64,000 nt of DNA from Acidobacteriaceae bacterium. Lineage in GTDB: Bacteria > Acidobacteriota > Terriglobia > Terriglobales > Acidobacteriaceae. The notes beneath the pieces were generated by a model. The model searched no databases. It was not told the DNA's origin and worked only from the letters and a program-made list of their open reading frames with translations. Location: the NCBI GenBank assembly GCA_003131585.1, contig PKVW01000014.1, positions 1 to 64,000 on the forward strand, written 5' to 3'. A program made the translations under genes and the position numbers. Every line of letters starts with the position of its first letter. Positions within the stretch are counted from its first letter, which is position 1. Positions 1 through 64,000 of this stretch are shown here, one piece after another.

Positions 1-354
1 ATGGACATTCAAAGCATAGTGGCACAACTTAGGCAGGAAGCTAGTCGTATCGAACACGCAATTGCAGCTCTCGCGGGACTAGGTTCCCGGCCCGCACGGC
101 GTGGTCGTCCGCCTAAGAGGAGCCAGGCTAAGCCAGCGAGTACCAAGAAACGTCGCCGGATGAGCCCGGCAGCACGTGCCAGAATCGGGGCTGCAAAGAA
201 GGCCTGGTGGGCAAAGCAGAAAGGCAAACCTGGGCGCAAAAAAGGTACGGCCGTCTCCAAGAAGACCACCGGTCGCAAGCCGATGAGTGCAGCCATGCGG
301 AAGAAATTGTCGGCGATGATGAAGGCAAGGTGGGCGGAGAGGAAGAAGGCGTAG
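1..354 (+). CDS. Small basic AT-hook / histone-H1-like protein
   Basis: 117 aa and extremely Lys/Arg/Ala-rich. Residues 1-28 look helical. Residues 33-40 read RRGRPPKR, an AT-hook with the GRP core that binds the minor groove of AT-rich DNA. Two related Trp-containing basic repeats follow, near residues 54-73 (MSPAARARIGAAKKAWW) and 95-113 (MSAAMRKKLSAMMKARW), joined by KPGRKKG-type linkers. I infer a nucleoid-associated or DNA-compacting role; no enzyme motif is visible. The ATG is the first base of the window, so the upstream signals cannot be seen and an earlier start cannot be excluded. Confidence 0.7.
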   Translation: MDIQSIVAQLRQEASRIEHAIAALAGLGSRPARRGRPPKRSQAKPASTKKRRRMSPAARARIGAAKKAWWAKQKGKPGRKKGTAVSKKTTGRKPMSAAMRKKLSAMMKARWAERKKA

Positions 355-635
355 GTTATCGTCGTCTGTGCGAGGTCTAGAAACAAACCCGACAAATGGC
401 GGGGCGGATTAATACGAATCCGTTTCGATGCTCGTAAGGCGAACCGCCACCACGACCCGCTGACAGTCTGAAAACTGACCACTTACGCCGTCTCCGTGTT
501 TTGTTCTCTGCAAGTCTCTTGGCCTGGGCTGGGTGGTTGGCCATTCGGAAGGTTTCCTCCTCGGTCGCGATGTACCTCGCCTTCGCAAACGGCACCTTAC
601 GATCGACCTATAATTGTTTTCGTCAGGAGATCACT
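355..635. other. Intergenic region, no convincing gene
   Basis: About 280 bases between the basic protein and iorA. A 72-codon minus-strand frame (377-595) is open here, but it has no recognisable family, no clear ribosome binding site and a composition unlike its neighbours. I found no RNA gene. The only clear signal is the iorA ribosome binding site AGGAGA at 625-630. Confidence 0.4.
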
Positions 636-1112
636 ATGGAAGCGATTGCCGTCATCGTGAACGGTAAGCAACAGCGCATTACAGCGCCGCCGGACGAACC
701 TTTGTTATGGGTTTTGCGTGACCAGTTGCAACTTACCGGAACCAAGTATGGCTGCGGCGAAGGGCAGTGCGGCGCCTGCACCGTGCTGCTGGCGGGCAGG
801 CCTGTGCGCTCTTGCCGGACTTTGGTAAGCGCGACGCTGGGAAAGAAAATTACGACCATCGAAGGATTAGAGCAGAACGGCCGGCTTCATCCCGTGCAGG
901 AGGCTTTTCTCCGTGTGGAGGCCTTCGAATGCGGCTACTGCACTTCGGGGATGATTCTGTCGGCGGTGGCCTTGCTGAATCAGAATCCGTCGCCGAGCGA
1001 CGATCAAATCGGCGATTTCATGAATGGAAATGTCTGCCGCTGCTGTACCTATCCTCGAATTCTTGAGGCCGTGCAGCAAGCGGCCACCAGAGGCAAGGAG
1101 CACGCGCGATGA
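636..1112 (+). CDS. iorA: Isoquinoline 1-oxidoreductase-type [2Fe-2S] small subunit
   Basis: 158 aa. The small subunit of a molybdenum hydroxylase (xanthine dehydrogenase/aldehyde oxidase family) passes electrons from the Mo centre through two [2Fe-2S] clusters. The plant-ferredoxin-like N-terminal half has Cys40, Cys45, Cys48 and Cys60 (CGEGQCGAC...C). The helical C-terminal half has Cys99, Cys102, Cys134 and Cys136 (CGYC...CRC). The ATG at 636 was chosen over an in-frame start at 501 because AGGAGA lies 5 bases upstream and the homologous domain begins at once. The stop overlaps the next start (ATGA), so it is translationally coupled to the large subunit. The actual substrate is not predictable. 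Confidence 0.9.
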   Translation: MEAIAVIVNGKQQRITAPPDEPLLWVLRDQLQLTGTKYGCGEGQCGACTVLLAGRPVRSCRTLVSATLGKKITTIEGLEQNGRLHPVQEAFLRVEAFECGYCTSGMILSAVALLNQNPSPSDDQIGDFMNGNVCRCCTYPRILEAVQQAATRGKEHAR

Positions 1113-3295
1113 GCCCGCCCGCCAGCCCCGTCGATGCGGAAATCTTGCGCGAATTCGAGCTGGAAAGCCTGCGGCAGGCCTCCACCCCGAAACTCGGGTA
1201 CGGCTTCGAATTGCAGCGGCGCGAGTTTTTCAAGCTGCTGGGCGGCGGCCTGCTGGTGGGGATGTGCGTATCCGCCTTGGCGCAAGAGTCGGGCGGCGGA
1301 GGGGGTCGCGAAAGCGAAGAGGATTTGCCCAAATCATTGGCGGCGTGGCTGCATGTTGCCGAGAATGGCGAAGTGACCGTGTACACGGGCAAGGTGGAGG
1401 TTGGCCAGAACATACGGACTTCGCTGAGCCAGCAAGTGGCCGAGGAGCTGCGCGTACCGATGGAATCGATTCAGTTGGTGATGGCCGACACCGCTCTCAC
1501 TCCATTCGACATGGGCACATTCGGCAGCCGCACTACGCCCATCATGGGTCCGCAACTTCGCAACGTTGCCGCCACCGCGCGCGAAGCCCTCATCTCGCTC
1601 GCCGCCGCGCGCTGGCACATTGCTCCGGACACACTGGTTGCCGCCGAGGGCAAGATCACCGATTCGCGCACCAGGCGGTCCATCACTTACGGAGAACTCA
1701 GTCGAGGGCAAGAACTGCTGACGCTTATTGGCGAAGGCCCGTCTTTGCTTTCTCCGAAGGACTGGAAAATTGCGGGGACTTCAGCGCCCAAGGTCGATGG
1801 ACGGGCTTTCGTGACCGGGCAGCATAAATATACCCCGGACATGGCGCGCCCCGGAATGCTCGTGGGCAAAGTCGTGCGGCCCGCGGCGTTCAAGGCTTCG
1901 CTGACTTCTTTTGACGCCGCGGAAGCGAAGAAAATTCCAGCGGTGACGGTGGTTCACGACGGTGATTTTGTCGGCGTTGCGGCCCCTGACGAGCCTACCG
2001 CCGCACGCGCGGTCAAAGCGCTTCAGGCCCAGTGGAAGGCGGCGCCGCAGACGTCGGATGCCACGTTATTCGCCGACCTGAGAAAGCCTCCGGCTGAATC
2101 AACTGAAACTCACGGGGACTCCGGCCATGTCGCCGGCTCGGTGGAACAGGGGCTAGCCTCCGCTGACAAGACGCTGGCGCAAACCTATACGGTCGCCTAT
2201 ATCGCCCACGCGCCCTTGGAACCGCGCGCCGCTCTAGCGGAATGGACGGATGGAAAGCTGACGGTGTGGACCGGTACGCAGCGTCCATTTGCGGTGCGCG
2301 ATGAACTGGCGCAGGCTTTCCGGCTCCCTGCTGCCAGCGTCCGCGTGATCGTTCCCGACACTGGCTCGGCTTACGGCGGAAAGCACACCGGAGAGGCGGC
2401 GGTGGAAGCCGCGCGCCTGGCCAAAGCCGCCGGGAAGCCAGTGAAGCTAGTCTGGACACGCGAAGAAGAGTTTACGTGGGCCTACTTCCGTCCGGCGGGT
2501 GTGATTGATGTGAAGAGCGGTGTTTGCAAAGACGGCACCGTGGTTGCGTGGCAGTTCGACAATTACAACTCAGGCCCCTCGGCCATTCGCACACCCTATA
2601 ACATCGCCAACCAGAAGATTGAATTTCACCCGTCGGATGCCCCTTTGCGGCAGGGTTCTTACCGCGGTCTGGCCGCGACTGCGAATCACTTTGCCCGCGA
2701 AACCCATATGGACGAACTGGCCCATCTGCTGGGCATGGACCCGCTGGAGTTCCGCCTGAAGAACATTGCCGATCCGCGATTGACCGCGGTCTTCCAGGCG
2801 GCCGCACAAAAATTCGGGTGGGGGCGTGAGAGGAACTCGGCCACCCGCGGCTGCGGCATTGCCGGGGGCGTGGAGAAGGGCGGCTACATCGCCGCTTGCG
2901 CCGAAGTAGAGATCGACCCGGGCAGCCGCGAGGTCGAAGTCAGGCGGATTGTCGCAGCCTTCGAATGCGGCGCAATCGTCAATCCGAATGGCTTGCGCAA
3001 CCAGATCATGGGCTCCGTTGTGCAGGGACTGGGCGGCGCGCTGTTTGAAGCGGTCGGCTTCAACGACGGAAAAATTACCAACCCGCATTTCGCGCAATAT
3101 CGGGTGCCGCGCTTTGCGGACACGCCGCGGGTCGAAGTGGAAATGCTCGACCGCAAGGATCTGCCGCCGGCAGGCGCGGGCGAAACTCCGATTGTTGGCG
3201 CCGCCCCGGCCGTAGGAAACGCCATCTTCGCGGCCACCGGAATCCGCTTGCGCTCCCTCCCGCTTGCACCCAATGGGGTTCCGAAAACGAGCTGA
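1109..3295 (+). CDS. iorB: Isoquinoline 1-oxidoreductase-type molybdopterin large subunit, Tat-exported
   Basis: 728 aa, the usual length for IorB-like large subunits, which hydroxylate N-heterocycles or aldehydes at a Mo-cytosine-dinucleotide centre. RR at residues 37-38 (QRREFFKLLGGGLL) followed by a hydrophobic stretch and ALAQ looks like a twin-arginine signal preceded by a long n-region. The C-terminal GAGETPIVGAAPAVGNAIFAA segment carries the conserved Glu of the Mo site. It overlaps iorA by 4 bases. The pair would be co-folded and exported together, since iorA has no leader of its own. No cytochrome subunit or XdhC-type maturation gene is visible nearby. Confidence 0.9.
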   Translation: MSPPASPVDAEILREFELESLRQASTPKLGYGFELQRREFFKLLGGGLLVGMCVSALAQESGGGGGRESEEDLPKSLAAWLHVAENGEVTVYTGKVEVGQNIRTSLSQQVAEELRVPMESIQLVMADTALTPFDMGTFGSRTTPIMGPQLRNVAATAREALISLAAARWHIAPDTLVAAEGKITDSRTRRSITYGELSRGQELLTLIGEGPSLLSPKDWKIAGTSAPKVDGRAFVTGQHKYTPDMARPGMLVGKVVRPAAFKASLTSFDAAEAKKIPAVTVVHDGDFVGVAAPDEPTAARAVKALQAQWKAAPQTSDATLFADLRKPPAESTETHGDSGHVAGSVEQGLASADKTLAQTYTVAYIAHAPLEPRAALAEWTDGKLTVWTGTQRPFAVRDELAQAFRLPAASVRVIVPDTGSAYGGKHTGEAAVEAARLAKAAGKPVKLVWTREEEFTWAYFRPAGVIDVKSGVCKDGTVVAWQFDNYNSGPSAIRTPYNIANQKIEFHPSDAPLRQGSYRGLAATANHFARETHMDELAHLLGMDPLEFRLKNIADPRLTAVFQAAAQKFGWGRERNSATRGCGIAGGVEKGGYIAACAEVEIDPGSREVEVRRIVAAFECGAIVNPNGLRNQIMGSVVQGLGGALFEAVGFNDGKITNPHFAQYRVPRFADTPRVEVEMLDRKDLPPAGAGETPIVGAAPAVGNAIFAATGIRLRSLPLAPNGVPKTS

Positions 3296-3315
3296 GGCGT
3301 TTCTTTTCGCGAAGA

Positions 3316-3703
3316 CTACCCGTCAAGGGGCACAAGATGCGCCGAGATCCATTCGTGAAGCAGGGCGAAGCGGAACTTGCCTTCGGACATGTTTTTCATT
3401 ATGAAGTCGAGGGCAGCTTTGCTGGTAACGTTCAGATCGAATCCGTTTACGAGGAGAAACGTGTGAGCGGCGGCAAAGCCGACGCGTTTGTTGCCGTCGA
3501 GAAAGGCGTGATTGTTGACCAGCGACTCCAGCAGCGCCCGCAGCCTCCTCGCTCAGGTCGTTGTAGTAACCCGTCTGAGGACGGAAAACCGCCGCCTCCA
3601 ACGCGCCCCGATTAAGCATCCCGTGCTCGCCGCCGTATTCCTCAATCTGGTGATGGTGAATGGCGACGACTTCAGCCACCGTCAGGTAGGCGCGCTCGGC
3701 CAT
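3316..3703 (-). pseudogene. doc: Doc/Fic-like death-on-curing toxin, single-base frameshift
   Basis: The reading frame starts as a Doc protein (YLTVAEVV..IHHHQIEEYGGEHGML), but after residue ~54 it runs into unrelated sequence. In the next frame the family resumes with RALLESLVNNHAFLDGNKRVGF, which holds the Fic/Doc motif HxFxDGNKR, and runs to a stop at 3316-3318. Removing one G from the GGG at 3537-3539 (CCC on the plus strand) restores EEAAALLES and a complete ~125 aa toxin. Doc proteins phosphorylate EF-Tu. The start shares one base with the antitoxin stop (TAATG). Either the toxin is inactivated or the assembly has a homopolymer error. Confidence 0.8.
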
Positions 3704-3933
3704 TACTTGGCTAGCCGCTTGTATAACTCACGATACTTTTCGTTGGAGCGGCGATAGGCGGCCATCACCTCCGGCCTTACCATGCGCTGCGAAGGGACTA
3801 CGTTGTGCAGGTAATGCTCCAGCGCCCGTTCCAGCACAAACCGCTGCGACTGCCCGTTCTCCTTGGCCACGGAGACGAGTTCCGCATAAAGCTTGGCATC
3901 AATTTCCGGAGCGATCTTGACGGAACGCGGCAT
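3703..3933 (-). CDS. Antitoxin of the Doc-like pair
   Basis: 76 aa, small and charged. MPRSVKIAPEIDAKLYAELV resembles the N-terminal strand and helix of ribbon-helix-helix antitoxins; the C-terminal half (YRRSNEKYRELYKRLAK) is basic and helical and would wrap the toxin. It precedes the Doc-like gene with a one-base TAATG overlap, the standard antitoxin-first layout. It probably represses its own promoter. The gene appears intact although its toxin partner is frameshifted. The exact antitoxin family (Phd or CopG type) is uncertain. Confidence 0.75.
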   Translation of the reverse strand: MPRSVKIAPEIDAKLYAELVSVAKENGQSQRFVLERALEHYLHNVVPSQRMVRPEVMAAYRRSNEKYRELYKRLAK

Positions 3934-3950
3934 GGGTGCCTCTTGGATAG

Positions 3951-3979
3951 ATTCTAGCTGCGTGGACTGGCGCGATCAA
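3951..3979 (-). promoter_or_regulatory. Promoter of the Phd/Doc-like operon
   Basis: On the minus strand TTGATC (3979-3974) and TAGAAT (3956-3951) are separated by exactly 17 bases, close to the sigma-70 consensus, 18 bases upstream of the antitoxin ATG. The -10 region lies in a small palindrome (TAGATTCTA on the plus strand), and TCTAGA occurs again upstream near 3986. These could be antitoxin operators, which is an inference. Confidence 0.6.
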
Positions 3980-4098
3980 GATAAATCTAGAAATTGCTAC
4001 AGCTCGAACTGGATTGGGACAGCCACGACGGTGACTTCGGTACTCTCGCAGTTGGTTCTCCACGGCAATACGCTAGCTCCAAGACAAGGAGGAATCGC

Positions 4099-4380
4099 AT
4101 GAGTGGCGCCAAGCGGTTGATGGCAGCGATAGAGAGGAAGCGAGGGAAGGCCGTCGCCCTCGCCCTCAAGGCCCGTGTCTTGAAACGTTGCGAATACCAC
4201 GAAGGGGTGTTCGAGGGTGACGAAGAAATCGTGGAAGCGTACAAGCTTGGGAACGCGAGGTTCGAGAAGGACTCGCTCGGCAAGATTTTCGACAGTCGCA
4301 GAGAAATGACCGACTACATCAAAGAGGGAGTAGAAGATGCGGCCTTAGAATGCGGGCAATGCGCGGAGATGCGGGACTAA
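4099..4380 (+). CDS. Hypothetical protein, 93 aa
   Basis: Start chosen at ATG 4099 because a near-perfect AAGGAGG (4086-4092) lies 6 bases upstream; an in-frame upstream start at 3994 has none. The protein is charged and probably helical (MSGAKRLMAAIERKRGKAVALALKARVLKRC), with several Cys residues, including a C-terminal CGQC. I recognise no family. It sits in the accessory islet between two toxin-antitoxin modules, and its composition looks less GC-rich than the surrounding core genes. A terminator-like hairpin follows at 4441-4460. Confidence 0.65.
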   Translation: MSGAKRLMAAIERKRGKAVALALKARVLKRCEYHEGVFEGDEEIVEAYKLGNARFEKDSLGKIFDSRREMTDYIKEGVEDAALECGQCAEMRD

Positions 4381-4440
4381 CGGAGGGCCGTGCGGGTGAT
4401 CGCGCTCCCGGTGGGTAAGACGCCATATGAAGGCGTCATC

Positions 4441-4460
4441 AAGCCCGCAATCGGGCTTTT
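4441..4460 (+). terminator. Rho-independent terminator-like hairpin
   Basis: AAGCCCG (4441-4447), loop CAAT, CGGGCTT (4452-4458), ending in TTTT (4457-4460). It would end the transcript of the 93-aa gene. It lies only 5 bases before the ribosome binding site of the next gene, so it may act as an attenuator for that gene. Confidence 0.55.
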
Positions 4461-4477
4461 GGGCGAAGGAGGACGTT

Positions 4478-4972
4478 ATGAAGAAGCTAATCATCATCCT
4501 CGGGCTGCTGATGGCGAGTGCGATTGGGCAGAATGGGTTTACTACCGTCATACCAGACCGACCTGTCAGCTTTTTTCAGGTCAACGACTCCTCTGCTTGG
4601 GTGAAAGGTCATTGGGTCGGCTCCGATATGACAGGGCCGTCAACGTCCTTAATCTTCTGCGAACATTCAACAAAGAAATGCACGGATAGCACCGCCAACA
4701 TTTACGTCTCCGGGGATACATTCGCCCTGGATAGCAGTCAGGACGATTACACAGTCGAGCGTTGGGACAAACGAGAAATCGTTGCTAGCAACGTTGGCGG
4801 AATCTGCCGTGTCCGCGACGTCATCAAGTTCGATCGCGTACAGAAGCGAGTCTACTGGATGCAAACATTGTCTGAACCAATTGATGACCTCCCAAAGATT
4901 AATCAAGACATGTGCAAACTTGTTGGTATGCACCTCGAACTAAAAGACAGTACAGAATGGAGGAAAAGGTAG
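4478..4972 (+). CDS. Hypothetical secreted protein, 164 aa
   Basis: The N-terminus MKKLIIILGLLMASAIGQ is a classic Sec signal peptide. Start at ATG 4478 is supported by AAGGAGG at 4466-4472. The mature part has four or more Cys residues (FCEHSTKKC, GICRV, DMCKL) that could form disulphides, plus polar beta-rich segments. No family recognised. It is less GC-rich than the core genes and lies in the accessory islet, so recent acquisition is likely. Confidence 0.7.
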   Translation: MKKLIIILGLLMASAIGQNGFTTVIPDRPVSFFQVNDSSAWVKGHWVGSDMTGPSTSLIFCEHSTKKCTDSTANIYVSGDTFALDSSQDDYTVERWDKREIVASNVGGICRVRDVIKFDRVQKRVYWMQTLSEPIDDLPKINQDMCKLVGMHLELKDSTEWRKR

Positions 4973-4980
4973 TCTCACCC

Positions 4981-5059
4981 CTGCAACAAGTCCACCGGCG
5001 CCGTCACATCGTGCACGCGGAAATACTTGGCCAGCGCCGGATACCTCCGGGCCACGGCC
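4981..5059 (-). repeat. Duplicated 3' end of thyX (remnant)
   Basis: 79 bases align without gaps to 5618-5696, the 3' end of the intact thyX, with about four differences. Read on the minus strand it still encodes ARRYPALAKYFRVHDVTAP followed by VDLLQG and a stop. The in-repeat differences are synonymous; the last codon before the stop differs (Gly for Arg). It abuts the hicA stop codon (5062-5064). This looks like the end of a related thyX allele carried in with the islet and not a decayed copy. Confidence 0.85.
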
Positions 5060-5061
5060 GG

Positions 5062-5277
5062 TTACAAATCCTCCGGCTTCAGTCCGGTGTACTTCGCAAT
5101 CTTCTTCAACGCGACGGGCCCAAGTTCCTCGCCGTCATGCCATGCCCAGGTGTAGTTGAGATATCCGTCCCTTTGAAGTTGCACATGGGAGCCCTTTTTC
5201 TCCGTTCTCGGCTTCCAGTCGATACGGAGCAGGGCCCGGTAAACGCGGATTGCTTTGCTGCTTGGCCACGCATTCAC
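5062..5277 (-). CDS. hicA: HicA-family mRNA interferase toxin
   Basis: 71 aa. The HicA fold binds double-stranded RNA; the catalytic His is in KKGSHVQLQRDG. The C-terminus GPVALKKIAKYTGLKPEDL is typical of the YcfA/HicA family. It starts with GTG at 5277 overlapping the hicB stop (GTGA), so the pair is co-translated. The order here is antitoxin (hicB) first, then toxin. Length and motifs look intact. The stop codon lies at the junction with the thyX 3' remnant, so its 3' boundary is the islet boundary. Confidence 0.85.
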   Translation of the reverse strand: MNAWPSSKAIRVYRALLRIDWKPRTEKKGSHVQLQRDGYLNYTWAWHDGEELGPVALKKIAKYTGLKPEDL

Positions 5278-5498
5278 AAAAAGCGGATGGCTTTCGGGGA
5301 CTTTCTAATTTGCTCGGTTCGATCGGCAATGACTCGAAGCGCGAGAGCGGTGACGTTCACTTCAGCATCCTGCTCGGTCGTTCCATAAGCCATGACGCCG
5401 GGAAGCTCAGGCACCTCGGCCAGCCATCGACCATCATCTTCCCTTTCGAAAACGATGCTGAAGGATTCGCCATCGGGAGGGTGAGGGACGGTTGCCAT
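5274..5498 (-). CDS. hicB: HicB-family antitoxin
   Basis: 74 aa. A partial RNase-H-like HicB fold is shown by FSIVFEREDDGRWLAEVPELPGVMAYG followed by the EQDAEVNVTALALRVIADR helix. It neutralises HicA by binding its active site. This short form has no separate C-terminal DNA-binding domain that I can identify, so repression may need the HicAB complex. The start is supported by GGAGG at 5503-5507, a few bases upstream of ATG 5498. The promoter and a palindromic operator lie just upstream. Confidence 0.85.
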   Translation of the reverse strand: MATVPHPPDGESFSIVFEREDDGRWLAEVPELPGVMAYGTTEQDAEVNVTALALRVIADRTEQIRKSPKAIRFL

Positions 5499-5528
5499 GG
5501 AACCTCCTGCCGCATTCCGGAGAGATTA

Positions 5529-5570
5529 AATCGCCGAAGCGATTATTTGTCTCGCAAAGCTCCAAGTCAA
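5529..5570 (-). promoter_or_regulatory. hicBA promoter with overlapping palindromic operator
   Basis: On the minus strand TTGACT (5570-5565), 17-base spacer, AATAAT (5547-5542). The -10 overlaps a perfect dyad AATCGC-TTCG-GCGATT (plus strand 5529-5544) that covers the probable transcription start. This position fits autorepression by HicB or HicAB. The dyad could alternatively be a weak terminator stem for thyX, but no T-run follows it. Confidence 0.65.
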
Positions 5571-5611
5571 GCTTATTGCGACGACGAGGGAAACAGCAAG
5601 TGTTGCGGAGA

Positions 5612-7312
5612 TTACCTCTGCAGCAAATCCACCGGCGCCGTCACATCGTGCACGCGGAAATACTTGGCCAGCGCGGGATACCTCCGCGCCACGGCCTCAT
5701 ACATCGCATAGGCTACATTGCGGTAGGAAACATGGCCCGCCGGCGTGGTGCGCAGTTCGGAGATGTACACAGCCTCGGCAAAATCCATCTTGAACAGGGC
5801 GCGCTTGCGATAGGCCAGCGGAATCGCGTACTGTGAATTTTCTTCGGCTTCGGGCGCGTTGCGCGCGGCGAGCTTCTCAACCGCCGTTTGCGTGCGCCGC
5901 ATGGCGGCATCGAAACGAGAACGCATGCCGGCATCATCCATGTCGAGCAGCATTTCGTAGCCGTGCTGCGTGGTGAATCCCTGCATCACCTGGATGCAGC
6001 GCCGGTGACGGTGCATGTCGCGGAAGCCGCCCGTATCCATCAAAATGTCGAAGCGGAACTGCTGTCCGGCGCGGAAGCCGCGCAGCATTTCGTCGTGCTT
6101 GCCGCGATGGCGCAGGCCAAGATCGATGATCTCGCGGCGGTATCGCTCGCCCGAAACCTGCAGCGCTTGCCGGACTTGTCTATAGGAGTGGTGGCAGTGC
6201 TCGTAAAGCAAAGTGGTCGCAATCTCAACTTCGAGCGGTTCCTCATCGAGCAGGTCTACGATTGCTTTCGACGGCGCAAGCTGCTCGCTCTTCATCAACT
6301 CGCGCGCAGCCTGCCGCAATTCGCGCCGTGTTTCCATCTCATACGAATTCGGATCGGCGTATTTCACCAGCGTAGGCGCGACTCGGACTTCGTGCAGCAA
6401 TTCCTGCTCGGCCCGCGCGCCCAGTTCCGGACTCAGCTTCCGAATCTCCTCCACCAAGCCCCGCAAAGACTCGGCATTCACGTTGTACGCCGCCGTCGTT
6501 GCCGCCTTCTTCAACGACTCGCCGAGAACTCGAACTTCTTTATGCGTGTGCGAGAGCAGGTGCGCAACCTGGGTTTCAAGGGTCCGCGCGTTGACGATCT
6601 CTCCCAGCGAAGTATTTGTAGCCAGCGGCAACAGGTAGCGCGTGATGTCGAAGGCCCTGGCCTTCAGGGTGCGCTCGTATGCCTCCTGCTTCATCTCGGC
6701 AGGCTTGGGCGTGATGCTGATCAGGTGCTGCGTCATGTGCGCGGAGAGCGCGTCATATTCGGCAAACAGACTATCCAGCGTCTCCCGGTATAGTTTGCGG
6801 GCTTCATCGTCGGCACCGAAGTCGGGCGTATAGTAGCCGCTCTTCTTGAAGTCCTGATAGCGGGTCGAGCGCTCCTGGCCGTCCCAGCGTTGTTCGTCGG
6901 CTAGTTCGATGGCAGCCAGAATCGAGAGCCTCTCGACGGCCAGCGCGATATGCGCCAGGTCGGCAATCGAACGGTGACCGTACTGAAAATAGAAAGTGTT
7001 GAGAAATTTCTCCGCCTTCTGCGCGCTGATTTCGCGCAGCGACTCTTTCATCGAGAGCGAGGAACGCGAGTACTTAGCCATCGCATAGGCCTGGATCTCC
7101 GGCTCAACGCCGTAAACCGCGAAGACTTCGGTGGAAGGCACGTCGTCCCGGCGGTCGTCCCGCAGATCTTGCGGGGCCGAGGAGTTTTCGGCAGCGGAAG
7201 GCCTCTGGGGCGAACGGTGTCCGAGGCCGGCCGAAACCGAATCCGACGTGGATGAATTCTTGCTGGAAGGCTCGGGCATGGTGCTCACTTCGTTCGTCAC
7301 CGTTTCAGGCAT
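5612..7312 (-). CDS. thyX: FAD-dependent thymidylate synthase family, two-domain
   Basis: 566 aa, over twice the length of classical ThyX (~220-250 aa). ThyX makes dTMP from dUMP with methylenetetrahydrofolate, NADPH and FAD. After a low-complexity tail (1-60), the first ThyX-like domain (~62-275) keeps QERSTRYQ (146-153) and NARTLETQVAHLL but lacks RHR. The second (~370-555) has RHR at 435-437 (RDMHRHRRCIQ) and the AIPLAYRKRALFKMDFAEAVYISELR region. The signature RHRx7S is thus not complete in either half. ATG 7312 has no good ribosome binding site; ATG 7279 is an alternative. The last ~80 bases are duplicated at 4981-5059. Confidence 0.8.
   Translation of the reverse strand: MPETVTNEVSTMPEPSSKNSSTSDSVSAGLGHRSPQRPSAAENSSAPQDLRDDRRDDVPSTEVFAVYGVEPEIQAYAMAKYSRSSLSMKESLREISAQKAEKFLNTFYFQYGHRSIADLAHIALAVERLSILAAIELADEQRWDGQERSTRYQDFKKSGYYTPDFGADDEARKLYRETLDSLFAEYDALSAHMTQHLISITPKPAEMKQEAYERTLKARAFDITRYLLPLATNTSLGEIVNARTLETQVAHLLSHTHKEVRVLGESLKKAATTAAYNVNAESLRGLVEEIRKLSPELGARAEQELLHEVRVAPTLVKYADPNSYEMETRRELRQAARELMKSEQLAPSKAIVDLLDEEPLEVEIATTLLYEHCHHSYRQVRQALQVSGERYRREIIDLGLRHRGKHDEMLRGFRAGQQFRFDILMDTGGFRDMHRHRRCIQVMQGFTTQHGYEMLLDMDDAGMRSRFDAAMRRTQTAVEKLAARNAPEAEENSQYAIPLAYRKRALFKMDFAEAVYISELRTTPAGHVSYRNVAYAMYEAVARRYPALAKYFRVHDVTAPVDLLQR
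5618..5696 (-). repeat. thyX 3'-end repeat, intact copy
   Basis: Direct-repeat partner of 4981-5059, inside the intact thyX reading frame. The 558 bases between the two copies contain only hicAB and its promoter. The layout resembles an attL/attR pair at a gene 3' end, but no integrase is present. Confidence 0.8.
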
Positions 7313-7425
7313 GGGAATGTCCGAATGTTAATCGGCGGACGAACAATGCGCAATCCGTTAGGGAAATGATACTGGCGCTGGTGTGGGACACGTTCGACAG
7401 CGCGCCGAATTGAAGCAGCGGCGGG

Positions 7426-7431
7426 TATAAT
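7426..7431 (+). promoter_or_regulatory. Candidate -10 box for fabG
   Basis: A perfect TATAAT, 58 bases before the fabG ATG. No good -35 is seen at 16-18 bases, so this rests on the -10 alone. Confidence 0.4.
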
Positions 7432-7489
7432 TCCACGTTCTGATGTAAAGACTTCTTAATCGAGACTCAAGGAACTCGGGAGAAATCTC

Positions 7490-8233
7490 ATGTCCCTTTC
7501 AGGGCGGGTGGCGTTCGTTACAGGCGCGTCGCAGGGCATTGGGCGAGGCTGCGCGCTGAAGCTCGCCACAACGGGCGCGGCAGTTGCCGTCGCCGCTCGC
7601 AATCAGGAGAAGCTGAACGAACTGGTGCACGAAATCACTGCCGCGGGCGGCAAGGCCGCAGCCTTCGCTCTGGACGTCACCGATGAGGAGCAGGTCAAAT
7701 CCGCGATCAAGGCGGCCATCGCGCAGTTTGGCAAGATCGACATCCTCGTGAACAATGCCGGCATCACCCGTGACCAGCTCGTCCTGCGGATGAAGCGGGC
7801 CGACTGGGATGCCGTGCTGCAAACCAATCTCACCTCGGCGTATCTCTGCATCCAGCAGGTGACCAGTTCCATGCTCAAACAGCGCTGGGGACGCATCATC
7901 AACATCGCCAGCGTCTTCGGCCAGATGGGGCAGGCGGGGCAGGCGAACTACTCCGCGTCGAAAGCCGGGCTGATCGGACTGACGATGGCCATCGCCCGCG
8001 AGCTGGGATCGCGCAACATTACTTGCAACGCCGTGGCCCCGGGCTTCATCGAAACCGCCATGACGGAGACGCTCGGCGACGAGTTCAAGCAGACCGCCGC
8101 CAAACAGATTCCGCTCGGGCGCGTGGGGTCGCCCGGCGATGTGGCCGGTGCTGTGGCCTTTCTCGCTTCGGACGACGCTTCCTACATTACCGGTCACGTG
8201 CTGAATGTGAACGGCGGCATGCTGATGGGGTAG
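7490..8233 (+). CDS. fabG: 3-oxoacyl-[acyl-carrier-protein] reductase
   Basis: 247 aa, the standard FabG length. It reduces 3-oxoacyl-ACP with NADPH in fatty-acid elongation. The Rossmann motif TGASQGIG is at 11-18, then DILVNNAG, the catalytic Ser in INIASVFG, and Tyr/Lys in YSASK. NAVAPGFIETAMTE and the C-terminal GHVLNVNGGMLMG are typical of FabG over other SDRs. A GGGAGAAATCTC stretch before ATG 7490 provides the ribosome binding site. It stands alone here, without other fab genes, so another SDR substrate cannot be excluded. Confidence 0.88.
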   Translation: MSLSGRVAFVTGASQGIGRGCALKLATTGAAVAVAARNQEKLNELVHEITAAGGKAAAFALDVTDEEQVKSAIKAAIAQFGKIDILVNNAGITRDQLVLRMKRADWDAVLQTNLTSAYLCIQQVTSSMLKQRWGRIINIASVFGQMGQAGQANYSASKAGLIGLTMAIARELGSRNITCNAVAPGFIETAMTETLGDEFKQTAAKQIPLGRVGSPGDVAGAVAFLASDDASYITGHVLNVNGGMLMG

Positions 8234-8250
8234 GCCGCAAGAGACTCAAC

Positions 8251-8322
8251 CCCAGGGGGCACAGAGGGAACATGGAGACCGCGCAGAAACTACCGCCGAA
8301 TTCCTCTGTGTCCTCTGTGGTA
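8251..8322. repeat. Inverted word repeat (CCTCTGTG type)
   Basis: The left arm GGCACAGAGGGAA (8259-8271) is nearly complementary to the right arm TTCCTCTGTGTCC (8300-8312), which is followed by a direct partial copy CTCTGTGG. It lies between fabG and the GNAT domain and runs into the first codons of the GNAT frame. Confidence 0.6.
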
Positions 8323-8793
8323 AAGGGTTTTGCGATCACTCAGGCCGAGTCGCCGGCGGAGATCGCGCAGGCGCGCGAATTATTTCTGGAGTACGGGCAG
8401 TCCCTCGGGTTCAGCCTCTGCTTTCAGAACTTCGACAAGGAACTCGCCGGACTGCCGGGCGACTATGCTCCGCCGGAGGGCCGCCTGTTGCTTGTAGAAT
8501 GCGAGGGCCAACTCGCGGGCTGCATCGCGCTCCACAAGTTAGACTTCGCCATCTGCGAGATGAAGCGGCTGTACTTGCGTCCGCAGTTTCGCGGCCAGGG
8601 CCTGGGACGTAGACTGGCCGAGCGAATTATCGCGGAGGGGTGCCAGATCGGCTATCAACGAATGCGCCTTGACACCGTCGAGCCGGTAATGAAAGATGCG
8701 GTTGCAATGTATCGCAAGCTGGGGTTCAGGGAGATCGCGCCCTACCGGGCGAACCCAATTGCGGGCGCGATGTATATGGAGCTGGAATTGTGA
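8272..8793 (+). CDS. GNAT-family N-acetyltransferase
   Basis: 173 aa from ATG 8272. The GNAT fold transfers an acetyl group from acetyl-CoA. Motif A is LRPQFRGQGLGRRLAERII (the R/Q-x-x-G-x-G/A pyrophosphate loop); later AVAMYRKLGFREI is the usual C-terminal motif. The first ~16 codons are encoded by the intergenic word repeat at 8251-8322, so the true start may be GTG 8317 (giving MVKGFAITQAESP). The substrate is unknown; amino acid or small-molecule acetylation is as likely as protein acetylation. It follows fabG by ~40 bases and may be co-transcribed. Confidence 0.8.
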   Translation: METAQKLPPNSSVSSVVKGFAITQAESPAEIAQARELFLEYGQSLGFSLCFQNFDKELAGLPGDYAPPEGRLLLVECEGQLAGCIALHKLDFAICEMKRLYLRPQFRGQGLGRRLAERIIAEGCQIGYQRMRLDTVEPVMKDAVAMYRKLGFREIAPYRANPIAGAMYMELEL

Positions 8794-8844
8794 CTGCGGA
8801 TTGTTCGTGCTTCCGCAACAGCCTCAGCTCGACAGGAGAAAGCC

Positions 8845-9600
8845 ATGAAAAGAATCATCGTCGTTCTGTTCGCCACCTTGTTCACCGCCCTATTCGCTTC
8901 CGCCTGCTTCGCTGCCGATAGCAAAGCCGTCTCCTACAAGAGCGGCGACGAGACCGTGCAGGCCGTGCTCTACACCCCCGCCGGCAAGGGACCATTTCCC
9001 GCCCTCATCGTCATCCATGAGTGGTGGGGCCTGAACGACTGGGTCAAGGATCAAGCCTCGAAGCTGGCCGACCAGGGCTATGTGGCTCTAGCGATTGATT
9101 TATACCGCGGCAAGGTTGCGACCACGCCTGACATGGCCCATGAAATCATGCGTGGAGTCCCGGAAGACCGTGCCAAGCGCGACCTGCACGCGGCCTTGGA
9201 ATTTCTCCAGGCGCAACCCAATGTCAGGAAGGAACGTATCGGCTCGATCGGATGGTGCATGGGCGGAGGCTACTCGCTGGATGTAGCGCTCCAGGAGCCG
9301 ACTCTAGCCGCGACCGTTATTAATTACGGCCATCTTGCCACCGACACCGACACGCTCAAGAAAATCAACGCTCCTATCCTCGGACTGTTCGGCGGCCAGG
9401 ATCATGGCATCACGCCCGACGACGTCCACAAATTCGAGGCGGCCGTGAAGCAGTTGGGCAAGAAGATCGACATTAAGATCTACGACGATGCCGGCCATGC
9501 CTTCGAAAATCCGAATAACAAAGACGGTTACCGCGCCGACGATGCCGCCGACGCGTGGAAACGCACCGTCAGCTTTCTTGCGGAGACCCTGAAAAAGTAG
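8845..9600 (+). CDS. Secreted dienelactone hydrolase family protein
   Basis: 251 aa with a signal peptide (residues 1-23, ending SACFAA, possibly a lipobox-like LFASAC). It has an alpha/beta hydrolase fold with the dienelactone hydrolase triad: nucleophilic Cys in GWCMGGGYS, Asp in GGQDHGI, His in AGHAFEN, plus the HEWWGLND Glu that polarises the Cys in DLH. ATG 8845 follows ACAGGAGAAAGCC. Most such periplasmic homologues have unknown natural substrates, so a role in aromatic-lactone degradation is only one possibility. Confidence 0.87.
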   Translation: MKRIIVVLFATLFTALFASACFAADSKAVSYKSGDETVQAVLYTPAGKGPFPALIVIHEWWGLNDWVKDQASKLADQGYVALAIDLYRGKVATTPDMAHEIMRGVPEDRAKRDLHAALEFLQAQPNVRKERIGSIGWCMGGGYSLDVALQEPTLAATVINYGHLATDTDTLKKINAPILGLFGGQDHGITPDDVHKFEAAVKQLGKKIDIKIYDDAGHAFENPNNKDGYRADDAADAWKRTVSFLAETLKK

Positions 9601-9778
9601 TACCGGGATTACCCAAAAGAACTAACGCGCCGAGCGCCGAGCCCTTGCGGACGCGCCGATTATTTCTTTCACGCTGTCCAAGCGGAACCAGGCCACGCCT
9701 TTTGTCAAGTCATGATAAGAAAGTAATTTCGGATATGGCACGAATTTCCACTTGCCAGAAAATGCCGATCTGGTTACT

Positions 9779-10156
9779 ATGTCGCATCCTGAAATGCTCC
9801 CCCAGATCAACATCGGCCAGACCATCCGAGACTACCGGCTGCAGAGAGGCATGTCTCAGGGAGACATCGAGAAGCGCACCGGTCTGCTGCGCTGCTACTT
9901 GTCGCGCGTAGAGAATGGCGATACCATCCCCTCGCTCGACACGCTGTCGAAAATTGCCGGGGCCATGGAGATCGCGCTCTCGCAGTTCTTCTCCGAATCC
10001 GGCCACAGCAACGGCGCCAAGGGACTGCCGCAACTCTCCGATGACGAAGTCCGATTTCTCAGCCAGGTCCGCCGCTACGCCACCAACCTCAATGACAGTG
10101 ACCGCAAACTGGTCCTGGCGATGGTCAAGAAGATGGCGGCGAATTCGGGGAAGTAG
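9779..10156 (+). CDS. XRE-family HTH transcriptional regulator
   Basis: 125 aa. The lambda-repressor-like HTH lies at about residues 10-65 (IGQTIRDYRLQRGMSQGDIEKRTGLL, then YLSRVENGDTIPSLDTLSKIA). The C-terminal 55 residues (LSDDEVRFLSQVRRYATNLNDSDRKLVLAMVKKMA) are helical and typical of a family of acidobacterial XRE proteins. ATG 9779 was chosen; a TTG at 9752 and ATG 9794 are alternatives. No adjacent target is evident. An inverted repeat follows the stop. Confidence 0.85.
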   Translation: MSHPEMLPQINIGQTIRDYRLQRGMSQGDIEKRTGLLRCYLSRVENGDTIPSLDTLSKIAGAMEIALSQFFSESGHSNGAKGLPQLSDDEVRFLSQVRRYATNLNDSDRKLVLAMVKKMAANSGK

Positions 10157-10303
10157 GCTCTTAGCCTTTAGCTAGTTCCCGCGCTTGGCGCCCGTTGGTA
10201 TTTGCCCAGGCTCTTTATCTTTCTTTTCGTGCAAACGGTCAGCATGGCCGTTGCGATCCGCAAGTCCTTATGGGTTGAGCGAAAGGCTAAGAGCTAATAG
10301 CTG
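10157..10303. repeat. Inverted word repeat (CTTAGC type)
   Basis: GCTCTTAGCCTTT (10157-10169) is perfectly complementary to AAAGGCTAAGAGC (10282-10294). Each arm continues with a diverged copy of the same word (TTTAGCTAG; GCTAATAGC). The arms are ~112 bases apart. It starts immediately after the XRE stop codon. Confidence 0.75.
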
Positions 10304-10399
10304 CCCGCCCCTTACTTTCGTACCATGACCTCCGGTGACCACCGGGCACCTCGCCCCCGCCGCTGCTTCTCAATACACTGTTGACTTGGAGATCCCCGA

Positions 10400-11023
10400 G
10401 TGACCACTGATGAAGAACTGAACGTGCTCGAGACGCAGCTGCGGCGGCTAAAGATCGACTACGAGGTCTACTTCAGCAATCCGACCAAACGGCCGCCCAC
10501 CGACATCGAGTGGAAGGTGCTCTCGCTGCTGCGCAAGTTTTCCGACGGCGGGCGGATGAGCTTCTCCCAACGCTTCCGCTACAACGAAATGGCCCAGCGC
10601 TACGCCATCTACAGCGATTTGTGGCGCAAGAAGTCCCGCATCCGCGAGGAAGGTTACCGCCGGCCGCAGGATGCGCTTCTCGCCGTGCAGGGAGTTCGCC
10701 CGGAAGTTGAGGAACACAAGCCCCACCACAATCCCGTGTATGGTTTGAGCCGCGCCGCAGCCGCGGCGGCGTCATCGCCGCAGCCCTTCACCCTGCACAG
10801 TGTAGATTCAGCCGAGCGCGCACAAGTGGAGCGCCTGTTCAACACTCTGGTCGAGGCCAAAAAGAAGGCGGGAGAAAACGTCTCCGGCAGCCTCGATTCC
10901 TTCTCCACCTTCGTGCAGAAAAAGACCGAACAAATCCGCAAGCAGTACGGCTGCCAGGACGTCGAATACTCCGTCGAACTCACCGACGGGCATGTCAAGT
11001 TGAAGGCCAAGGCGAAAGCTTAA
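10400..11023 (+). CDS. MXAN_5187-C-terminal-like domain protein, hypothetical
   Basis: 207 aa, soluble and strongly helical. MTTDEELNVLETQLRRLKIDYEVYFSNP, then RPPTDIEWKVLSLLRK and FSQRFRYNEMAQRYAIYSDLWRKKSRIREEGYRRP, match what I remember of the myxobacterial MXAN_5187 C-terminal domain (domain name from memory). After an Ala-rich linker, the C-terminal AQVERLFNTLVEAKKKAGENV...KTEQIRKQYGCQDVEYSVELTDGHVKLKAK segment is a second conserved block. The function is unknown; in myxobacteria such domains occur in signalling proteins. Confidence 0.6.
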   Translation: MTTDEELNVLETQLRRLKIDYEVYFSNPTKRPPTDIEWKVLSLLRKFSDGGRMSFSQRFRYNEMAQRYAIYSDLWRKKSRIREEGYRRPQDALLAVQGVRPEVEEHKPHHNPVYGLSRAAAAAASSPQPFTLHSVDSAERAQVERLFNTLVEAKKKAGENVSGSLDSFSTFVQKKTEQIRKQYGCQDVEYSVELTDGHVKLKAKAKA

Positions 11024-11123
11024 GAACCGTCGTTGGTCGTTCGCAACCCAGACCGCTGTTGGCGTAATCGTCTAGTAGCAAACAGTTACCAAATCCAACG
11101 CTATTCTGTATGCTTTAGCGGTT

Positions 11124-11798
11124 ATGAGGATGAAGGAGCTTCGCTGGCTATTCCTAGCGGTTCTCGCGGTCGCTCTCTTATTGAGTTTTATGGCCGAACC
11201 CGTAACGTTTGGCATTTCGCAGCAGTGGACAAACGGCACGTACCGCTTTGCAGGTGGAACGCATCCAGTGGCATTGGCTTTTGCCCTCATCATCGTGGTG
11301 CTTTACCTGCTGCTCATGTTTGCCCCGCCAGCCACGCTCGGAAATCCTTTCCCCGGCGTCTTCCGTAGGCTCGTCGCGTTTTGGTTGGATTTTGTTCTTG
11401 CAATGATGGTCGTGGCCCCCTTTATGGGCGTCCTCCCAACCCTCACAGAGTGGAAGCGCACGGGACAGTTCGAATGGAATTTTGAGCGAACAACCCATGC
11501 GCCCGGTGATGGATGGCTAACCTTGGCGGGACTTACCATCTGTTTTGCTGGGTTAGTCTTCTATTATGCCTTTCCGCTAACCCGTTGCCGACCTTCACCG
11601 GGCGCTTGCATTGCTGGCTACCAAATTGTTCGTGACGATGGGGTCTCAATCAACGCGCGAACGGCGCTCCTGAGAACGCTCCTCGGCTTCCTTGCAGCCT
11701 GTGCAGCCTATCTAGCACCATTCGTTGCTCGCGACCGCAAGAAGGGTAAGTTTTGGCTCGACATGGTTTTTGGAACCAGAGCTTTGACGTTGCGGTAG
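11124..11798 (+). CDS. RDD-family membrane protein
   Basis: 224 aa with about five membrane segments. An N-terminal segment (MRMKELRWLFLAVLAVALLLSF) and a second at ALAFALIIVVLYLLLMFA precede the RDD domain, whose FRRLVAFWLDFVLAMM carries the Arg and Asp that name the family. ACIAGYQIVRDDG and RTLLGFLAACAAYL are the usual later parts, ending with FWLDMVFGTRALTLR. RDD proteins are thought to be transporters or membrane accessory proteins; no substrate can be inferred here. Confidence 0.82.
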   Translation: MRMKELRWLFLAVLAVALLLSFMAEPVTFGISQQWTNGTYRFAGGTHPVALAFALIIVVLYLLLMFAPPATLGNPFPGVFRRLVAFWLDFVLAMMVVAPFMGVLPTLTEWKRTGQFEWNFERTTHAPGDGWLTLAGLTICFAGLVFYYAFPLTRCRPSPGACIAGYQIVRDDGVSINARTALLRTLLGFLAACAAYLAPFVARDRKKGKFWLDMVFGTRALTLR

Positions 11799-11931
11799 GC
11801 ACCTGGCGTGAAATCGCCATTTCACCAGCAGAGGCCGAATTGTTGGATGAATTGCCGCCCATCGACCAGTGACTGATTGCTGATAGAATCTTCGGTCGCT
11901 CCGCGCTCATCCTTCATATCCGAGGCCTCAC

Positions 11932-13518
11932 ATGTCCCGCAGCACCACCCGCATCCAGCGCGCCATCCTAAGCGTCACCGATAAGACCGGCCTCGTCGAC
12001 TTCGCCCGCCAGCTCTCCAGCCTCGGCATCGAACTCATCTCCACCGGAGGCACGGCCAAGCTCTTGCGCGATGCCGGCATCGCGGTCAAAGACATCTCCG
12101 AACTCACCGGCTTTCCTGAAATGCTCGATGGCCGGGTCAAGACTCTGCATCCCAAGGTGCATGGCGGCATCCTGCACCGCCGCGATAATCCCGCCCACAC
12201 CGCCGCCGTCGCCGAGCACGGCATTCAGCCGATTGACATGGTCGTCGTAAATCTTTACGCCTTTGAAAAAACCGCTGCCCGGCCCGGCGTAGCGTTCGAG
12301 GAGTTGATCGAGAACATCGACATCGGCGGGCCGTCCATGATCCGCTCCGCCGCCAAGAATTTTCACGATGTCGCCGTCGTCACATCCCCGGACGACTATC
12401 CTGCCATTGCCGAGGAACTCGCCCGCTCCGGCGGCGCGCTCTCGCTCGAAACCAAGTGGCGGCTGGCGCAGAAGGCCTTCGCTACAACGGCCGCTTATGA
12501 CTCCGCCATCGCCTCGACGCTCGAACGCATCTCTATTCCGGCCGATTTTCATCTGCCGCCTGCGGACGAAGCCTTCCCGCAAACCCTGCGCTTGTCATTC
12601 CAGAAAGCTCTCGACCTGCGCTACGGCGAGAACCCGCACCAGAAGGCCGCGATGTATTCCGACGGCTCCGGCGTGGGGGTCGCCAATGCCCGCCAACTTC
12701 AGGGCAAAGAGCTTTCCTATAACAACATTGTGGACTTGCAAGCCGCCTGGGATCTCGTCCAGGAGTTCAACGAGCACGAATTCGACGAACCCGTCTGCGC
12801 CATCATCAAGCACACCAATCCCTGCGGCACGGCGACCGGTCAAACTCTTGCCGCGGCCTACAAACGAGCTCTGGAATGTGATCCCGTTTCCGCGTTCGGC
12901 GGTGTGATCGGCGTGAACCGTCCCATCGACGGCGACGCGGCAGAAGAGATGCACAAGCTCTTCCTCGAAGTGATCGCCGCCCCCCGGTTCGAGGAGGCCG
13001 CCAAAGCCCGCTTCGCCACCAAGAAGAATCTCCGCCTGGTCGAAGTCGCCGCCGCGCCGCAGAAATGGATTCTCAAACACGTTTCCGGCGGAATCCTCCT
13101 GCAGGACGCCGACTCTCGCACCTTGCGGGATGCCGACCTCAAAGTCGTCACCAAGCGGGCCCCGACGCCCGAAGAGACCCGCGGCCTGCTCTTCGCCTGG
13201 AAGGTCTGCAAGCATGTCAAATCAAACGCCATCGTCTACGCTCGCAATGGACAAACCGTCGGCGTCGGTGCCGGCCAGATGAGCCGAGTCGACTCGGCTA
13301 AACTCGGCGCCATGAAAGCGCAATTGCCGCTGAAAGGAACGGTCGCCGCCTCCGACGCATTCTTTCCATTTCCTGACGGAGTCGAGGAAATTGCCCGGGC
13401 CGGTGCGACTGCCATCATTCAACCCGGAGGATCACAGCGCGATCCCGAGGTCATCGAAGCGGCCGACCGCCTGGGACTCGCAATGCTGTTTACCGGTGTG
13501 CGGCATTTCCGCCACTAG
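11932..13518 (+). CDS. purH: Bifunctional AICAR formyltransferase / IMP cyclohydrolase
   Basis: 528 aa, full length. It catalyses the last two steps of IMP synthesis: formylation of AICAR with 10-formyl-THF, then ring closure. The N-terminal MGS-like cyclohydrolase domain (~6-200) shows [51 protein letters not shown] and [16 protein letters not shown]. The C-terminal AICARFT domain shows [39 protein letters not shown] and DAFFPFPDG. Start ATG 11932. It appears monocistronic. Confidence 0.97.
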
Positions 13519-13891
13519 CGACGGCCATTGGCTAAATGGTTTTTGAAAGGGCGCGGCTTCGAGCCGCGCCGCTATGGTTCCAATAGGAATGCGGGCTTTA
13601 GCCCATGAGGGTCTTCACGTTCTCTAATCAATAATTCCTGCCTTTACTAAACTTGACAATCGGCACTTCACGCCCCTCGGTACCTGTACTTCCGGGCATC
13701 GCCGCCCCTAGCGCGAGGCCGAGTGTTTCCCCCAATCCGGCCCGTGCCGGGTTAGAATTAAGGGCACACCATCCCCGGCGGTCTTGCATCCAATGGTTAT
13801 GGTTTCGGGAAGTGCGCGCAGCGCTCTAACAGAATCAGACTGCAACAGAATCAAGTCTGAAAGAATCAAGTCCAGCGTCATCAGGTCTCGC
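13519..13891. other. Intergenic region between purH and the TPR gene
   Basis: 370 bases without a convincing gene. They contain a two-hairpin GC repeat (13549-13610) and, just before the TPR start, three copies of AGAATCA (about 13829-13868), a degenerate direct word repeat. Confidence 0.5.
13549..13610. repeat. Two-hairpin GC repeat element
   Basis: Hairpin 1 GGCGCGGCT-TCG-AGCCGCGCC (13550-13570), a 22-base spacer, then hairpin 2 GGGCT-TT-AGCCC (13593-13604). Same architecture as 26781-26846 and, inverted, 38651-38707. It lies 30 bases after purH and could stop or protect its transcript. Confidence 0.7.
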
Positions 13892-15976
13892 ATGAATAGA
13901 ATTTTTCGCATTCTTCTAGCGTTCTCGTTCCTCGCAGCGGCCGCCGCCGCGCAAACCAACCCATCCCCGCCCGCGGACTCCAAAGCGGTTGCCTCCAAAC
14001 CGCCTCAGGCTTCGCCGCGCAAAGTGGATCGCGCCGCCGCTTACTACCACTACACCGTCGCGCACATGTACGAAGAGCAGGTCACGGTCTACGGACGCAG
14101 CGAGTTGGCGAATAAGGCCATGGAAGAGTACCGCCTCGCCATCGAGGCCGACCCGTCTTCCGAGTTCCTCACTTCCGGCCTCGCCGAGCTCTATGTGAAG
14201 ACCGGACGCATCCGCGATGCCGTGCTCCAGGCGCAGGACATCATCAAGCGCGACCCCAACAATCTGGAAGCCCGCAAGCTGCTGGGCCGCATTTATCTGC
14301 GGTCGCTGGGTGATATGCCGGGCAGCGGCAACGGCTCCGACAACGTGCTCAAGCTGGCCATCGAGCAGTACGAACAGATCGTCAAGATCGAACCCAACAA
14401 CCTTGACGACCACCTTCTGCTGGGTCGCCTCTACCGCCTGAACAATGACCTGCAGAAGGCGGAAAATGAACTCAAGACCGCGGTGAAGCTCGATCCCGAT
14501 TCGGAAGAAGCCGTCACCACTCTCTCCTTGCTTTACAGCGACGAAGGCGACACCTCTCACGCCCTGCAGGTGCTCAGTTCCGTGCCCGATACGGGGCGCT
14601 CCGCCAAGCTCTATGCCGCACTGGGCGCCACTTACGAGCAGCGCAAGGATTACAAGAGCGCGATCGACGCCTACAAACACGCCATCCAGTTGGATCGCGA
14701 CAATCTCGACGCCATTCGTGGCCTGGCGGAAAACCTCTTAAACGATGGCCAGATCGACGCCGCCCTCGATCAGTACAAAGTCATCGCCGACGCCAATCCC
14801 GAGGACGCGCAGACCTACCTCCGCATCTCCGAGATCTACCGCCGCCAGGGCAAGTACGACGAATCTCTGGAAAGCCTGAAGAAGGCCGAGGCCATGGTCC
14901 CCGACGCGCTCGAGGTTCCTTACAACATCGCGGTGGTTTACCAGGCCCAGGCGCGCTACGACGAAGCCGTGCAGCTCTTGCAGGATCTGCTGAAGAAAAC
15001 CGAGAAAGCCGACAACAGCTACTCTCAATCCGACCGCAACAATCGCGCCATATTTATCGAACGCCTCGGAATGGTGTACCGCGACCAGGAGAACTATGAG
15101 GCCGCGGTTGAAACCTTCCGCAAGATGATCCCGCTCGGGGACGACAACGCCCGCACCGGCTATCAGGACATCATCGACACCTACCGCGAAGCCAAGCAGT
15201 GGCCGCAAGCTACTGCCGCCGCCAAAGAAGCGGTGCAGAAACTACCCAACGACCGCGAACTGCGCATGGTGCTCGATGCTCAACTCGCCGACACCGGCGA
15301 TGTCGACAAACCTCTCGCCGACGTGCGCTCGCTGCTCAAAGGCACGCCGGAAGATCGCGAGGTCTATCTTCGGCTGGCCATCATGTACACGCGATTGAAG
15401 CGCTGGAGCGATGCCGAAGAGGCTCTCAAGAAGGCGGAGCAGCTTTCCACCAAGCCCGAGGATAAAGAATACGTCTTCTTCCTGCGCGGATCCACTTACG
15501 AGCGCGAAAGGAAATACGACGAGGCCGAAGCGGAATTTAAGAAAGTGCTCGCCGCCAATCCGCAGAGCGCCGCGACCCTCAACTATCTCGGCTACATGAA
15601 TGCCGATCGGGGCGTACAGCTCGAAGATTCGCTCAACTACCTCAAGCAGGCCGTGAGCCTGGAGCCTACCAACGGCGCCTATCTGGATTCCCTAGGATGG
15701 GCCTACTTCAAGCTCGGCAAGTACGACTCCGCTGAAGAGACCCTCGGCAAGGCGTCCCTGCGCATGGGTTCTGACCCAACGGTGCAGGATCACCTGGGAG
15801 ATCTCTACCAGAAGACCGGCCGCCTGAAGCTGGCCGCTGCCCATTGGGAGCGCGCCGTCGAAGAGTGGAACAAGACCGTGGCCGCGGAGGTTGACACTGA
15901 CCTGCTTGCCGCCACGCAGAAAAAACTTGACGCCGCCAAGGTGCGCCTGGCCAAGGAAGAATCGGGCAAGCAATAG
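13892..15976 (+). CDS. Exported TPR-repeat protein
   Basis: 694 aa. ATG 13892 gives a clean signal peptide (MNRIFRILLAFSFLAAAAAAQ); an earlier in-frame ATG at 13784 reads through repeated intergenic words and is unlikely. Nearly the whole mature protein consists of 34-residue TPRs (for example LAELYVKTGRIRDAVLQAQDIIKRDP, LLGRLYRLNNDLQKAENELKTAVKLDP), about 14 units, followed by a charged coil (AAEVDTDLLAATQKKLDAAKVRL). TPRs scaffold protein complexes; this one is probably periplasmic or outer-membrane associated. No enzymatic domain is seen. Confidence 0.88.
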   Translation: MNRIFRILLAFSFLAAAAAAQTNPSPPADSKAVASKPPQASPRKVDRAAAYYHYTVAHMYEEQVTVYGRSELANKAMEEYRLAIEADPSSEFLTSGLAELYVKTGRIRDAVLQAQDIIKRDPNNLEARKLLGRIYLRSLGDMPGSGNGSDNVLKLAIEQYEQIVKIEPNNLDDHLLLGRLYRLNNDLQKAENELKTAVKLDPDSEEAVTTLSLLYSDEGDTSHALQVLSSVPDTGRSAKLYAALGATYEQRKDYKSAIDAYKHAIQLDRDNLDAIRGLAENLLNDGQIDAALDQYKVIADANPEDAQTYLRISEIYRRQGKYDESLESLKKAEAMVPDALEVPYNIAVVYQAQARYDEAVQLLQDLLKKTEKADNSYSQSDRNNRAIFIERLGMVYRDQENYEAAVETFRKMIPLGDDNARTGYQDIIDTYREAKQWPQATAAAKEAVQKLPNDRELRMVLDAQLADTGDVDKPLADVRSLLKGTPEDREVYLRLAIMYTRLKRWSDAEEALKKAEQLSTKPEDKEYVFFLRGSTYERERKYDEAEAEFKKVLAANPQSAATLNYLGYMNADRGVQLEDSLNYLKQAVSLEPTNGAYLDSLGWAYFKLGKYDSAEETLGKASLRMGSDPTVQDHLGDLYQKTGRLKLAAAHWERAVEEWNKTVAAEVDTDLLAATQKKLDAAKVRLAKEESGKQ

Positions 15977-16083
15977 TCAGTACCGAATCCCGAGTACTGC
16001 GTACCGAGCAAAGCGATCCGGGCCGCCGCAGTAAGTGTTTATGCTTTTCACTCACAACTCGGTGCCAGGTACTCGGTACTGGC
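15977..16083. repeat. Inverted word repeat (TACTCGGTAC type)
   Basis: The left arm (15977-16008) contains GTACCGA, CGAGTAC and GTACCGAG. The right arm (16056-16082) contains CTCGGTGCC, TACTCGGTACTGG and is broadly the reverse complement. It fills most of the gap between the TPR gene and dgt. Confidence 0.7.
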
Positions 16084-16103
16084 AACTCTGTTAGACTTCC
16101 AGA

Positions 16104-17222
16104 ATGCTGGCCGGCTACGCGGTGCAGGTGGAGCATTCCCGCGGACGCCGCTTCCCTGAGCCGCCTCATCCCTACCGCAACGACTTTCAGCGCGACCGCG
16201 ATCGCGTCATCCACGCCCGCGCGTTTCGGCGTCTCGAAGACAAGACCCAGGTTTTCACCCGCCGCTATTCCGACCATTTCCGCAACCGGCTGACTCATAC
16301 CATCGAAGTAGCGCAGATCACGCGAACCGTCGCCGGAGCGCTCGGGCTCAACGTGGACCTGGCCGAAGCGCTGGCCCTGGTGCATGACCTCGGACACCCT
16401 CCGTTCGGCCACTCCGGGGAAAAAGCGCTCGATGCCGCCATGCGCACCCATGGCCTCCTCTTCGACCATAACCTGCACGCCTTGCGCATCGTGGAAGACT
16501 TCGAACAGCGCTACGCCGCGTTTCGCGGCTTGAACCTGACCTTCGAAGTGCGCGAGGGCATCATCAAGCATTCGCAGGACTACGACGGGGCGAAGCATCC
16601 TGAACTGGCGGAATATCTGCTCGACCAGCGGCCTCCGCTCGAAGCCCAGCTTATCGACCTGACCGATGAGATTGGCTACAACACCGCCGACTTGGACGAC
16701 GGCTACGAAGCCCATCTGCTGACGCTTGAACAAATTCGCGCCGGCGTGCCCGTCTTTGAACGCTTTTTCCGCGAGGTCGACCAGACTTATCCGGAAGCGC
16801 CCGACAAGCTGCAATTCAACGAGGCCCTCAAGGGCGTATTGAATCGTCTTGCTGGCGATCTGATCACCAACACACAGGCGCGGCTGCAGCGGACCGGGAT
16901 CCAAACTCTGGCCGATGTCCGTCTGCGCGAAGAGCGGTTGGCCGCATTCAGCCCCGAAGTGGAGGCAGAACGCAAGCAAATCAAAGACTTCCTCTACGAG
17001 AATCTCTATTACAGCCCGTCCCTGGCGGGAGAAAAAGACGATGCCGAACGCATTGTCGGCGAACTGTTCGCCTTCTGGATGAAGACCCCCTCAGCGCTAC
17101 CGCACAATTACCAGGAGAAAGCCGTGCAGGAGTCATTGCCGCGCGTGGTCTGCGACTACATCGCCGGCATGACGGATCACTTCATCATCGAACAGTACGA
17201 AAAGTATTGTGGCGGGAATTAA
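16104..17222 (+). CDS. dgt: Deoxyguanosinetriphosphate triphosphohydrolase-like protein
   Basis: 372 aa. HD-domain dNTPase that hydrolyses dNTPs to nucleoside plus triphosphate and so controls dNTP pools. HD-domain metal ligands: RLTHTIEVAQ (His), LALVHDLGHPPFGHSGE (His-Asp), and LTDEIGYNTADLDDG (Asp). The N-terminal RNDFQRDRDRVIHARAFRRLEDKTQVF motif is diagnostic of the dGTPase family. The length matches the short (type 2) Dgt group, and substrate preference among dNTPs cannot be told from sequence. Confidence 0.93.
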   Translation: MLAGYAVQVEHSRGRRFPEPPHPYRNDFQRDRDRVIHARAFRRLEDKTQVFTRRYSDHFRNRLTHTIEVAQITRTVAGALGLNVDLAEALALVHDLGHPPFGHSGEKALDAAMRTHGLLFDHNLHALRIVEDFEQRYAAFRGLNLTFEVREGIIKHSQDYDGAKHPELAEYLLDQRPPLEAQLIDLTDEIGYNTADLDDGYEAHLLTLEQIRAGVPVFERFFREVDQTYPEAPDKLQFNEALKGVLNRLAGDLITNTQARLQRTGIQTLADVRLREERLAAFSPEVEAERKQIKDFLYENLYYSPSLAGEKDDAERIVGELFAFWMKTPSALPHNYQEKAVQESLPRVVCDYIAGMTDHFIIEQYEKYCGGN

Positions 17223-17242
17223 TGCATCGGCCCGCGGAATCC

Positions 17243-18811
17243 TCACTTCCCCGCCACCGCCGCCACCACATCGAACAAAATCCTCGGCCCGCGCCGCACC
17301 TCCTCCACGCGAATCCGTTCGTCGTTGCCGTGCTCAGTGTTGCCTTCTTCTTCGGTGGCCGTGTACGGACTGAAACCGTAGGCATTAATACCTAGCGGCC
17401 GGTAGCGCTGATTCTCGGTGTAGCCGCTCGTGATGTGCGGCACCACCGGAGTGCCGGGGAAATACTTTGCGGAGACCTTGTGGATGGCATCGTATAGCGC
17501 GGTATGGGTGGGCGAGTAGTTGGCCTCGCGGAACTCCGCATTCAGCGGTTCGATGGTGACGTTCGGATCATCCACGACTTGCCGGATCTGCTCCAGCAAC
17601 GCCTTCGGATCTCCTCCCGGTAGAATCCGCACATCCAGATTCGCCCACGCTTCCGGCGGGATCACGTTCGTTTGTTCGGACCCACCCATCATGGTGAGCG
17701 AAATGGTGTCGCGCAGCAGGAAATTCAGCGACTCGTCTTTCTCCACATCCTGCTGAAACTTCTTGTCTTCGATGGCGTTGCGGATGTCGCGATACTCTCG
17801 CGCCTGCTCCGGCGGCTCGTAGGGCGCCATGTCGCGCAGAAACTCCTCGACCACCGGCAGCACTTTCAGCGGCGTCCGGTAGGCCAGGATGCGGTCCAGG
17901 GCGCGGACCAGGCGATTCGGCGCCGAATCCAGGATCGGCCGGGACGCATGCCCCGGACGCCCGTGAGCCACCACGTGCAACCAGAACGTCGTCTTCTCGC
18001 CCACATCCACGCCCACGTATTTCACCGCGCCGTTTTCCAGCAGGTTCTCCCCACCTTCGTTGATCAGAAACTCCGCGTTCCCCAGCAAATCCCGCTGGTG
18101 AGCGATGAACCAGTCGGTGCCGGTGCCGTCGGCTTCTTCGTCGGCGACGGCCAGGAAAATCACATCGCGATCGAGCTCGACCCTCTCGCGGCGCAGCATG
18201 ACCATCACGAGCAGTTGCGCCAGTCCTTCGTCTTTCATGTCCTGCGCTCCCCGGCCCCAGAGGAAACCGTCTTTGATCTCGCCGCTGAATGGCGGGACTT
18301 TCCAATGCGCCGCGTCGCTGGTGACGACGTCCATATGGTTCAGCAGGATGATCGGCCGCTGGGCTTGCGCCGTGGTATGCGGCAGGCGCGCCCAAAGGTC
18401 GCCGCGTCCGGGCGCGTATTCGAAGGCGCGATTCTCGATGCCTTCCTGATCGAGAATCTTCTTGTAGAAAGAAACGGCGAGCATCTCATGGCCCGGAGGG
18501 TTGGTGGTATCGATGCGCAAATACCGCTGCATCCACGCCAGAGCGAGATCGGAATACTTCCGCAAGCGAGCCGCGGGAATGCGGTAGGAAGTCATCGCAG
18601 GCCCCGGTTCTTCCGGCGGAGCGGCGGGCTCGGCGGAAAGAGGTTCGGGTTCAGCGGAACGAGGTTCGGCGGAAGCTTGACCCGCCGCGCTCAACAGCGA
18701 CGCCGCCACCACCGCCAGCATGACGACTCGCCGCCCAAGTCGCGCCCTCCATACTGCTGCACACAACATTCCTAGCCGACAGCACCCATTTTCCAGACTT
18801 GTTGACCCCAA
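17243..18811 (-). CDS. Exported M20-family zinc peptidase
   Basis: 522 aa from a TTG at 18811, chosen because GGGAGG (18823-18818) lies 6 bases upstream; GTG 18841 and ATG 18769 are alternatives. The leader RRVVMLAVVAASLLSAAGQASA is a Sec signal. A short SAEP-rich repeat linker follows. Zinc ligands and catalytic residues: LLNHMDVV (His, Asp), GRGAQDMKDEG (Asp), ADEEADGTG (Glu-Glu), and the late EHGNDERI His. The dimerisation insert is present (VVAHGRPGHAS). It is probably a periplasmic carboxypeptidase or dipeptidase; the substrate is unknown. It faces dgt tail-to-tail. Confidence 0.88.
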   Translation of the reverse strand: MGSTSLENGCCRLGMLCAAVWRARLGRRVVMLAVVAASLLSAAGQASAEPRSAEPEPLSAEPAAPPEEPGPAMTSYRIPAARLRKYSDLALAWMQRYLRIDTTNPPGHEMLAVSFYKKILDQEGIENRAFEYAPGRGDLWARLPHTTAQAQRPIILLNHMDVVTSDAAHWKVPPFSGEIKDGFLWGRGAQDMKDEGLAQLLVMVMLRRERVELDRDVIFLAVADEEADGTGTDWFIAHQRDLLGNAEFLINEGGENLLENGAVKYVGVDVGEKTTFWLHVVAHGRPGHASRPILDSAPNRLVRALDRILAYRTPLKVLPVVEEFLRDMAPYEPPEQAREYRDIRNAIEDKKFQQDVEKDESLNFLLRDTISLTMMGGSEQTNVIPPEAWANLDVRILPGGDPKALLEQIRQVVDDPNVTIEPLNAEFREANYSPTHTALYDAIHKVSAKYFPGTPVVPHITSGYTENQRYRPLGINAYGFSPYTATEEEGNTEHGNDERIRVEEVRRGPRILFDVVAAVAGK

Positions 18812-18916
18812 AGTTGTCCTCCCGACAGTCGCCGAATGCACGCAGTTTTTATATCAGGTTCGCCAAATTTACCCTGCCCGGAACCGCCGGAACTGTCCTT
18901 CCCAGCGGGGCAGCGG

Positions 18917-18922
18917 TATAAT
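18917..18922 (+). promoter_or_regulatory. -10 box of the OmpA-family gene
   Basis: A perfect TATAAT at 18917-18922, with only a weak -35 (TGTCCT, 18894-18899) 17 bases upstream. Transcription from here would give a leader of about 235 bases before ATG 19167. Confidence 0.5.
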
Positions 18923-18928
18923 GTCTTA

Positions 18929-19166
18929 GATATCAAGGATTTAGCTCCTCAACCCGGAAGACTGTTTTGGCATCACACCTGTAATAGAGAATGCTAGGCA
19001 GCCCGGGAATTGGGGGTGCGCGATTTTGAGATTTTCGGTTGTGCGTTGCGTCAGCGCATAACCCGATAAGTTTTTAGGGGACGCAATTAAAATCACGCAA
19101 CACGCCCGTTTCGGCGTGCTGGAGTGGAGCCCCCAAACGCTCCCCCAACTTGGAGGAAGTTCCTTT
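18929..19166 (+). promoter_or_regulatory. Long structured 5' leader of the OmpA-family gene
   Basis: About 238 bases with no gene. A stem CACGCC-CGTTTC-GGCGTG lies near 19103-19120. AACTT (19147-19151) and AAGTT (19157-19161) flank GGAGG (19152-19156), so the Shine-Dalgarno sits exactly in a five-base hairpin loop. No known riboswitch was recognised. Confidence 0.45.
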
Positions 19167-20057
19167 ATGAAAAGCCGCATTCTCGTTACTTTGCCCCTGG
19201 CCGCAGTCCTCGCATTCCCAGCCTTGGCGCAAACTTCGTCTTCATCGTACCAAGATCAGTCCAACCCGCCAGCCACGTCGCAACCGGCCCAGTCGATGTC
19301 GATGGAGACCGGCACTGGCAAGCAGCCTCTGCAAGCGCCAGCCCGCGAGGGTTTCTGGGGCCGCGTGAACCCATTCGCCCGCAAGAACTATGTGAAGCGG
19401 CAGACCGATCCCATCCGCGACCGCGTCAATGAGTTGGACGATTTGACCGCATCCAACGGCAAGTCGATCAAGGACACCGATTCACGCGCGCAGGCTGGTA
19501 TCAAGCTGGCCTCGGACAAAGCCAATGAGGCCGATCAGCACGCTATTGATGCCGGCAACAAGGCCACCATGGCGCAGCAAAGCGCGCAGCAGGCTAGCAC
19601 CCGCATTCAGACGGTAGAAACGGTGGTTGGCAACATCGACCAGTACAAAGCGTCGAACCAGACCGAAATCCGCTTCAAGCCCGGCCAGACGGTGTTGAGC
19701 AAGAACGCCAAAGACGCTCTCGACGAAATGGCGAATACGGTGAAGGGTCAGCGCGGCTACATCATCGAAGTGCAGGGCTTCTCTTCCGGCAAGGCCCAGA
19801 TGGCGATCTCAAACTCGCAGAAGATGGCCGAGTCGGTGGTTCGCTACATGGTGCTCAACCATGAGATTCCCGTCTACCGCATTTACCTCGTCGGCATGGG
19901 CAATGCCCCGGTCGCGGGTACTGAAGAGAATGCGAAAACCAAGCGCATCAGCGGCGGTCGCGTTGAAATCAGCCTGCTGAAGAACGATCTGGAGCAGCTC
20001 TCCAGTAATTCTCCGGCTCCAGTGACCAGCGCGGACCAGCAGCAGCAACCGAAGTAG
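19167..20057 (+). CDS. OmpA-family peptidoglycan-binding protein
   Basis: 296 aa. ATG 19167 yields a signal peptide (MKSRILVTLPLAAVLAFPALAQ); GGAGG lies 10 bases upstream. A Ser/Gln-rich linker and a helical alanine-rich region (KLASDKANEADQHAIDAGNKATMAQQSAQQAS, reminiscent of Lpp-like coils) precede the OmpA C-terminal domain (~165-280): IRFKPGQTVLSKNAKDALDEMA, EVQGFSSGKAQMAISNSQKMAESVVRYMV, and YLVGMGNAPV...KRISGGRVEISLL. The protein would tether the outer membrane to peptidoglycan. The usual NxGR Arg region is degenerate (SGGRV). A strong terminator follows. Confidence 0.85.
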   Translation: MKSRILVTLPLAAVLAFPALAQTSSSSYQDQSNPPATSQPAQSMSMETGTGKQPLQAPAREGFWGRVNPFARKNYVKRQTDPIRDRVNELDDLTASNGKSIKDTDSRAQAGIKLASDKANEADQHAIDAGNKATMAQQSAQQASTRIQTVETVVGNIDQYKASNQTEIRFKPGQTVLSKNAKDALDEMANTVKGQRGYIIEVQGFSSGKAQMAISNSQKMAESVVRYMVLNHEIPVYRIYLVGMGNAPVAGTEENAKTKRISGGRVEISLLKNDLEQLSSNSPAPVTSADQQQQPK

Positions 20058-20114
20058 CCGGAATCAACCCAGTTTGGGACCCAAGGGCGCCTCGCCCGAG
20101 TCCCTCCCCCAGGG

Positions 20115-20150
20115 AAAGCCCCTCGCGCAAGCGAGGGGCTTTCTCGTTTA
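20115..20150 (+). terminator. Strong rho-independent terminator
   Basis: AAAGCCCCTCGC (20115-20126), loop GCAA, GCGAGGGGCTTT (20131-20142), then CTCGTTT. The 12-bp stem is perfect, with a GNRA tetraloop. It lies 58 bases after the OmpA-family stop. The flanking A/T symmetry lets it work in both directions, so it may also end the sigma-54-activator transcript. Confidence 0.9.
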
Positions 20151-20208
20151 GGCGGAATCAGACTCGGGTTGCCGCCGGGCGCATAAAGGCCAATACCAGC
20201 TTCATGGG

Positions 20209-20337
20209 CTAGCCAGGATGGTGGTGGAAGTAAAGCAGCAACATGTGAGCCACAAAACCAACAACAAACCAAGCTGCCGCCTCCAGTATCCGCTTGAACC
20301 GTGGTGTCATGAGGAAAGAATATCCTTCATTACGCAT
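20209..20337 (-). CDS. Possible small membrane protein, 42 aa
   Basis: A short frame 17 bases downstream of the sigma-54 activator on the same strand. The protein starts MRNEGYSFLMTPRFKRIL, then has one hydrophobic helix (EAAAWFVVGFVAHMLLLYF) and ends HHHPG. An internal ATG at 20310 would give 33 aa. The basic segment before the helix and its placement between a gene and a terminator support a real small membrane protein, but no clear ribosome binding site is seen. Confidence 0.35.
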   Translation of the reverse strand: MRNEGYSFLMTPRFKRILEAAAWFVVGFVAHMLLLYFHHHPG

Positions 20338-20354
20338 CCGTGCCAGGTGCGCAA

Positions 20355-23081
20355 TCATGGGCCTCCAGCGCGATACTGTCCTGGTTTGATGCCGAGCTGG
20401 TCAAGCTTGGACTGGAGAGTGGTACGTTTCAAGCCGAGGCGCGCGGCGGCGCCGTCGGGTCCTCCGAGCCGGCCGTGACACTCCCGAAGAGCGCGAAGAA
20501 TGCGTTCCCGTTCCCGGTCGCGGAGATTATCGTTATTGCCGCCGTGGCCCTCGTCCACGGCCGTGTGAAATTCGGAGAGCGGCGCCTGCAAAACCGAACC
20601 CGGAGTAAGAATGACCGAGCGTTCCACGAAATTCTCCAGTTCGCGGATGTTGCCCGGCCACTCCCACCGCACCAGCATTTCCATGGTTTTTGACGGGATG
20701 CTGGTGATGGACTTTTTCATTTGATTGGCGAACTTGCGGACGAAGTGCTCAATGAGTGGCCGGATGTCCTCGCGCCGCTCGCGCAAAGGCGGTATGAGGA
20801 TGGGGAACACATTCAAGCGGTAGTACAAGTCGCTGCGAAACTCGCGCGCCTTCACGCTCTGCAGCAGGTCCCGGTTGGTAGCCGCCAGCAGACGAAAATT
20901 GACCTTCAAGGTCTGAGTGCCGCCAAGCCGTTCGAACTCCATATCTTGCAGCACTCGCAGCAGCTTGGGCTGCAGGCTCAGCGGAATCTCTCCGACTTCA
21001 TCCAGAAAAAGCGTGCCCCGGTCAGCCAGCTCCAGGCGGCCGAGTTTCCTTGCAACCGCGCCGGTGAAGGCTCCTTTCTCGTGGCCAAACAACTCGCTTT
21101 CCAGCAAGCCTGAGGGGATGGCGGCGCAGTTCAGCTTGATGAAACTATTGCCCTCCCGGTGGCTCATGCGGTGGAGGGCGCGCGCCACCAACTCCTTGCC
21201 GGTGCCGGTTTCTCCCAGCAGCAGCACGGTAGCGTCGCTGGGAGCGACCTTGGCCACCTTTTCCATGACCTCTTTCAAAGCACTGCTGCGCCCGATGATT
21301 TCCGCGAACCCCAGTTCGCTGTCGATGGCTTGCTCCAGGTAAAGCTTTTCTTCCGCCAGCTTCTCCTTAGCCAGCCGGAGTTCTTCCGTGACCTGTTGCA
21401 GTTGGGCTACATTCTGGCGCAAGGCTTCTTCCGCATTCCGGCGGCCTTCCTCCGACTTCACAGTCTCGGTGACGTCCCGTTGAATGCCCCAGGTGCGCAC
21501 CAGCATTCCATTCTCCACGATGCCGATCATGCTATTGAGGAAGACCTTGGGATTGCCGTGAATATCGACTTCGTGAGATTCCCGATCCAACACCCGAAAG
21601 CCGGAGCGGATGTAGTGCCGGGTAAGCTCGACGTTGTGCGGATCCTCGGGCGGCAGCATTTCCGTCAGACGCTTGCCGACGAAGTCTTGCCCGGACGTCA
21701 AACCGTACATCTTTGCTATAGCGTCGTTACATTCCGCCATGTAGGAGTCGTGGAGAACGTGATGAACCAGCTCGTCTTCCGGAAGATTAATGGGAATGGG
21801 GGCGTCCAGATCCTGCCGGAAAATGCCCTCCGACACCTGGGCGACGAACATTCGGTAATTCTCTTCACTGCGCCGCAAGGCTTCCTCCGCCTGCTTGCGC
21901 TCGGTGATGTCTTGCACGACAGCGGCGATTCGATCGACGCCCTTGAGACCCTCGATCGGGAAGTACGACAACAGGATGTCTCTTTCGCCCAGCTTGGGAT
22001 ATGTGTACATCATCTGGTATTGGACGACATTGCCCTGAAAACACTCATCCATCTTTTGCTTGATCAGCTCCAGGGTGGCCTCGGCCTTTCCTTCCGCGTT
22101 CAATTGCTCTAAGACGCTGCGCCCGATGATCTGCTCCTTCTCCAAACACCGATTCTTTAGGAACGCACGATTGGCGATCACGTAGCGATATTCCCGGTCC
22201 ACCACAACAATCATCTCTTCTAAGCCTTCCACGACCCTTTCGTATTCCCGCAGCCTTTCCTCAGACCGCCTGCGTTCGGTGATGTCGTGCAGCGTTACGA
22301 TGACTCCCGCGATCTCTGCCTGCGAGTTGCGAAGCGGCCCCTTGCGGCTGGAAATCCATCGTTGGTTGTCTCCGGCACAAGGAAGCTTCTCGTCGGGTAA
22401 GGTAATCGTCTCCCCTTGCAACGCCCGTTTCAGGGCTGACTCCGGATCGTGGCCCTTCACCTTAGGAATCAGTTCCTCGTACGGCTTGCCGAGGGCGGCG
22501 CAGGCGGGAATCCCAGTCATCTTCTCCATGAACGGATTCCAAGCCAGGCAACGCAGGTTGCGGTCGTAGACCGCGACCCCTTCAGTGGTGCTGTCAATGA
22601 TCTGACGGTTGAGTTCGCTGGCCTCGCGCAGCAGTTTTTCCGTGCGTTTTTGTTCGGTGACGTCGTGGGCCATGCCTCGCACAATCGGCGACGCCACTCC
22701 TTCGCTACGCAGTGTATTGTGATATTCCCAGATTCTGCGTTCGCCCGACCGCGTCATCACAGCCATCAAGCCGCGCGACTCTCCAACGCGCGCAATCTGG
22801 CTCAGGTAGGCATCAAACTGGGGTCGAAACTCGGGAGCGACAATCTCCCGCATGGAAACCTGCAGGAGTTCTTCAACGCTATAGCCCAAGACGCGTGCCG
22901 GGGCGGGATTCACCGACAGCAGCCGGCCTTGCAGATCGTGGATGCACAGCAGGTCCTGGCTGTGTTCGACGAGGTCTTGATACCAGTCTTCGTTTTCGTG
23001 GAGAGCCCGCCGGATGGGGTCCGACTCGGCCGGCGCTACTTCCGGAACGCGACGCTTCTCTGGCCCAGGGTGCAATTCCAT
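20355..23081 (-). CDS. Sigma-54-dependent regulator with four PAS domains
   Basis: 908 aa. Four PAS modules occupy about 30-150, 155-275, 280-400 and 405-545 (repeated DVTEQKR/DITERRR/DITERKQ/DVTETVK ends). A coiled segment leads to the AAA+ domain (~595-830) with Walker A GETGTGKE, the sigma-54 contact loop GAFTGA, Walker [10 protein letters not shown] and [11 protein letters not shown] Fis-type HTH closes the protein ([23 protein letters not shown]). No receiver domain, so the signal is sensed directly, probably through PAS ligands or redox. Start ATG 23081 follows AGGGAG. Targets unknown; the divergent TPR gene is a candidate. Confidence 0.93.
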
Positions 23082-23433
23082 GGCTACTCCCTGCGGGCTG
23101 GGTAAAGTTATTTGTTTGCGCGGATTCTATCCAGTGCTTTGCCAGAAGGATGGAAGGCACGCCCCAGTGGCCCATGACGCGACCCAGACCCGATTGCGGC
23201 GAAGTGTAGCAGAAGTCCGCCGCAATTGCACAACGTTTGTCGCGCAGTTGGCGGGACAAACATTCCTTGCCTGGTCCGGATTGCCGCGGCGAATCGCCCC
23301 TGGTTAAAATTCAGGCGTTGGCACAAACTAGTGGTGCTTCAGCTTCTAGCCATCAAACGTGTGGTTTCATCCCAGCCCTGTCGTTTGACCCCTGCTTCCG
23401 GCGCGGCTAAACTCGCTTCTCAGTGAGGTTCCT
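23082..23433. other. Divergent intergenic region
   Basis: 352 bases between the divergent sigma-54 activator and the TPR gene. Contains a 27-base dyad (23235-23261) and a possible -10 TAAAAT at 23305-23310 for the TPR gene. I could not find a convincing -24/-12 (TGGCAC-N5-TTGC) promoter. Confidence 0.45.
23235..23261. promoter_or_regulatory. 27-base dyad, candidate operator
   Basis: GTTTGTC (23235-23241) and GACAAAC (23255-23261) are perfect inverted arms; the 13 bases between add a CGC/GCG pairing. The size and symmetry suit a dimeric regulator between two divergent genes. Confidence 0.45.
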
Positions 23434-25086
23434 ATGAAACGCATCGCGTGGCTGCTCCTCGTCTCCTCTCTTTTCGCACTTGCTGCCTTCGCCGAACCTG
23501 CCTTTGCGGCCACTGCCTTAGCCGGCGACGACCAAGGCCAGCATCACCATGAAGACCTGACCGCTGCGCAACTGGGGACGGTCACCTTTCCGGTTTCCTG
23601 CGCCCCATCGGTGCAGAAGCCGTTTGAGCGCGGCGTGGCCCTGCTGCATTCGTTCTGGTACGAAGAGGCGGAAAAAGAATTCCAGCACATCGCCACCGAC
23701 GATCCTCACTGCGCCATGGCGCATTGGGGTGTTGCCATGAGCCTGTGGCACCAGCTCTGGAACCACCCGGACGCCAAGGTGATCGAGCGCGGCCTGGACG
23801 AAGTTCACCAGGCGAAAACGACAGACGGTCCCACCACTGCGCGCGAGAAGGCATACATCGCGGCCATCGCAGCCTTTTACAGCGACTCCAAGAAACTTGA
23901 CCACGCAGCTCGCGCCAATGCTTACTCGGACGCGATGAAGAAGGTGTACGACTCCTATCCTGACGACCATGAAGCCGCGGCTTTCTACGCGCTCTCCCTG
24001 CTCGCCTCCGAGCCGCACAATGACGAAACCTTCGCCAATCGCAAGCAAGCGGCCGCCGTCCTGGAAAAGCTGTTCGCCACCGAGCCCGACCATCCCGGCG
24101 TGGCGCACTACCTGATCCACAGCTACGACAAGCCGCAACTCGCCCAACTGGGCTCTCCCGCCGCCCGCCGTTACGCGCAAATTGCGCCCGCGGCTCCGCA
24201 CGCCTTGCACATGCCTTCGCACATCTTCGCCCGCGTGGGCCTGTGGCAGGACGACATCAACTCGAACCTCGCCTCCATCGCGGCCACGCGCAAAACCGCC
24301 GCCATGCACATGGGCGGCGAAGGCCATCAATTCCATGCCATGGATTTTCTCTTCTACGCCTACATGCAAAGCGGACGCGACGCCGACGCCAAAGCCCTGA
24401 TCGAAGAGATCCGCGCCATGCCCGACAAGCACGACGATATGTATGGCAAAGGCTACGACCCGCACGCGGCCACTCTGGCGCATCTCACCGCTCTCTATCC
24501 CATCGAGATGCATGACTGGGCTGCCGCGGCAGCGCTGCCTCTGCAGGAAGTGGCAGGCACGGCGGAATACTCCGTGATTTATTTGTCGCGTGCAATCGGA
24601 TCGGCGCATCTTCACAAGCCGGACGACGTCCGTAAAGATATTACGGGGATTGAGAGGCGTCATCGACAGCTGCTGGCGGAGAAATCCGAGTTTGCCGATG
24701 CTGTCGAAAACGATCACAAGGTAGCTCAGGCCTGGCTCTCATTCGCCGAGGGCAAGATCGACGATGGCATCGAGGCTTTGCGCCCCATCGCCGACAAGGC
24801 AGATTCGCTCGGCGACGAACCGGGAGATGTCCCAGTCCGCGAAATGATCGCCGACATGCTGATGGAGGCGAAGCGCCCGCAGCAGGCCCTGGCGGAATTC
24901 CAGACTGACCTCAAGTTCAATCCCAACCGCTTCGACGCCCTCTACGGCGCAGCCCGCGCCGCCGAAGCCGCCGGCAAACAGACCGACGCCACCGAATATT
25001 ACGCTCTGCTCCTGAAAGTCTGCGACGGATCAAACTCCACGCGCCCGGAGTTGAGCCGCGTGCGGGAACTGGTGGCGCAGAAATAA
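23434..25086 (+). CDS. Exported TPR-like protein
   Basis: 550 aa with a signal peptide (MKRIAWLLLVSSLFALAAFAEPAFA). A His-rich stretch (GQHHHEDL) follows the leader. Helical-repeat segments include FERGVALLHSFWYEEAEKEFQHIATDDPHCAMAHWGVAM, HYLIHSYDKPQLAQLGSPAARRYAQIAP, and a C-terminal TPR (ALAEFQTDLKFNPNRFDALYGAARAAEAAGK). The HWGVAMSLWHQLW and HALHMPSHIFARVGLW motifs are typical of a widespread periplasmic TPR family of unknown function. It may be controlled by the divergent sigma-54 activator. Confidence 0.8.
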   Translation: MKRIAWLLLVSSLFALAAFAEPAFAATALAGDDQGQHHHEDLTAAQLGTVTFPVSCAPSVQKPFERGVALLHSFWYEEAEKEFQHIATDDPHCAMAHWGVAMSLWHQLWNHPDAKVIERGLDEVHQAKTTDGPTTAREKAYIAAIAAFYSDSKKLDHAARANAYSDAMKKVYDSYPDDHEAAAFYALSLLASEPHNDETFANRKQAAAVLEKLFATEPDHPGVAHYLIHSYDKPQLAQLGSPAARRYAQIAPAAPHALHMPSHIFARVGLWQDDINSNLASIAATRKTAAMHMGGEGHQFHAMDFLFYAYMQSGRDADAKALIEEIRAMPDKHDDMYGKGYDPHAATLAHLTALYPIEMHDWAAAAALPLQEVAGTAEYSVIYLSRAIGSAHLHKPDDVRKDITGIERRHRQLLAEKSEFADAVENDHKVAQAWLSFAEGKIDDGIEALRPIADKADSLGDEPGDVPVREMIADMLMEAKRPQQALAEFQTDLKFNPNRFDALYGAARAAEAAGKQTDATEYYALLLKVCDGSNSTRPELSRVRELVAQK

Positions 25087-25346
25087 TTTTTCAACCCGGC
25101 GACCGAAACTGATGAAGCGCAGCCTCCGACTAATTCCGGCGGCTCGCACGTTGCGACCGCCGCAGCTGGGTGACGTCAATCCTTCGCTGGGGCCGAGTCT
25201 GGTCTCGCGATGGCCACATTGGTGGGCCGCGGCGCTCTACCGACAGTGTCTCGACTATCAGAACGAGCCCAACAGCTCTAACCGGCAAAGAAAGCTACCG
25301 CCAGCGCCGCCATAAAGGGAGAGTCTTTCACCCCATCAATAAACCC
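25087..25346. other. Intergenic region, nothing recognised
   Basis: 260 bases between two convergent genes. Short open frames exist but none has a ribosome binding site or family resemblance. No terminator hairpin with a T-run was found. Confidence 0.4.
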
Positions 25347-26051
25347 TCACGCATTCGCCCCCACCAACACCCGCGCCACGTCGCTCAATAGTTTCTCCGC
25401 CGCCTCTCCGGGATCCTGGCTGGCAAAATTCTCGTCTAAAACGACCAGTGACACGGCAGGATCGATCTCGTGCAAAGTCTCCTCCAGCGATTTGCCGCGT
25501 TGACCTCTGATTCCTGCGGAAACCACTGCCAGTTTCGCTTTCGTTGCCTTGAGGACGATTTGGGCGTCGCTGATCGTTGTCATCGTCATGGCGTTGTATC
25601 CGGCGCTGCACAGCACTTCTCGTAAGAACGTGCACACATCGGTCGACGCGTAAACACAGAGCAGACGTGGCCTGGAGTCTCCGGTCTTTCCTCGCGAATA
25701 TCGCGAACCCAGGTAGGCGGCCGTGATCGCCTCTTCAACGGTATCGTAAGTCTCAAACTGCGGAAGCAGGCTGGTAAGCTGCAGAACCTTGCGGATATTG
25801 GGCGGCAGCCCGCTTAATTTGAGGTCTCCGCCCTTCGCTCGCGCCGCTTGCATCAGCCGGACCAGCGCTCCTAAGCCACTGCTGTCTACGAATTCGATCT
25901 CGTCAAGTTGAAGAACCACGTCGCCGTATTTTTCGATGGAATCCCCAACTCGGGCGTGCAACGTCAACACTTCATTTCCAGCCACGATTCGTCCATGGCA
26001 CTGCATGACCAAAACGTCGCCGACCGGGCGGCTCTCCAGGCGCAATTGCAT
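25347..26051 (-). CDS. STAS-domain anti-anti-sigma-like protein with receiver-like C-terminus
   Basis: 234 aa. Residues 1-110 form a STAS domain: DVLVMQCHGRIVAGNEV and EIEFVDSSGLGALVRLMQAARAKGG, with the DSSGLG Ser that is phosphorylated in SpoIIAA/RsbV-type antagonists. Residues ~128-230 (RPRLLCVYASTDVCTFLREVLCSAGYNAMTMTTISDAQIVLKATKAKLAVVSAGIRG) look like a receiver domain without the phospho-acceptor Asp (LAVVSAG where VVxD is expected). It is probably a partner-switching component in stress or motility control. No cognate kinase is visible in the window. Confidence 0.82.
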   Translation of the reverse strand: MQLRLESRPVGDVLVMQCHGRIVAGNEVLTLHARVGDSIEKYGDVVLQLDEIEFVDSSGLGALVRLMQAARAKGGDLKLSGLPPNIRKVLQLTSLLPQFETYDTVEEAITAAYLGSRYSRGKTGDSRPRLLCVYASTDVCTFLREVLCSAGYNAMTMTTISDAQIVLKATKAKLAVVSAGIRGQRGKSLEETLHEIDPAVSLVVLDENFASQDPGEAAEKLLSDVARVLVGANA

Positions 26052-26167
26052 CGTCTCTCCTTAACCCTTCGAACGGTGATGGCTGGAACAATGACAGTTC
26101 CGGCGAATCGTAACTTGGCGGGAACCGCCTCGTCAAGAAGCCCACCGGCCCTTTCGCGTCAAACCCT

Positions 26168-26746
26168 TCACAAGAATTTCATTTTGACAATAAGCGCCGC
26201 GGTCATCGCCACCGCCCCCAGCAGCGCGTTGTACTCGCGATGCTTCAGATACAACTCGAAAGAAAATCTCGCCGGAACCTCGCTCAAAGCGCTCGGAGCG
26301 CTCGGAGAGTTCGGAGCGCTCGGGGCGCGCCTGAGACGCGGGAACATCCTCGGCACCCGCCGCGCATATTCGTCGAACTCAGGAAATCTCTGCCGCAGAA
26401 ACGCCTCTTCATCGCGGATCACAGGCAGATAAATGGCAACAAACATCGCGACCAGCGCCGCGCCCACCCACCAACTGCGCGCCGCCGCAACGAATCCCAG
26501 CCCGATCAGCAGCGATCCCAAGTAGAGCGGATTGCGCGTATATGCATATGGACCGGAAGTGGCGAGCGCTTCGTTCTTGCGCACATGCCCCGAAGCCAGC
26601 GCCCGGATCAGAAGCCCCGGCGCCACCACCATCGCGCCCAGCATCAACGAACGCCAAGAAGGCCGCGCCAGCCAGAAATAAAGCACCGCAAAAAGAAATC
26701 CCAGCGGCACCCGAATCCGCCGCGCGATCTGTGACCACTTAGCCAT
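26168..26746 (-). CDS. Isoprenylcysteine methyltransferase-like membrane protein
   Basis: 192 aa with about four membrane helices. SGPYAYTRNPLYLGSLLIGLG and the following RDEEAFLRQRFPEFDEYARRVPRMFP are the conserved S-adenosylmethionine-binding core of the ICMT/PEMT family. Bacterial members methylate unknown lipids or isoprenoids. A short tandem repeat encodes APSAPNSPSAPSA before the last helix. It starts 3 bases after the waaC stop and is the last gene of the LPS cluster, so a lipid-modifying role is plausible. Confidence 0.8.
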   Translation of the reverse strand: MAKWSQIARRIRVPLGFLFAVLYFWLARPSWRSLMLGAMVVAPGLLIRALASGHVRKNEALATSGPYAYTRNPLYLGSLLIGLGFVAAARSWWVGAALVAMFVAIYLPVIRDEEAFLRQRFPEFDEYARRVPRMFPRLRRAPSAPNSPSAPSALSEVPARFSFELYLKHREYNALLGAVAMTAALIVKMKFL

Positions 26747-26749
26747 GCC

Positions 26750-27988
26750 CTATTCCCCACTCTCTCGTTGAGCGCTCGGGAGGGGCACGGCTTCAGCCGT
26801 GCCATCCAGGCCCTTGAACGATGCGGGCTTCAGCCCCTGAGGGGCGCCCGACAGCAACTCGCGTGCCGCTGCCACCACCGCATCACTCCCAATCGCCAAC
26901 ATCCCTTCATCCGCCTCCGCCCGCCGCGCATGCGAAGTAACACTCTCCGCACTCCGCAGCACGATGCTGCGCGTCCCATAAGGCCCGTTGCGCGCCGGAT
27001 CAGTAGGCCCAAAAATCGCCACCACCGGAACTCGCAACGCCGCCGCCAAATGAAGCGGCCCCGTATCGCCGCCGATGAACAGCCGCGCGCGCCGCGTCAA
27101 CGCAATCAACTCCGTGATGGTGCAACGCATGATGCTGCAACTCATCGCCTGCGCCGTCCCTCCGCTGGCGGCCTCCGCAGCGCGCACCAACTCCTCTTCG
27201 CCCGGACCATAGTTGAGAATCGAACGTAGCCCCTGATCCGCCAGCTTCCGCGCAACTTCGCCGTAGCACTGCGCTGGCCACCGCTTCGCGCCCCAGCCCG
27301 CGCCCGGATTCAGAATGGCGAATTCGCCGATACCCTGTTCCGTGAGGCGCTGTCCGATGTGCGCCTCAGCCTGCGGATCGCGAGGAAGATCTCCTGAAGG
27401 GTCGCAAGCAATCTGCGCTACCGATAGTTTCATCGGGCTCTGCACCACCAAGCGATCGGCAAGCGCTTCAGCAACCGAAAGATTCTGTTCGACGACGTGC
27501 CTGCCATGCGCCACCGCCTTCCGCGTGTACCACAGGCTGGCCGGAGCCTCTCGCGGTTCGGCGGTGCCATACACCACGCGAGCCCCCGACAACCGCCCCA
27601 GCACGGCCGACCGCAGCGCACCCTGCAAATCCACCGCCGCATCGTAGTGCGCGTCCCTAACATCGTTCCAAACGGTGGCAATCCGCTGCAGGGTCGAAAT
27701 CGAAAATGGAGATTTTCCCCAGGCCTTCAGGTTCACGGTGTGAACTTCATCGACCAGCGGCCGCAGCGCAGACCGGTGGCCCCGCCGCGGAGATCCCGCC
27801 GCGCACAGCAGTTCGGCCCAGCGCTCTTCGATCAGCCAGCCGATGAACGCCTGCGGGAATGCTTCTCGCAGGGCATGAACCGCGGGCAGCGTGTGGATCA
27901 CGTCCCCCATGGCGCTGAGCCGCACGATCAGCAGGTGTTCGATCTTTCTTGCGGAAGTAATATCAAGACTAGCCGGGTCGAAACTCAC
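26750..27988 (-). CDS. waaC: Glycosyltransferase family 9, heptosyltransferase I-like
   Basis: 412 aa. It adds L-glycero-D-manno-heptose to Kdo in the LPS inner core. Family 9 motifs: [27 protein letters not shown] (N-terminal), [15 protein letters not shown], and the ADP-heptose-binding [17 protein letters not shown] followed by [13 protein letters not shown]. It starts with GTG overlapping the rfaE2 stop (GTGA). The final ~30 residues ([22 protein letters not shown]...) are encoded by a two-hairpin GC repeat and are not part of the fold. It could also be heptosyltransferase II, as family 9 members are hard to separate. Confidence 0.88.
26781..26846. repeat. Two-hairpin GC repeat inside the 3' end of waaC
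   Basis: Hairpin 1 GGCACGGCT-TC-AGCCGTGCC (26784-26803), a 21-base spacer, hairpin 2 GGGCT-TC-AGCCC (26825-26836), plus CCCCTGAGGGG. Same design as 13549-13610. It is read in frame as the waaC C-terminal tail. Confidence 0.75.
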
Positions 27989-28476
27989 GGCCGCCTCGGC
28001 CCCAGGCGCGAGCGAATAATTCCGCTGGTGGAATGATCCTTGGGATCGCCGACGATCGCGACGCGTCCGCCATATTCTGCAACCGCATCCCGCTCGGGGA
28101 CGGACTCCGCAGTGTAGTCCGTACCCTTAGCTTGAATATCCGGGCGAATCTCGCGAATCAGAGCGCGGACATCGAGTTCGTCAAAAATGACGACGGCATC
28201 CACGTCGCCGAGCGCCGCGACAATTTCGGCGCGCTCCTCCGCCGGCATGATCGGACGGCCCTCGCCTTTAAGCTCGCGCACCGATTCGTCGGAATTGACG
28301 GCCACGACCAGCTTGCCGCCCAACTCTTTCGCGCCGCGCAGATAGCGCACGTGCCCCACATGCAGCAAATCGAAGCCGCCATTGGCCAGGACAATGCGCT
28401 CCCCGGCGCGCCGCCACTGCTCCACGCGCTCGCGAAGTTGCTGGCGCCCCAGAATCTTATCGTTGCTCATCTTCAA
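27985..28476 (-). CDS. rfaE2: D-glycero-beta-D-manno-heptose 1-phosphate adenylyltransferase
   Basis: 163 aa. It transfers AMP from ATP to heptose 1-phosphate to give ADP-heptose. The nucleotidyltransferase motif [18 protein letters not shown] (T/HxGH) is near residues 33-50; [19 protein letters not shown] and the [14 protein letters not shown] region follow. In enterobacteria this is the C-terminal half of HldE; here it is a separate gene directly after the kinase. It overlaps waaC by 4 bases. Confidence 0.94.
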
Positions 28477-28514
28477 TATTTCCAGCTACCGTTGTCGATC
28501 TTGTCTTCTTCAGG

Positions 28515-29555
28515 TCAGTGAGCTCTGGTCGAGGGCGGAGCCTGGTCGAGCGCGCGCAACAGTTCCTCACGAGAAACCGTTGCCGTGCCGCGCTTCATGA
28601 CTACAATTCCGCCCGCGTAGTTGGCCAACTGCGCCGCCTCTTCCGTGCTGGCTCCGGCGGCCAGCGCGGCGCTGAACGCCGCAATCACGGTATCGCCCGC
28701 GCCGGTCACATCGGCGACTTCGTCTGAACCAAAAATCGGAATATCGACCGGCTCCCGTCCCTGATCGAAGGCGACCATGCCGTCGCAGCCCCGCGTGATG
28801 ATCAGCGACTGCAGATTCATCCGTTCCATGATTTGTCGGCCGGCCTGGGCTAGCTTCTCCCAGTCCTGGCCAATGCGAACGCCCAGCGCCGCTTCCACCT
28901 CGGGCTCATTCGGAGTGGCTGCGGTGGCGCCAGAATACTCCAGCAGGCGGTACCGCGAATCCAGGATCAAGGGCACAAGCGGAACTCTTCGCCGTCCCGC
29001 TTGGCGCAAGGCGTTCACGATCGCCGGACTCGCCGATCCATAACCGTAGTCGGAAACCAGCACCGCATCCGAGGCGCGCAGATATTCCCGCGCCGCCAGG
29101 AACAACTCGCGAGTCAGGTGCCGGTTGGGAGGATTCTCGGGTTCTCGATCCACGCGCACCACCTGCTGCCGTGCATTGTGCGTCATGCCGGCGAGAATGC
29201 GCGTTTTTGTGACCGTCGTGTAAGTCTTGTCCTTCAACACTCCGCTGGTCGGAATGCGTTTGTGACGAAAGAATTTCAGCAGCATTCGTCCCGGCTCGTC
29301 GTCGCCGAGGGCGCCGACCGGCAGCACGTTCACTCCCAGTTCGGCCAGATTGTTCACCGCGTTGGCGCCGCCACCGGGCACGACGGTGCGTTCGCGATGC
29401 TTCAGGATGAGCACTGGAGCCTCGCGCGATACCCGCGAGATTTCTCCAAACACGAATTCATCGGCCACCAGATCCCCCAGCACCGTAATGGTGACCTTGG
29501 GGAACGCTTCAATAATCTTCCGCAGCCGGTCGACTTCTTTCAAATGTTTCGTCAT
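28515..29555 (-). CDS. rfaE1: D-glycero-beta-D-manno-heptose-7-phosphate kinase
   Basis: 346 aa PfkB-family kinase, matching the N-terminal half of HldE. It phosphorylates heptose 7-phosphate at C1. Motifs: VVPGGGANAVNNLAELG (substrate), LVSDYGYGSA, and the anion-hole motif DVTGAGDTVIAAF with catalytic Asp near the C-terminus. Only 38 bases separate it from rfaE2. The next upstream gene lpxK ends 178 bases away, in a gap with two copies of GCGTTCTTTGCG (29581-29592 and 29660-29671), so a separate promoter is possible. Confidence 0.94.
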   Translation of the reverse strand: MTKHLKEVDRLRKIIEAFPKVTITVLGDLVADEFVFGEISRVSREAPVLILKHRERTVVPGGGANAVNNLAELGVNVLPVGALGDDEPGRMLLKFFRHKRIPTSGVLKDKTYTTVTKTRILAGMTHNARQQVVRVDREPENPPNRHLTRELFLAAREYLRASDAVLVSDYGYGSASPAIVNALRQAGRRRVPLVPLILDSRYRLLEYSGATAATPNEPEVEAALGVRIGQDWEKLAQAGRQIMERMNLQSLIITRGCDGMVAFDQGREPVDIPIFGSDEVADVTGAGDTVIAAFSAALAAGASTEEAAQLANYAGGIVVMKRGTATVSREELLRALDQAPPSTRAH

Positions 29556-29733
29556 CGGATTTTCTTGTTATTCCGACCAAGCGTTCTTTGCGCGGTAAGG
29601 AATCTGGGCGAGCCGTGCGAGGTTGCCTGCCCTCAGCAAGCGCAGCGCGCCGAAGGGTCGCGTTCTTTGCGACACAATAATCGCGTGTTTGGCTCGCTTC
29701 CGCTTCCCGCCAGTTGCCATCTGGGGCATTTTC

Positions 29734-30678
29734 TCACGAGCGGCGGCGGCGATCCTCGATCACGCGCAGCATGGTATCCACAGCGTTAGCTGCGTCAGCC
29801 AGCTCCATCTTGACGGGGACGACCGCCAGCGGCGCCAGCGCGGCAAGATACCCGCCCAGGTTGACCGCATCTTTCTCGGTGGTAACGAAGCCGCCGGCCT
29901 CACTGCGCTGCTGGAGTTGCAGCAAGTCGCGGACGTCTTTTTCGGTGTAGCCATGATGATCGCGGAAGAATGCCTCGGCGATGGGATCGATGCCCGCGGC
30001 CCGCAACTGCAGCAGGAAGTTCTGCGGCCGCGCAATGCCGCAGAACACGACAGGTCGAGGCGGAACGTTCTGCGTAACAATCCCCCGCCGCACACGCCAG
30101 ACCGTCTTGCCCGCGAGCGGGAACGATTCCGGCGAAGCGCCGCTGGCCAGCACCACGGCATCGGCTCGCTGCAAGGAACGCAAAGGCTCCCGCAGCCGTC
30201 CTGAGGGAAGCAAACGATCGCGCGCATCATCCGGAGTCACCAGGACGATATCGAAATCGCGGGCTAATGCGCGGTGTTGAAACCCATCATCCAGCAAATG
30301 AATCTGCGGACCGAATCGCGACTCGGCGAAGCGGCCAGCCTCATAGCGATCTTCGCCGACGACTACCGGCGCTTGCAGCCGCCTGGCGATCAGCAGAGGC
30401 TCGTCGCCGAAATCCCGCGGCAGCCCGCCGGGATCGACCACTAGCATCCCGCGAGTGCCACGCCCGTAGCCGCGCGAAAGCACATCGAAGCGGATTCCGC
30501 GCGCCTTCAGCAACTCGCCCAACAGAATCACGAACGGAGTTTTCCCCGAGCCTCCGGCCGAAAGATTTCCCACGCTTATCACTGGCCCTTGCAGCGGGCG
30601 CGAGCGTGACCAGCGACGATCGTAGAGTGCGTTGCGCGCCTCGACCACGCCGCCGTAGATGGCTGATAGGGGATTCAA
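29734..30678 (-). CDS. lpxK: Tetraacyldisaccharide 4'-kinase
   Basis: 314 aa from a TTG at 30678 that overlaps the kdtA stop (TTGA); GGAG lies 8 bases upstream. Upstream in-frame sequence is out-of-frame kdtA and was rejected. LpxK phosphorylates the 4' position of lipid A disaccharide at the inner membrane. Seen: PLSAIYGGVVEARNALYD (N-terminal membrane-binding helix), P-loop VISVGNLSAGGSGKTPFV, DVLSRGYGR, HLLDDGFQHRAL (catalytic Asp region), VVFCGIARPQNF and TTEKDAVNL. It is coupled to kdtA. Confidence 0.94.
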   Translation of the reverse strand: MNPLSAIYGGVVEARNALYDRRWSRSRPLQGPVISVGNLSAGGSGKTPFVILLGELLKARGIRFDVLSRGYGRGTRGMLVVDPGGLPRDFGDEPLLIARRLQAPVVVGEDRYEAGRFAESRFGPQIHLLDDGFQHRALARDFDIVLVTPDDARDRLLPSGRLREPLRSLQRADAVVLASGASPESFPLAGKTVWRVRRGIVTQNVPPRPVVFCGIARPQNFLLQLRAAGIDPIAEAFFRDHHGYTEKDVRDLLQLQQRSEAGGFVTTEKDAVNLGGYLAALAPLAVVPVKMELADAANAVDTMLRVIEDRRRRS

Positions 30679-31976
30679 GTTCGTGGCTCCGTCAGCAACT
30701 TCTGCAGTTCGTCGGCCGTCCGCGCAGTCGCTCCAGTCTGGGATCGCATGGTTTCGGCGGCGCGCTGTCCCAATGCTCTTCGTTCCATATCGTTGGCCAG
30801 CAATTCCAGCAATACCAGCGGCAACTCCGCCGGGCCAACAATCCGCACCGCGTCCCGGCTTTGGAACAGGCTCACGATGTCGCGGAAGTTTTCCGTGTGA
30901 TTGCCCACCACAGTGGCCACACCATACTGCGCCGGTTCGATGATGTTGTGGCCGCCGCGCGGAACCAGGCTTCCGCCCACAAAGGCGATGTCGGCGAGCG
31001 CATACAGCGCCGCTAACTCTCCGATTGTATCCAGCAGAAGCACGCCGCCGGTCAAAGGTTCGCTGTGCCAAACAGATCGCTTGCGGAAGCGAATCGACAT
31101 ATGATCGAGCAGCGCGGCCACGGCGGGGAAGCGCTCCGGGTGCCGGGGCGCAAGAATCATCACCGCTCGCGGATGCTGCACCAGCAAGTTTTCAAACGCC
31201 TTCAGCAGCAGCGGCTCTTCTCCATCGACGGTGCTGCCGCACACCAACACCGGTCCCGCGCCGCTTGCCGCGATCGACTTCCGCAGACTTTCGACAATCG
31301 CAGGCGGTGCGGGCGCTGGAATGTCGAACTTCATATTCCCGGTAACGCGCACGCGTTCCGCGCTGGCGCCGATATCTTGCAGCCGTTCGGCGTCTTCCTG
31401 CGTCTGCGCCAGGAACAGGTCCACGTTGACCAGCACTCTTCGCAGCAATCCGCGGAATCGCCGGTAACTCGGCCAGGAGCGGTCCGAGATGCGGGCATTC
31501 ACCACCGCAATCCGCGCGCCGCTGGCATGCGTCAGCCGCATGAAGTTTGGCCAGAACTCTGTCTCCGCAATCACCACCATTTGCGGACGTAGCGCCTGCA
31601 GGTACGGACGGATCGCGAAGGCGAAGTCCATGGGGAAATAGAACACGTTCTCCTCGCCAAAGCGCTTGCGCGCGAGCGCCTGGCCAGTATCGGTTGTCGT
31701 TGAAACGAAGATCCTATGCTGCGGAAAGCGGCGCTGAAGTTCCTCCAATAAACCCGCGACCGTCACGACCTCGCCGACGGAAACCGCGTGCACCCAGATC
31801 ACCGGCTCTCGTTTCCCTGGCAACTGAAGGCGCGAAGGAAGCCAACCCAGCCTCTCCGCCAAGCCCGTGCGGTACTTGCCGTGGCGCGCCATCTGGAAGA
31901 GCCAGTAAGGCAGGCTCGCCAACATCCCCACGCCCAACGCCACGCTGTAAAAGAAGCTGTAGAGAGAAGAGATCAA
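30675..31976 (-). CDS. kdtA: 3-deoxy-D-manno-octulosonic acid transferase
   Basis: 433 aa. It adds Kdo to lipid A. An N-terminal membrane helix (SLYSFFYSVALGVGMLASLPYWLF), then WVHAVSVGEV with the catalytic-region Glu, IFVSTTTDTGQALA, IAETEFWPNF, and the GT-B C-domain with VCGSTVDGEE, ILAPRHPERF, and FVGGSLVPRGGHNIIEPA. The start is TTG 31976 because an in-frame stop lies just upstream and the next ATG would remove the conserved N-terminus. TAGAAT lies 8 bases before it and no ribosome binding site is seen, so a leaderless mRNA is possible. First gene of the LPS cluster. Confidence 0.93.
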   Translation of the reverse strand: MISSLYSFFYSVALGVGMLASLPYWLFQMARHGKYRTGLAERLGWLPSRLQLPGKREPVIWVHAVSVGEVVTVAGLLEELQRRFPQHRIFVSTTTDTGQALARKRFGEENVFYFPMDFAFAIRPYLQALRPQMVVIAETEFWPNFMRLTHASGARIAVVNARISDRSWPSYRRFRGLLRRVLVNVDLFLAQTQEDAERLQDIGASAERVRVTGNMKFDIPAPAPPAIVESLRKSIAASGAGPVLVCGSTVDGEEPLLLKAFENLLVQHPRAVMILAPRHPERFPAVAALLDHMSIRFRKRSVWHSEPLTGGVLLLDTIGELAALYALADIAFVGGSLVPRGGHNIIEPAQYGVATVVGNHTENFRDIVSLFQSRDAVRIVGPAELPLVLLELLANDMERRALGQRAAETMRSQTGATARTADELQKLLTEPRT

Positions 31977-32010
31977 GCTCAGCCATTCTATAGGGTGTGT
32001 CGCAAATCAA

Positions 32011-32072
32011 GTTTGAAAGGGCACGGGTTCCAGCCGCTCCGCTAGCGGCGAATAAGAGTGCGGCCTGCCCCC
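32011..32072. repeat. Degenerate two-hairpin GC repeat
   Basis: GAAAGGGCACGGGTTCCAGCC, then GCTAGCGGCGAATAAGAGTGCGGCC follow the layout of the elements at 13549 and 26781, but both stems are decayed. It lies between kdtA and yraN. Confidence 0.4.
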
Positions 32073-32247
32073 ACTCATGGCAAGGCACTTATTGCAGCGC
32101 TGGCAGCACTGCGCCACCCAAAATCAAAATTTGGTGCCGCACTCTTCCCTGTTTGGGAGGGATAACGGTCCTGGCTTGATAATTGTTCGACGGATCACAT
32201 CCCCTCTGCGGTCGAGGAGGATACAGTCAGTCTGGGGATCCCTTGTG

Positions 32248-32307
32248 CTTTCTGGACGTGCGCTTTTTGGTCGAACCTTTTCGGGTCGCATGTTTTCCGG
32301 TCGCGCC
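32248..32307 (+). repeat. Four 15-base tandem repeats at the yraN 5' end
   Basis: Units at 32248-32262, 32263-32277, 32278-32292 and 32293-32307 share the pattern yTTTyyGGtCGnnnn. In frame they encode LSGRA, LFGRT, FSGRM, FSGRA. The proposed yraN ATG is the last codon of unit three. Confidence 0.75.
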
Positions 32308-32742
32308 ACCAGGGCGGTGCTTCGGGTTTTGGATTGGCTGGCGGAACATACGCTGCCGGCCGAGAAGACGGCGGCGCATCATCGCATCGGGCGGCGGGGA
32401 GAAGAAGCGGCCTACTTCCATCTGAGGACGCTGGGCTACACGATGGTGGCACGGAACTTTCGCTCGCGGCGTTGCCGGGGAGAGATTGACCTAATCGGAT
32501 GGGAAGACGATATTCTTTGCTTCGTCGAGGTTAAGACGCGGAGCACGCGCGATGTGAAGCCCGGGGAAGCGGCGGTGGACCGGCACAAGCGGCGTGAAGT
32601 GGCAGCGGTGGTGCGGGAGTACCTGCGGCGGCTTCCACCTTCGTGCCAGTGGCGATTCGATGTGGTCAGCGTATACTATGGGCAGTCGAAAGCCAGCCAG
32701 CCGCAGATCGAAGTGTTTCGTAATTCCTCCCTGACGGCTTAG
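32290..32742 (+). CDS. YraN / UPF0102 family endonuclease-like protein
   Basis: 150 aa from ATG 32290; GTG 32245 is an alternative in the same frame. The conserved core is RIGRRGEEAAYFHLRTLGYTMVARNFRSRRCRGEIDLIGWEDDILCFVEVKTR, with the PD-(D/E)xK nuclease-like E, D and ExK residues. YraN proteins are often found near rnhB and processing genes; the biochemical role is uncertain. The N-terminal extension comes from the 15-base tandem repeats and is probably disordered. Confidence 0.85.
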   Translation: MFSGRATRAVLRVLDWLAEHTLPAEKTAAHHRIGRRGEEAAYFHLRTLGYTMVARNFRSRRCRGEIDLIGWEDDILCFVEVKTRSTRDVKPGEAAVDRHKRREVAAVVREYLRRLPPSCQWRFDVVSVYYGQSKASQPQIEVFRNSSLTA

Positions 32743-32782
32743 AATAAAAGATTCATCTATCCTAATCAATGAGGTTTGGTGC

Positions 32783-33823
32783 GTGCCTGAGCTGAGAAAA
32801 GATCCTATTGTTGGCCGCTGGGTGATTATCTCCACGGACCGGGCGAAGCGTCCCACCGATTTTGCGCGGGAAAACGTGAAACTAAAGGGTGGCTTCTGTC
32901 CCTTTTGCTACGGGAACGAGGGCAAGACTCCGCCGGAGATCCAGGCCTACCGCCCAGGATCGAATGGCGGACCGGAGTCGCAGCGGGATACGCCGGGATG
33001 GACGGTGCGCGTGGTGCCCAACAAGTTTCCGGCGTTGGGGATTGAAGGTACGCTGAACCGCCAGGCCGATGGCATGTTCGACCGGATGAACGGCATTGGC
33101 GCGCACGAAGTGATTATCGAGACGCCGGACCACACTGCGAGCCTGGCGACGCTGCCTCCGAAGCGGATTGAAGACGTGCTGTGGACGTTCCGGGACCGCA
33201 TCCTCGATCTGAAGAAAGATCGGCGGTTCAAGTACATCCTGCTGTTTAAGAACCACGGCGAGGCGGCGGGAGCGTCGCTGGAGCATGCGCACTCGCAACT
33301 GATCGCGCTGCCGATTCTGCCGATCAACGTAACCCAGGAACTGGAGGGTGCGAAGCAGTACTTCCTGTATAAGGAGCGCTGCGTTTTCTGCGACATCATC
33401 CGGCAGGAGACGGAAAACGGAAGCCGCGTGGTTGCCGAGAACGAGAACTTCCTGACGATTGCGCCCTACGCGCCGCGCTTCCCGTTCGAGACCTGGATTC
33501 TGCCCAAACAGCATGAGTCGGCGTTCGAGAACTCGTCGTCGCACATGTTTGAGAACCTGGCGAAGGCGCTGAAGAATCTGCTGATCAAAGCCGACCGCGT
33601 GCTGGACAATCCGCCCTACAATTTGGTGATCCACACTTCGCCGGCGCAGGATCCGACCAATGATCACTATCACTGGCACATGGAGTTCATGCCGAAGCTG
33701 ACCAAGACGGCCGGATTCGAGTGGGGCACGGGTTTCTACATTAATCCCACGCCGCCGGAAGAAGCGGCGAAGTTTCTGCGGGAAGCCAGCGTGGAAGAGC
33801 TGGCGCCGGTGACGGTAGGGTAG
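32783..33823 (+). CDS. galT: Galactose-1-phosphate uridylyltransferase
   Basis: 346 aa, GTG start. It exchanges UMP between UDP-glucose and galactose 1-phosphate in the Leloir pathway. The HIT-fold active site is HAHSQLIALP, with the nucleophilic His. Zinc-type cysteines lie in CPFCYGNEG and CVFCDII. The N-terminal ELRKDPIVGRWVIIS and the late DHYHWHMEFMPKLTKTAGFEWGTG are diagnostic of this family. No galK or galE is nearby, so it may serve nucleotide-sugar supply for surface polysaccharide, or another hexose phosphate. Confidence 0.93.
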   Translation: MPELRKDPIVGRWVIISTDRAKRPTDFARENVKLKGGFCPFCYGNEGKTPPEIQAYRPGSNGGPESQRDTPGWTVRVVPNKFPALGIEGTLNRQADGMFDRMNGIGAHEVIIETPDHTASLATLPPKRIEDVLWTFRDRILDLKKDRRFKYILLFKNHGEAAGASLEHAHSQLIALPILPINVTQELEGAKQYFLYKERCVFCDIIRQETENGSRVVAENENFLTIAPYAPRFPFETWILPKQHESAFENSSSHMFENLAKALKNLLIKADRVLDNPPYNLVIHTSPAQDPTNDHYHWHMEFMPKLTKTAGFEWGTGFYINPTPPEEAAKFLREASVEELAPVTVG

Positions 33824-33870
33824 GAGGATCGGGCATTTAGTCGAGAAGGCGAGTTTAGGCAAAAATAAAG

Positions 33871-33896
33871 AGGGCACGGGCTGAGCGCCGTGCCCT
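33871..33896 (-). terminator. Terminator of the isc operon
   Basis: Stem AGGGCACGG / CCGTGCCCT (9 bp, 8-base loop). On the minus strand it is followed by CTTTATTTTT, so it ends the isc transcript 58 bases after iscX. On the plus strand a short TTT follows, so galT may also end here. The stem resembles hairpin 1 of the two-hairpin GC repeats. Confidence 0.8.
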
Positions 33897-33953
33897 TTGC
33901 CGTTGGACGAAGAGAAGTGTAATGGCGGAGGAGCGGATCGCGGATATTCTCGC

Positions 33954-34175
33954 TTATCCCTGGGTGCGGTCCTGGACTTCCTCGTGCCACGCCATTTGGA
34001 TGGCCTCGAGCTTGCCTTCGTTGGAGGCTGTTGGATCGCCGTGGAAATCGGGCAGTCCGGTCACGTAGCGGTGAAGATCAGTGAAACGGACGGTGAGCGG
34101 ATCGATCTCGGGATGGGTTTCGGACAGCAGAATGCCGATGTCTTCGGCGTCGTCCCAAGTGAGAGATTTGGGCAT
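33954..34175 (-). CDS. iscX: Iron-sulfur assembly protein IscX
   Basis: 73 aa. IscX (YfhJ) binds IscS and regulates iron delivery and cysteine desulfurase activity. MPKSLTWDDAEDIGILLSETHPEIDPLTVRFTDLHRYV with the acidic iron-binding surface and the C-terminal NEGKLEAIQMAWHEE are clear family features. Last gene of the isc operon, as in proteobacteria. A GTTTCAAG-type inverted repeat lies between it and fdx. Confidence 0.93.
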   Translation of the reverse strand: MPKSLTWDDAEDIGILLSETHPEIDPLTVRFTDLHRYVTGLPDFHGDPTASNEGKLEAIQMAWHEEVQDRTQG

Positions 34176-34192
34176 AGGGAATCCTCAAATGC

Positions 34193-34312
34193 AAAGTTGA
34201 AGTTTCAAGGTTTCAGAGTTTCAAGGTTTCAAAACCTGCAACACTTAGTTTGTGAGGCCGAGATGCTGTAGTTTCTTGAAACTTTGAAACCCTGAAACTT
34301 TGAAACCTGTTT
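34193..34312. repeat. Inverted word repeat (GTTTCAAG type) between fdx and iscX
   Basis: The left arm 34193-34237 has four tandem GTTTCAAG-like words; the right arm 34271-34312 has the reverse-complement words TTGAAACT/TTGAAACC. Long imperfect hairpin potential. It runs to the last base before the fdx stop. Confidence 0.8.
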
Positions 34313-34729
34313 CTAATGATGCTCTTCCGAAATGTAATTGCGGTTCCAGGCTGGGATCTCGACGACTACCTTACCCGGCTTCGCGATCTGCACCTGGCAG
34401 CCGAGACGCGAGTTTAACTGCAAGTCGGCGGCCATGTCGAGGCGGTCGGCTTCGTCGTCATCCATCGGCGAAAGATTCTCGGCTCCCTCTTTGATCCAGA
34501 CATGGCACGTAGTGCAAGCGCAATTGCCACCGCAGGCATGGTCGAGCGTGACTCCATAGTTGAGCGCGATGTCGAGGATCGACTCTTCCTTGCCATGATC
34601 TTCGTAAGGCAGCTTGCCGTGCTCAAATTGCACGGTCTTGCCCTCGGGCAGAAAGGTGATCTGCACCGTGTTTTCGCCGGGAGCTTCTTCCGTGACTGTG
34701 CCGGCGCCTTGTGTTTTTTCTTCAGACAT
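34313..34729 (-). CDS. fdx: [2Fe-2S] ferredoxin, ISC type
   Basis: 138 aa from ATG 34729 with GGAG 7 bases upstream. Adrenodoxin-type ferredoxin that gives electrons during cluster assembly on IscU. Cluster ligands in CGGNCACTTCHV (three Cys of the CxxxxCxxC type) and a fourth Cys in SRLGCQV. The family hallmark DDDEADRLDMA acidic helix is present. A ~25-residue acidic N-terminal extension is longer than in E. coli Fdx. It is part of the isc operon, after hscA. Confidence 0.94.
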   Translation of the reverse strand: MSEEKTQGAGTVTEEAPGENTVQITFLPEGKTVQFEHGKLPYEDHGKEESILDIALNYGVTLDHACGGNCACTTCHVWIKEGAENLSPMDDDEADRLDMAADLQLNSRLGCQVQIAKPGKVVVEIPAWNRNYISEEHH

Positions 34730-34747
34730 ATCTTGCTCCAGAAAGTC

Positions 34748-34827
34748 TAGCAATTGGCAGTTGGCAATTAGTGCTCAGCCGCTAGTTGTTGTGTTCTGGC
34801 CAACTGCTAATTGCTAACTGCTCCTAC
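34748..34827. repeat. Inverted word repeat (GCAATTAGCAGTTGGC type) between hscA and fdx
   Basis: Left arm 34748-34771 (TAGCAATTGGCAGTTGGCAA...), right arm 34798-34823 (GGCCAACTGCTAATTGCTAA...). The arms are near reverse complements. The same word occurs at 59579-59683. Confidence 0.8.
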
Positions 34828-36740
34828 TCAAACTCCGCTTTCGCCATGGGATGCGGTGCCGTGGGGCCTTCGCCCATGTCGGCTTCGTCCATGGTCTTAC
34901 CTTTTAGCGCGACGGAGACTGCGCTGTCCATCATCAACTCGGCCAAACGTGTTGTGCCTTGGTTGAGCGCGTAGATGGCTTTGCGGATAGCCTGATAATC
35001 CTCTTCAGCTTTCACCGCGATCAAAGCTTTCTCCATCTTGGCAATCTTTTTCTTCTCGTCGGTGGTGAGGTGGCCCCACGCCGGGCTCTTCTTGCCTTTG
35101 TCGAGCGCGGCCAGGATGGTCGCGGCCTCGGTGCGCGCTTCAATCACCTGACGGCCGCGGAAATCTTCTTCCGCGTTGTCGAAAGAGTCGAGGATCATCC
35201 CCTCGACTTGCTCGTCGGTGAGGCCGTAGCTGGGCTGAACCTGAATTTCCGCCTCTTTGCCGCTGCGCTGCTCCCGGGCCGAGACGTTCAGGATGCCGTT
35301 GGCGTCGATGAGGAATCTGACCTCGATGCGCGCCATGCCCGCGGCCATGGGCGGGATGCCTTTGAGATCGAAGCGCGCGAGTGAGCGGCAGTCTCTTGCC
35401 AACTCGCGCTCGCCTTGTAAAACATGAATCGCGACGTTGGCTTGGCCATCGACTTGCGTGGTGTAATGCTGCGTCGCCGACGCGGGAATGGTTGAGTTGC
35501 GCAGAATGATCTTGTCGGTGACGCCGCCCGCCACTTCGATGCCGAGCGACAGCGGCGTGACATCGAGCAGCAGCATGTTCTCGGTGGCTTCGGAGCCACC
35601 GCCGAGAATGTTGGCTTGCACGGCCGCCCCCAGCGCGACGACTTCGTCGGGATTCAAATCCGTGTGCGGCACGCGCTGAAACAGTTCTTTGACCAGGGCG
35701 CGAACTTTGGGGATGCGCGTGGATCCGCCGACGAGGACGACTTCGTCAATTTGTTCGGGCTTGAGGCCGGCGTCTTTCAAGGCTTGCTTGCACGGACCAA
35801 CGGTGCGGTCGATGACCGGTTGAATGAGTTGTTCGAACTGTTCGCGCGTGATCTCGCGCAAATAGCGCTTGCCGCCGGGCAATTCGATATCGAGCTTCGC
35901 CGAGGGCTGCGAGGAGAGTGCGATCTTAGCCTCGATCACGGCATTGCGAATGGCTTGCACGGCCCCAGCGTTGCCGCGGAGGTCTTTATTCCGCAAATCG
36001 AGGCCCAGATCGCCGAGAGTGTCGTCGAGGGCGATGGCGATCAGCAGGTTGTCAATATCGTCGCCGCCGAGATGCGTGTCGCCGTTGGTGGCGATGACTT
36101 CGAAGATGCCATCGTGCAGCTTGAGAATCGAAATGTCGAAAGTGCCGCCGCCCAGGTCGTAGACCGCAACGATGCCGTTTTGCTTTTTGTCCAGGCCGTA
36201 GGCGAGCGACGCGGCGGTGGGTTCGTTGACCAGGCGCAAAACATCGAGGCCGGCGATGCGGCCTGCGTCTTTGGTGGCCTGGCGTTGCGCGTCGTTGAAG
36301 TACGCGGGCACGGTGATGACCGCTTTGGTGACCGGGGCTGCGAAAAAGCGTTCGGCATTGCGCTTGAGTTGGCGGAGAATGAGCGCCGAAATTTCCGGCG
36401 GAGTAAAAGTCTTGTCTCCGAGCTTGATGCGAAGAACTTCGCCGGGGTGCAAATCCTCGGCGAGGCGGAAGGGGAAGAACTTCAACTCTTCCTGAATGTC
36501 CTCAACCCCACGCCCCATCAGGCGTTTGATCGAGTAGACGGCGCGTTCCGGAGTCTCGGTTAGATGCTTACGTGCGGGATTGCCGATGATGGGCTGATTG
36601 TTTTCGTCGAGCGCAACGACCGACGGAACCAGATTCGAACCGTCGTCGCCGGGGATGACGACAGGGCTCTCCCCTTGCATGAAGGCCACGAGAGAATTCG
36701 TGGTGCCCAGGTCGATCCCGACGATGCGATCAGATGCCAT
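34824..36740 (-). CDS. hscA: Fe-S assembly chaperone HscA (Hsp70 family)
   Basis: 638 aa from ATG 36740. Hsp70-type ATPase that works with HscB to release clusters from IscU. The N-terminal ATPase domain shows [48 protein letters not shown] and [13 protein letters not shown]. The C-terminal substrate domain shows [26 protein letters not shown]. An upstream in-frame ATG at 36791 reads through an intergenic repeat and was not used. The residues differ from DnaK mainly in the shorter lid. Flanked by hscB and fdx. Confidence 0.95.
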
Positions 36741-36830
36741 TGTGCGATTTAGCGATTGTGTGATTTGGCGATTGCAAAAGCCATGGTGCATAAATCACTC
36801 AATCGCCCGATGACTCAATCTCTCAATTCT
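36741..36830. repeat. Inverted word repeat (GCGATT type) between hscB and hscA
   Basis: Left arm 36744-36775 has GCGATTTAGCGATTGTGTGATTTGGCGATTG-like tandem words (GCGATT x3). Right arm 36791-36828 has AATCACTCAATCGCCCGATGACTCAATC. The words are reverse complements with drift. Confidence 0.75.
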
Positions 36831-37584
36831 CCAAAGCCTCATCCACATCCCGCACCAAATTCCGGATGTAGTTACGGCGGTTCAACAAGTCCACCATTTT
36901 GTCACGTTCCTGCTTGCGCTCTTCCTCTGAGACCGGTTGACCATTGTGCTCGCGCTGGATCATTCCATCCCACATCTTCCAGTCGTACTCCAACTCCCGC
37001 AGAAGAGATTCTTGCTTTCCGTCCAGTGCGAGTTTCTGCCGGCCGATTTCTTCGATCAGGGCGGGATCGTCCTCGCCCATCTTCTTATGCATCCGGAGTT
37101 CTTCGAGCTGCATATTCAACTCAAAAACTTCTTCCAGCAAATCGGGCGGAACGATCTGCTTCTTGATCTGTCCGGTGGAGCGCGCCTGCTCAGTCGCCGT
37201 TTTCGACTGCTCTTCCAGTTCCACGCCTTCCAGTTGCAAGAGATACTGGGTGCGCTTGATCGGATCTTTCAACGTGCGATGGGCATCGTTGAGCAGGGAA
37301 CTCTGTTGCAGGCTCCACTCCTGCTCCCGGCTGCCGGCCCGAGCGTTGAGATCGGGATGCAGCTTGCGGCTCAGTTCGTAAAAATCTTTCTCCAAGGCCG
37401 CGAGATCGAGATTCAGCTTGCGCGGCAAGCCGAAAAAAGTGAAGTAGTCCACCGGCGACGGAGGCTGCACCTTGCCACAGGCCTGGCAGAAGTGGACGGC
37501 GCGCATGGTTCCGCACGACCAGCAGGATTGAGTTTCCTCAGGCACTGGCTTCGCCGTGATCGTGGTTAGGGACGAGTTGGTCAT
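36823..37584 (-). CDS. hscB: Co-chaperone HscB with N-terminal zinc-finger
   Basis: 253 aa, versus ~171 in E. coli. Residues 21-40 carry CWSCG...CQACG, a four-cysteine zinc site like the one in eukaryotic HSC20. The J domain follows (DYFTFFGLPRKLNLDLAALEKDFYELSRKLHPDL) with the HPD motif that stimulates HscA, then the IscU-binding C-terminal helices (LLEEVFELNMQLEELR). A longer charged tail extends to EALEN. It binds IscU and delivers it to HscA. Located between iscA and hscA. Confidence 0.93.
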   Translation of the reverse strand: MTNSSLTTITAKPVPEETQSCWSCGTMRAVHFCQACGKVQPPSPVDYFTFFGLPRKLNLDLAALEKDFYELSRKLHPDLNARAGSREQEWSLQQSSLLNDAHRTLKDPIKRTQYLLQLEGVELEEQSKTATEQARSTGQIKKQIVPPDLLEEVFELNMQLEELRMHKKMGEDDPALIEEIGRQKLALDGKQESLLRELEYDWKMWDGMIQREHNGQPVSEEERKQERDKMVDLLNRRNYIRNLVRDVDEALEN

Positions 37585-37661
37585 TTCTTTTCACACAAAT
37601 TCAGCTGAGATTCCTGCAAGCCTGCGTGCGGGGCAAGGGCGGTCGCGTCGTGGTGAGCTTT

Positions 37662-37681
37662 CGCGGGCGAGGGCGCCCGCG
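37662..37681. repeat. GC hairpin between iscA and hscB
   Basis: CGCGGGCG (37662-37669), loop AGGG, CGCCCGCG (37674-37681). An 8-bp perfect GC stem with no T-run, more likely an mRNA processing or stability element than a terminator. Confidence 0.6.
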
Positions 37682-37689
37682 CCACACGA

Positions 37690-38073
37690 TCAAGCCGAGA
37701 ACGAGGTTCCGCAGCCGCACGACTTCGATGCCTGCGGATTCACGAAGACGAATCCCTGTTGCATCAGCGTTTCCTGGTAGTCCAGGATCATGCCGTGTAG
37801 GTAGATGAACGACTTCGGATCGACAAACACGCGCACATCGCCGTACTGAAAGATGCGGTCGCGTTCGCGCGGCTGCGTGTCGAAACGGATGTTATAGCTC
37901 AGGCCGGAACAGCCGCCGCCTTGCACGCCCAGGCGCAGTCCGCCCTGCTCGGGCGAAATGCCTTCCTTGGCCATCGCACTGCGCACCTTGACCAGGGCTT
38001 TGTCGGTGACTTGAATGCCCTTGGCTGGCGCGGCTTGCGAAGCTTGTGCGGTTTGTTCCGTTGCCGTTGTCAT
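37690..38073 (-). CDS. iscA: A-type iron-sulfur carrier IscA
   Basis: 127 aa from ATG 38073; GTG 38109 is an alternative. A-type proteins carry [2Fe-2S]/[4Fe-4S] clusters to targets. After a short Ala/Gln tail, the domain shows GIQVTDKALVKVRSAM and the three ligands: Cys in GVQGGGCSGLSY and the CGCG pair in SKSCGCGTSF. The position after iscU identifies it as IscA over ErpA, though function may overlap. Confidence 0.93.
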   Translation of the reverse strand: MTTATEQTAQASQAAPAKGIQVTDKALVKVRSAMAKEGISPEQGGLRLGVQGGGCSGLSYNIRFDTQPRERDRIFQYGDVRVFVDPKSFIYLHGMILDYQETLMQQGFVFVNPQASKSCGCGTSFSA

Positions 38074-38200
38074 GAAAATCCCACGCCCAAACCGACGCGA
38101 TGTGCCCACACCGGCTGTAAAGCCGCCGCACGCCCGCCAGTCACGACCAGGGCCGCGGCCTTCGCGAGAGCGTTACAGGGCGAGAAGCTTAGTGCGCCTT

Positions 38201-38617
38201 TTACTGCGCTACCGCGGAGGCAACCGGCTTCGCGCTCTCCTGCTTTTTCTTCCAATCGCCGATCGCGGCGCGGATGGCGTCCTCGGCCAATACGGAACAA
38301 TGGATCTTCACCGGAGGAAGCGACAGCTCCTTCACGATATCCATGTTCTTGATGGTGAGGGCTTCCTCCACCGTCTTGCCCTTGACCCACTCCGTGGCCA
38401 ATGAAGACGAGGCGATGGCGGAACCGCAGCCGAACGTCTTGAACCGGGCTTCTTCAATGACGTTGGTCTCGCGGTTGACCTTGATCTGCAGCTTCATGAC
38501 GTCGCCGCACTCGGGTGCGCCGACCAGGCCGGTGCCCACGTCGGCGCTGCTCTTGTCCATCGAGCCGACGTTCCGGGGATTGTTGTAATGATCGATTACC
38601 TTATCGCTGTATGACAT
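38201..38617 (-). CDS. iscU: Iron-sulfur cluster scaffold IscU
   Basis: 138 aa. Scaffold on which IscS-derived sulfur and iron form a [2Fe-2S] cluster. Ligands: Cys in VGAPECGDVMKL, Cys in KTFGCGSAIASSS, and Cys in KIHCSVLAEDAI. HscA recognises the LPPVK loop, present here as LSLPPVKIHC. The length and termini match the ISC type and not SufU. Start ATG 38617 follows a GGAGAAACA-like site. Confidence 0.96.
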   Translation of the reverse strand: MSYSDKVIDHYNNPRNVGSMDKSSADVGTGLVGAPECGDVMKLQIKVNRETNVIEEARFKTFGCGSAIASSSLATEWVKGKTVEEALTIKNMDIVKELSLPPVKIHCSVLAEDAIRAAIGDWKKKQESAKPVASAVAQ

Positions 38618-38650
38618 TTGTTTCTCCTGAATTCTCTGAACTTTACCGCT

Positions 38651-38707
38651 GGTGCTAAAGCCCGTTTCCAGTTAGAGCCTGTGCGGCACGGCTGAAGTCG
38701 TGCCCTT
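38651..38707. repeat. Two-hairpin GC repeat between iscS and iscU (reverse orientation)
   Basis: GCTAAAGCCC-type small hairpin, then GGCACG (38685-38690)/CGTGCC (38699-38704) around GCTGAAGT. Same family as 13549 and 26781, inverted. Confidence 0.65.
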
Positions 38708-38712
38708 CCCGT

Positions 38713-39990
38713 TTACTCACCCGCCCACTTCACATCCTTCAGATTGATGCCTTCCTTGGCCATTTCGTAGAGCGGCGAAAGTTCGCGCAGGCGCTCGACG
38801 GTTTCAATCACGCGGTCCGCCACGTAATCGACCTCGGCTGCGGTGTTGAAGCGGCCGATGCCGAAGCGGATCGAACTATGCGCCAGGTCGTCGCCGGTGC
38901 CGAGAGCCTTCAATACATAAGATGGCTCCAGAGTCGCTGAGGTGCAGGCCGAGCCGCTGGAAACCGCGATGTCGTTGATACCCATCAGCAGGGACTCGCC
39001 TTCGACATACGCAAAGCTGATGTTCAAGTTGCCGGGCAAGCGGTGCTCCATGGAGCCGTTGATGTAAGTCTCATCCAGACGGCTCATGATGCGGTCGCGC
39101 AGGCGATCGCGCAAGCCGCCCAACTGGACTGCCTCGCGAGACATTTCTTCCGAAGCGATGGCGCAAGCCTTGCCTAGCCCGACAATTCCGGCGACGTTCA
39201 GGGTGCCGGAACGCATGCCGCGCTCGTGGCCTCCGCCGTCGATGATGGCGGCAATCTGTACCCGCGGATTCTTGCGGCGGACATACAAAGCCCCCACCCC
39301 CTTGGGACCGTACATCTTGTGCCCGGAGATCGACATGAGGTCGATATTCTGTTTGTTCACATCGATTGGAATCTTGCCCACCGCCTGCGTGGCGTCAGTG
39401 TGGAAGATCACGCCGCGCTCGTGGCACAGCTTGCCAATCTCGGTAGCCGGTTGCACCACGCCGATCTCGTTGTTCGCGAACATAATGCTCACCAGGATGG
39501 TTTTGTCGTCCATGGCGCGCTTGAGGTCGTCGAGATCGACCAGACCATCTTTCTGCACGGGCATATAGGTGACGCGATAGCCGTATTTCTCCAGCCGCTT
39601 GCAGGTGTCGAGCACGGCCTTGTGCTCGGTGACTGCGGTGATAATGTGGTTGCCCTTCTCGCGGTACATCTCAGCGACGCCCTTGATGGCGAGGTTGTCG
39701 CTCTCGGTGGCGCCCGACGTGAAGATGATTTCTTTGGTGGTGGCGCCGATCAGCTTGGCGATCCGCTCGCGGGCCGTCTCCACGCCTTCCTCGCCCGCCC
39801 AGCCGAAGGAGTGATTACGGCTGGCGGCGTTGCCAAACTTTTCCATGAAATAGGGCAGCATCTCCTCCAGCACCCGCGGGTCCATGGGCGTGGTGGCGTG
39901 GTTGTCCATATAAATGGGCAGCTTCACTCCCTGGGGAGCGGAGTGCCGTGTAACCGGAAGTTGCTGGGGGACTCTTACATCCGTGCTCAT
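38713..39990 (-). CDS. iscS: Cysteine desulfurase IscS
   Basis: 425 aa, slightly longer than E. coli IscS (404) because of an N-terminal tail ([17 protein letters not shown]). PLP enzyme that takes sulfur from cysteine. Motifs: [26 protein letters not shown], the PLP Lys in [14 protein letters not shown], and the active-site Cys loop [17 protein letters not shown], typical of group I (IscS). It follows iscR by ~53 bases. Confidence 0.96.
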
Positions 39991-40043
39991 AATTGCTTCT
40001 CCTGCCTTGCTAAATGCTTAATCCTCACGTTGGGTTACATCTG

Positions 40044-40508
40044 CTAGACGATCGTTACCAGCTCGGCCGGCTTGATAGCGGCACTCTCAGCCACTTCTGG
40101 CTCTTCCCGCATGTGTGAAATCTTGATCCGCTTCAGCACGCCTTCGATGCTCTCATTTACCTTGCGCAGGGGTTCCCGGATGTTGCAACGGTCGCTCTGG
40201 CCGCACTCCCCGCGAACGGTGACACAGGACGTGATGAACAGGGGGCCGTCAATGGCCTGAATCACCTCGAAGGCCGAAATCGTGTGCGCTGCGCGCGCCA
40301 GCCTGTAGCCTCCGTTGGTGCCGTGCTGCGAATGCAACAGACCAGCCTTCACCAGCCGCTGCAGAATCTTGGCCAGCGCCTCGGGCGGGATGCCGAAGGA
40401 ATCCGCAACGTCCTTCGCGCTGGCGCTACGAGCTCCCTCATGCGCGTGGTCGGCCAGGTGCTTCATGGCCATCAACGCGTAGTCCGCCTTTTTGGTTAAT
40501 TTAAGCAT
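40044..40508 (-). CDS. iscR: Rrf2-family [2Fe-2S] regulator IscR
   Basis: 154 aa. Winged-helix Rrf2 protein; the helix-turn-helix includes ASAKDVADSFGIPPEALAKILQRLVKAGLL and the wing SQHGTNGGYRLAR. Three cysteines in SCVTVRGECGQSDRCN (C-x6-C-x5-C) hold the [2Fe-2S] cluster, with the IscR pattern. Holo-IscR should repress isc when cells are cluster-sufficient. First gene of the operon; a matching palindrome lies 64-90 bases upstream. Confidence 0.93.
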   Translation of the reverse strand: MLKLTKKADYALMAMKHLADHAHEGARSASAKDVADSFGIPPEALAKILQRLVKAGLLHSQHGTNGGYRLARAAHTISAFEVIQAIDGPLFITSCVTVRGECGQSDRCNIREPLRKVNESIEGVLKRIKISHMREEPEVAESAAIKPAELVTIV

Positions 40509-40571
40509 CCTAAAAGCTATTGCCCCGAACCGCCGGTTCGCGACTGCTGGTTCTACCTTGGCTGATAACCC

Positions 40572-40598
40572 TAACTCCGACCCAAAAAGTCGGAGTTA
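40572..40598 (-). promoter_or_regulatory. IscR type-1-like operator
   Basis: Perfect dyad: AACTCCGAC (40573-40581), 7-base centre CCAAAAA, GTCGGAGTT (40589-40597), extended by T/A at 40572/40598. The 9-7-9 layout with inner YYGAC/GTCRR is the layout of the E. coli IscR type-1 site. Possible -35 TTGCAT and -10 TAGAAT (18-base spacing) lie upstream of it on the minus strand at about 40655-40627, which would put the dyad downstream of the start. That fits repression by road-block. Confidence 0.7.
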
Positions 40599-40912
40599 AT
40601 TGCGACCTTTTCCGTCGTAATTCATTCTACGTCCATACCCTACGATTATGCAAGCTCTTGCAGCTAGCCGCAAGAAAGCACATCAAGTGGTAACTATCGG
40701 CGATTGAATGGCTTAGATGGTGACGATGATTTTGGTCGGAACTCCACTCAAACTGAGCGGAGCCGACTTGGAGCGATTCGCGGCGATAGGAAATAATTCA
40801 GCGCGGTATAACGCCCGGGGACTTGACAAGTGCCAAAGCAGGGCTAAAATACCGGGAAATTCCCGCGAATCGGTCCCTCCGCATCTTCCCTGAGGGCGAC
40901 GCTTCCGGATTT

Positions 40913-41107
40913 ATGACCTCAAAGCCGTTCTCGCATCCTCAAAACGCAGAGAAGCAGCCTTGCAAGCACCCGCGCGTGCAAATCGTGAGCCGCGAAGAAG
41001 ACGCGGAGTTCGTGGAGTGTCTTGAGTGCCGCGAAATCTTCGAGTCCAGCGAACTCAAGGACATGAGCATCGAGGACAGCGCCGAAGGCGAAGCCCAGGA
41101 ATCGTGA
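40913..41107 (+). CDS. Small putative zinc-binding protein
   Basis: 64 aa from ATG 40913; an upstream in-frame start at 40823 has no support. CKHPRVQIVSREEDAEFVECLECREIF has a C-x-H...C-x-x-C arrangement that could bind one zinc ion. The acidic tail (MSIEDSAEGEAQES) is typical of adaptor-like proteins. I recognise no named family. It is divergent from iscR and upstream of a receiver gene. Confidence 0.5.
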   Translation: MTSKPFSHPQNAEKQPCKHPRVQIVSREEDAEFVECLECREIFESSELKDMSIEDSAEGEAQES

Positions 41108-41230
41108 AGGCATCAAAGCTGCCGCTGGAGATCACCATAGTAACCAGGTTTAGTCGATTCCCGCTTGTTCCCGGAAAGGCGCTCTGCTAGTCTGCGGGCC
41201 GGGAGCGTGTGTTCCGCACGATTGATTTCA

Positions 41231-41617
41231 ATGCCTGCCGTAGCGCTGGTTGTCGACGATTCCATGCTGATCCGCTATACCGTCTGCCGCTCTCTGGAAG
41301 AGCGCGGCTTTGCGGTAGAGTCAGCCACGAACGGCGTGGAAGCCTTGCAGATTCTTGAGCGGGTGCGTCCTGACGTGATCGTTACCGACATGCAAATGCC
41401 AAAGATGTCGGGCAGCGAACTGATTACCGCCCTGAAGAGCAATCCCGATACCGCCAACATTCCCATTATTATCGTTGCGGGCCGCGCCAGCGGTTTCGAC
41501 GAAAAGGAAAAACGCGCCAACTTCGCCATCTACAAGGACATCGACATCCAGGCCCAGCTCGAAAAGGCGCTGGATGCGGTGATGGGGAAAAGCCAGGGGC
41601 AAGGGGCCGGGAAGTAG
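41231..41617 (+). CDS. Stand-alone response-regulator receiver domain
   Basis: 128 aa from ATG 41231; an earlier in-frame start at 41165 is rejected because the fold begins with ALVVDDSMLIR. CheY-like receiver: acidic pair DD, phospho-acceptor Asp in VIVTDMQMPKMSG, and a Lys in IYKDIDI at the position before beta-5. The Thr/Ser switch is replaced by Ala (IIIVAGRASG), so signalling through it may be altered. No output domain. The histidine kinase is not nearby. Confidence 0.88.
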   Translation: MPAVALVVDDSMLIRYTVCRSLEERGFAVESATNGVEALQILERVRPDVIVTDMQMPKMSGSELITALKSNPDTANIPIIIVAGRASGFDEKEKRANFAIYKDIDIQAQLEKALDAVMGKSQGQGAGK

Positions 41618-41668
41618 GCAGCCTCAGTCTGCTATCCTCCGGCCTTTAACTTCTGCCGGCTAAACGGA

Positions 41669-42823
41669 CTAGCGCAAGAGAAGACTCGCGTCCGCCGAAA
41701 AATCCATTGAGGCAAAATCCTTCGCTAAGAACTTTGGATAGGCCGCGGCTGCGATCATGGCGGCATTGTCGGTGGAAAGCGACCGCGACGGGAACTGCAC
41801 CGGGAGACCGTCCTGAGCGCCCTCCCGCTCGAATGTTCTCCGCAATTCGTTGTTCGCCGCCACTCCGCCCGTGACGAAAAGCGTAGCCACGTCGCAGGAG
41901 CGGGCCGCAGCCAGAGTCTTGCCAACCAGATCCTCGACGATTGCGCGCTGAAACGAAGCCACCAGGTCGAGAGTCTGCTGATCGCAATTCGCCAGATAGT
42001 CTTCGAGCTTCGGTTGGGAAACGTTCGCCAAAGCCTTGCGGCGGATCTCGATGGAATGGCGCATGTCATGAATCTCGACGTAACGCAGCACGGCGGTCTT
42101 GATTCCGCTGTAGGAAAAGTCAAAGCGCGGGCGATCGGTTTCCGCTTCTTTCTGTCCGCGGCGGTCCCGGCGGTCGGGGTGCTTCATCTGTGCTGGCAGG
42201 AACTTCACGGCACTCGGGTCGCCATGCGGGGCGAGCCGGTCGATGATCGGGCCTCCGGGATAGCCCAGGCCAAGGAGTTTTGCGACTTTATCGAAGGCCT
42301 CGCCGGCGGCGTCGTCGCGCGTGTGTCCGATGTTTTCGTACGTCCAACCTTCGCTCTTCTGCGCTGCCAGATAGAGGTGTGTGTGTCCCCCCGACACGAC
42401 CAGAGCCAGCACGGGAAATTGCAGATCGTGATTGCCCTTCTGACGCTCCTCGAGCAAAACCGCATGGATGTGGCCTTCGAGATGGTTGATTGCGATCAGC
42501 GGCTTGTCGAGGGCGAAGGCCAGAGCCTTGGCATAGCTGATGCCCACCATCAGCGCTCCGGCGAGGCCGGGCCCCTGCGTGACTGCGATCGCATCCAGTG
42601 AGTTGTAAGTCTGATTGGCGTCGGCCAGTGCTTGCCGGACGACGGGGACGATCGCCCGCAGGTGCTCGCGCGATGCCAGTTCGGGCACGACGCCGCCGTA
42701 AGGTTGATGGGTCGCGATCTGTGATGCCACTACATTGGAGACGACTTGCTCGCCCGAGCGCACTACAGCCGCAGCGGTTTCGTCGCAGGAACTTTCGATG
42801 CCGAGGATGTAGGCGTCTGGCAT
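41669..42823 (-). CDS. tsaD: tRNA N6-adenosine threonylcarbamoyltransferase
   Basis: 384 aa. It transfers the threonylcarbamoyl group to A37 of ANN-decoding tRNAs with TsaB/TsaE. Kae1/TsaD motifs: ILGIESSCDETAAAVV, the metal-site INHLEGHIHAV, ALVVSGGHTHLYL and LFVTGGVAANNELRR. A charged insert (HPDRRDRRGQKEAETDRPRFDF) makes it longer than the usual ~340 aa. Start ATG 42823. It faces cca divergently. Confidence 0.95.
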   Translation of the reverse strand: MPDAYILGIESSCDETAAAVVRSGEQVVSNVVASQIATHQPYGGVVPELASREHLRAIVPVVRQALADANQTYNSLDAIAVTQGPGLAGALMVGISYAKALAFALDKPLIAINHLEGHIHAVLLEERQKGNHDLQFPVLALVVSGGHTHLYLAAQKSEGWTYENIGHTRDDAAGEAFDKVAKLLGLGYPGGPIIDRLAPHGDPSAVKFLPAQMKHPDRRDRRGQKEAETDRPRFDFSYSGIKTAVLRYVEIHDMRHSIEIRRKALANVSQPKLEDYLANCDQQTLDLVASFQRAIVEDLVGKTLAAARSCDVATLFVTGGVAANNELRRTFEREGAQDGLPVQFPSRSLSTDNAAMIAAAAYPKFLAKDFASMDFSADASLLLR

Positions 42824-42887
42824 AATCAGTTTCGGGGCTCAAGAGTCTGGTTTCTAGCTTAATTCAAAACGGGCTGCGCCCGTTCAA

Positions 42888-44297
42888 ATGCAGGGGACCA
42901 ATGGCCAGATGCTGAAAGATTTTTCTATTTCGATCATCCAGGCTCTGCGCCGGCAGGGCTTTCAGAGCTACCTGGTGGGCGGATGCGTGCGCGATCTTCT
43001 GCTGAAGCGCGAACCCGCGGACTACGACATAGCGACCAGCGCCACGCCTGAGCAAGTAATGGGGATCTTTCCTGACACCTACGCCGTGGGCGCCCAGTTT
43101 GGCGTGGTGCTGGTGCCGCTGCCGATCGGGCAAGAGCAACGCGCGGGCGAAGGCCAGAAGGCGATACCGAAAGCCCAAGCCGTGGAGGTAGCGACCTTTC
43201 GCAGCGATCTCGGGTACTCCGATGGACGCCATCCCAATGAAGTGCGGTTCAGCCACGATCCGCGCGAGGATGCGGAACGTCGCGACTTCACCATCAACGG
43301 CATGATGCTCGATCCGGTTAGCGGCGAAGTGTTTGATTTTGTGGGCGGCCGTAAAGATCTCGAGGCTGGCGTCATCCGCGCCATCGGCGATCCGGACCGG
43401 CGTTTTGCGGAAGACAAATTGCGCATGCTGCGCGCGGTGCGTTTTGCGGCGCGCTTTGAGTACGAAATCGAAGCCGAAACGTTGTCTGCGATCCAGCGCC
43501 TGGCTCACGAAATTCCGGTGGTTTCGCGTGAGCGCGTTCGCGATGAACTCACCAAAATGCTCACCGAAGGCCATGCTCGACGCGCTTTTCTGCTCCTGGA
43601 TGAGAGCGGCTTGCTCAAGGAGGTGTTGCCGGAGATCTCGGCAATGAAGGGCGTCGCGCAGCCGCCAGAGTTTCATCCGGAAGGTGACGTGTTTGCGCAC
43701 ACGCTGCTGCTGCTGGAGAATTTGCCGCATCCTTGCCCGCCCACGCTGGCTTGGGGCGCGTTGCTGCACGACGTGGGCAAGCCCGCGACATTCCGCGTGG
43801 CTCCCGAGCGCATCCGTTTCGACGGGCATGTGGATGTGGGCGTCAAGATTGCGGAGGAAATCTGCCGGCGCCTGCGGTTCTCCAATCACGACGCGGCCCA
43901 AGTGCTTGCCCTGGTCGATAATCACATGCGCTTTGGCCATGCCACGCGTATGAAGGAGTCGACCCTGAAGAAATTCCTCCGCCTGCCCGCCTTCGAGGAA
44001 CATCTCGCGCTGCACCGCGCCGACAGCCTGGCCAGCCACCGCAATCTGAGCACCTATGAGTTCATCCGGGAGAAACTCGCCGCGATTCCGCCGGAGAAGA
44101 TTCGTCCGGTGGCGCTGGTCAGCGGCGACGACCTGATTGCTTCTGGATACGCGCCCGGGCCCAGGTTCCGCGAGATTCTGGCGGCCGTGGAAGATGCTCA
44201 GCTCGAAGGACGATTGCTTTCGCGCGAGGCGGCGCTCGAGTTCGTCAAGCGCGAGTTCCCCGCCTGTGGCGCCCGGCTGAGTGGTGGTACAGTGTGA
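42888..44297 (+). CDS. cca: CCA tRNA nucleotidyltransferase with HD domain
   Basis: 469 aa. It adds or repairs the CCA end of tRNA (or poly(A), as the family is mixed). Nucleotidyltransferase motifs: YLVGGCVRDLLL and the catalytic DYDIATSA; then RRDFTINGMMLDP and GDPDRRFAEDKLRMLRAVRFAARF. The C-terminal half has an HD phosphohydrolase motif (LLHDVGKPATF, with a preceding FAHTLLLLENL). ATG 42909 is an alternative start. A short palindrome ACGGGC-TGC-GCCCGT (42869-42883... just before the start) could affect initiation. Confidence 0.92.
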   Translation: MQGTNGQMLKDFSISIIQALRRQGFQSYLVGGCVRDLLLKREPADYDIATSATPEQVMGIFPDTYAVGAQFGVVLVPLPIGQEQRAGEGQKAIPKAQAVEVATFRSDLGYSDGRHPNEVRFSHDPREDAERRDFTINGMMLDPVSGEVFDFVGGRKDLEAGVIRAIGDPDRRFAEDKLRMLRAVRFAARFEYEIEAETLSAIQRLAHEIPVVSRERVRDELTKMLTEGHARRAFLLLDESGLLKEVLPEISAMKGVAQPPEFHPEGDVFAHTLLLLENLPHPCPPTLAWGALLHDVGKPATFRVAPERIRFDGHVDVGVKIAEEICRRLRFSNHDAAQVLALVDNHMRFGHATRMKESTLKKFLRLPAFEEHLALHRADSLASHRNLSTYEFIREKLAAIPPEKIRPVALVSGDDLIASGYAPGPRFREILAAVEDAQLEGRLLSREAALEFVKREFPACGARLSGGTV

Positions 44298-44740
44298 CCG
44301 TCACTATTTCTGTCCGTTGTGACATCCGACCTTGCGCCCTGCGGGAAATCGGTCCATCATCGTGAAGGCGGGAGGAATATCGAGTTGGAAAAGTGCGGCT
44401 CGTAAGTCCTTTCGACGCAGGACTTTACCCGCAAGTGATTGAGCCCCTAAGATTTTTCACAAATTCCTGCTAACACGATGATCCCAATAGACCGGGGGGA
44501 GGGGGGTATACCCGAAAACGGACGAAATTCTTGCTTCGCGTCCCTCGCGCCCCGAAAAAAATTTATACACTCGAAATCCACAGCTCATGCGTCGCGGACC
44601 ATCGGTCAAACCTGCGCCGGTATCCAGGTCTGCCGAATGCCAAGTACGCGCAACGTGAGTGCTAGAATCGGAATCTTCGGCGGTCGCTGGATTGCAGATG
44701 ATTAGCTCTACGCAGAAGATTAGCTCTACGAGGAGTTCCA
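44298..44740. other. Long intergenic region upstream of the DciA-like gene
   Basis: 443 bases with no gene. Contains a hairpin AAGTCCT-TTCGACGC-AGGACTT (44404-44425), a G-run GGGGGGAGGGGGG (about 44499-44511), a possible -10 TAGAAT (about 44662-44667), and a 14-base direct repeat AGATTAGCTCTACG just before the ribosome binding site. No riboswitch class was recognised. Confidence 0.5.
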
Positions 44741-45022
44741 TTGGAGCAGGCAGGCTCGGGATTGGAAAAGATTGTGTTGGGTTCGCTGCGGCGCGTGCCG
44801 CAGGCCGAAGCCCCGCTGCTCGCGTGGCCCCTGGTTTGCGGGTCGGTGGTGGCCGAGCGGACGCGCGCTGTGGAGTTTGCAGATGCAGTGTTGCGCGTCG
44901 AGGTTCCCGACGCCGGGTGGAAGCGAGAGATGCAAAGCTTGGCGCCGCGTTATCTCGCCGTCGTGAATCGTTATGCCGGCCAAAGAGTGGAGAGGATTGA
45001 GTTTGTGATCCGGCAGGGCTGA
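44741..45022 (+). CDS. DUF721 / DciA-like protein
   Basis: 93 aa from TTG 44741, with AGGAG 5 bases upstream. LEKIVLGSLRRV...PLLAWPLVCGSVVAERTRAVEFADAVLRVEVPDAGWKREMQSLAPRYLAVVNRY is the DUF721 core. DciA proteins load the replicative helicase in most bacteria that lack DnaC. The short form here has only the KH-like domain and no long tail, so a helicase-loading role is a family-based inference. Confidence 0.78.
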   Translation: MEQAGSGLEKIVLGSLRRVPQAEAPLLAWPLVCGSVVAERTRAVEFADAVLRVEVPDAGWKREMQSLAPRYLAVVNRYAGQRVERIEFVIRQG

Positions 45023-45057
45023 CAACCGTTCTTTCAAGCGCAATCAAGTCTAGGAAC

Positions 45058-45396
45058 ATGAAAGTCACAGAAAAAGACGTTGCCTACGTCGCGGACCTGG
45101 CTAATCTGGAGCTTTCCGGGGAGGAGCGCGCCGGCATGGTGCGGGACCTGAATTCGATTCTCGATTACATGGAGAGGCTCAACGCACTGGACACGTCGAA
45201 CGTTGATCCGATGGCGCAGGTATCGAACCGCTACGGCATCGACGAATCCAAGCAGGGCAGCCAGAGATTCGCGTACGCCAGTCGCGAAGATGTGCCCGAA
45301 GGACTGCGCAAGTCGCTGTCCCAGGAATCAGCGCTGGCGAACGCGCCCGATGCGGATGAAACGTTTTTTCGAGTGCCGAAGGTGATTGAAAGATAA
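45058..45396 (+). CDS. gatC: Asp-tRNA(Asn)/Glu-tRNA(Gln) amidotransferase subunit C
   Basis: 112 aa. GatC bridges and stabilises GatA and GatB, which convert mischarged Glu-tRNA(Gln)/Asp-tRNA(Asn) into Gln/Asn-tRNA. MKVTEKDVAYVADLANLELSGEERAGMVRDLNSILDYMERLNALDTSNVDPM is the standard N-terminus; AYASREDVPEGLRKSLSQESALANAPDADETFFRVPKVIE is the usual tail with a short insert. It precedes gatA; gatB is not in the window. Confidence 0.95.
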   Translation: MKVTEKDVAYVADLANLELSGEERAGMVRDLNSILDYMERLNALDTSNVDPMAQVSNRYGIDESKQGSQRFAYASREDVPEGLRKSLSQESALANAPDADETFFRVPKVIER

Positions 45397-45401
45397 ATGC
45401 A

Positions 45402-45476
45402 AAATTCAGAGGTCAGAATGCAGAAGTGAGATCAGATGCGGTTTCACTTCTGCATTTTGACTTCTGCCTTCTGCCT
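45402..45476. repeat. Inverted word repeat (TTCTGCATT type) between gatC and gatA
   Basis: AATGCAGAAGTGA (45417-45429) and TCACTTCTGCATT (45444-45456) are perfect inverted 13-base arms with a 14-base loop. Further CAGA/TTCTG words flank both arms (ATTCAGAGGTCAGA; TTCTGCCTTCTGCC). Confidence 0.85.
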
Positions 45477-45482
45477 TTACCC

Positions 45483-46916
45483 GTGCAACTGACCCAACTC
45501 AGCATCGACACCGCCCGCTCGGCCGTGCAGGAGCGCAAGACGACTGCGCTCGCGCTGGCCGAGGCGCACTACGCTCGTATCCAGAAAGAAGACGGGCAGA
45601 TCGGCGCATTCCTTACGCTCTGCAAAGAACGTGCCCTGGAACAGGCGGATCGCATCGACCGCATGGCCGCGGAAGGCAAGCCATTGCCTCCGCTGGGCGG
45701 CGTGCCGATCGCGATCAAGGATGTTATCTCGACACGCGGCGTGCGCACCACGGCGGGATCGAAAATCCTGGGCAACTACGTTCCACCTTACGATTGCACC
45801 GCGGTAGCGCGCATGGAAGCAGCCGGCGCTGTGGTTCTCGGCAAGACCAACTGCGACGAGTTTGCCATGGGTTCGTCGAACGAGAACTCGGCGTTTCATC
45901 CTGTGCGCAATCCGCGCGATTTAAATCGCGTCCCGGGAGGATCTTCGGGCGGTTCGGCGGCGGCGGTTGCCGCGGACATGGCGGTGGTCGCATTGGGTTC
46001 GGACACGGGAGGCTCGATCCGGCAGCCGGCATCGTTCTGCGGCGTGGTGGGATTTATGCCCACCTACGGTCGGGTCTCGCGTTATGGGTTGATCGCGTTT
46101 GCGTCTTCGCTCGATCACATTGGGCCGCTGGCGAAGACGGTGAAGGACGCGGCGATTGTGCTGCGTACGATTGCCGGGCGCGATTCGATGGATTCAACCT
46201 CGGCCGATGTACCGGTACCGGACTATGTCGCCGAACTGGAAAAGCCGGTGCGCGGCCTGAAGTTGGGCGTGGCCAAAGAGTATTTCGGCGACGGACTGGA
46301 CGACGAAGTCCGCCATGCGGTTGAATCGGCCATCGACAAGTTCAAGAGCTTGGGCTGCGAGGTGCTGCCGGTTTCGTTGCCGCACACTCCATATGCAATT
46401 CCCACTTATTATTTGATCGCGACCGCGGAAGCGTCTTCGAACCTCGCTCGCTATGACGGTGTGCGCTACGGCCATCGTGCCCCGGGAGTGAACTCGCTCT
46501 CCGAGATGTACAGGCGCAGCCGCGATGAGGGTTTCGGCGCGGAGGTAAAGCGCCGCATCATGCTCGGTACTTACGCGCTGAGCGCGGGTTATTACGATGC
46601 CTACTATCTGAAGGCGCAGAAAGTTCGTTCGCTGGTGGCGCGCGACTTCGAAGAGGCCTTCCGCAAAGTGGATGCGATCGTGACGCCGACGAGTCCCACG
46701 GCAGCGTTTCGGCTGGGCGCGAAGTCGAATGATCCGCTGGCCATGTATCTGGCCGACATCTACACCGTCACCGCAGATCTGGCGGGGATTCCGGGTATCT
46801 CCGTGCCCTGCGGCGAGACGCGAGAGAAGCTGCCGATCGGACTGCAGATTCTCGGCAAGCATTTTGACGAAGCGACAGTTTTGCGGCTAGCGCAAGCCTA
46901 CGAGCAGGCGGTTTAG
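45483..46916 (+). CDS. gatA: Asp-tRNA(Asn)/Glu-tRNA(Gln) amidotransferase subunit A
   Basis: 477 aa from GTG 45483; the earlier ATG at 45426 reads through an intergenic repeat and was rejected. Amidase-signature enzyme that releases ammonia from glutamine. Catalytic Ser-cisSer-Lys: Lys in GVPIAIKDVI, Ser in GGSSGGSAAAVAA and in GSDTGGSIRQPASFCG. C-terminal GIPGISVPCGETREKLPIGLQILG is typical. Tail-to-tail overlap of 4 bases with the next minus-strand gene. Confidence 0.95.
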   Translation: MQLTQLSIDTARSAVQERKTTALALAEAHYARIQKEDGQIGAFLTLCKERALEQADRIDRMAAEGKPLPPLGGVPIAIKDVISTRGVRTTAGSKILGNYVPPYDCTAVARMEAAGAVVLGKTNCDEFAMGSSNENSAFHPVRNPRDLNRVPGGSSGGSAAAVAADMAVVALGSDTGGSIRQPASFCGVVGFMPTYGRVSRYGLIAFASSLDHIGPLAKTVKDAAIVLRTIAGRDSMDSTSADVPVPDYVAELEKPVRGLKLGVAKEYFGDGLDDEVRHAVESAIDKFKSLGCEVLPVSLPHTPYAIPTYYLIATAEASSNLARYDGVRYGHRAPGVNSLSEMYRRSRDEGFGAEVKRRIMLGTYALSAGYYDAYYLKAQKVRSLVARDFEEAFRKVDAIVTPTSPTAAFRLGAKSNDPLAMYLADIYTVTADLAGIPGISVPCGETREKLPIGLQILGKHFDEATVLRLAQAYEQAV

Positions 46917-47500
46917 ATGGGCTCGTAGTAGCGCTCCCCGGCGCAGGCGCGGCAAAGCACTTTCTCTTCGATACGGACTTCTCTGCGGAAGTTGATACCT
47001 TCTCCGCATGCTTCACATACCGCACGCTCACCTTTGTATCCGGGAAACTCTTCGGGCGGTAAATCTACCTTTACCCATTGCGTGGTGAACAGATCGTCAT
47101 CTGTGATTTCGCGGTAGGCCAGCATCTGTTGTTGGTTCTTATCGGCGATCTCGGGATGCATCTGGCGGGCAAGAGCCTTTGAGGATTCTTTGGCCGCGAT
47201 CCTGACTGCTATACCTGTGCTGACGTCCACGAACGTCGCCGCCACTTTCCCCCAGTCGCGGAACTTCAGCGCGCGCTTGCCTAAACGGCAGCCGGTCACG
47301 ACGGCAACCGCATCAGTGGCGCAGCGGTCGATCTCGACGAAAGTGACGAGACGCTTGCGGTCTTGTTTGTTGCCGGTCGGATCATTAATCCCAAGTTTGA
47401 CGAGGCCCAGCATTGCCAGCCGTACACCGAGAACCTGCCCAGCGCAGAGATGCCCGTGGGCTTGCTCAGCGTCGCGGAGGTATTCGTCGAGGGATTTCAT
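46913..47500 (-). CDS. FmdE-family protein with zinc-ribbon
   Basis: 195 aa. The N-terminal FmdE domain shows AEQAHGHLCAGQVLGVRLAMLGL and FVEIDRCATDAVAVVTGCRLGKR, the Cys/His motif seen in formylmethanofuran dehydrogenase subunit E. The C-terminal CEACGEGINF...CRACAGERYYEP is a four-cysteine zinc ribbon. No other Fmd/Fwd subunits occur in the window, so it is probably a stand-alone FmdE homologue of the kind found near molybdenum or metal proteins. Exact role unknown. Confidence 0.8.
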   Translation of the reverse strand: MKSLDEYLRDAEQAHGHLCAGQVLGVRLAMLGLVKLGINDPTGNKQDRKRLVTFVEIDRCATDAVAVVTGCRLGKRALKFRDWGKVAATFVDVSTGIAVRIAAKESSKALARQMHPEIADKNQQQMLAYREITDDDLFTTQWVKVDLPPEEFPGYKGERAVCEACGEGINFRREVRIEEKVLCRACAGERYYEPI

Positions 47501-47549
47501 AAGAGCTATCAGGTATCAGCCGTCACCTTTCAGCTTAACAGCGAGAGGA

Positions 47550-49037
47550 CTACTTTCTGCGCCAGACGATTCCGTCCTTGGTATTTTCGATGATGATGTT
47601 CGCCGCCGTGATGGTCTCAGCACGCAAAGCGTCTGAAGCCTGGAAGTTACGGGCCTTACGCAGTTCTTGTATCTGTTCGACCCTTGCTTGTATCTCGGTC
47701 CCTGACATCTGAGCAGACTGCACTGTTTCCCGCAGTTCCGCGCTGACGTCCTTCTCGCGGCCTTCGGTTAGCGCCCAATCGAAGACCTCTTTCATCTTTG
47801 GCCCATCGTCATCTTTCACCACAGCGAAAATCTCATCGAACGTTTCCAGCGCGGCGAGCAGCGGCGCGGCATCGTCCTTCTTGATCTGGCCGGCATCAAA
47901 CGCAGAATTGACGCTGCGCACCATCTCGAAAATGGCGGCCTGCGCCTGCGCGGTATTGAGATCGTCATCGAGCGAGGCTCGCATGCGGTCGATGGTTTCG
48001 CCAGCAAGCGTTTGCATCTCCAGGTTGGAGCCAGGAGGAAAGTTCCCTGCGGATAAGCGCTGCCGGAAGTTCCGCAGGCGTTCCACCGAAACCGCGGCTT
48101 GCTGCAGTCCGTCGAACGTAAAGTTGAGCTGGTTTCTGTAGGGAACCGATGCGAGAAGATACCGGATCGACGACGGTTTATGACCTTTCAGCACCAGGTC
48201 GCGCAGCGTGTAGAAGTTCCCCAGGCTCTTCGACATCTTCTCGCCCTCGACGAGCAGGAAACGCACGTGAAACCAGAAACGAGCAAGGGTTTTTCCGGTG
48301 AGCGACTCGGATTGCGCGATCTCGTTCTCGTGATGCGGAAAGACGAGGTCTTCTCCGCCGGCGTGCAGATCGAAGCTCTCGCCCAGTTCCTGCATCGACA
48401 TGACCGAGCATTCCAGGTGCCAGCCCGGGCGTCCCGGCCCAATGGAGGTATCCCAGGAAGCTTCGCCTGGCTTGGGCGCCTTCCAGAGCGCGAAGTCGCG
48501 CGCGCTGTCTTTGTCGTATTCGTCGACGTCGACGCGGGCGCCATCGAGCATTCCGCTGAAGTCTTTCTTCGAGAGTTTCCCGTACTGCGGAAATTTTGCG
48601 ATGCGGAAGTAATACGATCCATCGTCGGTGCGATAGGCGATCCCCTTCTCGACCAGCTTGGCCACGAAATCCGCCATCTGCGCAATGCGCTCCGTGGCTC
48701 GAACCAGCGCCGGTTGCTCGATCCCAATCGTGGCGGAGTCTTCGAGAAACGCCTTTTCGTACTTGGCGGTGTACTGCTGAACGCTGACTCCATCGCGCGC
48801 GGCGTTGCGGATGATTTTGTCGTCCAGGTCCGTGATGTTCATGACGTAGCGCACTGTATAGCCAGACTGCCGCAAGAATCGCTGCAGCATGTCAACGGCG
48901 ATGAAGGTTCGAAAGTTGCCGATGTGTCCGTAATCGTAGACGGTTGGACCGCAGGCATACATCCGGACTTCATTGTCGCGGAGGGGATGAAAGGCCTCGA
49001 TCTGCGATGACATGGTGTTGTAAAGGCGTAAGGCCAT
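47550..49037 (-). CDS. cysS: Cysteinyl-tRNA synthetase
   Basis: 495 aa. Class I synthetase. HIGH-type signature YDYGHIGNFRTF near residue 37, KMSKSLGNFYTLRDL, and zinc ligands in ACGPTVYDY, GWHLECSVMSMQELG and FPHHENEIAQSE. The C-terminal anticodon-binding region is typical in length. ATG 49037 gives the family N-terminus (MALRLYNTMS). The gap to fmdE holds a short ATCAGC-word stretch (47504-47535). Confidence 0.96.
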   Translation of the reverse strand: MALRLYNTMSSQIEAFHPLRDNEVRMYACGPTVYDYGHIGNFRTFIAVDMLQRFLRQSGYTVRYVMNITDLDDKIIRNAARDGVSVQQYTAKYEKAFLEDSATIGIEQPALVRATERIAQMADFVAKLVEKGIAYRTDDGSYYFRIAKFPQYGKLSKKDFSGMLDGARVDVDEYDKDSARDFALWKAPKPGEASWDTSIGPGRPGWHLECSVMSMQELGESFDLHAGGEDLVFPHHENEIAQSESLTGKTLARFWFHVRFLLVEGEKMSKSLGNFYTLRDLVLKGHKPSSIRYLLASVPYRNQLNFTFDGLQQAAVSVERLRNFRQRLSAGNFPPGSNLEMQTLAGETIDRMRASLDDDLNTAQAQAAIFEMVRSVNSAFDAGQIKKDDAAPLLAALETFDEIFAVVKDDDGPKMKEVFDWALTEGREKDVSAELRETVQSAQMSGTEIQARVEQIQELRKARNFQASDALRAETITAANIIIENTKDGIVWRRK

Positions 49038-49095
49038 AGGATGATTGTGCGCTCAGAGATGAACCCCCAATTCTAGGGGGACGCCGGAAAGAGGG

Positions 49096-49695
49096 TCAAC
49101 TGGCGGGAATGCTGGCGGAAGAATGCGGAGGCAGCGCATGCGTGTGCGCCCGCAGCCGATGTTGCACGAGAAAAACGTAATGCAGCGCGGAGATAATCGT
49201 GAAGGCGAATGTGGCGCGCAAGAAGACGGTGCGTGTAATCCATATCCAGCGCGCTGACCGTATGCTAAACAGCATCACGAAGAACACGGCGGCGATCTGC
49301 GAAAAGGTGTTCGCCTTTCCGAAGATGCTGGGCCGGAAATTGCGCAGTCCCGCGATGGCAAACAGCACCGCGCTGGCGGCCAGGATGGAAATATCCCGGC
49401 TGAATACCAGCACCGTAAACTTCCACGGGATCTTGTGCAAGATGGAGAGCACCGGAAACATCGTGCTCAGCAAGAGCTTGTCCGCGATGGGATCGAGATA
49501 TTGGCCGAGCACAGTCTGCTGGTGCAACTTGCGAGCCAAAAGCCCATCCAGTCCGTCGCTGAAGCCGGCAACAACGAAGAGCACAAGCGCCCAAAAATAG
49601 CGGCCTTCAACCAATTCGATCACGATGAACGGAACAAAAACCATTCGCAGCAGGGTGATCTGGTTGGGCGCGGTGAAGATTTGGGACAGTCTCAT
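49096..49695 (-). CDS. pgsA: CDP-alcohol phosphatidyltransferase (PgsA-like)
   Basis: 199 aa, several membrane helices. Makes a phosphatidyl-alcohol from CDP-diacylglycerol, most likely phosphatidylglycerophosphate. The signature DG-x2-AR-x8-G-x3-D-x3-D is seen as SDGLDGLLARKLHQQTVLGQ followed by YLDPIADK. The N-terminal APNQITLLRMVFVPFIV is typical of PgsA. The substrate alcohol cannot be fixed from the motif. It starts inside the stop of the preceding gene (ATGA), so the two are co-translated. Confidence 0.85.
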   Translation of the reverse strand: MRLSQIFTAPNQITLLRMVFVPFIVIELVEGRYFWALVLFVVAGFSDGLDGLLARKLHQQTVLGQYLDPIADKLLLSTMFPVLSILHKIPWKFTVLVFSRDISILAASAVLFAIAGLRNFRPSIFGKANTFSQIAAVFFVMLFSIRSARWIWITRTVFLRATFAFTIISALHYVFLVQHRLRAHTHALPPHSSASIPAS

Positions 49696-50153
49696 GCCGG
49701 GTCCTCAGCCGGACGAATCGCGGAACGCGAGCCGGTGTGGCGATCGTTTCTTCCATTCGCTCCGGCAGAGCCCAGATGCAGGGCCGGATCGAGGCCGGTC
49801 TTAGCCAAGAAGCGTTGCGAAAGCGAAGTCAACCTGCCGTCGGGAAGGTCGAGTTCGATGCGTTCAATCCGGTGCATCGGGAAGAAGACAATCGCGGGAG
49901 TGAACGATTCGCCATTCTTTACCATCACAACCCAGTCCTCAAACGATGCCAGCTCGCTGCCAGTGATGCTGAGTCCTTCCGGAGCCAGGGCCAGAATGGC
50001 GCCCCAGAATTTGTCCCGGGGATTGCAAAGCGTCACGACCACCATGGATCCAGACACGAACGGACCAGGCACGAACGAACCAGGCACGAACGGACCGCAG
50101 GCGGGCGCCTGTGCGGCGGAACTGTCATCATCACGCTTAAAGTCTTCCGGCAT
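49692..50153 (-). CDS. Conserved hypothetical protein
   Basis: 153 aa from ATG 50153 (ATG 50264 is possible; neither has a clear ribosome binding site). After a 15-base tandem repeat that encodes FVPGS/FVPGP/FVSGS, the core MVVVTLCNPRDKFWGAILALAPEGLSITGSELASFEDWVVMVKNGESFTPAIVFFPMHRIERIELD looks like a small beta-rich domain of unknown function. The C-terminus is low-complexity. Coupled to pgsA by a 4-base overlap, which suggests a role tied to phospholipid or surface assembly, an inference only. Confidence 0.6.
   Translation of the reverse strand: MPEDFKRDDDSSAAQAPACGPFVPGSFVPGPFVSGSMVVVTLCNPRDKFWGAILALAPEGLSITGSELASFEDWVVMVKNGESFTPAIVFFPMHRIERIELDLPDGRLTSLSQRFLAKTGLDPALHLGSAGANGRNDRHTGSRSAIRPAEDPA
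50056..50100. repeat. Three 15-base tandem repeats
   Basis: Units at 50056-50070, 50071-50085 and 50086-50100, each starting ACGAACGGACC or ACGAACGAACC. They code in frame for a Phe-Val-Pro-Gly-rich linker in the gene above. Confidence 0.75.
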
Positions 50154-50281
50154 GGAACGATTGTCGCTGCCGCAGACAGAACTTGGCAACTGGCAATCGC
50201 GGTTCGTCATGCCGACAAGACCAGAAGGCCCGCCTCTAACATTGCGGGAACGGGGCAACGACATTAGAATAAGTGCAGCGC

Positions 50282-50358
50282 AGGCGCGTAGCTCAGTTGG
50301 TTAGAGCGCTACCTTGACACGGTAGAGGTCAGGAGTTCGAGTCTCCTCGTGCCTACCA
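50282..50358 (+). tRNA. tRNA-Val (GAC)
   Basis: 77 bases. Acceptor AGGCGCG/CGTGCCT (one G-T pair), discriminator A, encoded CCA. D arm AGCTCAGTTGGTTAGAGC, anticodon arm CTACC-TTGACAC-GGTAG with anticodon GAC at 50316-50318, T arm with GTTCGAGTC. All stems pair. Confidence 0.95.
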
Positions 50359-50554
50359 TTTCTTTCAATGGTTTAGCAGCAAGCAGTCGAAAAACCTCAA
50401 CCCACAATCCAGCCCACAGCTTCATTGCACGCTCCGAATGTATCCCAAGCGCCTGCGGCTGAGTGCCACACAAATCGCGAGAAGAGTTAGAATCACTTAG
50501 GAGTGCGGGTCCGAGCTGTCTTCCTGGCGGCCAAGCCCGAGAACCGGAGATCCT

Positions 50555-50869
50555 ATGGCAGAGCAGCCCAACGCGACGGCAGAAAAACGACGCCGCCCCG
50601 ATCCCAATGAAAAACTGATAAAGGTCTTCGACAGCGAGCAGGAGTCGGAGGCGATGGTGGTCAAGGGCTTGCTCGATTCCGCGAGGATTGAAAACGACCT
50701 CACGTCCGCCAGCATGTTGCAAGAAGTGTTTCCCGGTCTTGGCGGCATGATTATCCTGGTGCGGGAAGAGGATGCGGAGAAAGCGCTCCGCATGATCGCC
50801 GATTACCGGCAGCAGCCTTCCGCCAACGATTCCGCGGACGAACCGGACGATGACGAGACTAGTGGATAG
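50555..50869 (+). CDS. DUF2007-like putative signal-transducing protein
   Basis: 104 aa. After a basic N-terminus, LIKVFDSEQESEAMVVKGLLDSARIENDLTSASMLQEVFPGLGGMIILVREEDAEKALRMIADY is the DUF2007 fold (ferredoxin-like, small). GGAGA lies ~6 bases before ATG 50555. The acidic tail overlaps comEC tail-to-tail by 11 bases. Members of this family are abundant in Acidobacteria and have no defined activity; a ligand-sensing role is only suggested. Confidence 0.7.
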   Translation: MAEQPNATAEKRRRPDPNEKLIKVFDSEQESEAMVVKGLLDSARIENDLTSASMLQEVFPGLGGMIILVREEDAEKALRMIADYRQQPSANDSADEPDDDETSG

Positions 50870-53528
50870 CCGCCAGCCACGGCGTGACGGAATGGCCATC
50901 GAGGTAGAAGGTCACCGCCCCGTTGAGATCGGTACGGTACACGTGGACTCCGGAGTTTTGCAGGCGCGCCAGGACGTCAGCTTTCGGCAGACCGTACGAG
51001 GTTCGGAAGCCAACCGAGATCACGGCAAAGCTCGGCTTCACGGCCGCCAAAATCTCTGGAGTGGTGGATGTGGCGCTGCCGTGATGCCCCACCTTCAACA
51101 GGTCCGCCTTGGGATGGTGCAGGCTGGCTATCCGGCGCTCCACCGCTTTCTCGGCATCGCCCTCTAACAACACGGAAGTCCCGCCATAGCTGACGTGCAG
51201 AACCATGGAATCGTTATTCTTGGGCTCGAGGGCGGTGGGCCAGTCCTGCGGCGGAAAGAGCACTTGCACCTTAGCTCCGCCCAGCTCAAATTCGTCCCCC
51301 TCCCAGTGCCGCACTACTTCGATCCCCAGTGCGTGCGCCTCGGCGATCAGGTTCTCGAGCGCTGGACTCGGCGGCAGCAGGCCAACCCACAACTCTCTCG
51401 GGCGGAAGTCCTTCAGCACCGCGCTCATGCCTCCAATGTGGTCGGAGTGGCCGTGCGAAATCGCGACCGCATCTAGGCGAGAGATGCCGCGCGTCCACAG
51501 ATAAGGCGCAACCACATCTTCGCCAAAGTCGAGTTGCGAACCGGCACCCCAAGTGGCTCCGCCGGCGTCGATGAGCAAGGTGCGGCCTTGCGGCATCACC
51601 AGCAGGATGGCATCGCCCTCGCCTACGTCAATCGAAGTCACCTCCAGAAGTCCCGCTCGCGTTTTCGGCTGGGGAGGGACGAAGGCCAGCGCCAAGGATG
51701 CAGCCAGCAACGCAACCAGCCCGGTGACCGCGAGCGGCGCCCGGCGGCGCGCAAATATCATCGCCAGAACCAGTGCCGCGGAAGCTGCTGCGATCATCCC
51801 AAGAGACGGCGTTGCTACTCGAAGATCGGCCAGGCGCAGGCCTCCCAACCCGTGTACCGTGCCGGTAATCGCTTGCAGCGCAAGGGCCGTGAACAGCGCC
51901 GGAAGTCTCGCGAGCACGGGGGAAACGTATCCTATAGCGACCGTCAGCACGGCTGCGGGCATCAGGAGTTGCGTCAGGGGAACAACGGCCACGTTGGCGG
52001 GGAGGCCGATCGTAGTTGCGCGGTGAAAGTAATACGCCATGGGCAGCGCGAGCCCCATCTGCATTACCGCCGACACCAGCAGCAACTCAAACGCGCCCAG
52101 GCAAACAATCGTCAGGCCTCGCACCAGGCGCAACGACCAGGAATGCCCGAGAAAGCGCGCGAGCCGTCCTGCGATCAAGCGCAGATCCGCGCGAAACTGC
52201 GCGACGCGCGGAGGCAGCAATGCGCCATAGTCGTCGGCGTCCCAGTGGGCCAGCGCCTGGCGGTAGAACCGCGAAGTGCGCTCCACGAGCGGCATCCCGA
52301 TCGCAGCCACGATCAACACGCAAACGAACGTCATCTGGAAACTGGCCGTGAAGAGCTGCCGCGGATCGAATACGAGCAACCCGAGAGCCGCCGCCCCCAG
52401 AGCGTTGACCATCGCTCGGTCGCGGTAAAGCAGTCGCGTGCCCAGGTAGATGGCGCACATCAGCGTGGCTCGCCACACCGGCGCGCCCACTTCGGTGAGA
52501 CAGGCATAGGCAACGCAGAATAGAATCGTCAGCAAGGTCGCCGGAATGTCGCCGAACCGCATCCGGCGCAGCGTCCAGAACGCGACAAACGCCAGGATGG
52601 TCACGTTCATCCCCGAAACCACGAGAATGTGATAAGTGCCCGAGCGCTGGAAATCCACTCGGGTGTCGCGGTCGATAAAGGCCTCTTCGCCAATGACCAT
52701 GGCGTCAATCAGGGCGGCCTGCGGCGCGGGCCAAAGCGCGTGCACTTGGGCAATGATGCTGGCATGAATACGCGTTCGCCAGAGTTCCACACGGCTTCCC
52801 GCGAAGCCGGGCAGCACTTCTACGTCCTTATCCCAATCCCAGGCCTTGGCGGAAGCCAGCGCCGCGATGCCATTCGCGGCGAGGTACCCCTGATAGTCGA
52901 AAGCCCCTGGATTGCGGAAGTTGCGGGGCAGCTTCAGCTTGACCGGAAGCCGGATTCGTTCGCCATAGCGGAAAAGCCGTGGGGCGGGCGCGGCTACTCC
53001 ATCCGCCAGTGGCAAGAGCGCAGACCTGGCGGGGCGGGCGCTGTAGATTCCCAGCCGCACACCGGAATGCACGGGAATTCGCTTGCCGTTCTGGGCGACA
53101 ATCTCCTCCGTCTCTACGTCGAGGCTTTGTCGGACTTCGTTTGGAGATCCTTGCCGCAACCTGCCTCCTCGCGTCACGTGCGCGGTCATCTGGACTTCCT
53201 GGCCGTCCGTGAACGGCTGAAGGCTGGTATCGAGTGGGTTTGCCGAGCCTCGTACTTGTATGTGAAGCGCTCCCGCCAGGAAGAACGCACCCAGAGCCAA
53301 GCCGACGCCGAGCCATTTCCGTCTCCGCACGAAGTACAGCCCCGCGGCGAGAAACGCCGCGCCAGCCGCCACCCACCAGGCCGCCGGGCGCCACAGGGAA
53401 ACGCCGGCAACTATTCCCGCCGCGTAGGCCAGTGCGGCCCACAACATTGGTTGTCTCGCAGGCTTGAGCTTGAATTCAAGCGGGGTCGCTGGAGTTGGGG
53501 CCTTGTCGATTAGGGGCAACGCCGGCAT
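50859..53528 (-). CDS. comEC: ComEC/Rec2-family DNA uptake channel
   Basis: 889 aa. N-terminal membrane segments, a soluble OB-like domain (~95-215), then the Competence domain (~225-510) with VVSGMNVTILAF and LTEVGAPVWRATLMCAIYLG, many more helices, and a C-terminal metallo-beta-lactamase-like domain (~640-889) with AISHGHSDHIGGMSAV and LKVGHHGSATST. ComEC moves single-stranded DNA across the inner membrane; the MBL part is thought to degrade the non-transferred strand. No other com genes are nearby. Full length. Confidence 0.93.
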   Translation of the reverse strand: MPALPLIDKAPTPATPLEFKLKPARQPMLWAALAYAAGIVAGVSLWRPAAWWVAAGAAFLAAGLYFVRRRKWLGVGLALGAFFLAGALHIQVRGSANPLDTSLQPFTDGQEVQMTAHVTRGGRLRQGSPNEVRQSLDVETEEIVAQNGKRIPVHSGVRLGIYSARPARSALLPLADGVAAPAPRLFRYGERIRLPVKLKLPRNFRNPGAFDYQGYLAANGIAALASAKAWDWDKDVEVLPGFAGSRVELWRTRIHASIIAQVHALWPAPQAALIDAMVIGEEAFIDRDTRVDFQRSGTYHILVVSGMNVTILAFVAFWTLRRMRFGDIPATLLTILFCVAYACLTEVGAPVWRATLMCAIYLGTRLLYRDRAMVNALGAAALGLLVFDPRQLFTASFQMTFVCVLIVAAIGMPLVERTSRFYRQALAHWDADDYGALLPPRVAQFRADLRLIAGRLARFLGHSWSLRLVRGLTIVCLGAFELLLVSAVMQMGLALPMAYYFHRATTIGLPANVAVVPLTQLLMPAAVLTVAIGYVSPVLARLPALFTALALQAITGTVHGLGGLRLADLRVATPSLGMIAAASAALVLAMIFARRRAPLAVTGLVALLAASLALAFVPPQPKTRAGLLEVTSIDVGEGDAILLVMPQGRTLLIDAGGATWGAGSQLDFGEDVVAPYLWTRGISRLDAVAISHGHSDHIGGMSAVLKDFRPRELWVGLLPPSPALENLIAEAHALGIEVVRHWEGDEFELGGAKVQVLFPPQDWPTALEPKNNDSMVLHVSYGGTSVLLEGDAEKAVERRIASLHHPKADLLKVGHHGSATSTTPEILAAVKPSFAVISVGFRTSYGLPKADVLARLQNSGVHVYRTDLNGAVTFYLDGHSVTPWLAAIH

Positions 53529-53594
53529 GCATTGGCCTGATAGGAGTCGTCAGATATGGACAACAGACGGATCGCCGGACTTGGCGCAGCGGCA

Positions 53595-54986
53595 TCAGCG
53601 CACTAACTGCAGCACGCTCTCGAGGTGGTAAGTCTGGGGAAATAAATCGACCAGATGAACCTTCTCGATGCGATAGCCTGCCGCCTGCAGCGGCACCAGA
53701 TCGCGGGCCAGAGTTGCTGGATCGCACGAGACATAAGTCACGCGCGGCGCGCCCGCACTCGCAAGCAAACGCGCCACGCGATCTCCCAAACCGCTTCGGG
53801 GCGGGTCCACTACCGCAAGGTCGAACTGGGGGAGGACTCCCGCCTTGCCGACCCGCCCCTTATTCCCGAGCTCTGTCAAATATTGCTCGGCCGCGGATTC
53901 TACTGCCTTTCCATTCACGGGCAAATTGTATTGAAGATCGCTGGCGGCTGTCTGTGACGCTTCCACCGAAACGACGTGACGGAAGTCACAAGCCAAGGCT
54001 GTGGAAAACAGCCCCACACCGGCGTAGAGATCCAGCGCCAGCTCACCGGAGCGGCCCGCCGAGACGATCTTGACGAGTTCGTCGATAAGGAAACGGTTGG
54101 TCTGGAAGAATGCTCCTGCGCTGACGCGGTAGGCCGCCGTCTTAGTCCGATACGTGAATTCCGAGGCGCCCACCGCGACCAGCGGTTCCTGCACGCCTTT
54201 CCGCGGCTCATGGAATGCCGCTACGCCTGCAATCTCCGGCATGGATGCGCACAATTCTTCGGCCCACGCCCGTACCGCGGCGCGTCGAGCCTCTGGAGCG
54301 CACAAGAGCTCGACCAGCAGGCGCGTGTCATTTTTATTGCCATCAGTGTCATTTTCATTAGCCTCGGCATTGGCGAAGAACTCGACTTCGCGGACGCCTT
54401 CTAGGGCCTTGCCCGCTCGTCCGGCCTGCCACAGCGCCGCAATACCACGGTTGATCAGCGGCGAGCTGATGGGACACTCCTCGACCGGCAGCAATTCATG
54501 CGAGGACAACTTGAAGTATCCCGCCGCGAACTCAGGCCGCGTCTGCACCTGCAGCCGCGAACGATTGCGATAGTTCCAGGGCGGCGAAGGATGCACCTCA
54601 ATTTCGCACTCCAGTTCGAGCTTGGCGATGCGCCGCAGGTTCTCCCGCAGGATTTCTTTCTTGATCTCGAGTTGGTGCTCGTAGCTGGCATGCTGATAGT
54701 GGCATCCCCCGCAGCGGCCAAAATATGGACAGGGCGGCTCGATGCGGTACGGCGAAGGCTCTACGATTGCCTGGGCATTGGCGCGTGCGAAGCCGGACTT
54801 TTCTTCGGTGAGTGTGGCTTCGATCTTTTCTCCCGTAAGAACAAAGGGAACAAATACGGCCTTGCCGCGTCCGCGGCCTTTATTACTCGGCAATGCATTT
54901 CCCGTCGGTCCATTTCCCGACGATCCGGCGGGAAGGCGGGCGAGGCCGTCGCCGCCGCAGATGAGCTTTTCTATGGTTAGGAGCAA
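53595..54986 (-). CDS. rlmD: 23S rRNA (uracil-C5)-methyltransferase, RlmD-like
   Basis: 463 aa from TTG 54986. TRAM-like N-terminus (MLLTIEKLICGGDGLARL), [4Fe-4S] cluster Cys in CPYFGRCGGCHYQH (C-x5-C-x2-C) and a further Cys in VEECPISS. SAM-binding LDLYAGVGLFSTAL, DLAVVDPPRSGLG, and the catalytic Cys in VTYVSCDPATLARDL. FPQTYHLESV closes the family. These features fit RlmD/RumA (U1939 of 23S rRNA) better than TrmA, which lacks the cluster. Confidence 0.9.
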   Translation of the reverse strand: MLLTIEKLICGGDGLARLPAGSSGNGPTGNALPSNKGRGRGKAVFVPFVLTGEKIEATLTEEKSGFARANAQAIVEPSPYRIEPPCPYFGRCGGCHYQHASYEHQLEIKKEILRENLRRIAKLELECEIEVHPSPPWNYRNRSRLQVQTRPEFAAGYFKLSSHELLPVEECPISSPLINRGIAALWQAGRAGKALEGVREVEFFANAEANENDTDGNKNDTRLLVELLCAPEARRAAVRAWAEELCASMPEIAGVAAFHEPRKGVQEPLVAVGASEFTYRTKTAAYRVSAGAFFQTNRFLIDELVKIVSAGRSGELALDLYAGVGLFSTALACDFRHVVSVEASQTAASDLQYNLPVNGKAVESAAEQYLTELGNKGRVGKAGVLPQFDLAVVDPPRSGLGDRVARLLASAGAPRVTYVSCDPATLARDLVPLQAAGYRIEKVHLVDLFPQTYHLESVLQLVR

Positions 54987-55044
54987 GAGTTGATTCTACG
55001 GCCTGAGAGAAGATGGGGAGGATTGCCGATTGCCGACTCACTCG

Positions 55045-56571
55045 TTACTTGGAGGCGACAGGGGCGAAATCTGCCCAGTCCAGATCAAGCCTTACCCAGT
55101 ACGGGGCTTGCGGCGGCGGGGGGAACATAATTGTTTTGTCCTTCTGGAGATCGCGCAGTTTCAGGTACACGCACGTGACAACGGGCCCCATCGAGTAGAT
55201 CTTGGTGTCTTCGACCGTGCCCTTTGCCCCGACGCTGGTCAGCGATTCGAATGTACCTTCCCACTTGTCCACGCTGCCACCATCAGTGCGCACGCATTCC
55301 TGCACCAGCCCGCGATAGGTTTTTTCGAAAGAGGCCTTGTAACCAGGGCCTTCGGGCGTTTTCATATTGGCATCTGCGGCCGCTTCCATCTCATGCAGCT
55401 TCACGGCAAATGGGGCTGAGTAAGCCGCCCATTTCTTTACCATGTCGAAATCCGCTTTCGAGTCCCAGGTCTCCTCATCCCATTGCTCGCCGATGCGGGT
55501 CAGGATTTTGTCGGTGACGATTGGGTCGCGCTTACCGAAATGAGACGCCAGGAAGGCAATGCGGTTTAAGTTCAGCATGGACACTCCGTATTGCTTCTCG
55601 GAGGCTTCAAAGCCGCGCTCGATTCTTTCCCACGACAGGTGGGGATCGTCTGGGGAGCAGGAAATCACGTAGTTCGCGCTCGCGATCTGGAAGTAGAGAA
55701 TGTCGCCCTGATCTCCTCCGATGCGGTCGGCGACCCCCTCGGTGAACCTCTCGGTGCCCCCTGGCTCCCCGCCCCATTTGGGCAGCAGGCGGCTAGCACG
55801 TACGCGAGCATAGTAGAAATAACCCGGCTCAAACTTGAATGCCTCTTCGAAGAGAGCGCGCTTTTCAGCCGCGTCCCAGTCCTGGTCCTCGGCTACGAGC
55901 ATCATGGCGAGGTACCACTCGGGGCACCTGGGAAGATTGCTGGCTTCGTTGAGAATTCGCCTGGCTTCGGCGGTACGTTGCCCGAATAACTTCCAGCCGC
56001 TTTCGCTAACCGTGTTGGAATAACCGGTGCCCCGCGCGTCCCCGGCGTAGCCGAGGTAAGCGGAGGCCAGCGCAACCCGCGCGGTAACCGAGTTCGGGCG
56101 CGCAGTCACCCAATGCTGCAGCCGTTGCAGAAGCAGGTCCCAATCTTCTTGCGTGGCGTGCATCCGATATTGGCCCGGCTCGGACAAGCCTGTATACAGT
56201 TGCTTGAGTTTCCAGAGGCCGCCGGGAAATCTTTCTTTACTCGATCGCGCACGATCGGCCAGACAATCGAGTTCCTCGATCCGTTCGGCTTTGAGCATGC
56301 GCCTGATGGTGTCCCTATAATCACGGAGGGCGTGGACGTCGGTGCTGGGGTCGCTGTTCGGACCGGCGGCATCCTCTACCGCAGCATTGCATGTGACAGA
56401 GTGCGAGCTTTGGTCAAATCGAAGTTCGCTGTGCCAGTGCCGGCTTAGGGCGAAGCTGCCTGTGGCCACCAGCAGTAACACGAGGGCACCACCCTGCAGG
56501 GCCGTCGACGAGGAATTGAGATAGCGAGCCAAGAAGCTCGCGGTTGATTTTTCGGATACCTTGCCGGCCAC
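55045..56571 (-). CDS. DUF4034-like TPR protein, membrane-anchored
   Basis: 508 aa. An N-terminal transmembrane segment (LQGGALVLLLVATGSFALS) follows a short cytoplasmic tail. The domain shows LLQRLQHWVTARPNSVTARVALASAYLGYAGDARGTGYSNTVSESGWKLF, then RCPEWYLAMMLVAEDQDWDAAEKRALFEEAFKFEPGYFYYARVRASRLLPKWGGEPG, a helical-repeat pattern that I associate with DUF4034. The C-terminal 120 residues include VQECVRTDGG...GPVVTCVYLKLRDLQKDKTIMFPPPPQAPYWV, a possible carboxy domain. Function unknown; probably faces the periplasm. Confidence 0.7.
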   Translation of the reverse strand: MAGKVSEKSTASFLARYLNSSSTALQGGALVLLLVATGSFALSRHWHSELRFDQSSHSVTCNAAVEDAAGPNSDPSTDVHALRDYRDTIRRMLKAERIEELDCLADRARSSKERFPGGLWKLKQLYTGLSEPGQYRMHATQEDWDLLLQRLQHWVTARPNSVTARVALASAYLGYAGDARGTGYSNTVSESGWKLFGQRTAEARRILNEASNLPRCPEWYLAMMLVAEDQDWDAAEKRALFEEAFKFEPGYFYYARVRASRLLPKWGGEPGGTERFTEGVADRIGGDQGDILYFQIASANYVISCSPDDPHLSWERIERGFEASEKQYGVSMLNLNRIAFLASHFGKRDPIVTDKILTRIGEQWDEETWDSKADFDMVKKWAAYSAPFAVKLHEMEAAADANMKTPEGPGYKASFEKTYRGLVQECVRTDGGSVDKWEGTFESLTSVGAKGTVEDTKIYSMGPVVTCVYLKLRDLQKDKTIMFPPPPQAPYWVRLDLDWADFAPVASK

Positions 56572-56720
56572 AGATGACGCCCCGTTTTAAGGATGTGTCC
56601 TTACTGGGATACGTTACTGTTGGGCTGGGGGCGCGGCAAGGTTACTTCTGTGAGAGGGTGCGGTGAGAGCGGGGTAATAGGCGACCTCGATAGTAGGCAA
56701 CGGAAAATTGTACCCGGAAG

Positions 56721-57887
56721 TCACAGCGCCCGTCCGGCCGCCGCGCCTGAGGCCCACGCCCACTGAAAATTGAATCCGCCGAGATGGCCAGTCACGTCCA
56801 CTACCTCGCCGATGAAGAATAGTCCCGGGACCTTGCGGCTCTCCATCGTCTTGGCCGAAAGTTCGTCCGTATCAACGCCGCCCGCGGTGACCTCGGCCTT
56901 CTCATAGCCTTCCGTGCCCGTTGGCGAGATTGCCCAGGCATGGGTCTGCGCTTCCAGGTCAGCGAGCGCCTGATTCGTCCACGAAGTAGGCGCGTGCCAA
57001 TCCAGCCAGCGGTCCGAAAAGCGATGGGGTAGAACTTTCCGCAACTCCGCCCGCAGGGCGCCCGGATTCCTTTGTGTTTTCGGATCGCGAAACCCGGCGG
57101 TAACCTCGCATCCGGACACCAGATCGATCAGGACGGGCTGTGGTTCCTTCCAATACGACGAAATCTGCAAGATCGCGGGCCCGCTCAGCCCGCGATGCGT
57201 GATCAGCATCTTTTCGCGAAACCGCTGCCCGCCACACGACGCGATCACCTCCGCCGAAACGCCTGCCAGATCGCAGTAGCGGGAACAATCCTCGGCGCTC
57301 AGCAGCAGCGGCACCAATCCAGGCCAGGGTTCGCGGATGGCAAGCCCGAACTGCCGCGCCAGGTCGTAGCCAAATGGCGTTGCGCCAATCTTCGGAATCG
57401 AAAGCCCTCCGGTGGCAACCACCAGCGCCGGCGCCCTGAACTCCGCATTGGCCGCGCGCACGATGAAGTCGGTCGTGTGCTCAACTCCCCGAATCTTCGT
57501 ATTCAGAAAGATGCTCACTCCGGCATGCTGGCATTCGGCTTCAAGCATCCCAAGGATGTCGCGCGCGGAATGATCGCAGAAAAGCTGCCCCAGCACCTTC
57601 TCGTGATATGCAATGCCGTGCTTTTCCACCAGCGCGATGAAATCCGCCGGCGTGTAGCGAGCTAATGCCGACTTGGCAAAATGCGGATTCGAGGAAATGA
57701 AGTTCTCCGGCCGGCAATGAATGTTGGTAAAATTGCAGCGTCCGCCGCCGGAGATCAGGATTTTCTTGCCCAGCCGGTTTGCATGTTCCAGCACCGCGAC
57801 GCGCCGGCCGCGCTTGCCGGCTTCGATGGCGCACATCAGTCCCGCCGCGCCGCCACCGAGAATGAGCGCATCGAAGGAATGGGTCAT
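56721..57887 (-). CDS. HI0933/BaiN-family flavoprotein
   Basis: 388 aa from ATG 57887; the long in-frame extension upstream overlaps the next gene and was rejected. FAD-binding DALILGGGAAGLMCAIEAGKRGRRVAVLE, followed by the family signature KKILISGGGRCNFTN. LVVATGGLSIPKIGATPFGYDLA and GLFFIGEVVDVTGHLGGFNFQWAWASG are typical. BaiN-type enzymes are NADH-dependent reductases or dehydrogenases; the substrate is unknown. It is 19 bases after the preceding conserved gene. Confidence 0.88.
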   Translation of the reverse strand: MTHSFDALILGGGAAGLMCAIEAGKRGRRVAVLEHANRLGKKILISGGGRCNFTNIHCRPENFISSNPHFAKSALARYTPADFIALVEKHGIAYHEKVLGQLFCDHSARDILGMLEAECQHAGVSIFLNTKIRGVEHTTDFIVRAANAEFRAPALVVATGGLSIPKIGATPFGYDLARQFGLAIREPWPGLVPLLLSAEDCSRYCDLAGVSAEVIASCGGQRFREKMLITHRGLSGPAILQISSYWKEPQPVLIDLVSGCEVTAGFRDPKTQRNPGALRAELRKVLPHRFSDRWLDWHAPTSWTNQALADLEAQTHAWAISPTGTEGYEKAEVTAGGVDTDELSAKTMESRKVPGLFFIGEVVDVTGHLGGFNFQWAWASGAAAGRAL

Positions 57888-57906
57888 GAGTCGATAATCC
57901 AGGCGC

Positions 57907-58644
57907 TCACATGTAAAACAGGCTGAGCCGCGGCAGGCCGTATTTTTCCAGAAGGCGTTTGTGGACGTACTGCTTTTGCAGCTGTTCGATCTGAGGCCCC
58001 GCCATCTTGCGCCGATAGGGCGCGAGTTCGCGATCAGCCTGCGCGCGCACCGCCACGATCTCTTCATCCGGAGTGGCGGCGAGCAATGCGGCAAAAAGTT
58101 TTTCCTCCAGCACGGTCAGATGGCGCTCCAAATCTTCCAGTCTTGCCGCTGTTGTTTTGCTCTCGGTTTCCTGCGCCAGTTTGCGGAGCGTGGCGCCGGA
58201 TTCCTCGGCGACCGCCTGAACGAAAACTCCCGCACTCCGCGGCAGCTTCGCAGCGTCCAGCAGATCCGCATTGCGCCGCAGAAACGCTGCGATTGCCTCC
58301 GGCTCAAACCCCTGCCCCGCGCCCGATTTGATCGAGACCGATTGTCCGGCGGCGGGGTGCGCCGCGCCCACCGCCGCTTCCTTCATGTCTTCCGCCGCCG
58401 CCAGCACTTCCTGCGAACAGAATCCCAGCCCATTGATTTTTCGCGTCTTAGAAGGACGCATTTCGTAGCGTTCGAAAGTCACGTCGATGCCGCGCAGCAC
58501 GGCCTCGAGTGGAATTCCCGCATCCTTCCAAGTCTCGATAAGTACCCAGTCGAGCGTGGATAGCCGCAGGATACCGCCCCAGCGGCGCTGAAAGTGTTCT
58601 TCAATTTCGGTGAAGTAGTTGAAGTAATTGAATTGATCCTCCAC
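57907..58644 (-). CDS. Conserved hypothetical protein
   Basis: 245 aa. Early residues (FNYFTEIEEHFQRRWGGILRLSTLDWVLIETWKDAGIPLEAVLRGIDVTFERYEMRPSKTRKINGLGFCSQEVLAAAEDM) look like a helical domain. The second half (RKLAQETESKTTAARLEDLERHLTVLEEKLFAALLAATPDEEIVAVRAQADRELAPYRRKM) is a probable coiled coil. No enzyme motif. Located between coaX (6-base gap) and the BaiN-like gene (19 bases). I know similar acidobacterial proteins but no function. Confidence 0.7.
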   Translation of the reverse strand: MEDQFNYFNYFTEIEEHFQRRWGGILRLSTLDWVLIETWKDAGIPLEAVLRGIDVTFERYEMRPSKTRKINGLGFCSQEVLAAAEDMKEAAVGAAHPAAGQSVSIKSGAGQGFEPEAIAAFLRRNADLLDAAKLPRSAGVFVQAVAEESGATLRKLAQETESKTTAARLEDLERHLTVLEEKLFAALLAATPDEEIVAVRAQADRELAPYRRKMAGPQIEQLQKQYVHKRLLEKYGLPRLSLFYM

Positions 58645-58650
58645 GGCGGC

Positions 58651-59559
58651 TCAGCGGGTGGAACGCGGAGTGGAAGAAGCGCGCTGGCCGCCATTGTTCG
58701 CCTTGCGCGAACTTGGCGCGGCTTTGGCTGCGATCCGCGGACGCGCTGCGACGTTGCGCTCCCAGATGATGCGCAGGCCTTCGAGGGTTAGAAAATCATC
58801 CACATGTTTGATGTACTTCGATCCTGTGCCGATCATTGGCCCCAGGCCGCCGGTGGCGATCACTTTCGTTTCATTGCCCAACTCGCCCAGCAGAAGTTCG
58901 AGAATGCCATCCACCAGCCCGAGATAGCCGTAGTAAAGCCCCGATTGTACGCTGCCCACCGTATTGGTTCCAATCACGCGCGCGGGCTTGCGGATCTCGA
59001 CTCGCGGCAGGCGCGCCGCGCGCTGGAAAAGAGCGTCGGCTGAGATGCCGATCCCCGGGCAGATCACTCCGCCAAGATACTCGCCCTTTGCGGAAACGCA
59101 ATCGAACGTGGTCGCCGTGCCGAAGTCCACAATCACGCACGGGCCGCCATACTTTTCAAACGCAGCCACGCCGTTTACGATGCGGTCCGCGCCCACTTCC
59201 GCCGGATTGTCATAGTGCACCGGCATGCCGGTTCTCACTCCCGGCTCGATCAACAGCGGCTTGGAATTGAAGTAGCGCTCGCACACCTGCCTTAGCACCG
59301 GATCGAGCGGCGGCACTACCGATGAGATCACGATCCCGCGAATCCCCGACGCCTCCAGGCTGGCCATCGAGAATAAATTGCGGAACAAGACGCCATACTC
59401 GTCCACGGTGCTGCTCTGCCGGGTCGCGACCCGCCAGTTGGCCACCAGTCGCCCGTAGCGCGGAGTGTCGTCGGCGTCCGCCTCGGGATGCGGCTTCGCA
59501 ACCCGGGCAAAAACCCCCAGCACCGTATTCGTATTGCCGACATCAAGGACAAAAAGCAT
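58651..59559 (-). CDS. coaX: Type III pantothenate kinase
   Basis: 302 aa. Phosphorylates pantothenate in the first step of CoA synthesis, independent of CoA feedback. ASKHA-fold motifs: LFVLDVGNTNTVLGVF, NPAEVGADRIVNGVAAFEKYG, CVIVDFGTATTFDCVSAKGEYLGGVICPG, and a later VIATGGLGPM. A basic Ala-rich tail extends past the usual end. Clustered with birA and nadC. Confidence 0.95.
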   Translation of the reverse strand: MLFVLDVGNTNTVLGVFARVAKPHPEADADDTPRYGRLVANWRVATRQSSTVDEYGVLFRNLFSMASLEASGIRGIVISSVVPPLDPVLRQVCERYFNSKPLLIEPGVRTGMPVHYDNPAEVGADRIVNGVAAFEKYGGPCVIVDFGTATTFDCVSAKGEYLGGVICPGIGISADALFQRAARLPRVEIRKPARVIGTNTVGSVQSGLYYGYLGLVDGILELLLGELGNETKVIATGGLGPMIGTGSKYIKHVDDFLTLEGLRIIWERNVAARPRIAAKAAPSSRKANNGGQRASSTPRSTR

Positions 59560-59578
59560 GATCGTCCGTCTCTGAAGC

Positions 59579-59683
59579 GATTGGCAATTAGTATTCGGCC
59601 CGTGCGAAACTGTGAATGGCTGAACTCTGATTGCTAACTGCTAGTTGCTAATTGCTCGTTCTGCTAGTTGCTAATTGCTCGTT
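59579..59683. repeat. Inverted word repeat (GCAATTAGCAACTAGCAG type) with exact 23-base tandem copy
   Basis: CTGCTAGTTGCTAATTGCTCGTT occurs exactly twice in tandem (59638-59660 and 59661-59683; 23 bases each). A left arm GATTGGCAATTAG (59579-59591) is in the opposite orientation. The same word family is at 34748-34827. It lies between birA and coaX. Confidence 0.85.
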
Positions 59684-60718
59684 TCATCGCTCTCTCACCG
59701 ACCCACTCAAAACCGTCTGCAAGCCCTGCGCAGTCCGCACCTGCAGGAACCCGCGCTCATCCAACCCCTCCGTCATTCCTTCGATTTGCGCGCCATTTTC
59801 CTCGATGCGAACCTGCTTGCCTCGCACCCATGAAGATTGCTCCGCAAATCGCCGTAGAATCGACTGCCGCGCGTCCGCGTGGCCGACCAACAGACGATAT
59901 TCCCGGTCGAGCGATTTTAGCAAAGCCGCGGCCAGTTCCACTCGCGACCATTCGCTGCCCGTCGCCAACCGCAGCGACGTCGCCTCGCCCTGCAGTTCCT
60001 TCGGAAAGTTTGCCTGGTTCACATTGATCCCGATTCCCACGACGACATAGCGCACCCGCGTAACTTCGGCGTTCATCTCCGTGAGAATGCCGCACACTTT
60101 CCTTCCCGCGATCAGCACATCATTCGGCCATTTCAAGTCGGCACTCACGCGAGCGTCAACGCGCTCAATTGCCGCGCGCACCGCCAACCCAGCTGCCAGC
60201 GCCAGCATCAGCACGTCCGAAGGCGGCAGCGCCGGCCGCAGCACTACCGAGCAGTAAATCCCCGCCGAGCGCGCCGACTGCCAGAAGTGCGCTCCGCGGC
60301 CGCGGCCCGCTGTCTGCTCTTCGGCGAGAAATACGCTGCCCTCTACGGCGCCCTCGGCCGCAGCCGCCATGGCCGCCGTGTTGGTCGAGCCAATCTTGTA
60401 GAAGTGATGAAGCTGAGTATCGAAGACTGTGCCGCGAAGCAACGGCCCCATAATTTCGGGCAGCAGCAGGTCCGGAACCGACCTTAGCCGATACCCCGTC
60501 GCCGGATGCCCCGCCACATCCACGCCCAGCCCACGCAACTGCTGAATCAGACGCCAGACTTCCGAGCGGTTCGACGAAATCTCCTGCGCGATCTTAGTCC
60601 CGCTCACTACGACTGTCGCGTGCTGCATCAACAACCGCACGATGCGGCCAAGGCGGACGTCGGTCGCTTGTGCGTGTGGCGCGGGTGCCCTCGACCGCGA
60701 AGGTTGGCTCCGGCGCAT
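59684..60718 (-). CDS. birA: Biotin--[acetyl-CoA-carboxylase] ligase
   Basis: 344 aa from ATG 60718; upstream in-frame ATG 60790 gives an unrelated N-terminus. Has an N-terminal winged HTH (LGRIVRLLMQHATVVVSGTKIAQEISSNRSEVWRLIQQLRGLG), so it may also repress transcription. The ligase domain has the biotinyl-AMP loop GRGRGAHFWQS, LKWPNDVLIAGRKVCGILTE and VVVGIGINVNQ. A C-terminal SH3-like domain ends the protein. The residues RxR of the adenylate loop are in the GRGRGA form. Confidence 0.94.
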   Translation of the reverse strand: MRRSQPSRSRAPAPHAQATDVRLGRIVRLLMQHATVVVSGTKIAQEISSNRSEVWRLIQQLRGLGVDVAGHPATGYRLRSVPDLLLPEIMGPLLRGTVFDTQLHHFYKIGSTNTAAMAAAAEGAVEGSVFLAEEQTAGRGRGAHFWQSARSAGIYCSVVLRPALPPSDVLMLALAAGLAVRAAIERVDARVSADLKWPNDVLIAGRKVCGILTEMNAEVTRVRYVVVGIGINVNQANFPKELQGEATSLRLATGSEWSRVELAAALLKSLDREYRLLVGHADARQSILRRFAEQSSWVRGKQVRIEENGAQIEGMTEGLDERGFLQVRTAQGLQTVLSGSVRER

Positions 60719-60770
60719 TGTGTCAGTCTTCTTGATGCCGGAATTATGCGGGAGCAAAGAGAAAAGCACA

Positions 60771-60812
60771 AACGAACCACGTACCACCAAGGACGCTAAG
60801 GTTCACGAAGGA
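60771..60812. repeat. CACGAAGG-type word repeat
   Basis: ACGAACCACGTACCACC and AAGGACGCTAAGGTTCACGAAGGA hold short ACCAC and AAGG words. It lies in the birA-nadC gap. A similar CCTTCGTG/CCTCTGTG style occurs at 8251-8322. Confidence 0.45.
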
Positions 60813-60823
60813 AGACTATCGTT

Positions 60824-61702
60824 TTACGCCGGCGCAACTCGCAGGCTCATATCCACCGCCTGCGGTGAATGAGTCAGCAGGCCGATCGAAATGAAATCCA
60901 CACCCGTCTCGGCGTAGGCGCGAACATTTTCCAGCCGGATCCCGCCCGAGCATTCCAGCGGGACGCGGCGTTCCAGCTGCGCACAGCGCTCCACCGCGCG
61001 GCGCACTTCATCCGGAGACATGTTGTCCAGCAGAATCGCTTCCGCACCATGGGACAGCGCGTCTTCCAGTTCATCCATCGTACGAATTTCCACCTCGATC
61101 GGCTGCGCGCCGCGCCGGTTGCGCACAGCGCGCTCCAGCACCGGCACGATTCCCCCCGCGAGCGCGATGTGGTTATTCTTGATCAGCACTCCGTCGGAGA
61201 GATCGAGTCGGTGATTCTGTCCGCCACCGCAGCGCACCGCGTATTTGTCGATCAATCGCAGCCCGGGTGCGGTCTTGCGGGTATCGAGAATGCGCGCCTT
61301 CGTTCCGGAGACAGCGTCCACGAACTTGCGGGTCAGCGTCGCGATTCCGCTCATGCGCTGCAGAAAGTTCAGGATCACGCGCTCACACGAGAGAATGACC
61401 CGCGCATTGTGCCGGATCACCGCGACCGACTGCCCTTTGTGCAGCCGCACACCATCGAAAATTTCGGGATGCGTGGTCACTTCGTAGTGCGAAGTCACCG
61501 CGCCGTCGAGCGCCGCGTAGACATCGAGGATGCGCCCCACGCAACCGATCCCCGCCAGAATGCAGTCTTGCTTGGCCATGATTGTCGCCGATGCCCGCTG
61601 GTTGGGATCGATGCAGGCATAGCTCGTGGCATCGCGCGTCGCCCGGTCTTCGAGCAGCGCGTTCTCCAGAATCGCGGTGATGCGTCGAGAATTAAAGTCC
61701 AT
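60824..61702 (-). CDS. nadC: Nicotinate-nucleotide pyrophosphorylase (quinolinate phosphoribosyltransferase)
   Basis: 292 aa. Forms nicotinate mononucleotide from quinolinate and PRPP. Motifs: LEDRATRDATSYAC, ERVILNFLQRMSGIATLTRKFVDAV, ILDTRKTAPGLRLIDKYAVRCGGGQNHRLDLSDGVLIKNNH, VEIRTMDELEDAL, and ECSGGIRLENVRAYAETGVDFISIG. All basic phosphate-binding positions seem present. Divergence from the 280-aa norm is minor. nadA and nadB are not in the window. It is followed by birA and preceded by valS. Confidence 0.95.
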   Translation of the reverse strand: MDFNSRRITAILENALLEDRATRDATSYACIDPNQRASATIMAKQDCILAGIGCVGRILDVYAALDGAVTSHYEVTTHPEIFDGVRLHKGQSVAVIRHNARVILSCERVILNFLQRMSGIATLTRKFVDAVSGTKARILDTRKTAPGLRLIDKYAVRCGGGQNHRLDLSDGVLIKNNHIALAGGIVPVLERAVRNRRGAQPIEVEIRTMDELEDALSHGAEAILLDNMSPDEVRRAVERCAQLERRVPLECSGGIRLENVRAYAETGVDFISIGLLTHSPQAVDMSLRVAPA

Positions 61703-61741
61703 AGTTCACGTGGAAACAGCCACCCCCGGCTGTCTGACTTG

Positions 61742-64000
61742 TTATTGCCCCAGCGCCCTCAGGTGATTCTTGGTCGTTTCCTGCTGCATCGTCAACTCCT
61801 CAGCGCGCTTGCGAATCCCCTCGACCACGCGCGCGGGAGCCTTCGCCAAGAATTGCTCATTTTCCAATTGACTCCGGCCATTAGCAATCTCTTTTTCGAT
61901 CTGCTCCAACTCCTTTCTCAAACGCTCACGTTCGACGGCAATATTAATCTTCTTTTCATAGATCACAAGAAAATCAAATCTCGCGCTATGACGCGCACCA
62001 AGCGTATCGACTAACGGACCGTTAGTAAGAAGGATAGTTTCGACACTCGCGAGACGTTCCACAGCGCCTTGATTCTGCTCGATCAAGGCTCGGGTTAAAG
62101 CATCACGTGCAAACAACTGGATAGGAACTTTGACTTTGGGTTCGATTTTGAGCTCCGCTCGCACGTTCCGCACGCTGACGATCAAATCCTGCAGGATCGA
62201 CATCTCCAACAGCGCGTTGCGGTCAATATCCTGATAGACGTCTAATGGAGCGACTCGGCCTTGAGCGATGACCGTGCTTCCCGTGTCACTCTTGAGAGGC
62301 CCCACGACGCTAATTAGGCTGGCCTTTTCGCTAAGAGGGTATTGTGCCAGCGCAATCGATCGTTGGGGAGGCTTCCCGTCGTGGATTGCGTACCAAGTCT
62401 CCTCCGTGATGAATGGCATGATTGGGTGCAGCATGCGCAACGATGCCTCAAACAGGCTGACGAGATTGCCACAAGCAATACTTGTCGTGCCTTCATCGGA
62501 GTCGACACTTAGGCGAGGCTTGATCAGCTCAAGGTACCAATCACAAAAATCTCCCCAAAAGAAATCATAAATCCGGTTCGCCGCTTCGTGAAATCGATAG
62601 CCTCTCAAGGATATGTTCACTTCAAGAGCTGCCTCCGTGAATCGAGACAGAATCCAGCGATCCTCCAGATTCACAGGTTGAAATCCTGCGACGCCGTCGG
62701 TCTGTCCGGGGTTCCGGGATTCAAGGAACGTCTTCATCGACCACAACCCAGAGGCCTCTAGCCGATCCACATTCATGAACATAAACCGCGCCGCATTCCA
62801 GATCTTGTTGGCGAAGGCTCGATAACCCTCGGTGCGGCTCTCGCTGAAGGCAATATCGGTCCCGGGTGCGGCCATGGCCGCCAAAGTGAAGCGCGTCGCA
62901 TCCGTACCGAACCGCTCAATGATCTCCAGCGGATCAATCACGTTTCCCTTGGTCTTCGACATCTTCTGCCGCTCGGCATCGCGCACCAACGCGTGAATAT
63001 AAACCTGCCGGAAGGGCACGCTGTCGTTCTTTTTGTCGCCCCAGCCGCTGGCTTCTTTGAGTGCAGGATCCTGCTCGTGCCCCTGCATGAAGTGGCAGCC
63101 AAACATGATCATGCGCGCCACCCAGAAAAAAAGAATCTCGTAGGCCGTAACGAGCAGCGTGGTCGGATAGAAAACCGTCTGATCCCGCGTTTTCTTCGGC
63201 CAACCTAAAGTAGTGAACGGCAACAGCGCCGACGAGAACCAGGTATCCAGCACGTCGGTATCCTGCTCAAGTTTCGCTCCACCGCACTTCGAACACTTCG
63301 CGGGCGTCTCCCGCGCCACGATGATCTCGCCGCAAGCGCACCGCCACGCCGGTATGCGATGTCCCCACCACAATTGCCGCGAGATGCACCAGTCGTGGAT
63401 GTTGTTCATCCAGTTCAAATAAATCTGGCGGTAATTGTCCGGGACAATCGTGATCTCGCCGCTCTCGACAGCCTCGATCGCCTTCCGCGCCAACGGTTGA
63501 ATTTTGACGAACCACTGCTCGGAAAGCCGCGGTTCGACCACGGTCCCGCAGCGGTCGCACTTGCCCAGAGCGAGGGTGTGATCCTTCTCGCCCGCCAGAA
63601 ATCTCCGCTCCTGCAAATCTGCCAGCACACGCTTGCGCGCTTCGTAACGGTCGAGCCCGGCATACGCGCCCGCGTTCCGGTTCATGTTTGCGTGCTCGTC
63701 CATCACGTCAATCTGCGGCAGGTTGTGCCGCTTTCCGGCTTCGAAATCGTTGGGATCGTGCGCCGGCGTCACCTTCACCGCGCCCGTCCCAAACTCGGGC
63801 TGGGCGAGATCGTCGGTGATAATCGGAATTTCGCGATTCATCAGCGGCAACAGAACATACTTGCCGTGCAGATGCGTGTAGCGCTCGTCTTTTGCATTCA
63901 CGGCGACCGCCGTGTCGCCCAGCATCGTCTCTGGCCGAGTCGTCGCAACAGTGATGAACTCATTCGTTCCAATGATCGGATAACGAATCTCCCACAACTT
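61742..64000 (-). CDS. valS: Valyl-tRNA synthetase (N-terminus outside the window)
   Basis: 752 residues visible; the reading frame is still open at the right edge, so the N-terminal ~150 residues with the HIGH motif are missing. CP1 editing region: VATTRPETMLGDTAVAVNAKDERYTHLHGK. Zinc-like cysteines in GKCDRCGTVV and CSKCGGAKL. The KMSKTKGNVIDPLEIIERFGTDATRFTLAA motif binds ATP. The C-terminal coiled coil (RERLRKELEQIEKEIANGRSQLENEQF) contacts tRNA and is diagnostic of ValS. Last gene transcribed into nadC-birA-coaX. Confidence 0.96.
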   Translation of the reverse strand, partial: KLWEIRYPIIGTNEFITVATTRPETMLGDTAVAVNAKDERYTHLHGKYVLLPLMNREIPIITDDLAQPEFGTGAVKVTPAHDPNDFEAGKRHNLPQIDVMDEHANMNRNAGAYAGLDRYEARKRVLADLQERRFLAGEKDHTLALGKCDRCGTVVEPRLSEQWFVKIQPLARKAIEAVESGEITIVPDNYRQIYLNWMNNIHDWCISRQLWWGHRIPAWRCACGEIIVARETPAKCSKCGGAKLEQDTDVLDTWFSSALLPFTTLGWPKKTRDQTVFYPTTLLVTAYEILFFWVARMIMFGCHFMQGHEQDPALKEASGWGDKKNDSVPFRQVYIHALVRDAERQKMSKTKGNVIDPLEIIERFGTDATRFTLAAMAAPGTDIAFSESRTEGYRAFANKIWNAARFMFMNVDRLEASGLWSMKTFLESRNPGQTDGVAGFQPVNLEDRWILSRFTEAALEVNISLRGYRFHEAANRIYDFFWGDFCDWYLELIKPRLSVDSDEGTTSIACGNLVSLFEASLRMLHPIMPFITEETWYAIHDGKPPQRSIALAQYPLSEKASLISVVGPLKSDTGSTVIAQGRVAPLDVYQDIDRNALLEMSILQDLIVSVRNVRAELKIEPKVKVPIQLFARDALTRALIEQNQGAVERLASVETILLTNGPLVDTLGARHSARFDFLVIYEKKINIAVERERLRKELEQIEKEIANGRSQLENEQFLAKAPARVVEGIRKRAEELTMQQETTKNHLRALGQ

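Follow-up and report, generated by a model that had tools for sequence, protein, structure and literature searches.

How does a toxin-antitoxin (TA) pair come to lie between two ends of one conserved gene? In this Acidobacteriaceae genome, a small hicAB pair sits directly behind thyX, and a second copy of the thyX 3′ end follows on the far side of the pair. A sequence-only reading of the window, by which we mean the whole 64,000-nt stretch of DNA analyzed here, had taken this outer end to come from a functional thyX of a related strain, arriving together with hicAB and joining at the gene end without an integrase. We followed up this proposal in the window, in relatives within the genus Candidatus Sulfotelmatobacter, and across the order.

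Anatomy of the thyX locus

The features of the locus are as follows.

5612..7312, minus strand: thyX, an ORF of 566 aa and the islet's host gene (Pfam Thy1 at 100.9 bits, two Thy1 stretches)
5612..5696, minus strand: near repeat copy, comprising the final 27 codons of intact thyX with its stop TAA, by repeat and codon comparison
5499..5611, minus strand: leader of 113 nt from the thyX stop to the hicB start, from the sequence and ORF coordinates
5274..5498, minus strand: hicB-like antitoxin ORF, 74 aa (UPF0150 E 5.9e-5, below cut-off)
5062..5277, minus strand: hicA toxin ORF of 71 aa that shares 4 nt with hicB (PF07927 at 33 bits, above the cut-off of 27)
4975..5059, minus strand: displaced thyX 3′ end, 27 codons and its own stop TGA, starting 2 nt past the hicA stop
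4427..4972, plus strand: convergent ORF of 181 aa without a Pfam match, its stop 2 nt from the displaced thyX stop
3323..3933, minus strand: two small ORFs (76 and 126 aa) without a Pfam match, a second candidate TA islet

A repeat search of positions 1-12000 returned a single direct-repeat family (4977-5066 and 5614-5703, 91% identical over 90 nt, spacing 637), and blastn placed the match above chance (E 1e-31 to 1e-33), so the direct repeat of the thyX end around hicAB is confirmed. Two further observations of the earlier reading also held: the repeat meets hicA at its stop codon (5062-5064), and the truncated copy keeps the thyX frame to a stop of its own at 4975-4977 on the minus strand. 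hicB and hicA lie between the copies in the same orientation as thyX. The genome contains one full thyX, and a search of its assembly found no third copy of the thyX end.

At E 0.01, neither NCBIfam nor PADLOC gave a match for HicA, and its partner reached 23.4 bits against UPF0150 (HicB-like), below the cut-off of 27.3. The HicAB islet and the BrnTA islets of relatives, each about 0.6 kb, hold the TA pair only, with no recombinase inside. No tyrosine recombinase (PF00589) was found on the window contig C33, and the four matches in the genome all lie elsewhere. Judged by their sequences, the HicAB, BrnTA, and VapBC pairs described here are ordinary TA modules, resembling known type II modules in gene order, size, and Pfam matches, and are unusual in placement only.

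Beyond the displaced end, the ORF at 3994-4380 (0.6 kb past it) carries a lambda ea8.5-related domain. The 76-aa ORF of the second candidate islet has a weak RelB-like NCBIfam match, below cut-off (E 0.006), and recurs, complete or almost so, downstream of thyX in 11 of 36 genomes, including its own.

Several trivial origins were rejected. An assembly artefact does not fit, given that the two copies are not identical and that other metagenome-assembled genomes share the arrangement; one apparent extra case (G067) did prove to be an artefact of two contigs, C187 and C160, overlapping at the thyX end. A pattern scan of viral contigs found no relative of the window ThyX that would indicate a phage-borne gene. 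ARAGORN found no tRNA or related match in seven loci, and Rfam gave nothing above gathering threshold in the three loci searched.

Recurrence of displaced thyX ends

Displaced thyX ends were present in 6 of the 36 testable genomes of the genus, four with BrnTA, one with HicAB (the window), and one with no pair (G034). In another genus, VapBC lies behind thyX with a displaced end of 174 nt. Repeat lengths at thyX were about 55, 82-87, 88-93, 112, and 174 nt, and a common core could lie within the last 55 nt. The other 30 genus genomes have a single thyX end over at least 1.2 kb examined downstream, as had been predicted for relatives free of the islet, in a comparison between species rather than strains. 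No genome of the genus has a full second thyX beside the first, the arrangement that would have marked a simple tandem duplication; G016 has a second, partial thyX at the edge of another contig, with no displaced end behind it. The arrangement, with no integrase in the islet, recurs in relatives.

As a control, we took 264 gene ends from the window and 400 kb of G035 and sought a copy of each within 1.5 kb downstream; two were positive, including the window thyX. The difference between 6/36 and 2/264 (Fisher 5e-5) is optimistic, because the window thyX enters both counts and the genomes share ancestry. Across the order, a protein-level search, which misses decayed ends, matched thyX in at least 368 of 397 genomes. 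When six genomes with two unexplained matches were rechecked, only G283 (locus L242) had both on one contig among the matches listed. The flank behind displaced ends gave no alignment to empty relatives right beside the stop, and none at all for L242.

All BrnTA cases at thyX in the genus fall in one 12-genome clade that includes the window genome and its sister G024 (FastTree on thyX, with recA where available; G000 placed by thyX alone). BrnTA remnants without a displaced end lie at thyX in both G024 and G035. The window's HicAB was not found behind thyX in a second genome among those searched. The displaced end may have arrived jointly with hicAB, as proposed, but the sister genome has a BrnTA remnant at this position. 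An older islet may therefore have lain between two existing thyX ends and been exchanged for hicAB, and we regard replacement of brnTA by hicAB in the window lineage as possible.

Divergence between the two gene ends

The two window copies differ at four silent positions within a 79-base stretch of 26 codons read in the thyX frame (GCG>GCC, CCC>CCG, GAT>GAC, and CTG>TTG). The statement that all differences are silent is valid within these 79 bases only: one codon further, the last sense codon changes non-silently from AGG to GGG (Arg to Gly), and the stop changes from TAA to TGA.

Against a null of random substitutions placed on the near copy, four other displaced thyX ends were biased toward silent change. 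G000 has 6 differences, 1 non-silent (P=0.008); G028 has 10, with the 1 non-silent change being to the family-consensus Lys (P=1e-4); G034 has 8, with 2 non-silent (P=0.003); and G061 has 8, with 3 non-silent (P=0.03). The stop codon differs from that of the near copy in four of five displaced copies (these four thyX ends and the mqnE end of G023 described below). By sequence, the best reading is that the copies diverged like two functional gene ends, in agreement with the earlier view that both resemble the ends of working thyX genes. Displaced ends have decayed in G026, G036, and G068, indicating that nothing preserves them once in place.

Either copy may be the foreign one, and the claim that it is the outer one gained no support. 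The displaced end is nearest to its own near copy (5 of 81 positions differ) and then to G033 (6 differences), and the near copy is nearest to G026 (3 differences). Taken as a whole, the sequence-only interpretation is partly supported.

Scars at other host genes

Comparable scars occur at three further host genes. At mqnE, a BrnTA scar in G023 shows 6 differences, none of them non-silent (P=2.5e-4). BrnT or HicA lies within 1.5 kb of mqnE in 8 of 30 genomes and a displaced end in only 1, which shows that a TA module can be found at a gene end that bears no such scar. At hpf, a VapBC scar in G014 has a displaced end differing at 3 of the last 15 residues, and the insert additionally holds an unrelated 202-aa ORF. 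At nrdJ, which encodes a class II ribonucleotide reductase, the scar surrounds a conserved two-gene cassette, orfA/orfB, in G035 and G024, and is decayed in G068. In both G035 and G024, the two copies encode the last Ser differently, by TCG and AGC; the displaced end of G035 has 12 differences, 6 of them non-silent (P=0.013).

Neither orfA nor orfB has a Pfam or PADLOC match. An NCBIfam match of orfA to a surface-protein motif is weak and below cut-off (E 0.024), and orfB has none. Their predicted folds (pLDDT 90.5 and 80.1, respectively) returned no confident PDB match. With thyX, the four host genes thus carry three known TA families and one pair without a family match.

A scan of 890 gene ends gave 6 hits, of which the window contributed 1 from its 47 ends. 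Outside the window, 843 ends yielded 5 hits; 2 were of the displaced-end-plus-cassette kind, and 3 were set aside as spurious or paralogous after the output was inspected. The resulting enrichment (3/6 vs. 5/882) is partly circular, since it includes the window and some queries were taken from hits. Starting from TA genes, 8 of 91 testable loci (99 distinct) had flanking repeats, vs. 6 of 281 control points (P=0.008). On inspection, three of the eight were target-like (L083, L173, and L181), four resembled dispersed repeats (L066, L071, L090, and L194), and L089 was not classed either way. At L173, a gene start is duplicated around a BrnT locus, and at L181, an intergenic stretch (57 nt, 98% identical) is duplicated around another, indicating that a 3′ end is not obligatory.

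Horizontal movement of the islets

BrnTA islets share 81-86% third-position identity, compared with means of 62-69% for flanking housekeeping sequence, which shows that they moved horizontally into one site. In all six pairs, the islet value (0.81-0.86) exceeds the maximum found in recA windows of equal length (0.67-0.76; for one pair, thyX windows were also used). The nrdJ cassette reaches 0.90 between G024 and G026, vs. 0.66, and it exceeds its flank in only 2 of 10 pairs.

Regression with permutation gave no significant signal that near ends co-travel with islets (P = 0.07 with all 36 genomes in the thyX alignment, P = 0.32 with the clade taken alone), and windows along thyX showed no clear breakpoint. 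In the last 57 nt of thyX, G000, G026, and G061 are mutual best or near-best matches.

Proposed mechanism and alternatives

We consider it probable that homologous recombination of the host captures TA modules at the 3′ ends of conserved genes, joining two diverged functional ends with no integrase involved. Donor DNA would carry a TA module abutting the thyX 3′ end of another lineage and would recombine with the resident thyX inside its conserved last stretch. A small circle from a relative would give exactly the observed product by one crossover, and so would a linear fragment with the thyX body and the displaced end as its arms. Either route would rebuild the gene intact, place the TA pair immediately downstream, and leave another gene end beyond the pair. 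The crossover and its RecA dependence are inferred, as would be any choice between circle and linear fragment or between the two copies as the foreign one. Conserved genes would be the expected anchors, because their DNA identity between species suffices for recombination and, in a needed gene, only cells that rebuild it survive. The two gene ends could then act as homology arms for later donor DNA, so that one TA family could cross species or be swapped for another.

Capture by homologous recombination has to be weighed against other origins of the same anatomy. A transposition-like or break-repair insertion, of the kind proposed for restriction-modification (RM) systems, could have copied about 80-110 nt of target de novo, leaving copies that were identical at birth and of which one drifted. 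The anatomy and repeat lengths match long, variable target duplications as described in the excerpts available of two reports (PMC3874152, PMC3031569), and the gene start at L173 and intergenic stretch at L181 were likewise duplicated at BrnT. Even so, de novo duplication seems unlikely to us, given silent-biased divergence and stop-for-stop exchange at different genes, which a drifting spare would not produce. Gene 3′ ends are also classic attachment sites, and elements that rebuild a gene end exist. Islets without their own integrase that were recognized in trans by the recombinase of a phage or island in the same genome, with an attachment site in thyX, mqnE, nrdJ, or hpf, would fit this background, as would the ea8.5-related ORF near the displaced end. 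However, repeat length at thyX ranges from about 55 to 174 nt, the four gene ends are unrelated to one another, as are the TA families, the islets lack a recombinase, and contig C33 has no tyrosine recombinase match, all of which make site-specific integration quite unlikely.

The confinement of the genus BrnTA cases at thyX to one clade, together with the G024 remnant, could alternatively reflect a single ancient BrnTA insertion in the clade ancestor, inherited vertically with losses. hicAB would then have replaced brnTA in the window lineage, and the displaced end would be unrelated to hicAB. Yet BrnTA islets resemble one another far more closely than the recA genes of their genomes do, which argues against simple descent with those genomes, and VapBC in another genus and the scars at three other genes require separate events. 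We therefore judge a single ancient insertion very unlikely.

Relation to known systems and significance

Integrase-driven islands at 3′ ends (tRNA genes, guaA, dusA) are a familiar parallel, in which the element rebuilds the gene end and leaves a displaced end. Unlike these islands, the islets here are very small, lack a recombinase, and have repeats of variable length at several target genes.

The closest published forms, as far as the excerpts available describe them, differ in other ways. RM systems insert with long target duplications (Nobusato et al. 2000; Furuta et al. 2010); as here, a small addiction module without mobility genes lies between direct repeats of the target of ~100 bp. 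The cargo here is HicAB, BrnTA, VapBC, or a pair without a family match instead of RM, and the repeats are mostly ends of intact conserved genes whose copies diverged as working genes rather than as gene and spare. In Escherichia coli, as an HFIR by-product, 56 of 60 clones were positive in a PCR that diagnoses duplication of the lacZ end, and the duplications in the 14 sequenced clones (109-950 bp) were attributed to a single crossover with a circle that bore part of the gene end (PMC3240628). There too, homologous recombination bounded an insert with a duplicated gene end, but the donor was a laboratory plasmid with the recipient's own lacZ, whereas the islets here are natural, about 0.6 kb long, and bounded by diverged ends. 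At the Helicobacter PabI locus, a putative toxin gene is bordered by RM gene remnants of 78 and 88 bp, and a duplication of 1577 bp was explained by incoming DNA that joined homologously on one side and non-homologously on the other (PMC4615327). Those remnants derive from a replaced RM pair and do not repeat the end of a host gene that is still intact. Gene-end duplications around TA modules were not described in the titles and abstract openings of the literature matches listed.

More speculatively, gene-end docking might be a general integrase-free lifestyle of TA modules, in which the islet carries a host 3′ end as its homology arm and host recombination is its sole mobility enzyme. Such scars could be scanned without reference to a protein family, perhaps leading to undescribed addiction modules, for which orfA/orfB is a candidate. 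A displaced-end scan is in this sense a family-blind route to new modules.

TA modules move freely, and a 2009 review, in the excerpt available, describes the fixation of horizontally acquired ones as not yet understood (PMC2654758). The entry scar, a TA pair behind a conserved gene followed by a diverged copy of the gene's end, seems readable, and this makes the fixation question testable by comparative genomics alone. The mechanism may explain TA pairs found behind conserved genes, two of the four hosts here (thyX and nrdJ) belonging to nucleotide metabolism. It would extend a mode of mobility described for RM systems to TA systems, and it suggests that ordinary recombination, acting at gene ends, brings these selfish gene pairs into chromosomes.

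Displaced thyX end in the window

Behind thyX in the window, a small toxin-antitoxin (TA) pair, or islet, lies between the 3' end of the intact gene (near end) and a second copy of that end (displaced end):

5612-7312, minus strand: thyX, 566 aa, two Thy1 stretches (ORF and Pfam)
5499-5611, minus strand: 113-nt leader between the thyX stop and the HicB-like ORF
5274-5498, minus strand: HicB-like ORF, in thyX orientation
5062-5277, minus strand: hicA, in thyX orientation
5059 down to 4975, minus strand: displaced thyX end with its own stop at 4975
4427-4972: convergent ORF, ending 2 nt from the displaced thyX stop
3994-4380: ORF matching Pfam PF20735 (Lambda ea8.5-related domain; E 1.4e-8)
3323-3933: 76-aa ORF and a 126-aa companion

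The hicA and HicB-like ORFs overlap by 4 nt, and 2 nt separate the hicA stop from the start of the displaced end. A repeat search returned 4977-5066 and 5614-5703 at 91% identity. Compared in frame over 27 codons plus the stop, the two ends showed six differences. Four are silent; the others are an Arg>Gly change at the final sense codon and a stop-codon change, TAA>TGA. The sequence-only reading had called all differences silent, which is correct for its 79 bases (4981-5059 and 5618-5696) and slightly overstates the case for the full repeat, as the Arg>Gly and stop-codon changes lie just outside. A search of the genome's own assembly revealed no thyX-end copy beyond this pair.

Eleven of 36 genomes have the 76-aa ORF downstream of thyX, which marks the interval between thyX and recA as a general hotspot for small insertions. 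Its 126-aa companion may, by eye, resemble a frameshifted Doc, and the Lambda ea8.5-related ORF near the islet is a possible phage trace. The window's ThyX is double length with its two Thy1 stretches (NCBIfam thyX score 29 vs. a cut-off of 88 bits); the four genomes G037, G042, G046, and G049, all from another family, gave a separate match for each half.

Recurrence at thyX

We sampled 45 genomes of the genus (G numbers, with G000 the window's own), of which 36 were usable, with 1.2 kb or more of sequence following the thyX 3' end. Those left out had too little downstream sequence (G018, G025, G032, and G067) or no thyX 3' end that we could find (G010, G021, G022, G027, and G031); G016 was scored on contig C137, as its other copy of thyX runs up to a contig edge. 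A displaced thyX end was present in 6 of the 36, following HicAB in G000, BrnTA in G026, G028, G036, and G061, and a 225-nt spacer lacking a TA pair in G034. The G028 pair carries BrnT and CopG-antitoxin domains (Pfam), and its displaced end begins directly after the brnA stop; this start is more decayed in the other genomes. BrnTA remnants without a displaced end occur at thyX in G035 and in G024, which a thyX+recA tree places as sister to the window's genome.

Among the best 80 of 534 named ThyX loci, nearly all from MAGs, 70 were testable and three were positive: G061, G026, and locus L242 (G283) of another genus. In L242, thyX is followed by a VapB-like ORF (Pfam score below cut-off), a PIN-domain VapC, and a 174-nt displaced thyX end with its stop intact. 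An order-wide protein search of 397 genomes yielded no additional displaced thyX end among the matches listed.

Several side observations concern these loci. The G034 spacer (L033) contains a terminator-like hairpin and a stretch resembling, by eye, a tRNA/tmRNA 3' end; ARAGORN and Rfam returned no match. Rfam nadA matches L032 2457-2526 (G028) on either strand, scoring 22 bits against a gathering threshold of 37.5 bits; this stretch is probably a palindrome. Further downstream of thyX, recA was found in 23 of 33 rows of one set and 6 of 8 of another. The G000 assembly gave no good recA match, the best reaching 43% identity across query residues 39-115, perhaps because of a MAG gap or a rearrangement beside thyX.

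Similar scars at other genes

In a fixed-rule control, the terminal stretch of 2 of 264 gene ends recurred in the 1.5 kb that follow: the window's thyX and a second case of the same kind, nrdJ. An enlarged blind scan covered 1.2 Mb and the window, with 890 gene ends, and gave six hits, from which we kept thyX/HicAB of the window, nrdJ/orfAB, and hpf/VapBC of G014; the other three were judged spurious or paralogous on inspection. Excluding the window, there were five hits in 843 gene ends, two of the displaced-end kind. Elsewhere in the genus, direct repeats flanked 8 of 91 testable BrnT and HicA loci vs. 6 of 281 control points (P = 0.008), and about half of these eight resemble dispersed repeats.

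The class II ribonucleotide reductase gene nrdJ, found through the blind scan, is followed by orfA (77 aa), orfB (75 aa), and a displaced nrdJ end in G035 and G024, and in decayed form in G068, where orfA has an internal stop. The two ORFs lie 1 nt apart (for example, L147 6711-7173 of G035:C2; also L330, L331, L335, and others). We found orfB at 17 loci in 15 of the 45 genomes, with an nrdJ end just upstream at 8 of the 17. Neither ORF had a Pfam or other usable family match, nor a confident match in fold comparison; orfB has weak SH3-like matches, and orfA is predicted to adopt a beta-alpha-beta-beta-beta fold. The pair is a candidate for an undescribed addiction module.

The 3' end of mqnE (identified by NCBIfam) is a TA hotspot: 8 of 30 genomes encode BrnT or HicA no more than 1.5 kb away (for example, L298 of G000, L288 of G034, L300 of G011, and L295 of G061). 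Of the 30, only G023 has a displaced end, its last 12 codons plus stop being duplicated beyond BrnTA with silent differences only. At hpf of G014, 30 nt separate the vapC stop from the displaced end, and a 202-aa ORF with no Pfam match lies between hpf and vapB. In G024:C510, a BrnT locus lies between copies of a duplicated gene start (MLAFLTGATGFLGSH...; L173 1587-1641 and 2298-2351), the displaced one decayed; this is the same scar type at a 5' end.

Divergence of the two ends

Differences between near and displaced ends were concentrated at silent sites relative to random substitution in thyX (P = 0.008 in G000, 1e-4 in G028, 0.03 in G061, and 0.003 in G034), mqnE of G023 (P = 2.5e-4), and nrdJ (P = 0.013 in G035 and 4e-4 in G024). 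In nrdJ of G068, 6 of 14 differences over 18 codons plus stop were non-silent (P = 2e-4), and the frame is broken further up. The stop codons differ in G000, G061, G034, and G023, three of these pairs being TGA vs. TAG, which requires two changes, and the last Ser codon of nrdJ in both G035 and G024 is TCG in one copy and AGC in the other. At the single non-silent difference in G028 thyX, the displaced copy is closer to the family. Judged from these alignments, the pattern is that expected of two working genes from two lineages rather than of a gene and its decaying spare. The displaced ends of G026, G036, and G068 are decaying, indicating that displaced copies are not maintained by selection once in place.

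Origin and horizontal movement

With moderate confidence, we consider capture by homologous recombination at the end of a conserved gene the most likely origin. The product in the window matches that of a single crossover with a circle bearing a partial gene end, as in E. coli lacZ, where 56 of 60 clones yielded the PCR product that marks a lacZ end duplication, which spanned 109-950 bp in the 14 clones sequenced (PMC3240628). Here, the single crossover, the circle, and a RecA step would be the corresponding events. The HicAB and BrnTA islets (~0.6 kb) contain only the TA pair, and of the four tyrosine recombinase matches in G000, none is on the window's contig. Homology-assisted illegitimate recombination has been proposed to make small variable segments (PMC2884548). 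For the window itself, a variant in which HicAB was swapped in for BrnTA between two thyX ends already present is a serious alternative, because sister genome G024 has a BrnTA remnant.

The scars described here recall restriction-modification systems, for which insertion with long, variable target duplications on the order of 100 bp has been described (PMC3874152, PMC3031569). They differ in that the inserts are TA modules and the gene ends have diverged as genes. Our literature search found no description of long target or gene-end duplication for TA modules among the matches listed.

Movement between lineages was assessed from third-position identity. In nrdJ cassettes, the excess was strong for G024-G026 (0.90 vs. 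0.66) and weak for G035-G026 (0.68 vs. 0.60), with none over the flank in the other 8 of 10 pairs. For brnTA, identity was 0.81-0.86 in all six pairs of BrnTA-bearing genomes, vs. a mean of 0.62-0.69 and a maximum of 0.76 in equal-length recA windows (for G026-G061, also thyX); fourfold sites gave 0.76-0.83 vs. 0.57-0.65 in recA. Because brnTA is more alike than recA, the BrnTA islets are younger than the split of their host genes and arrived at their common site through horizontal transfer.
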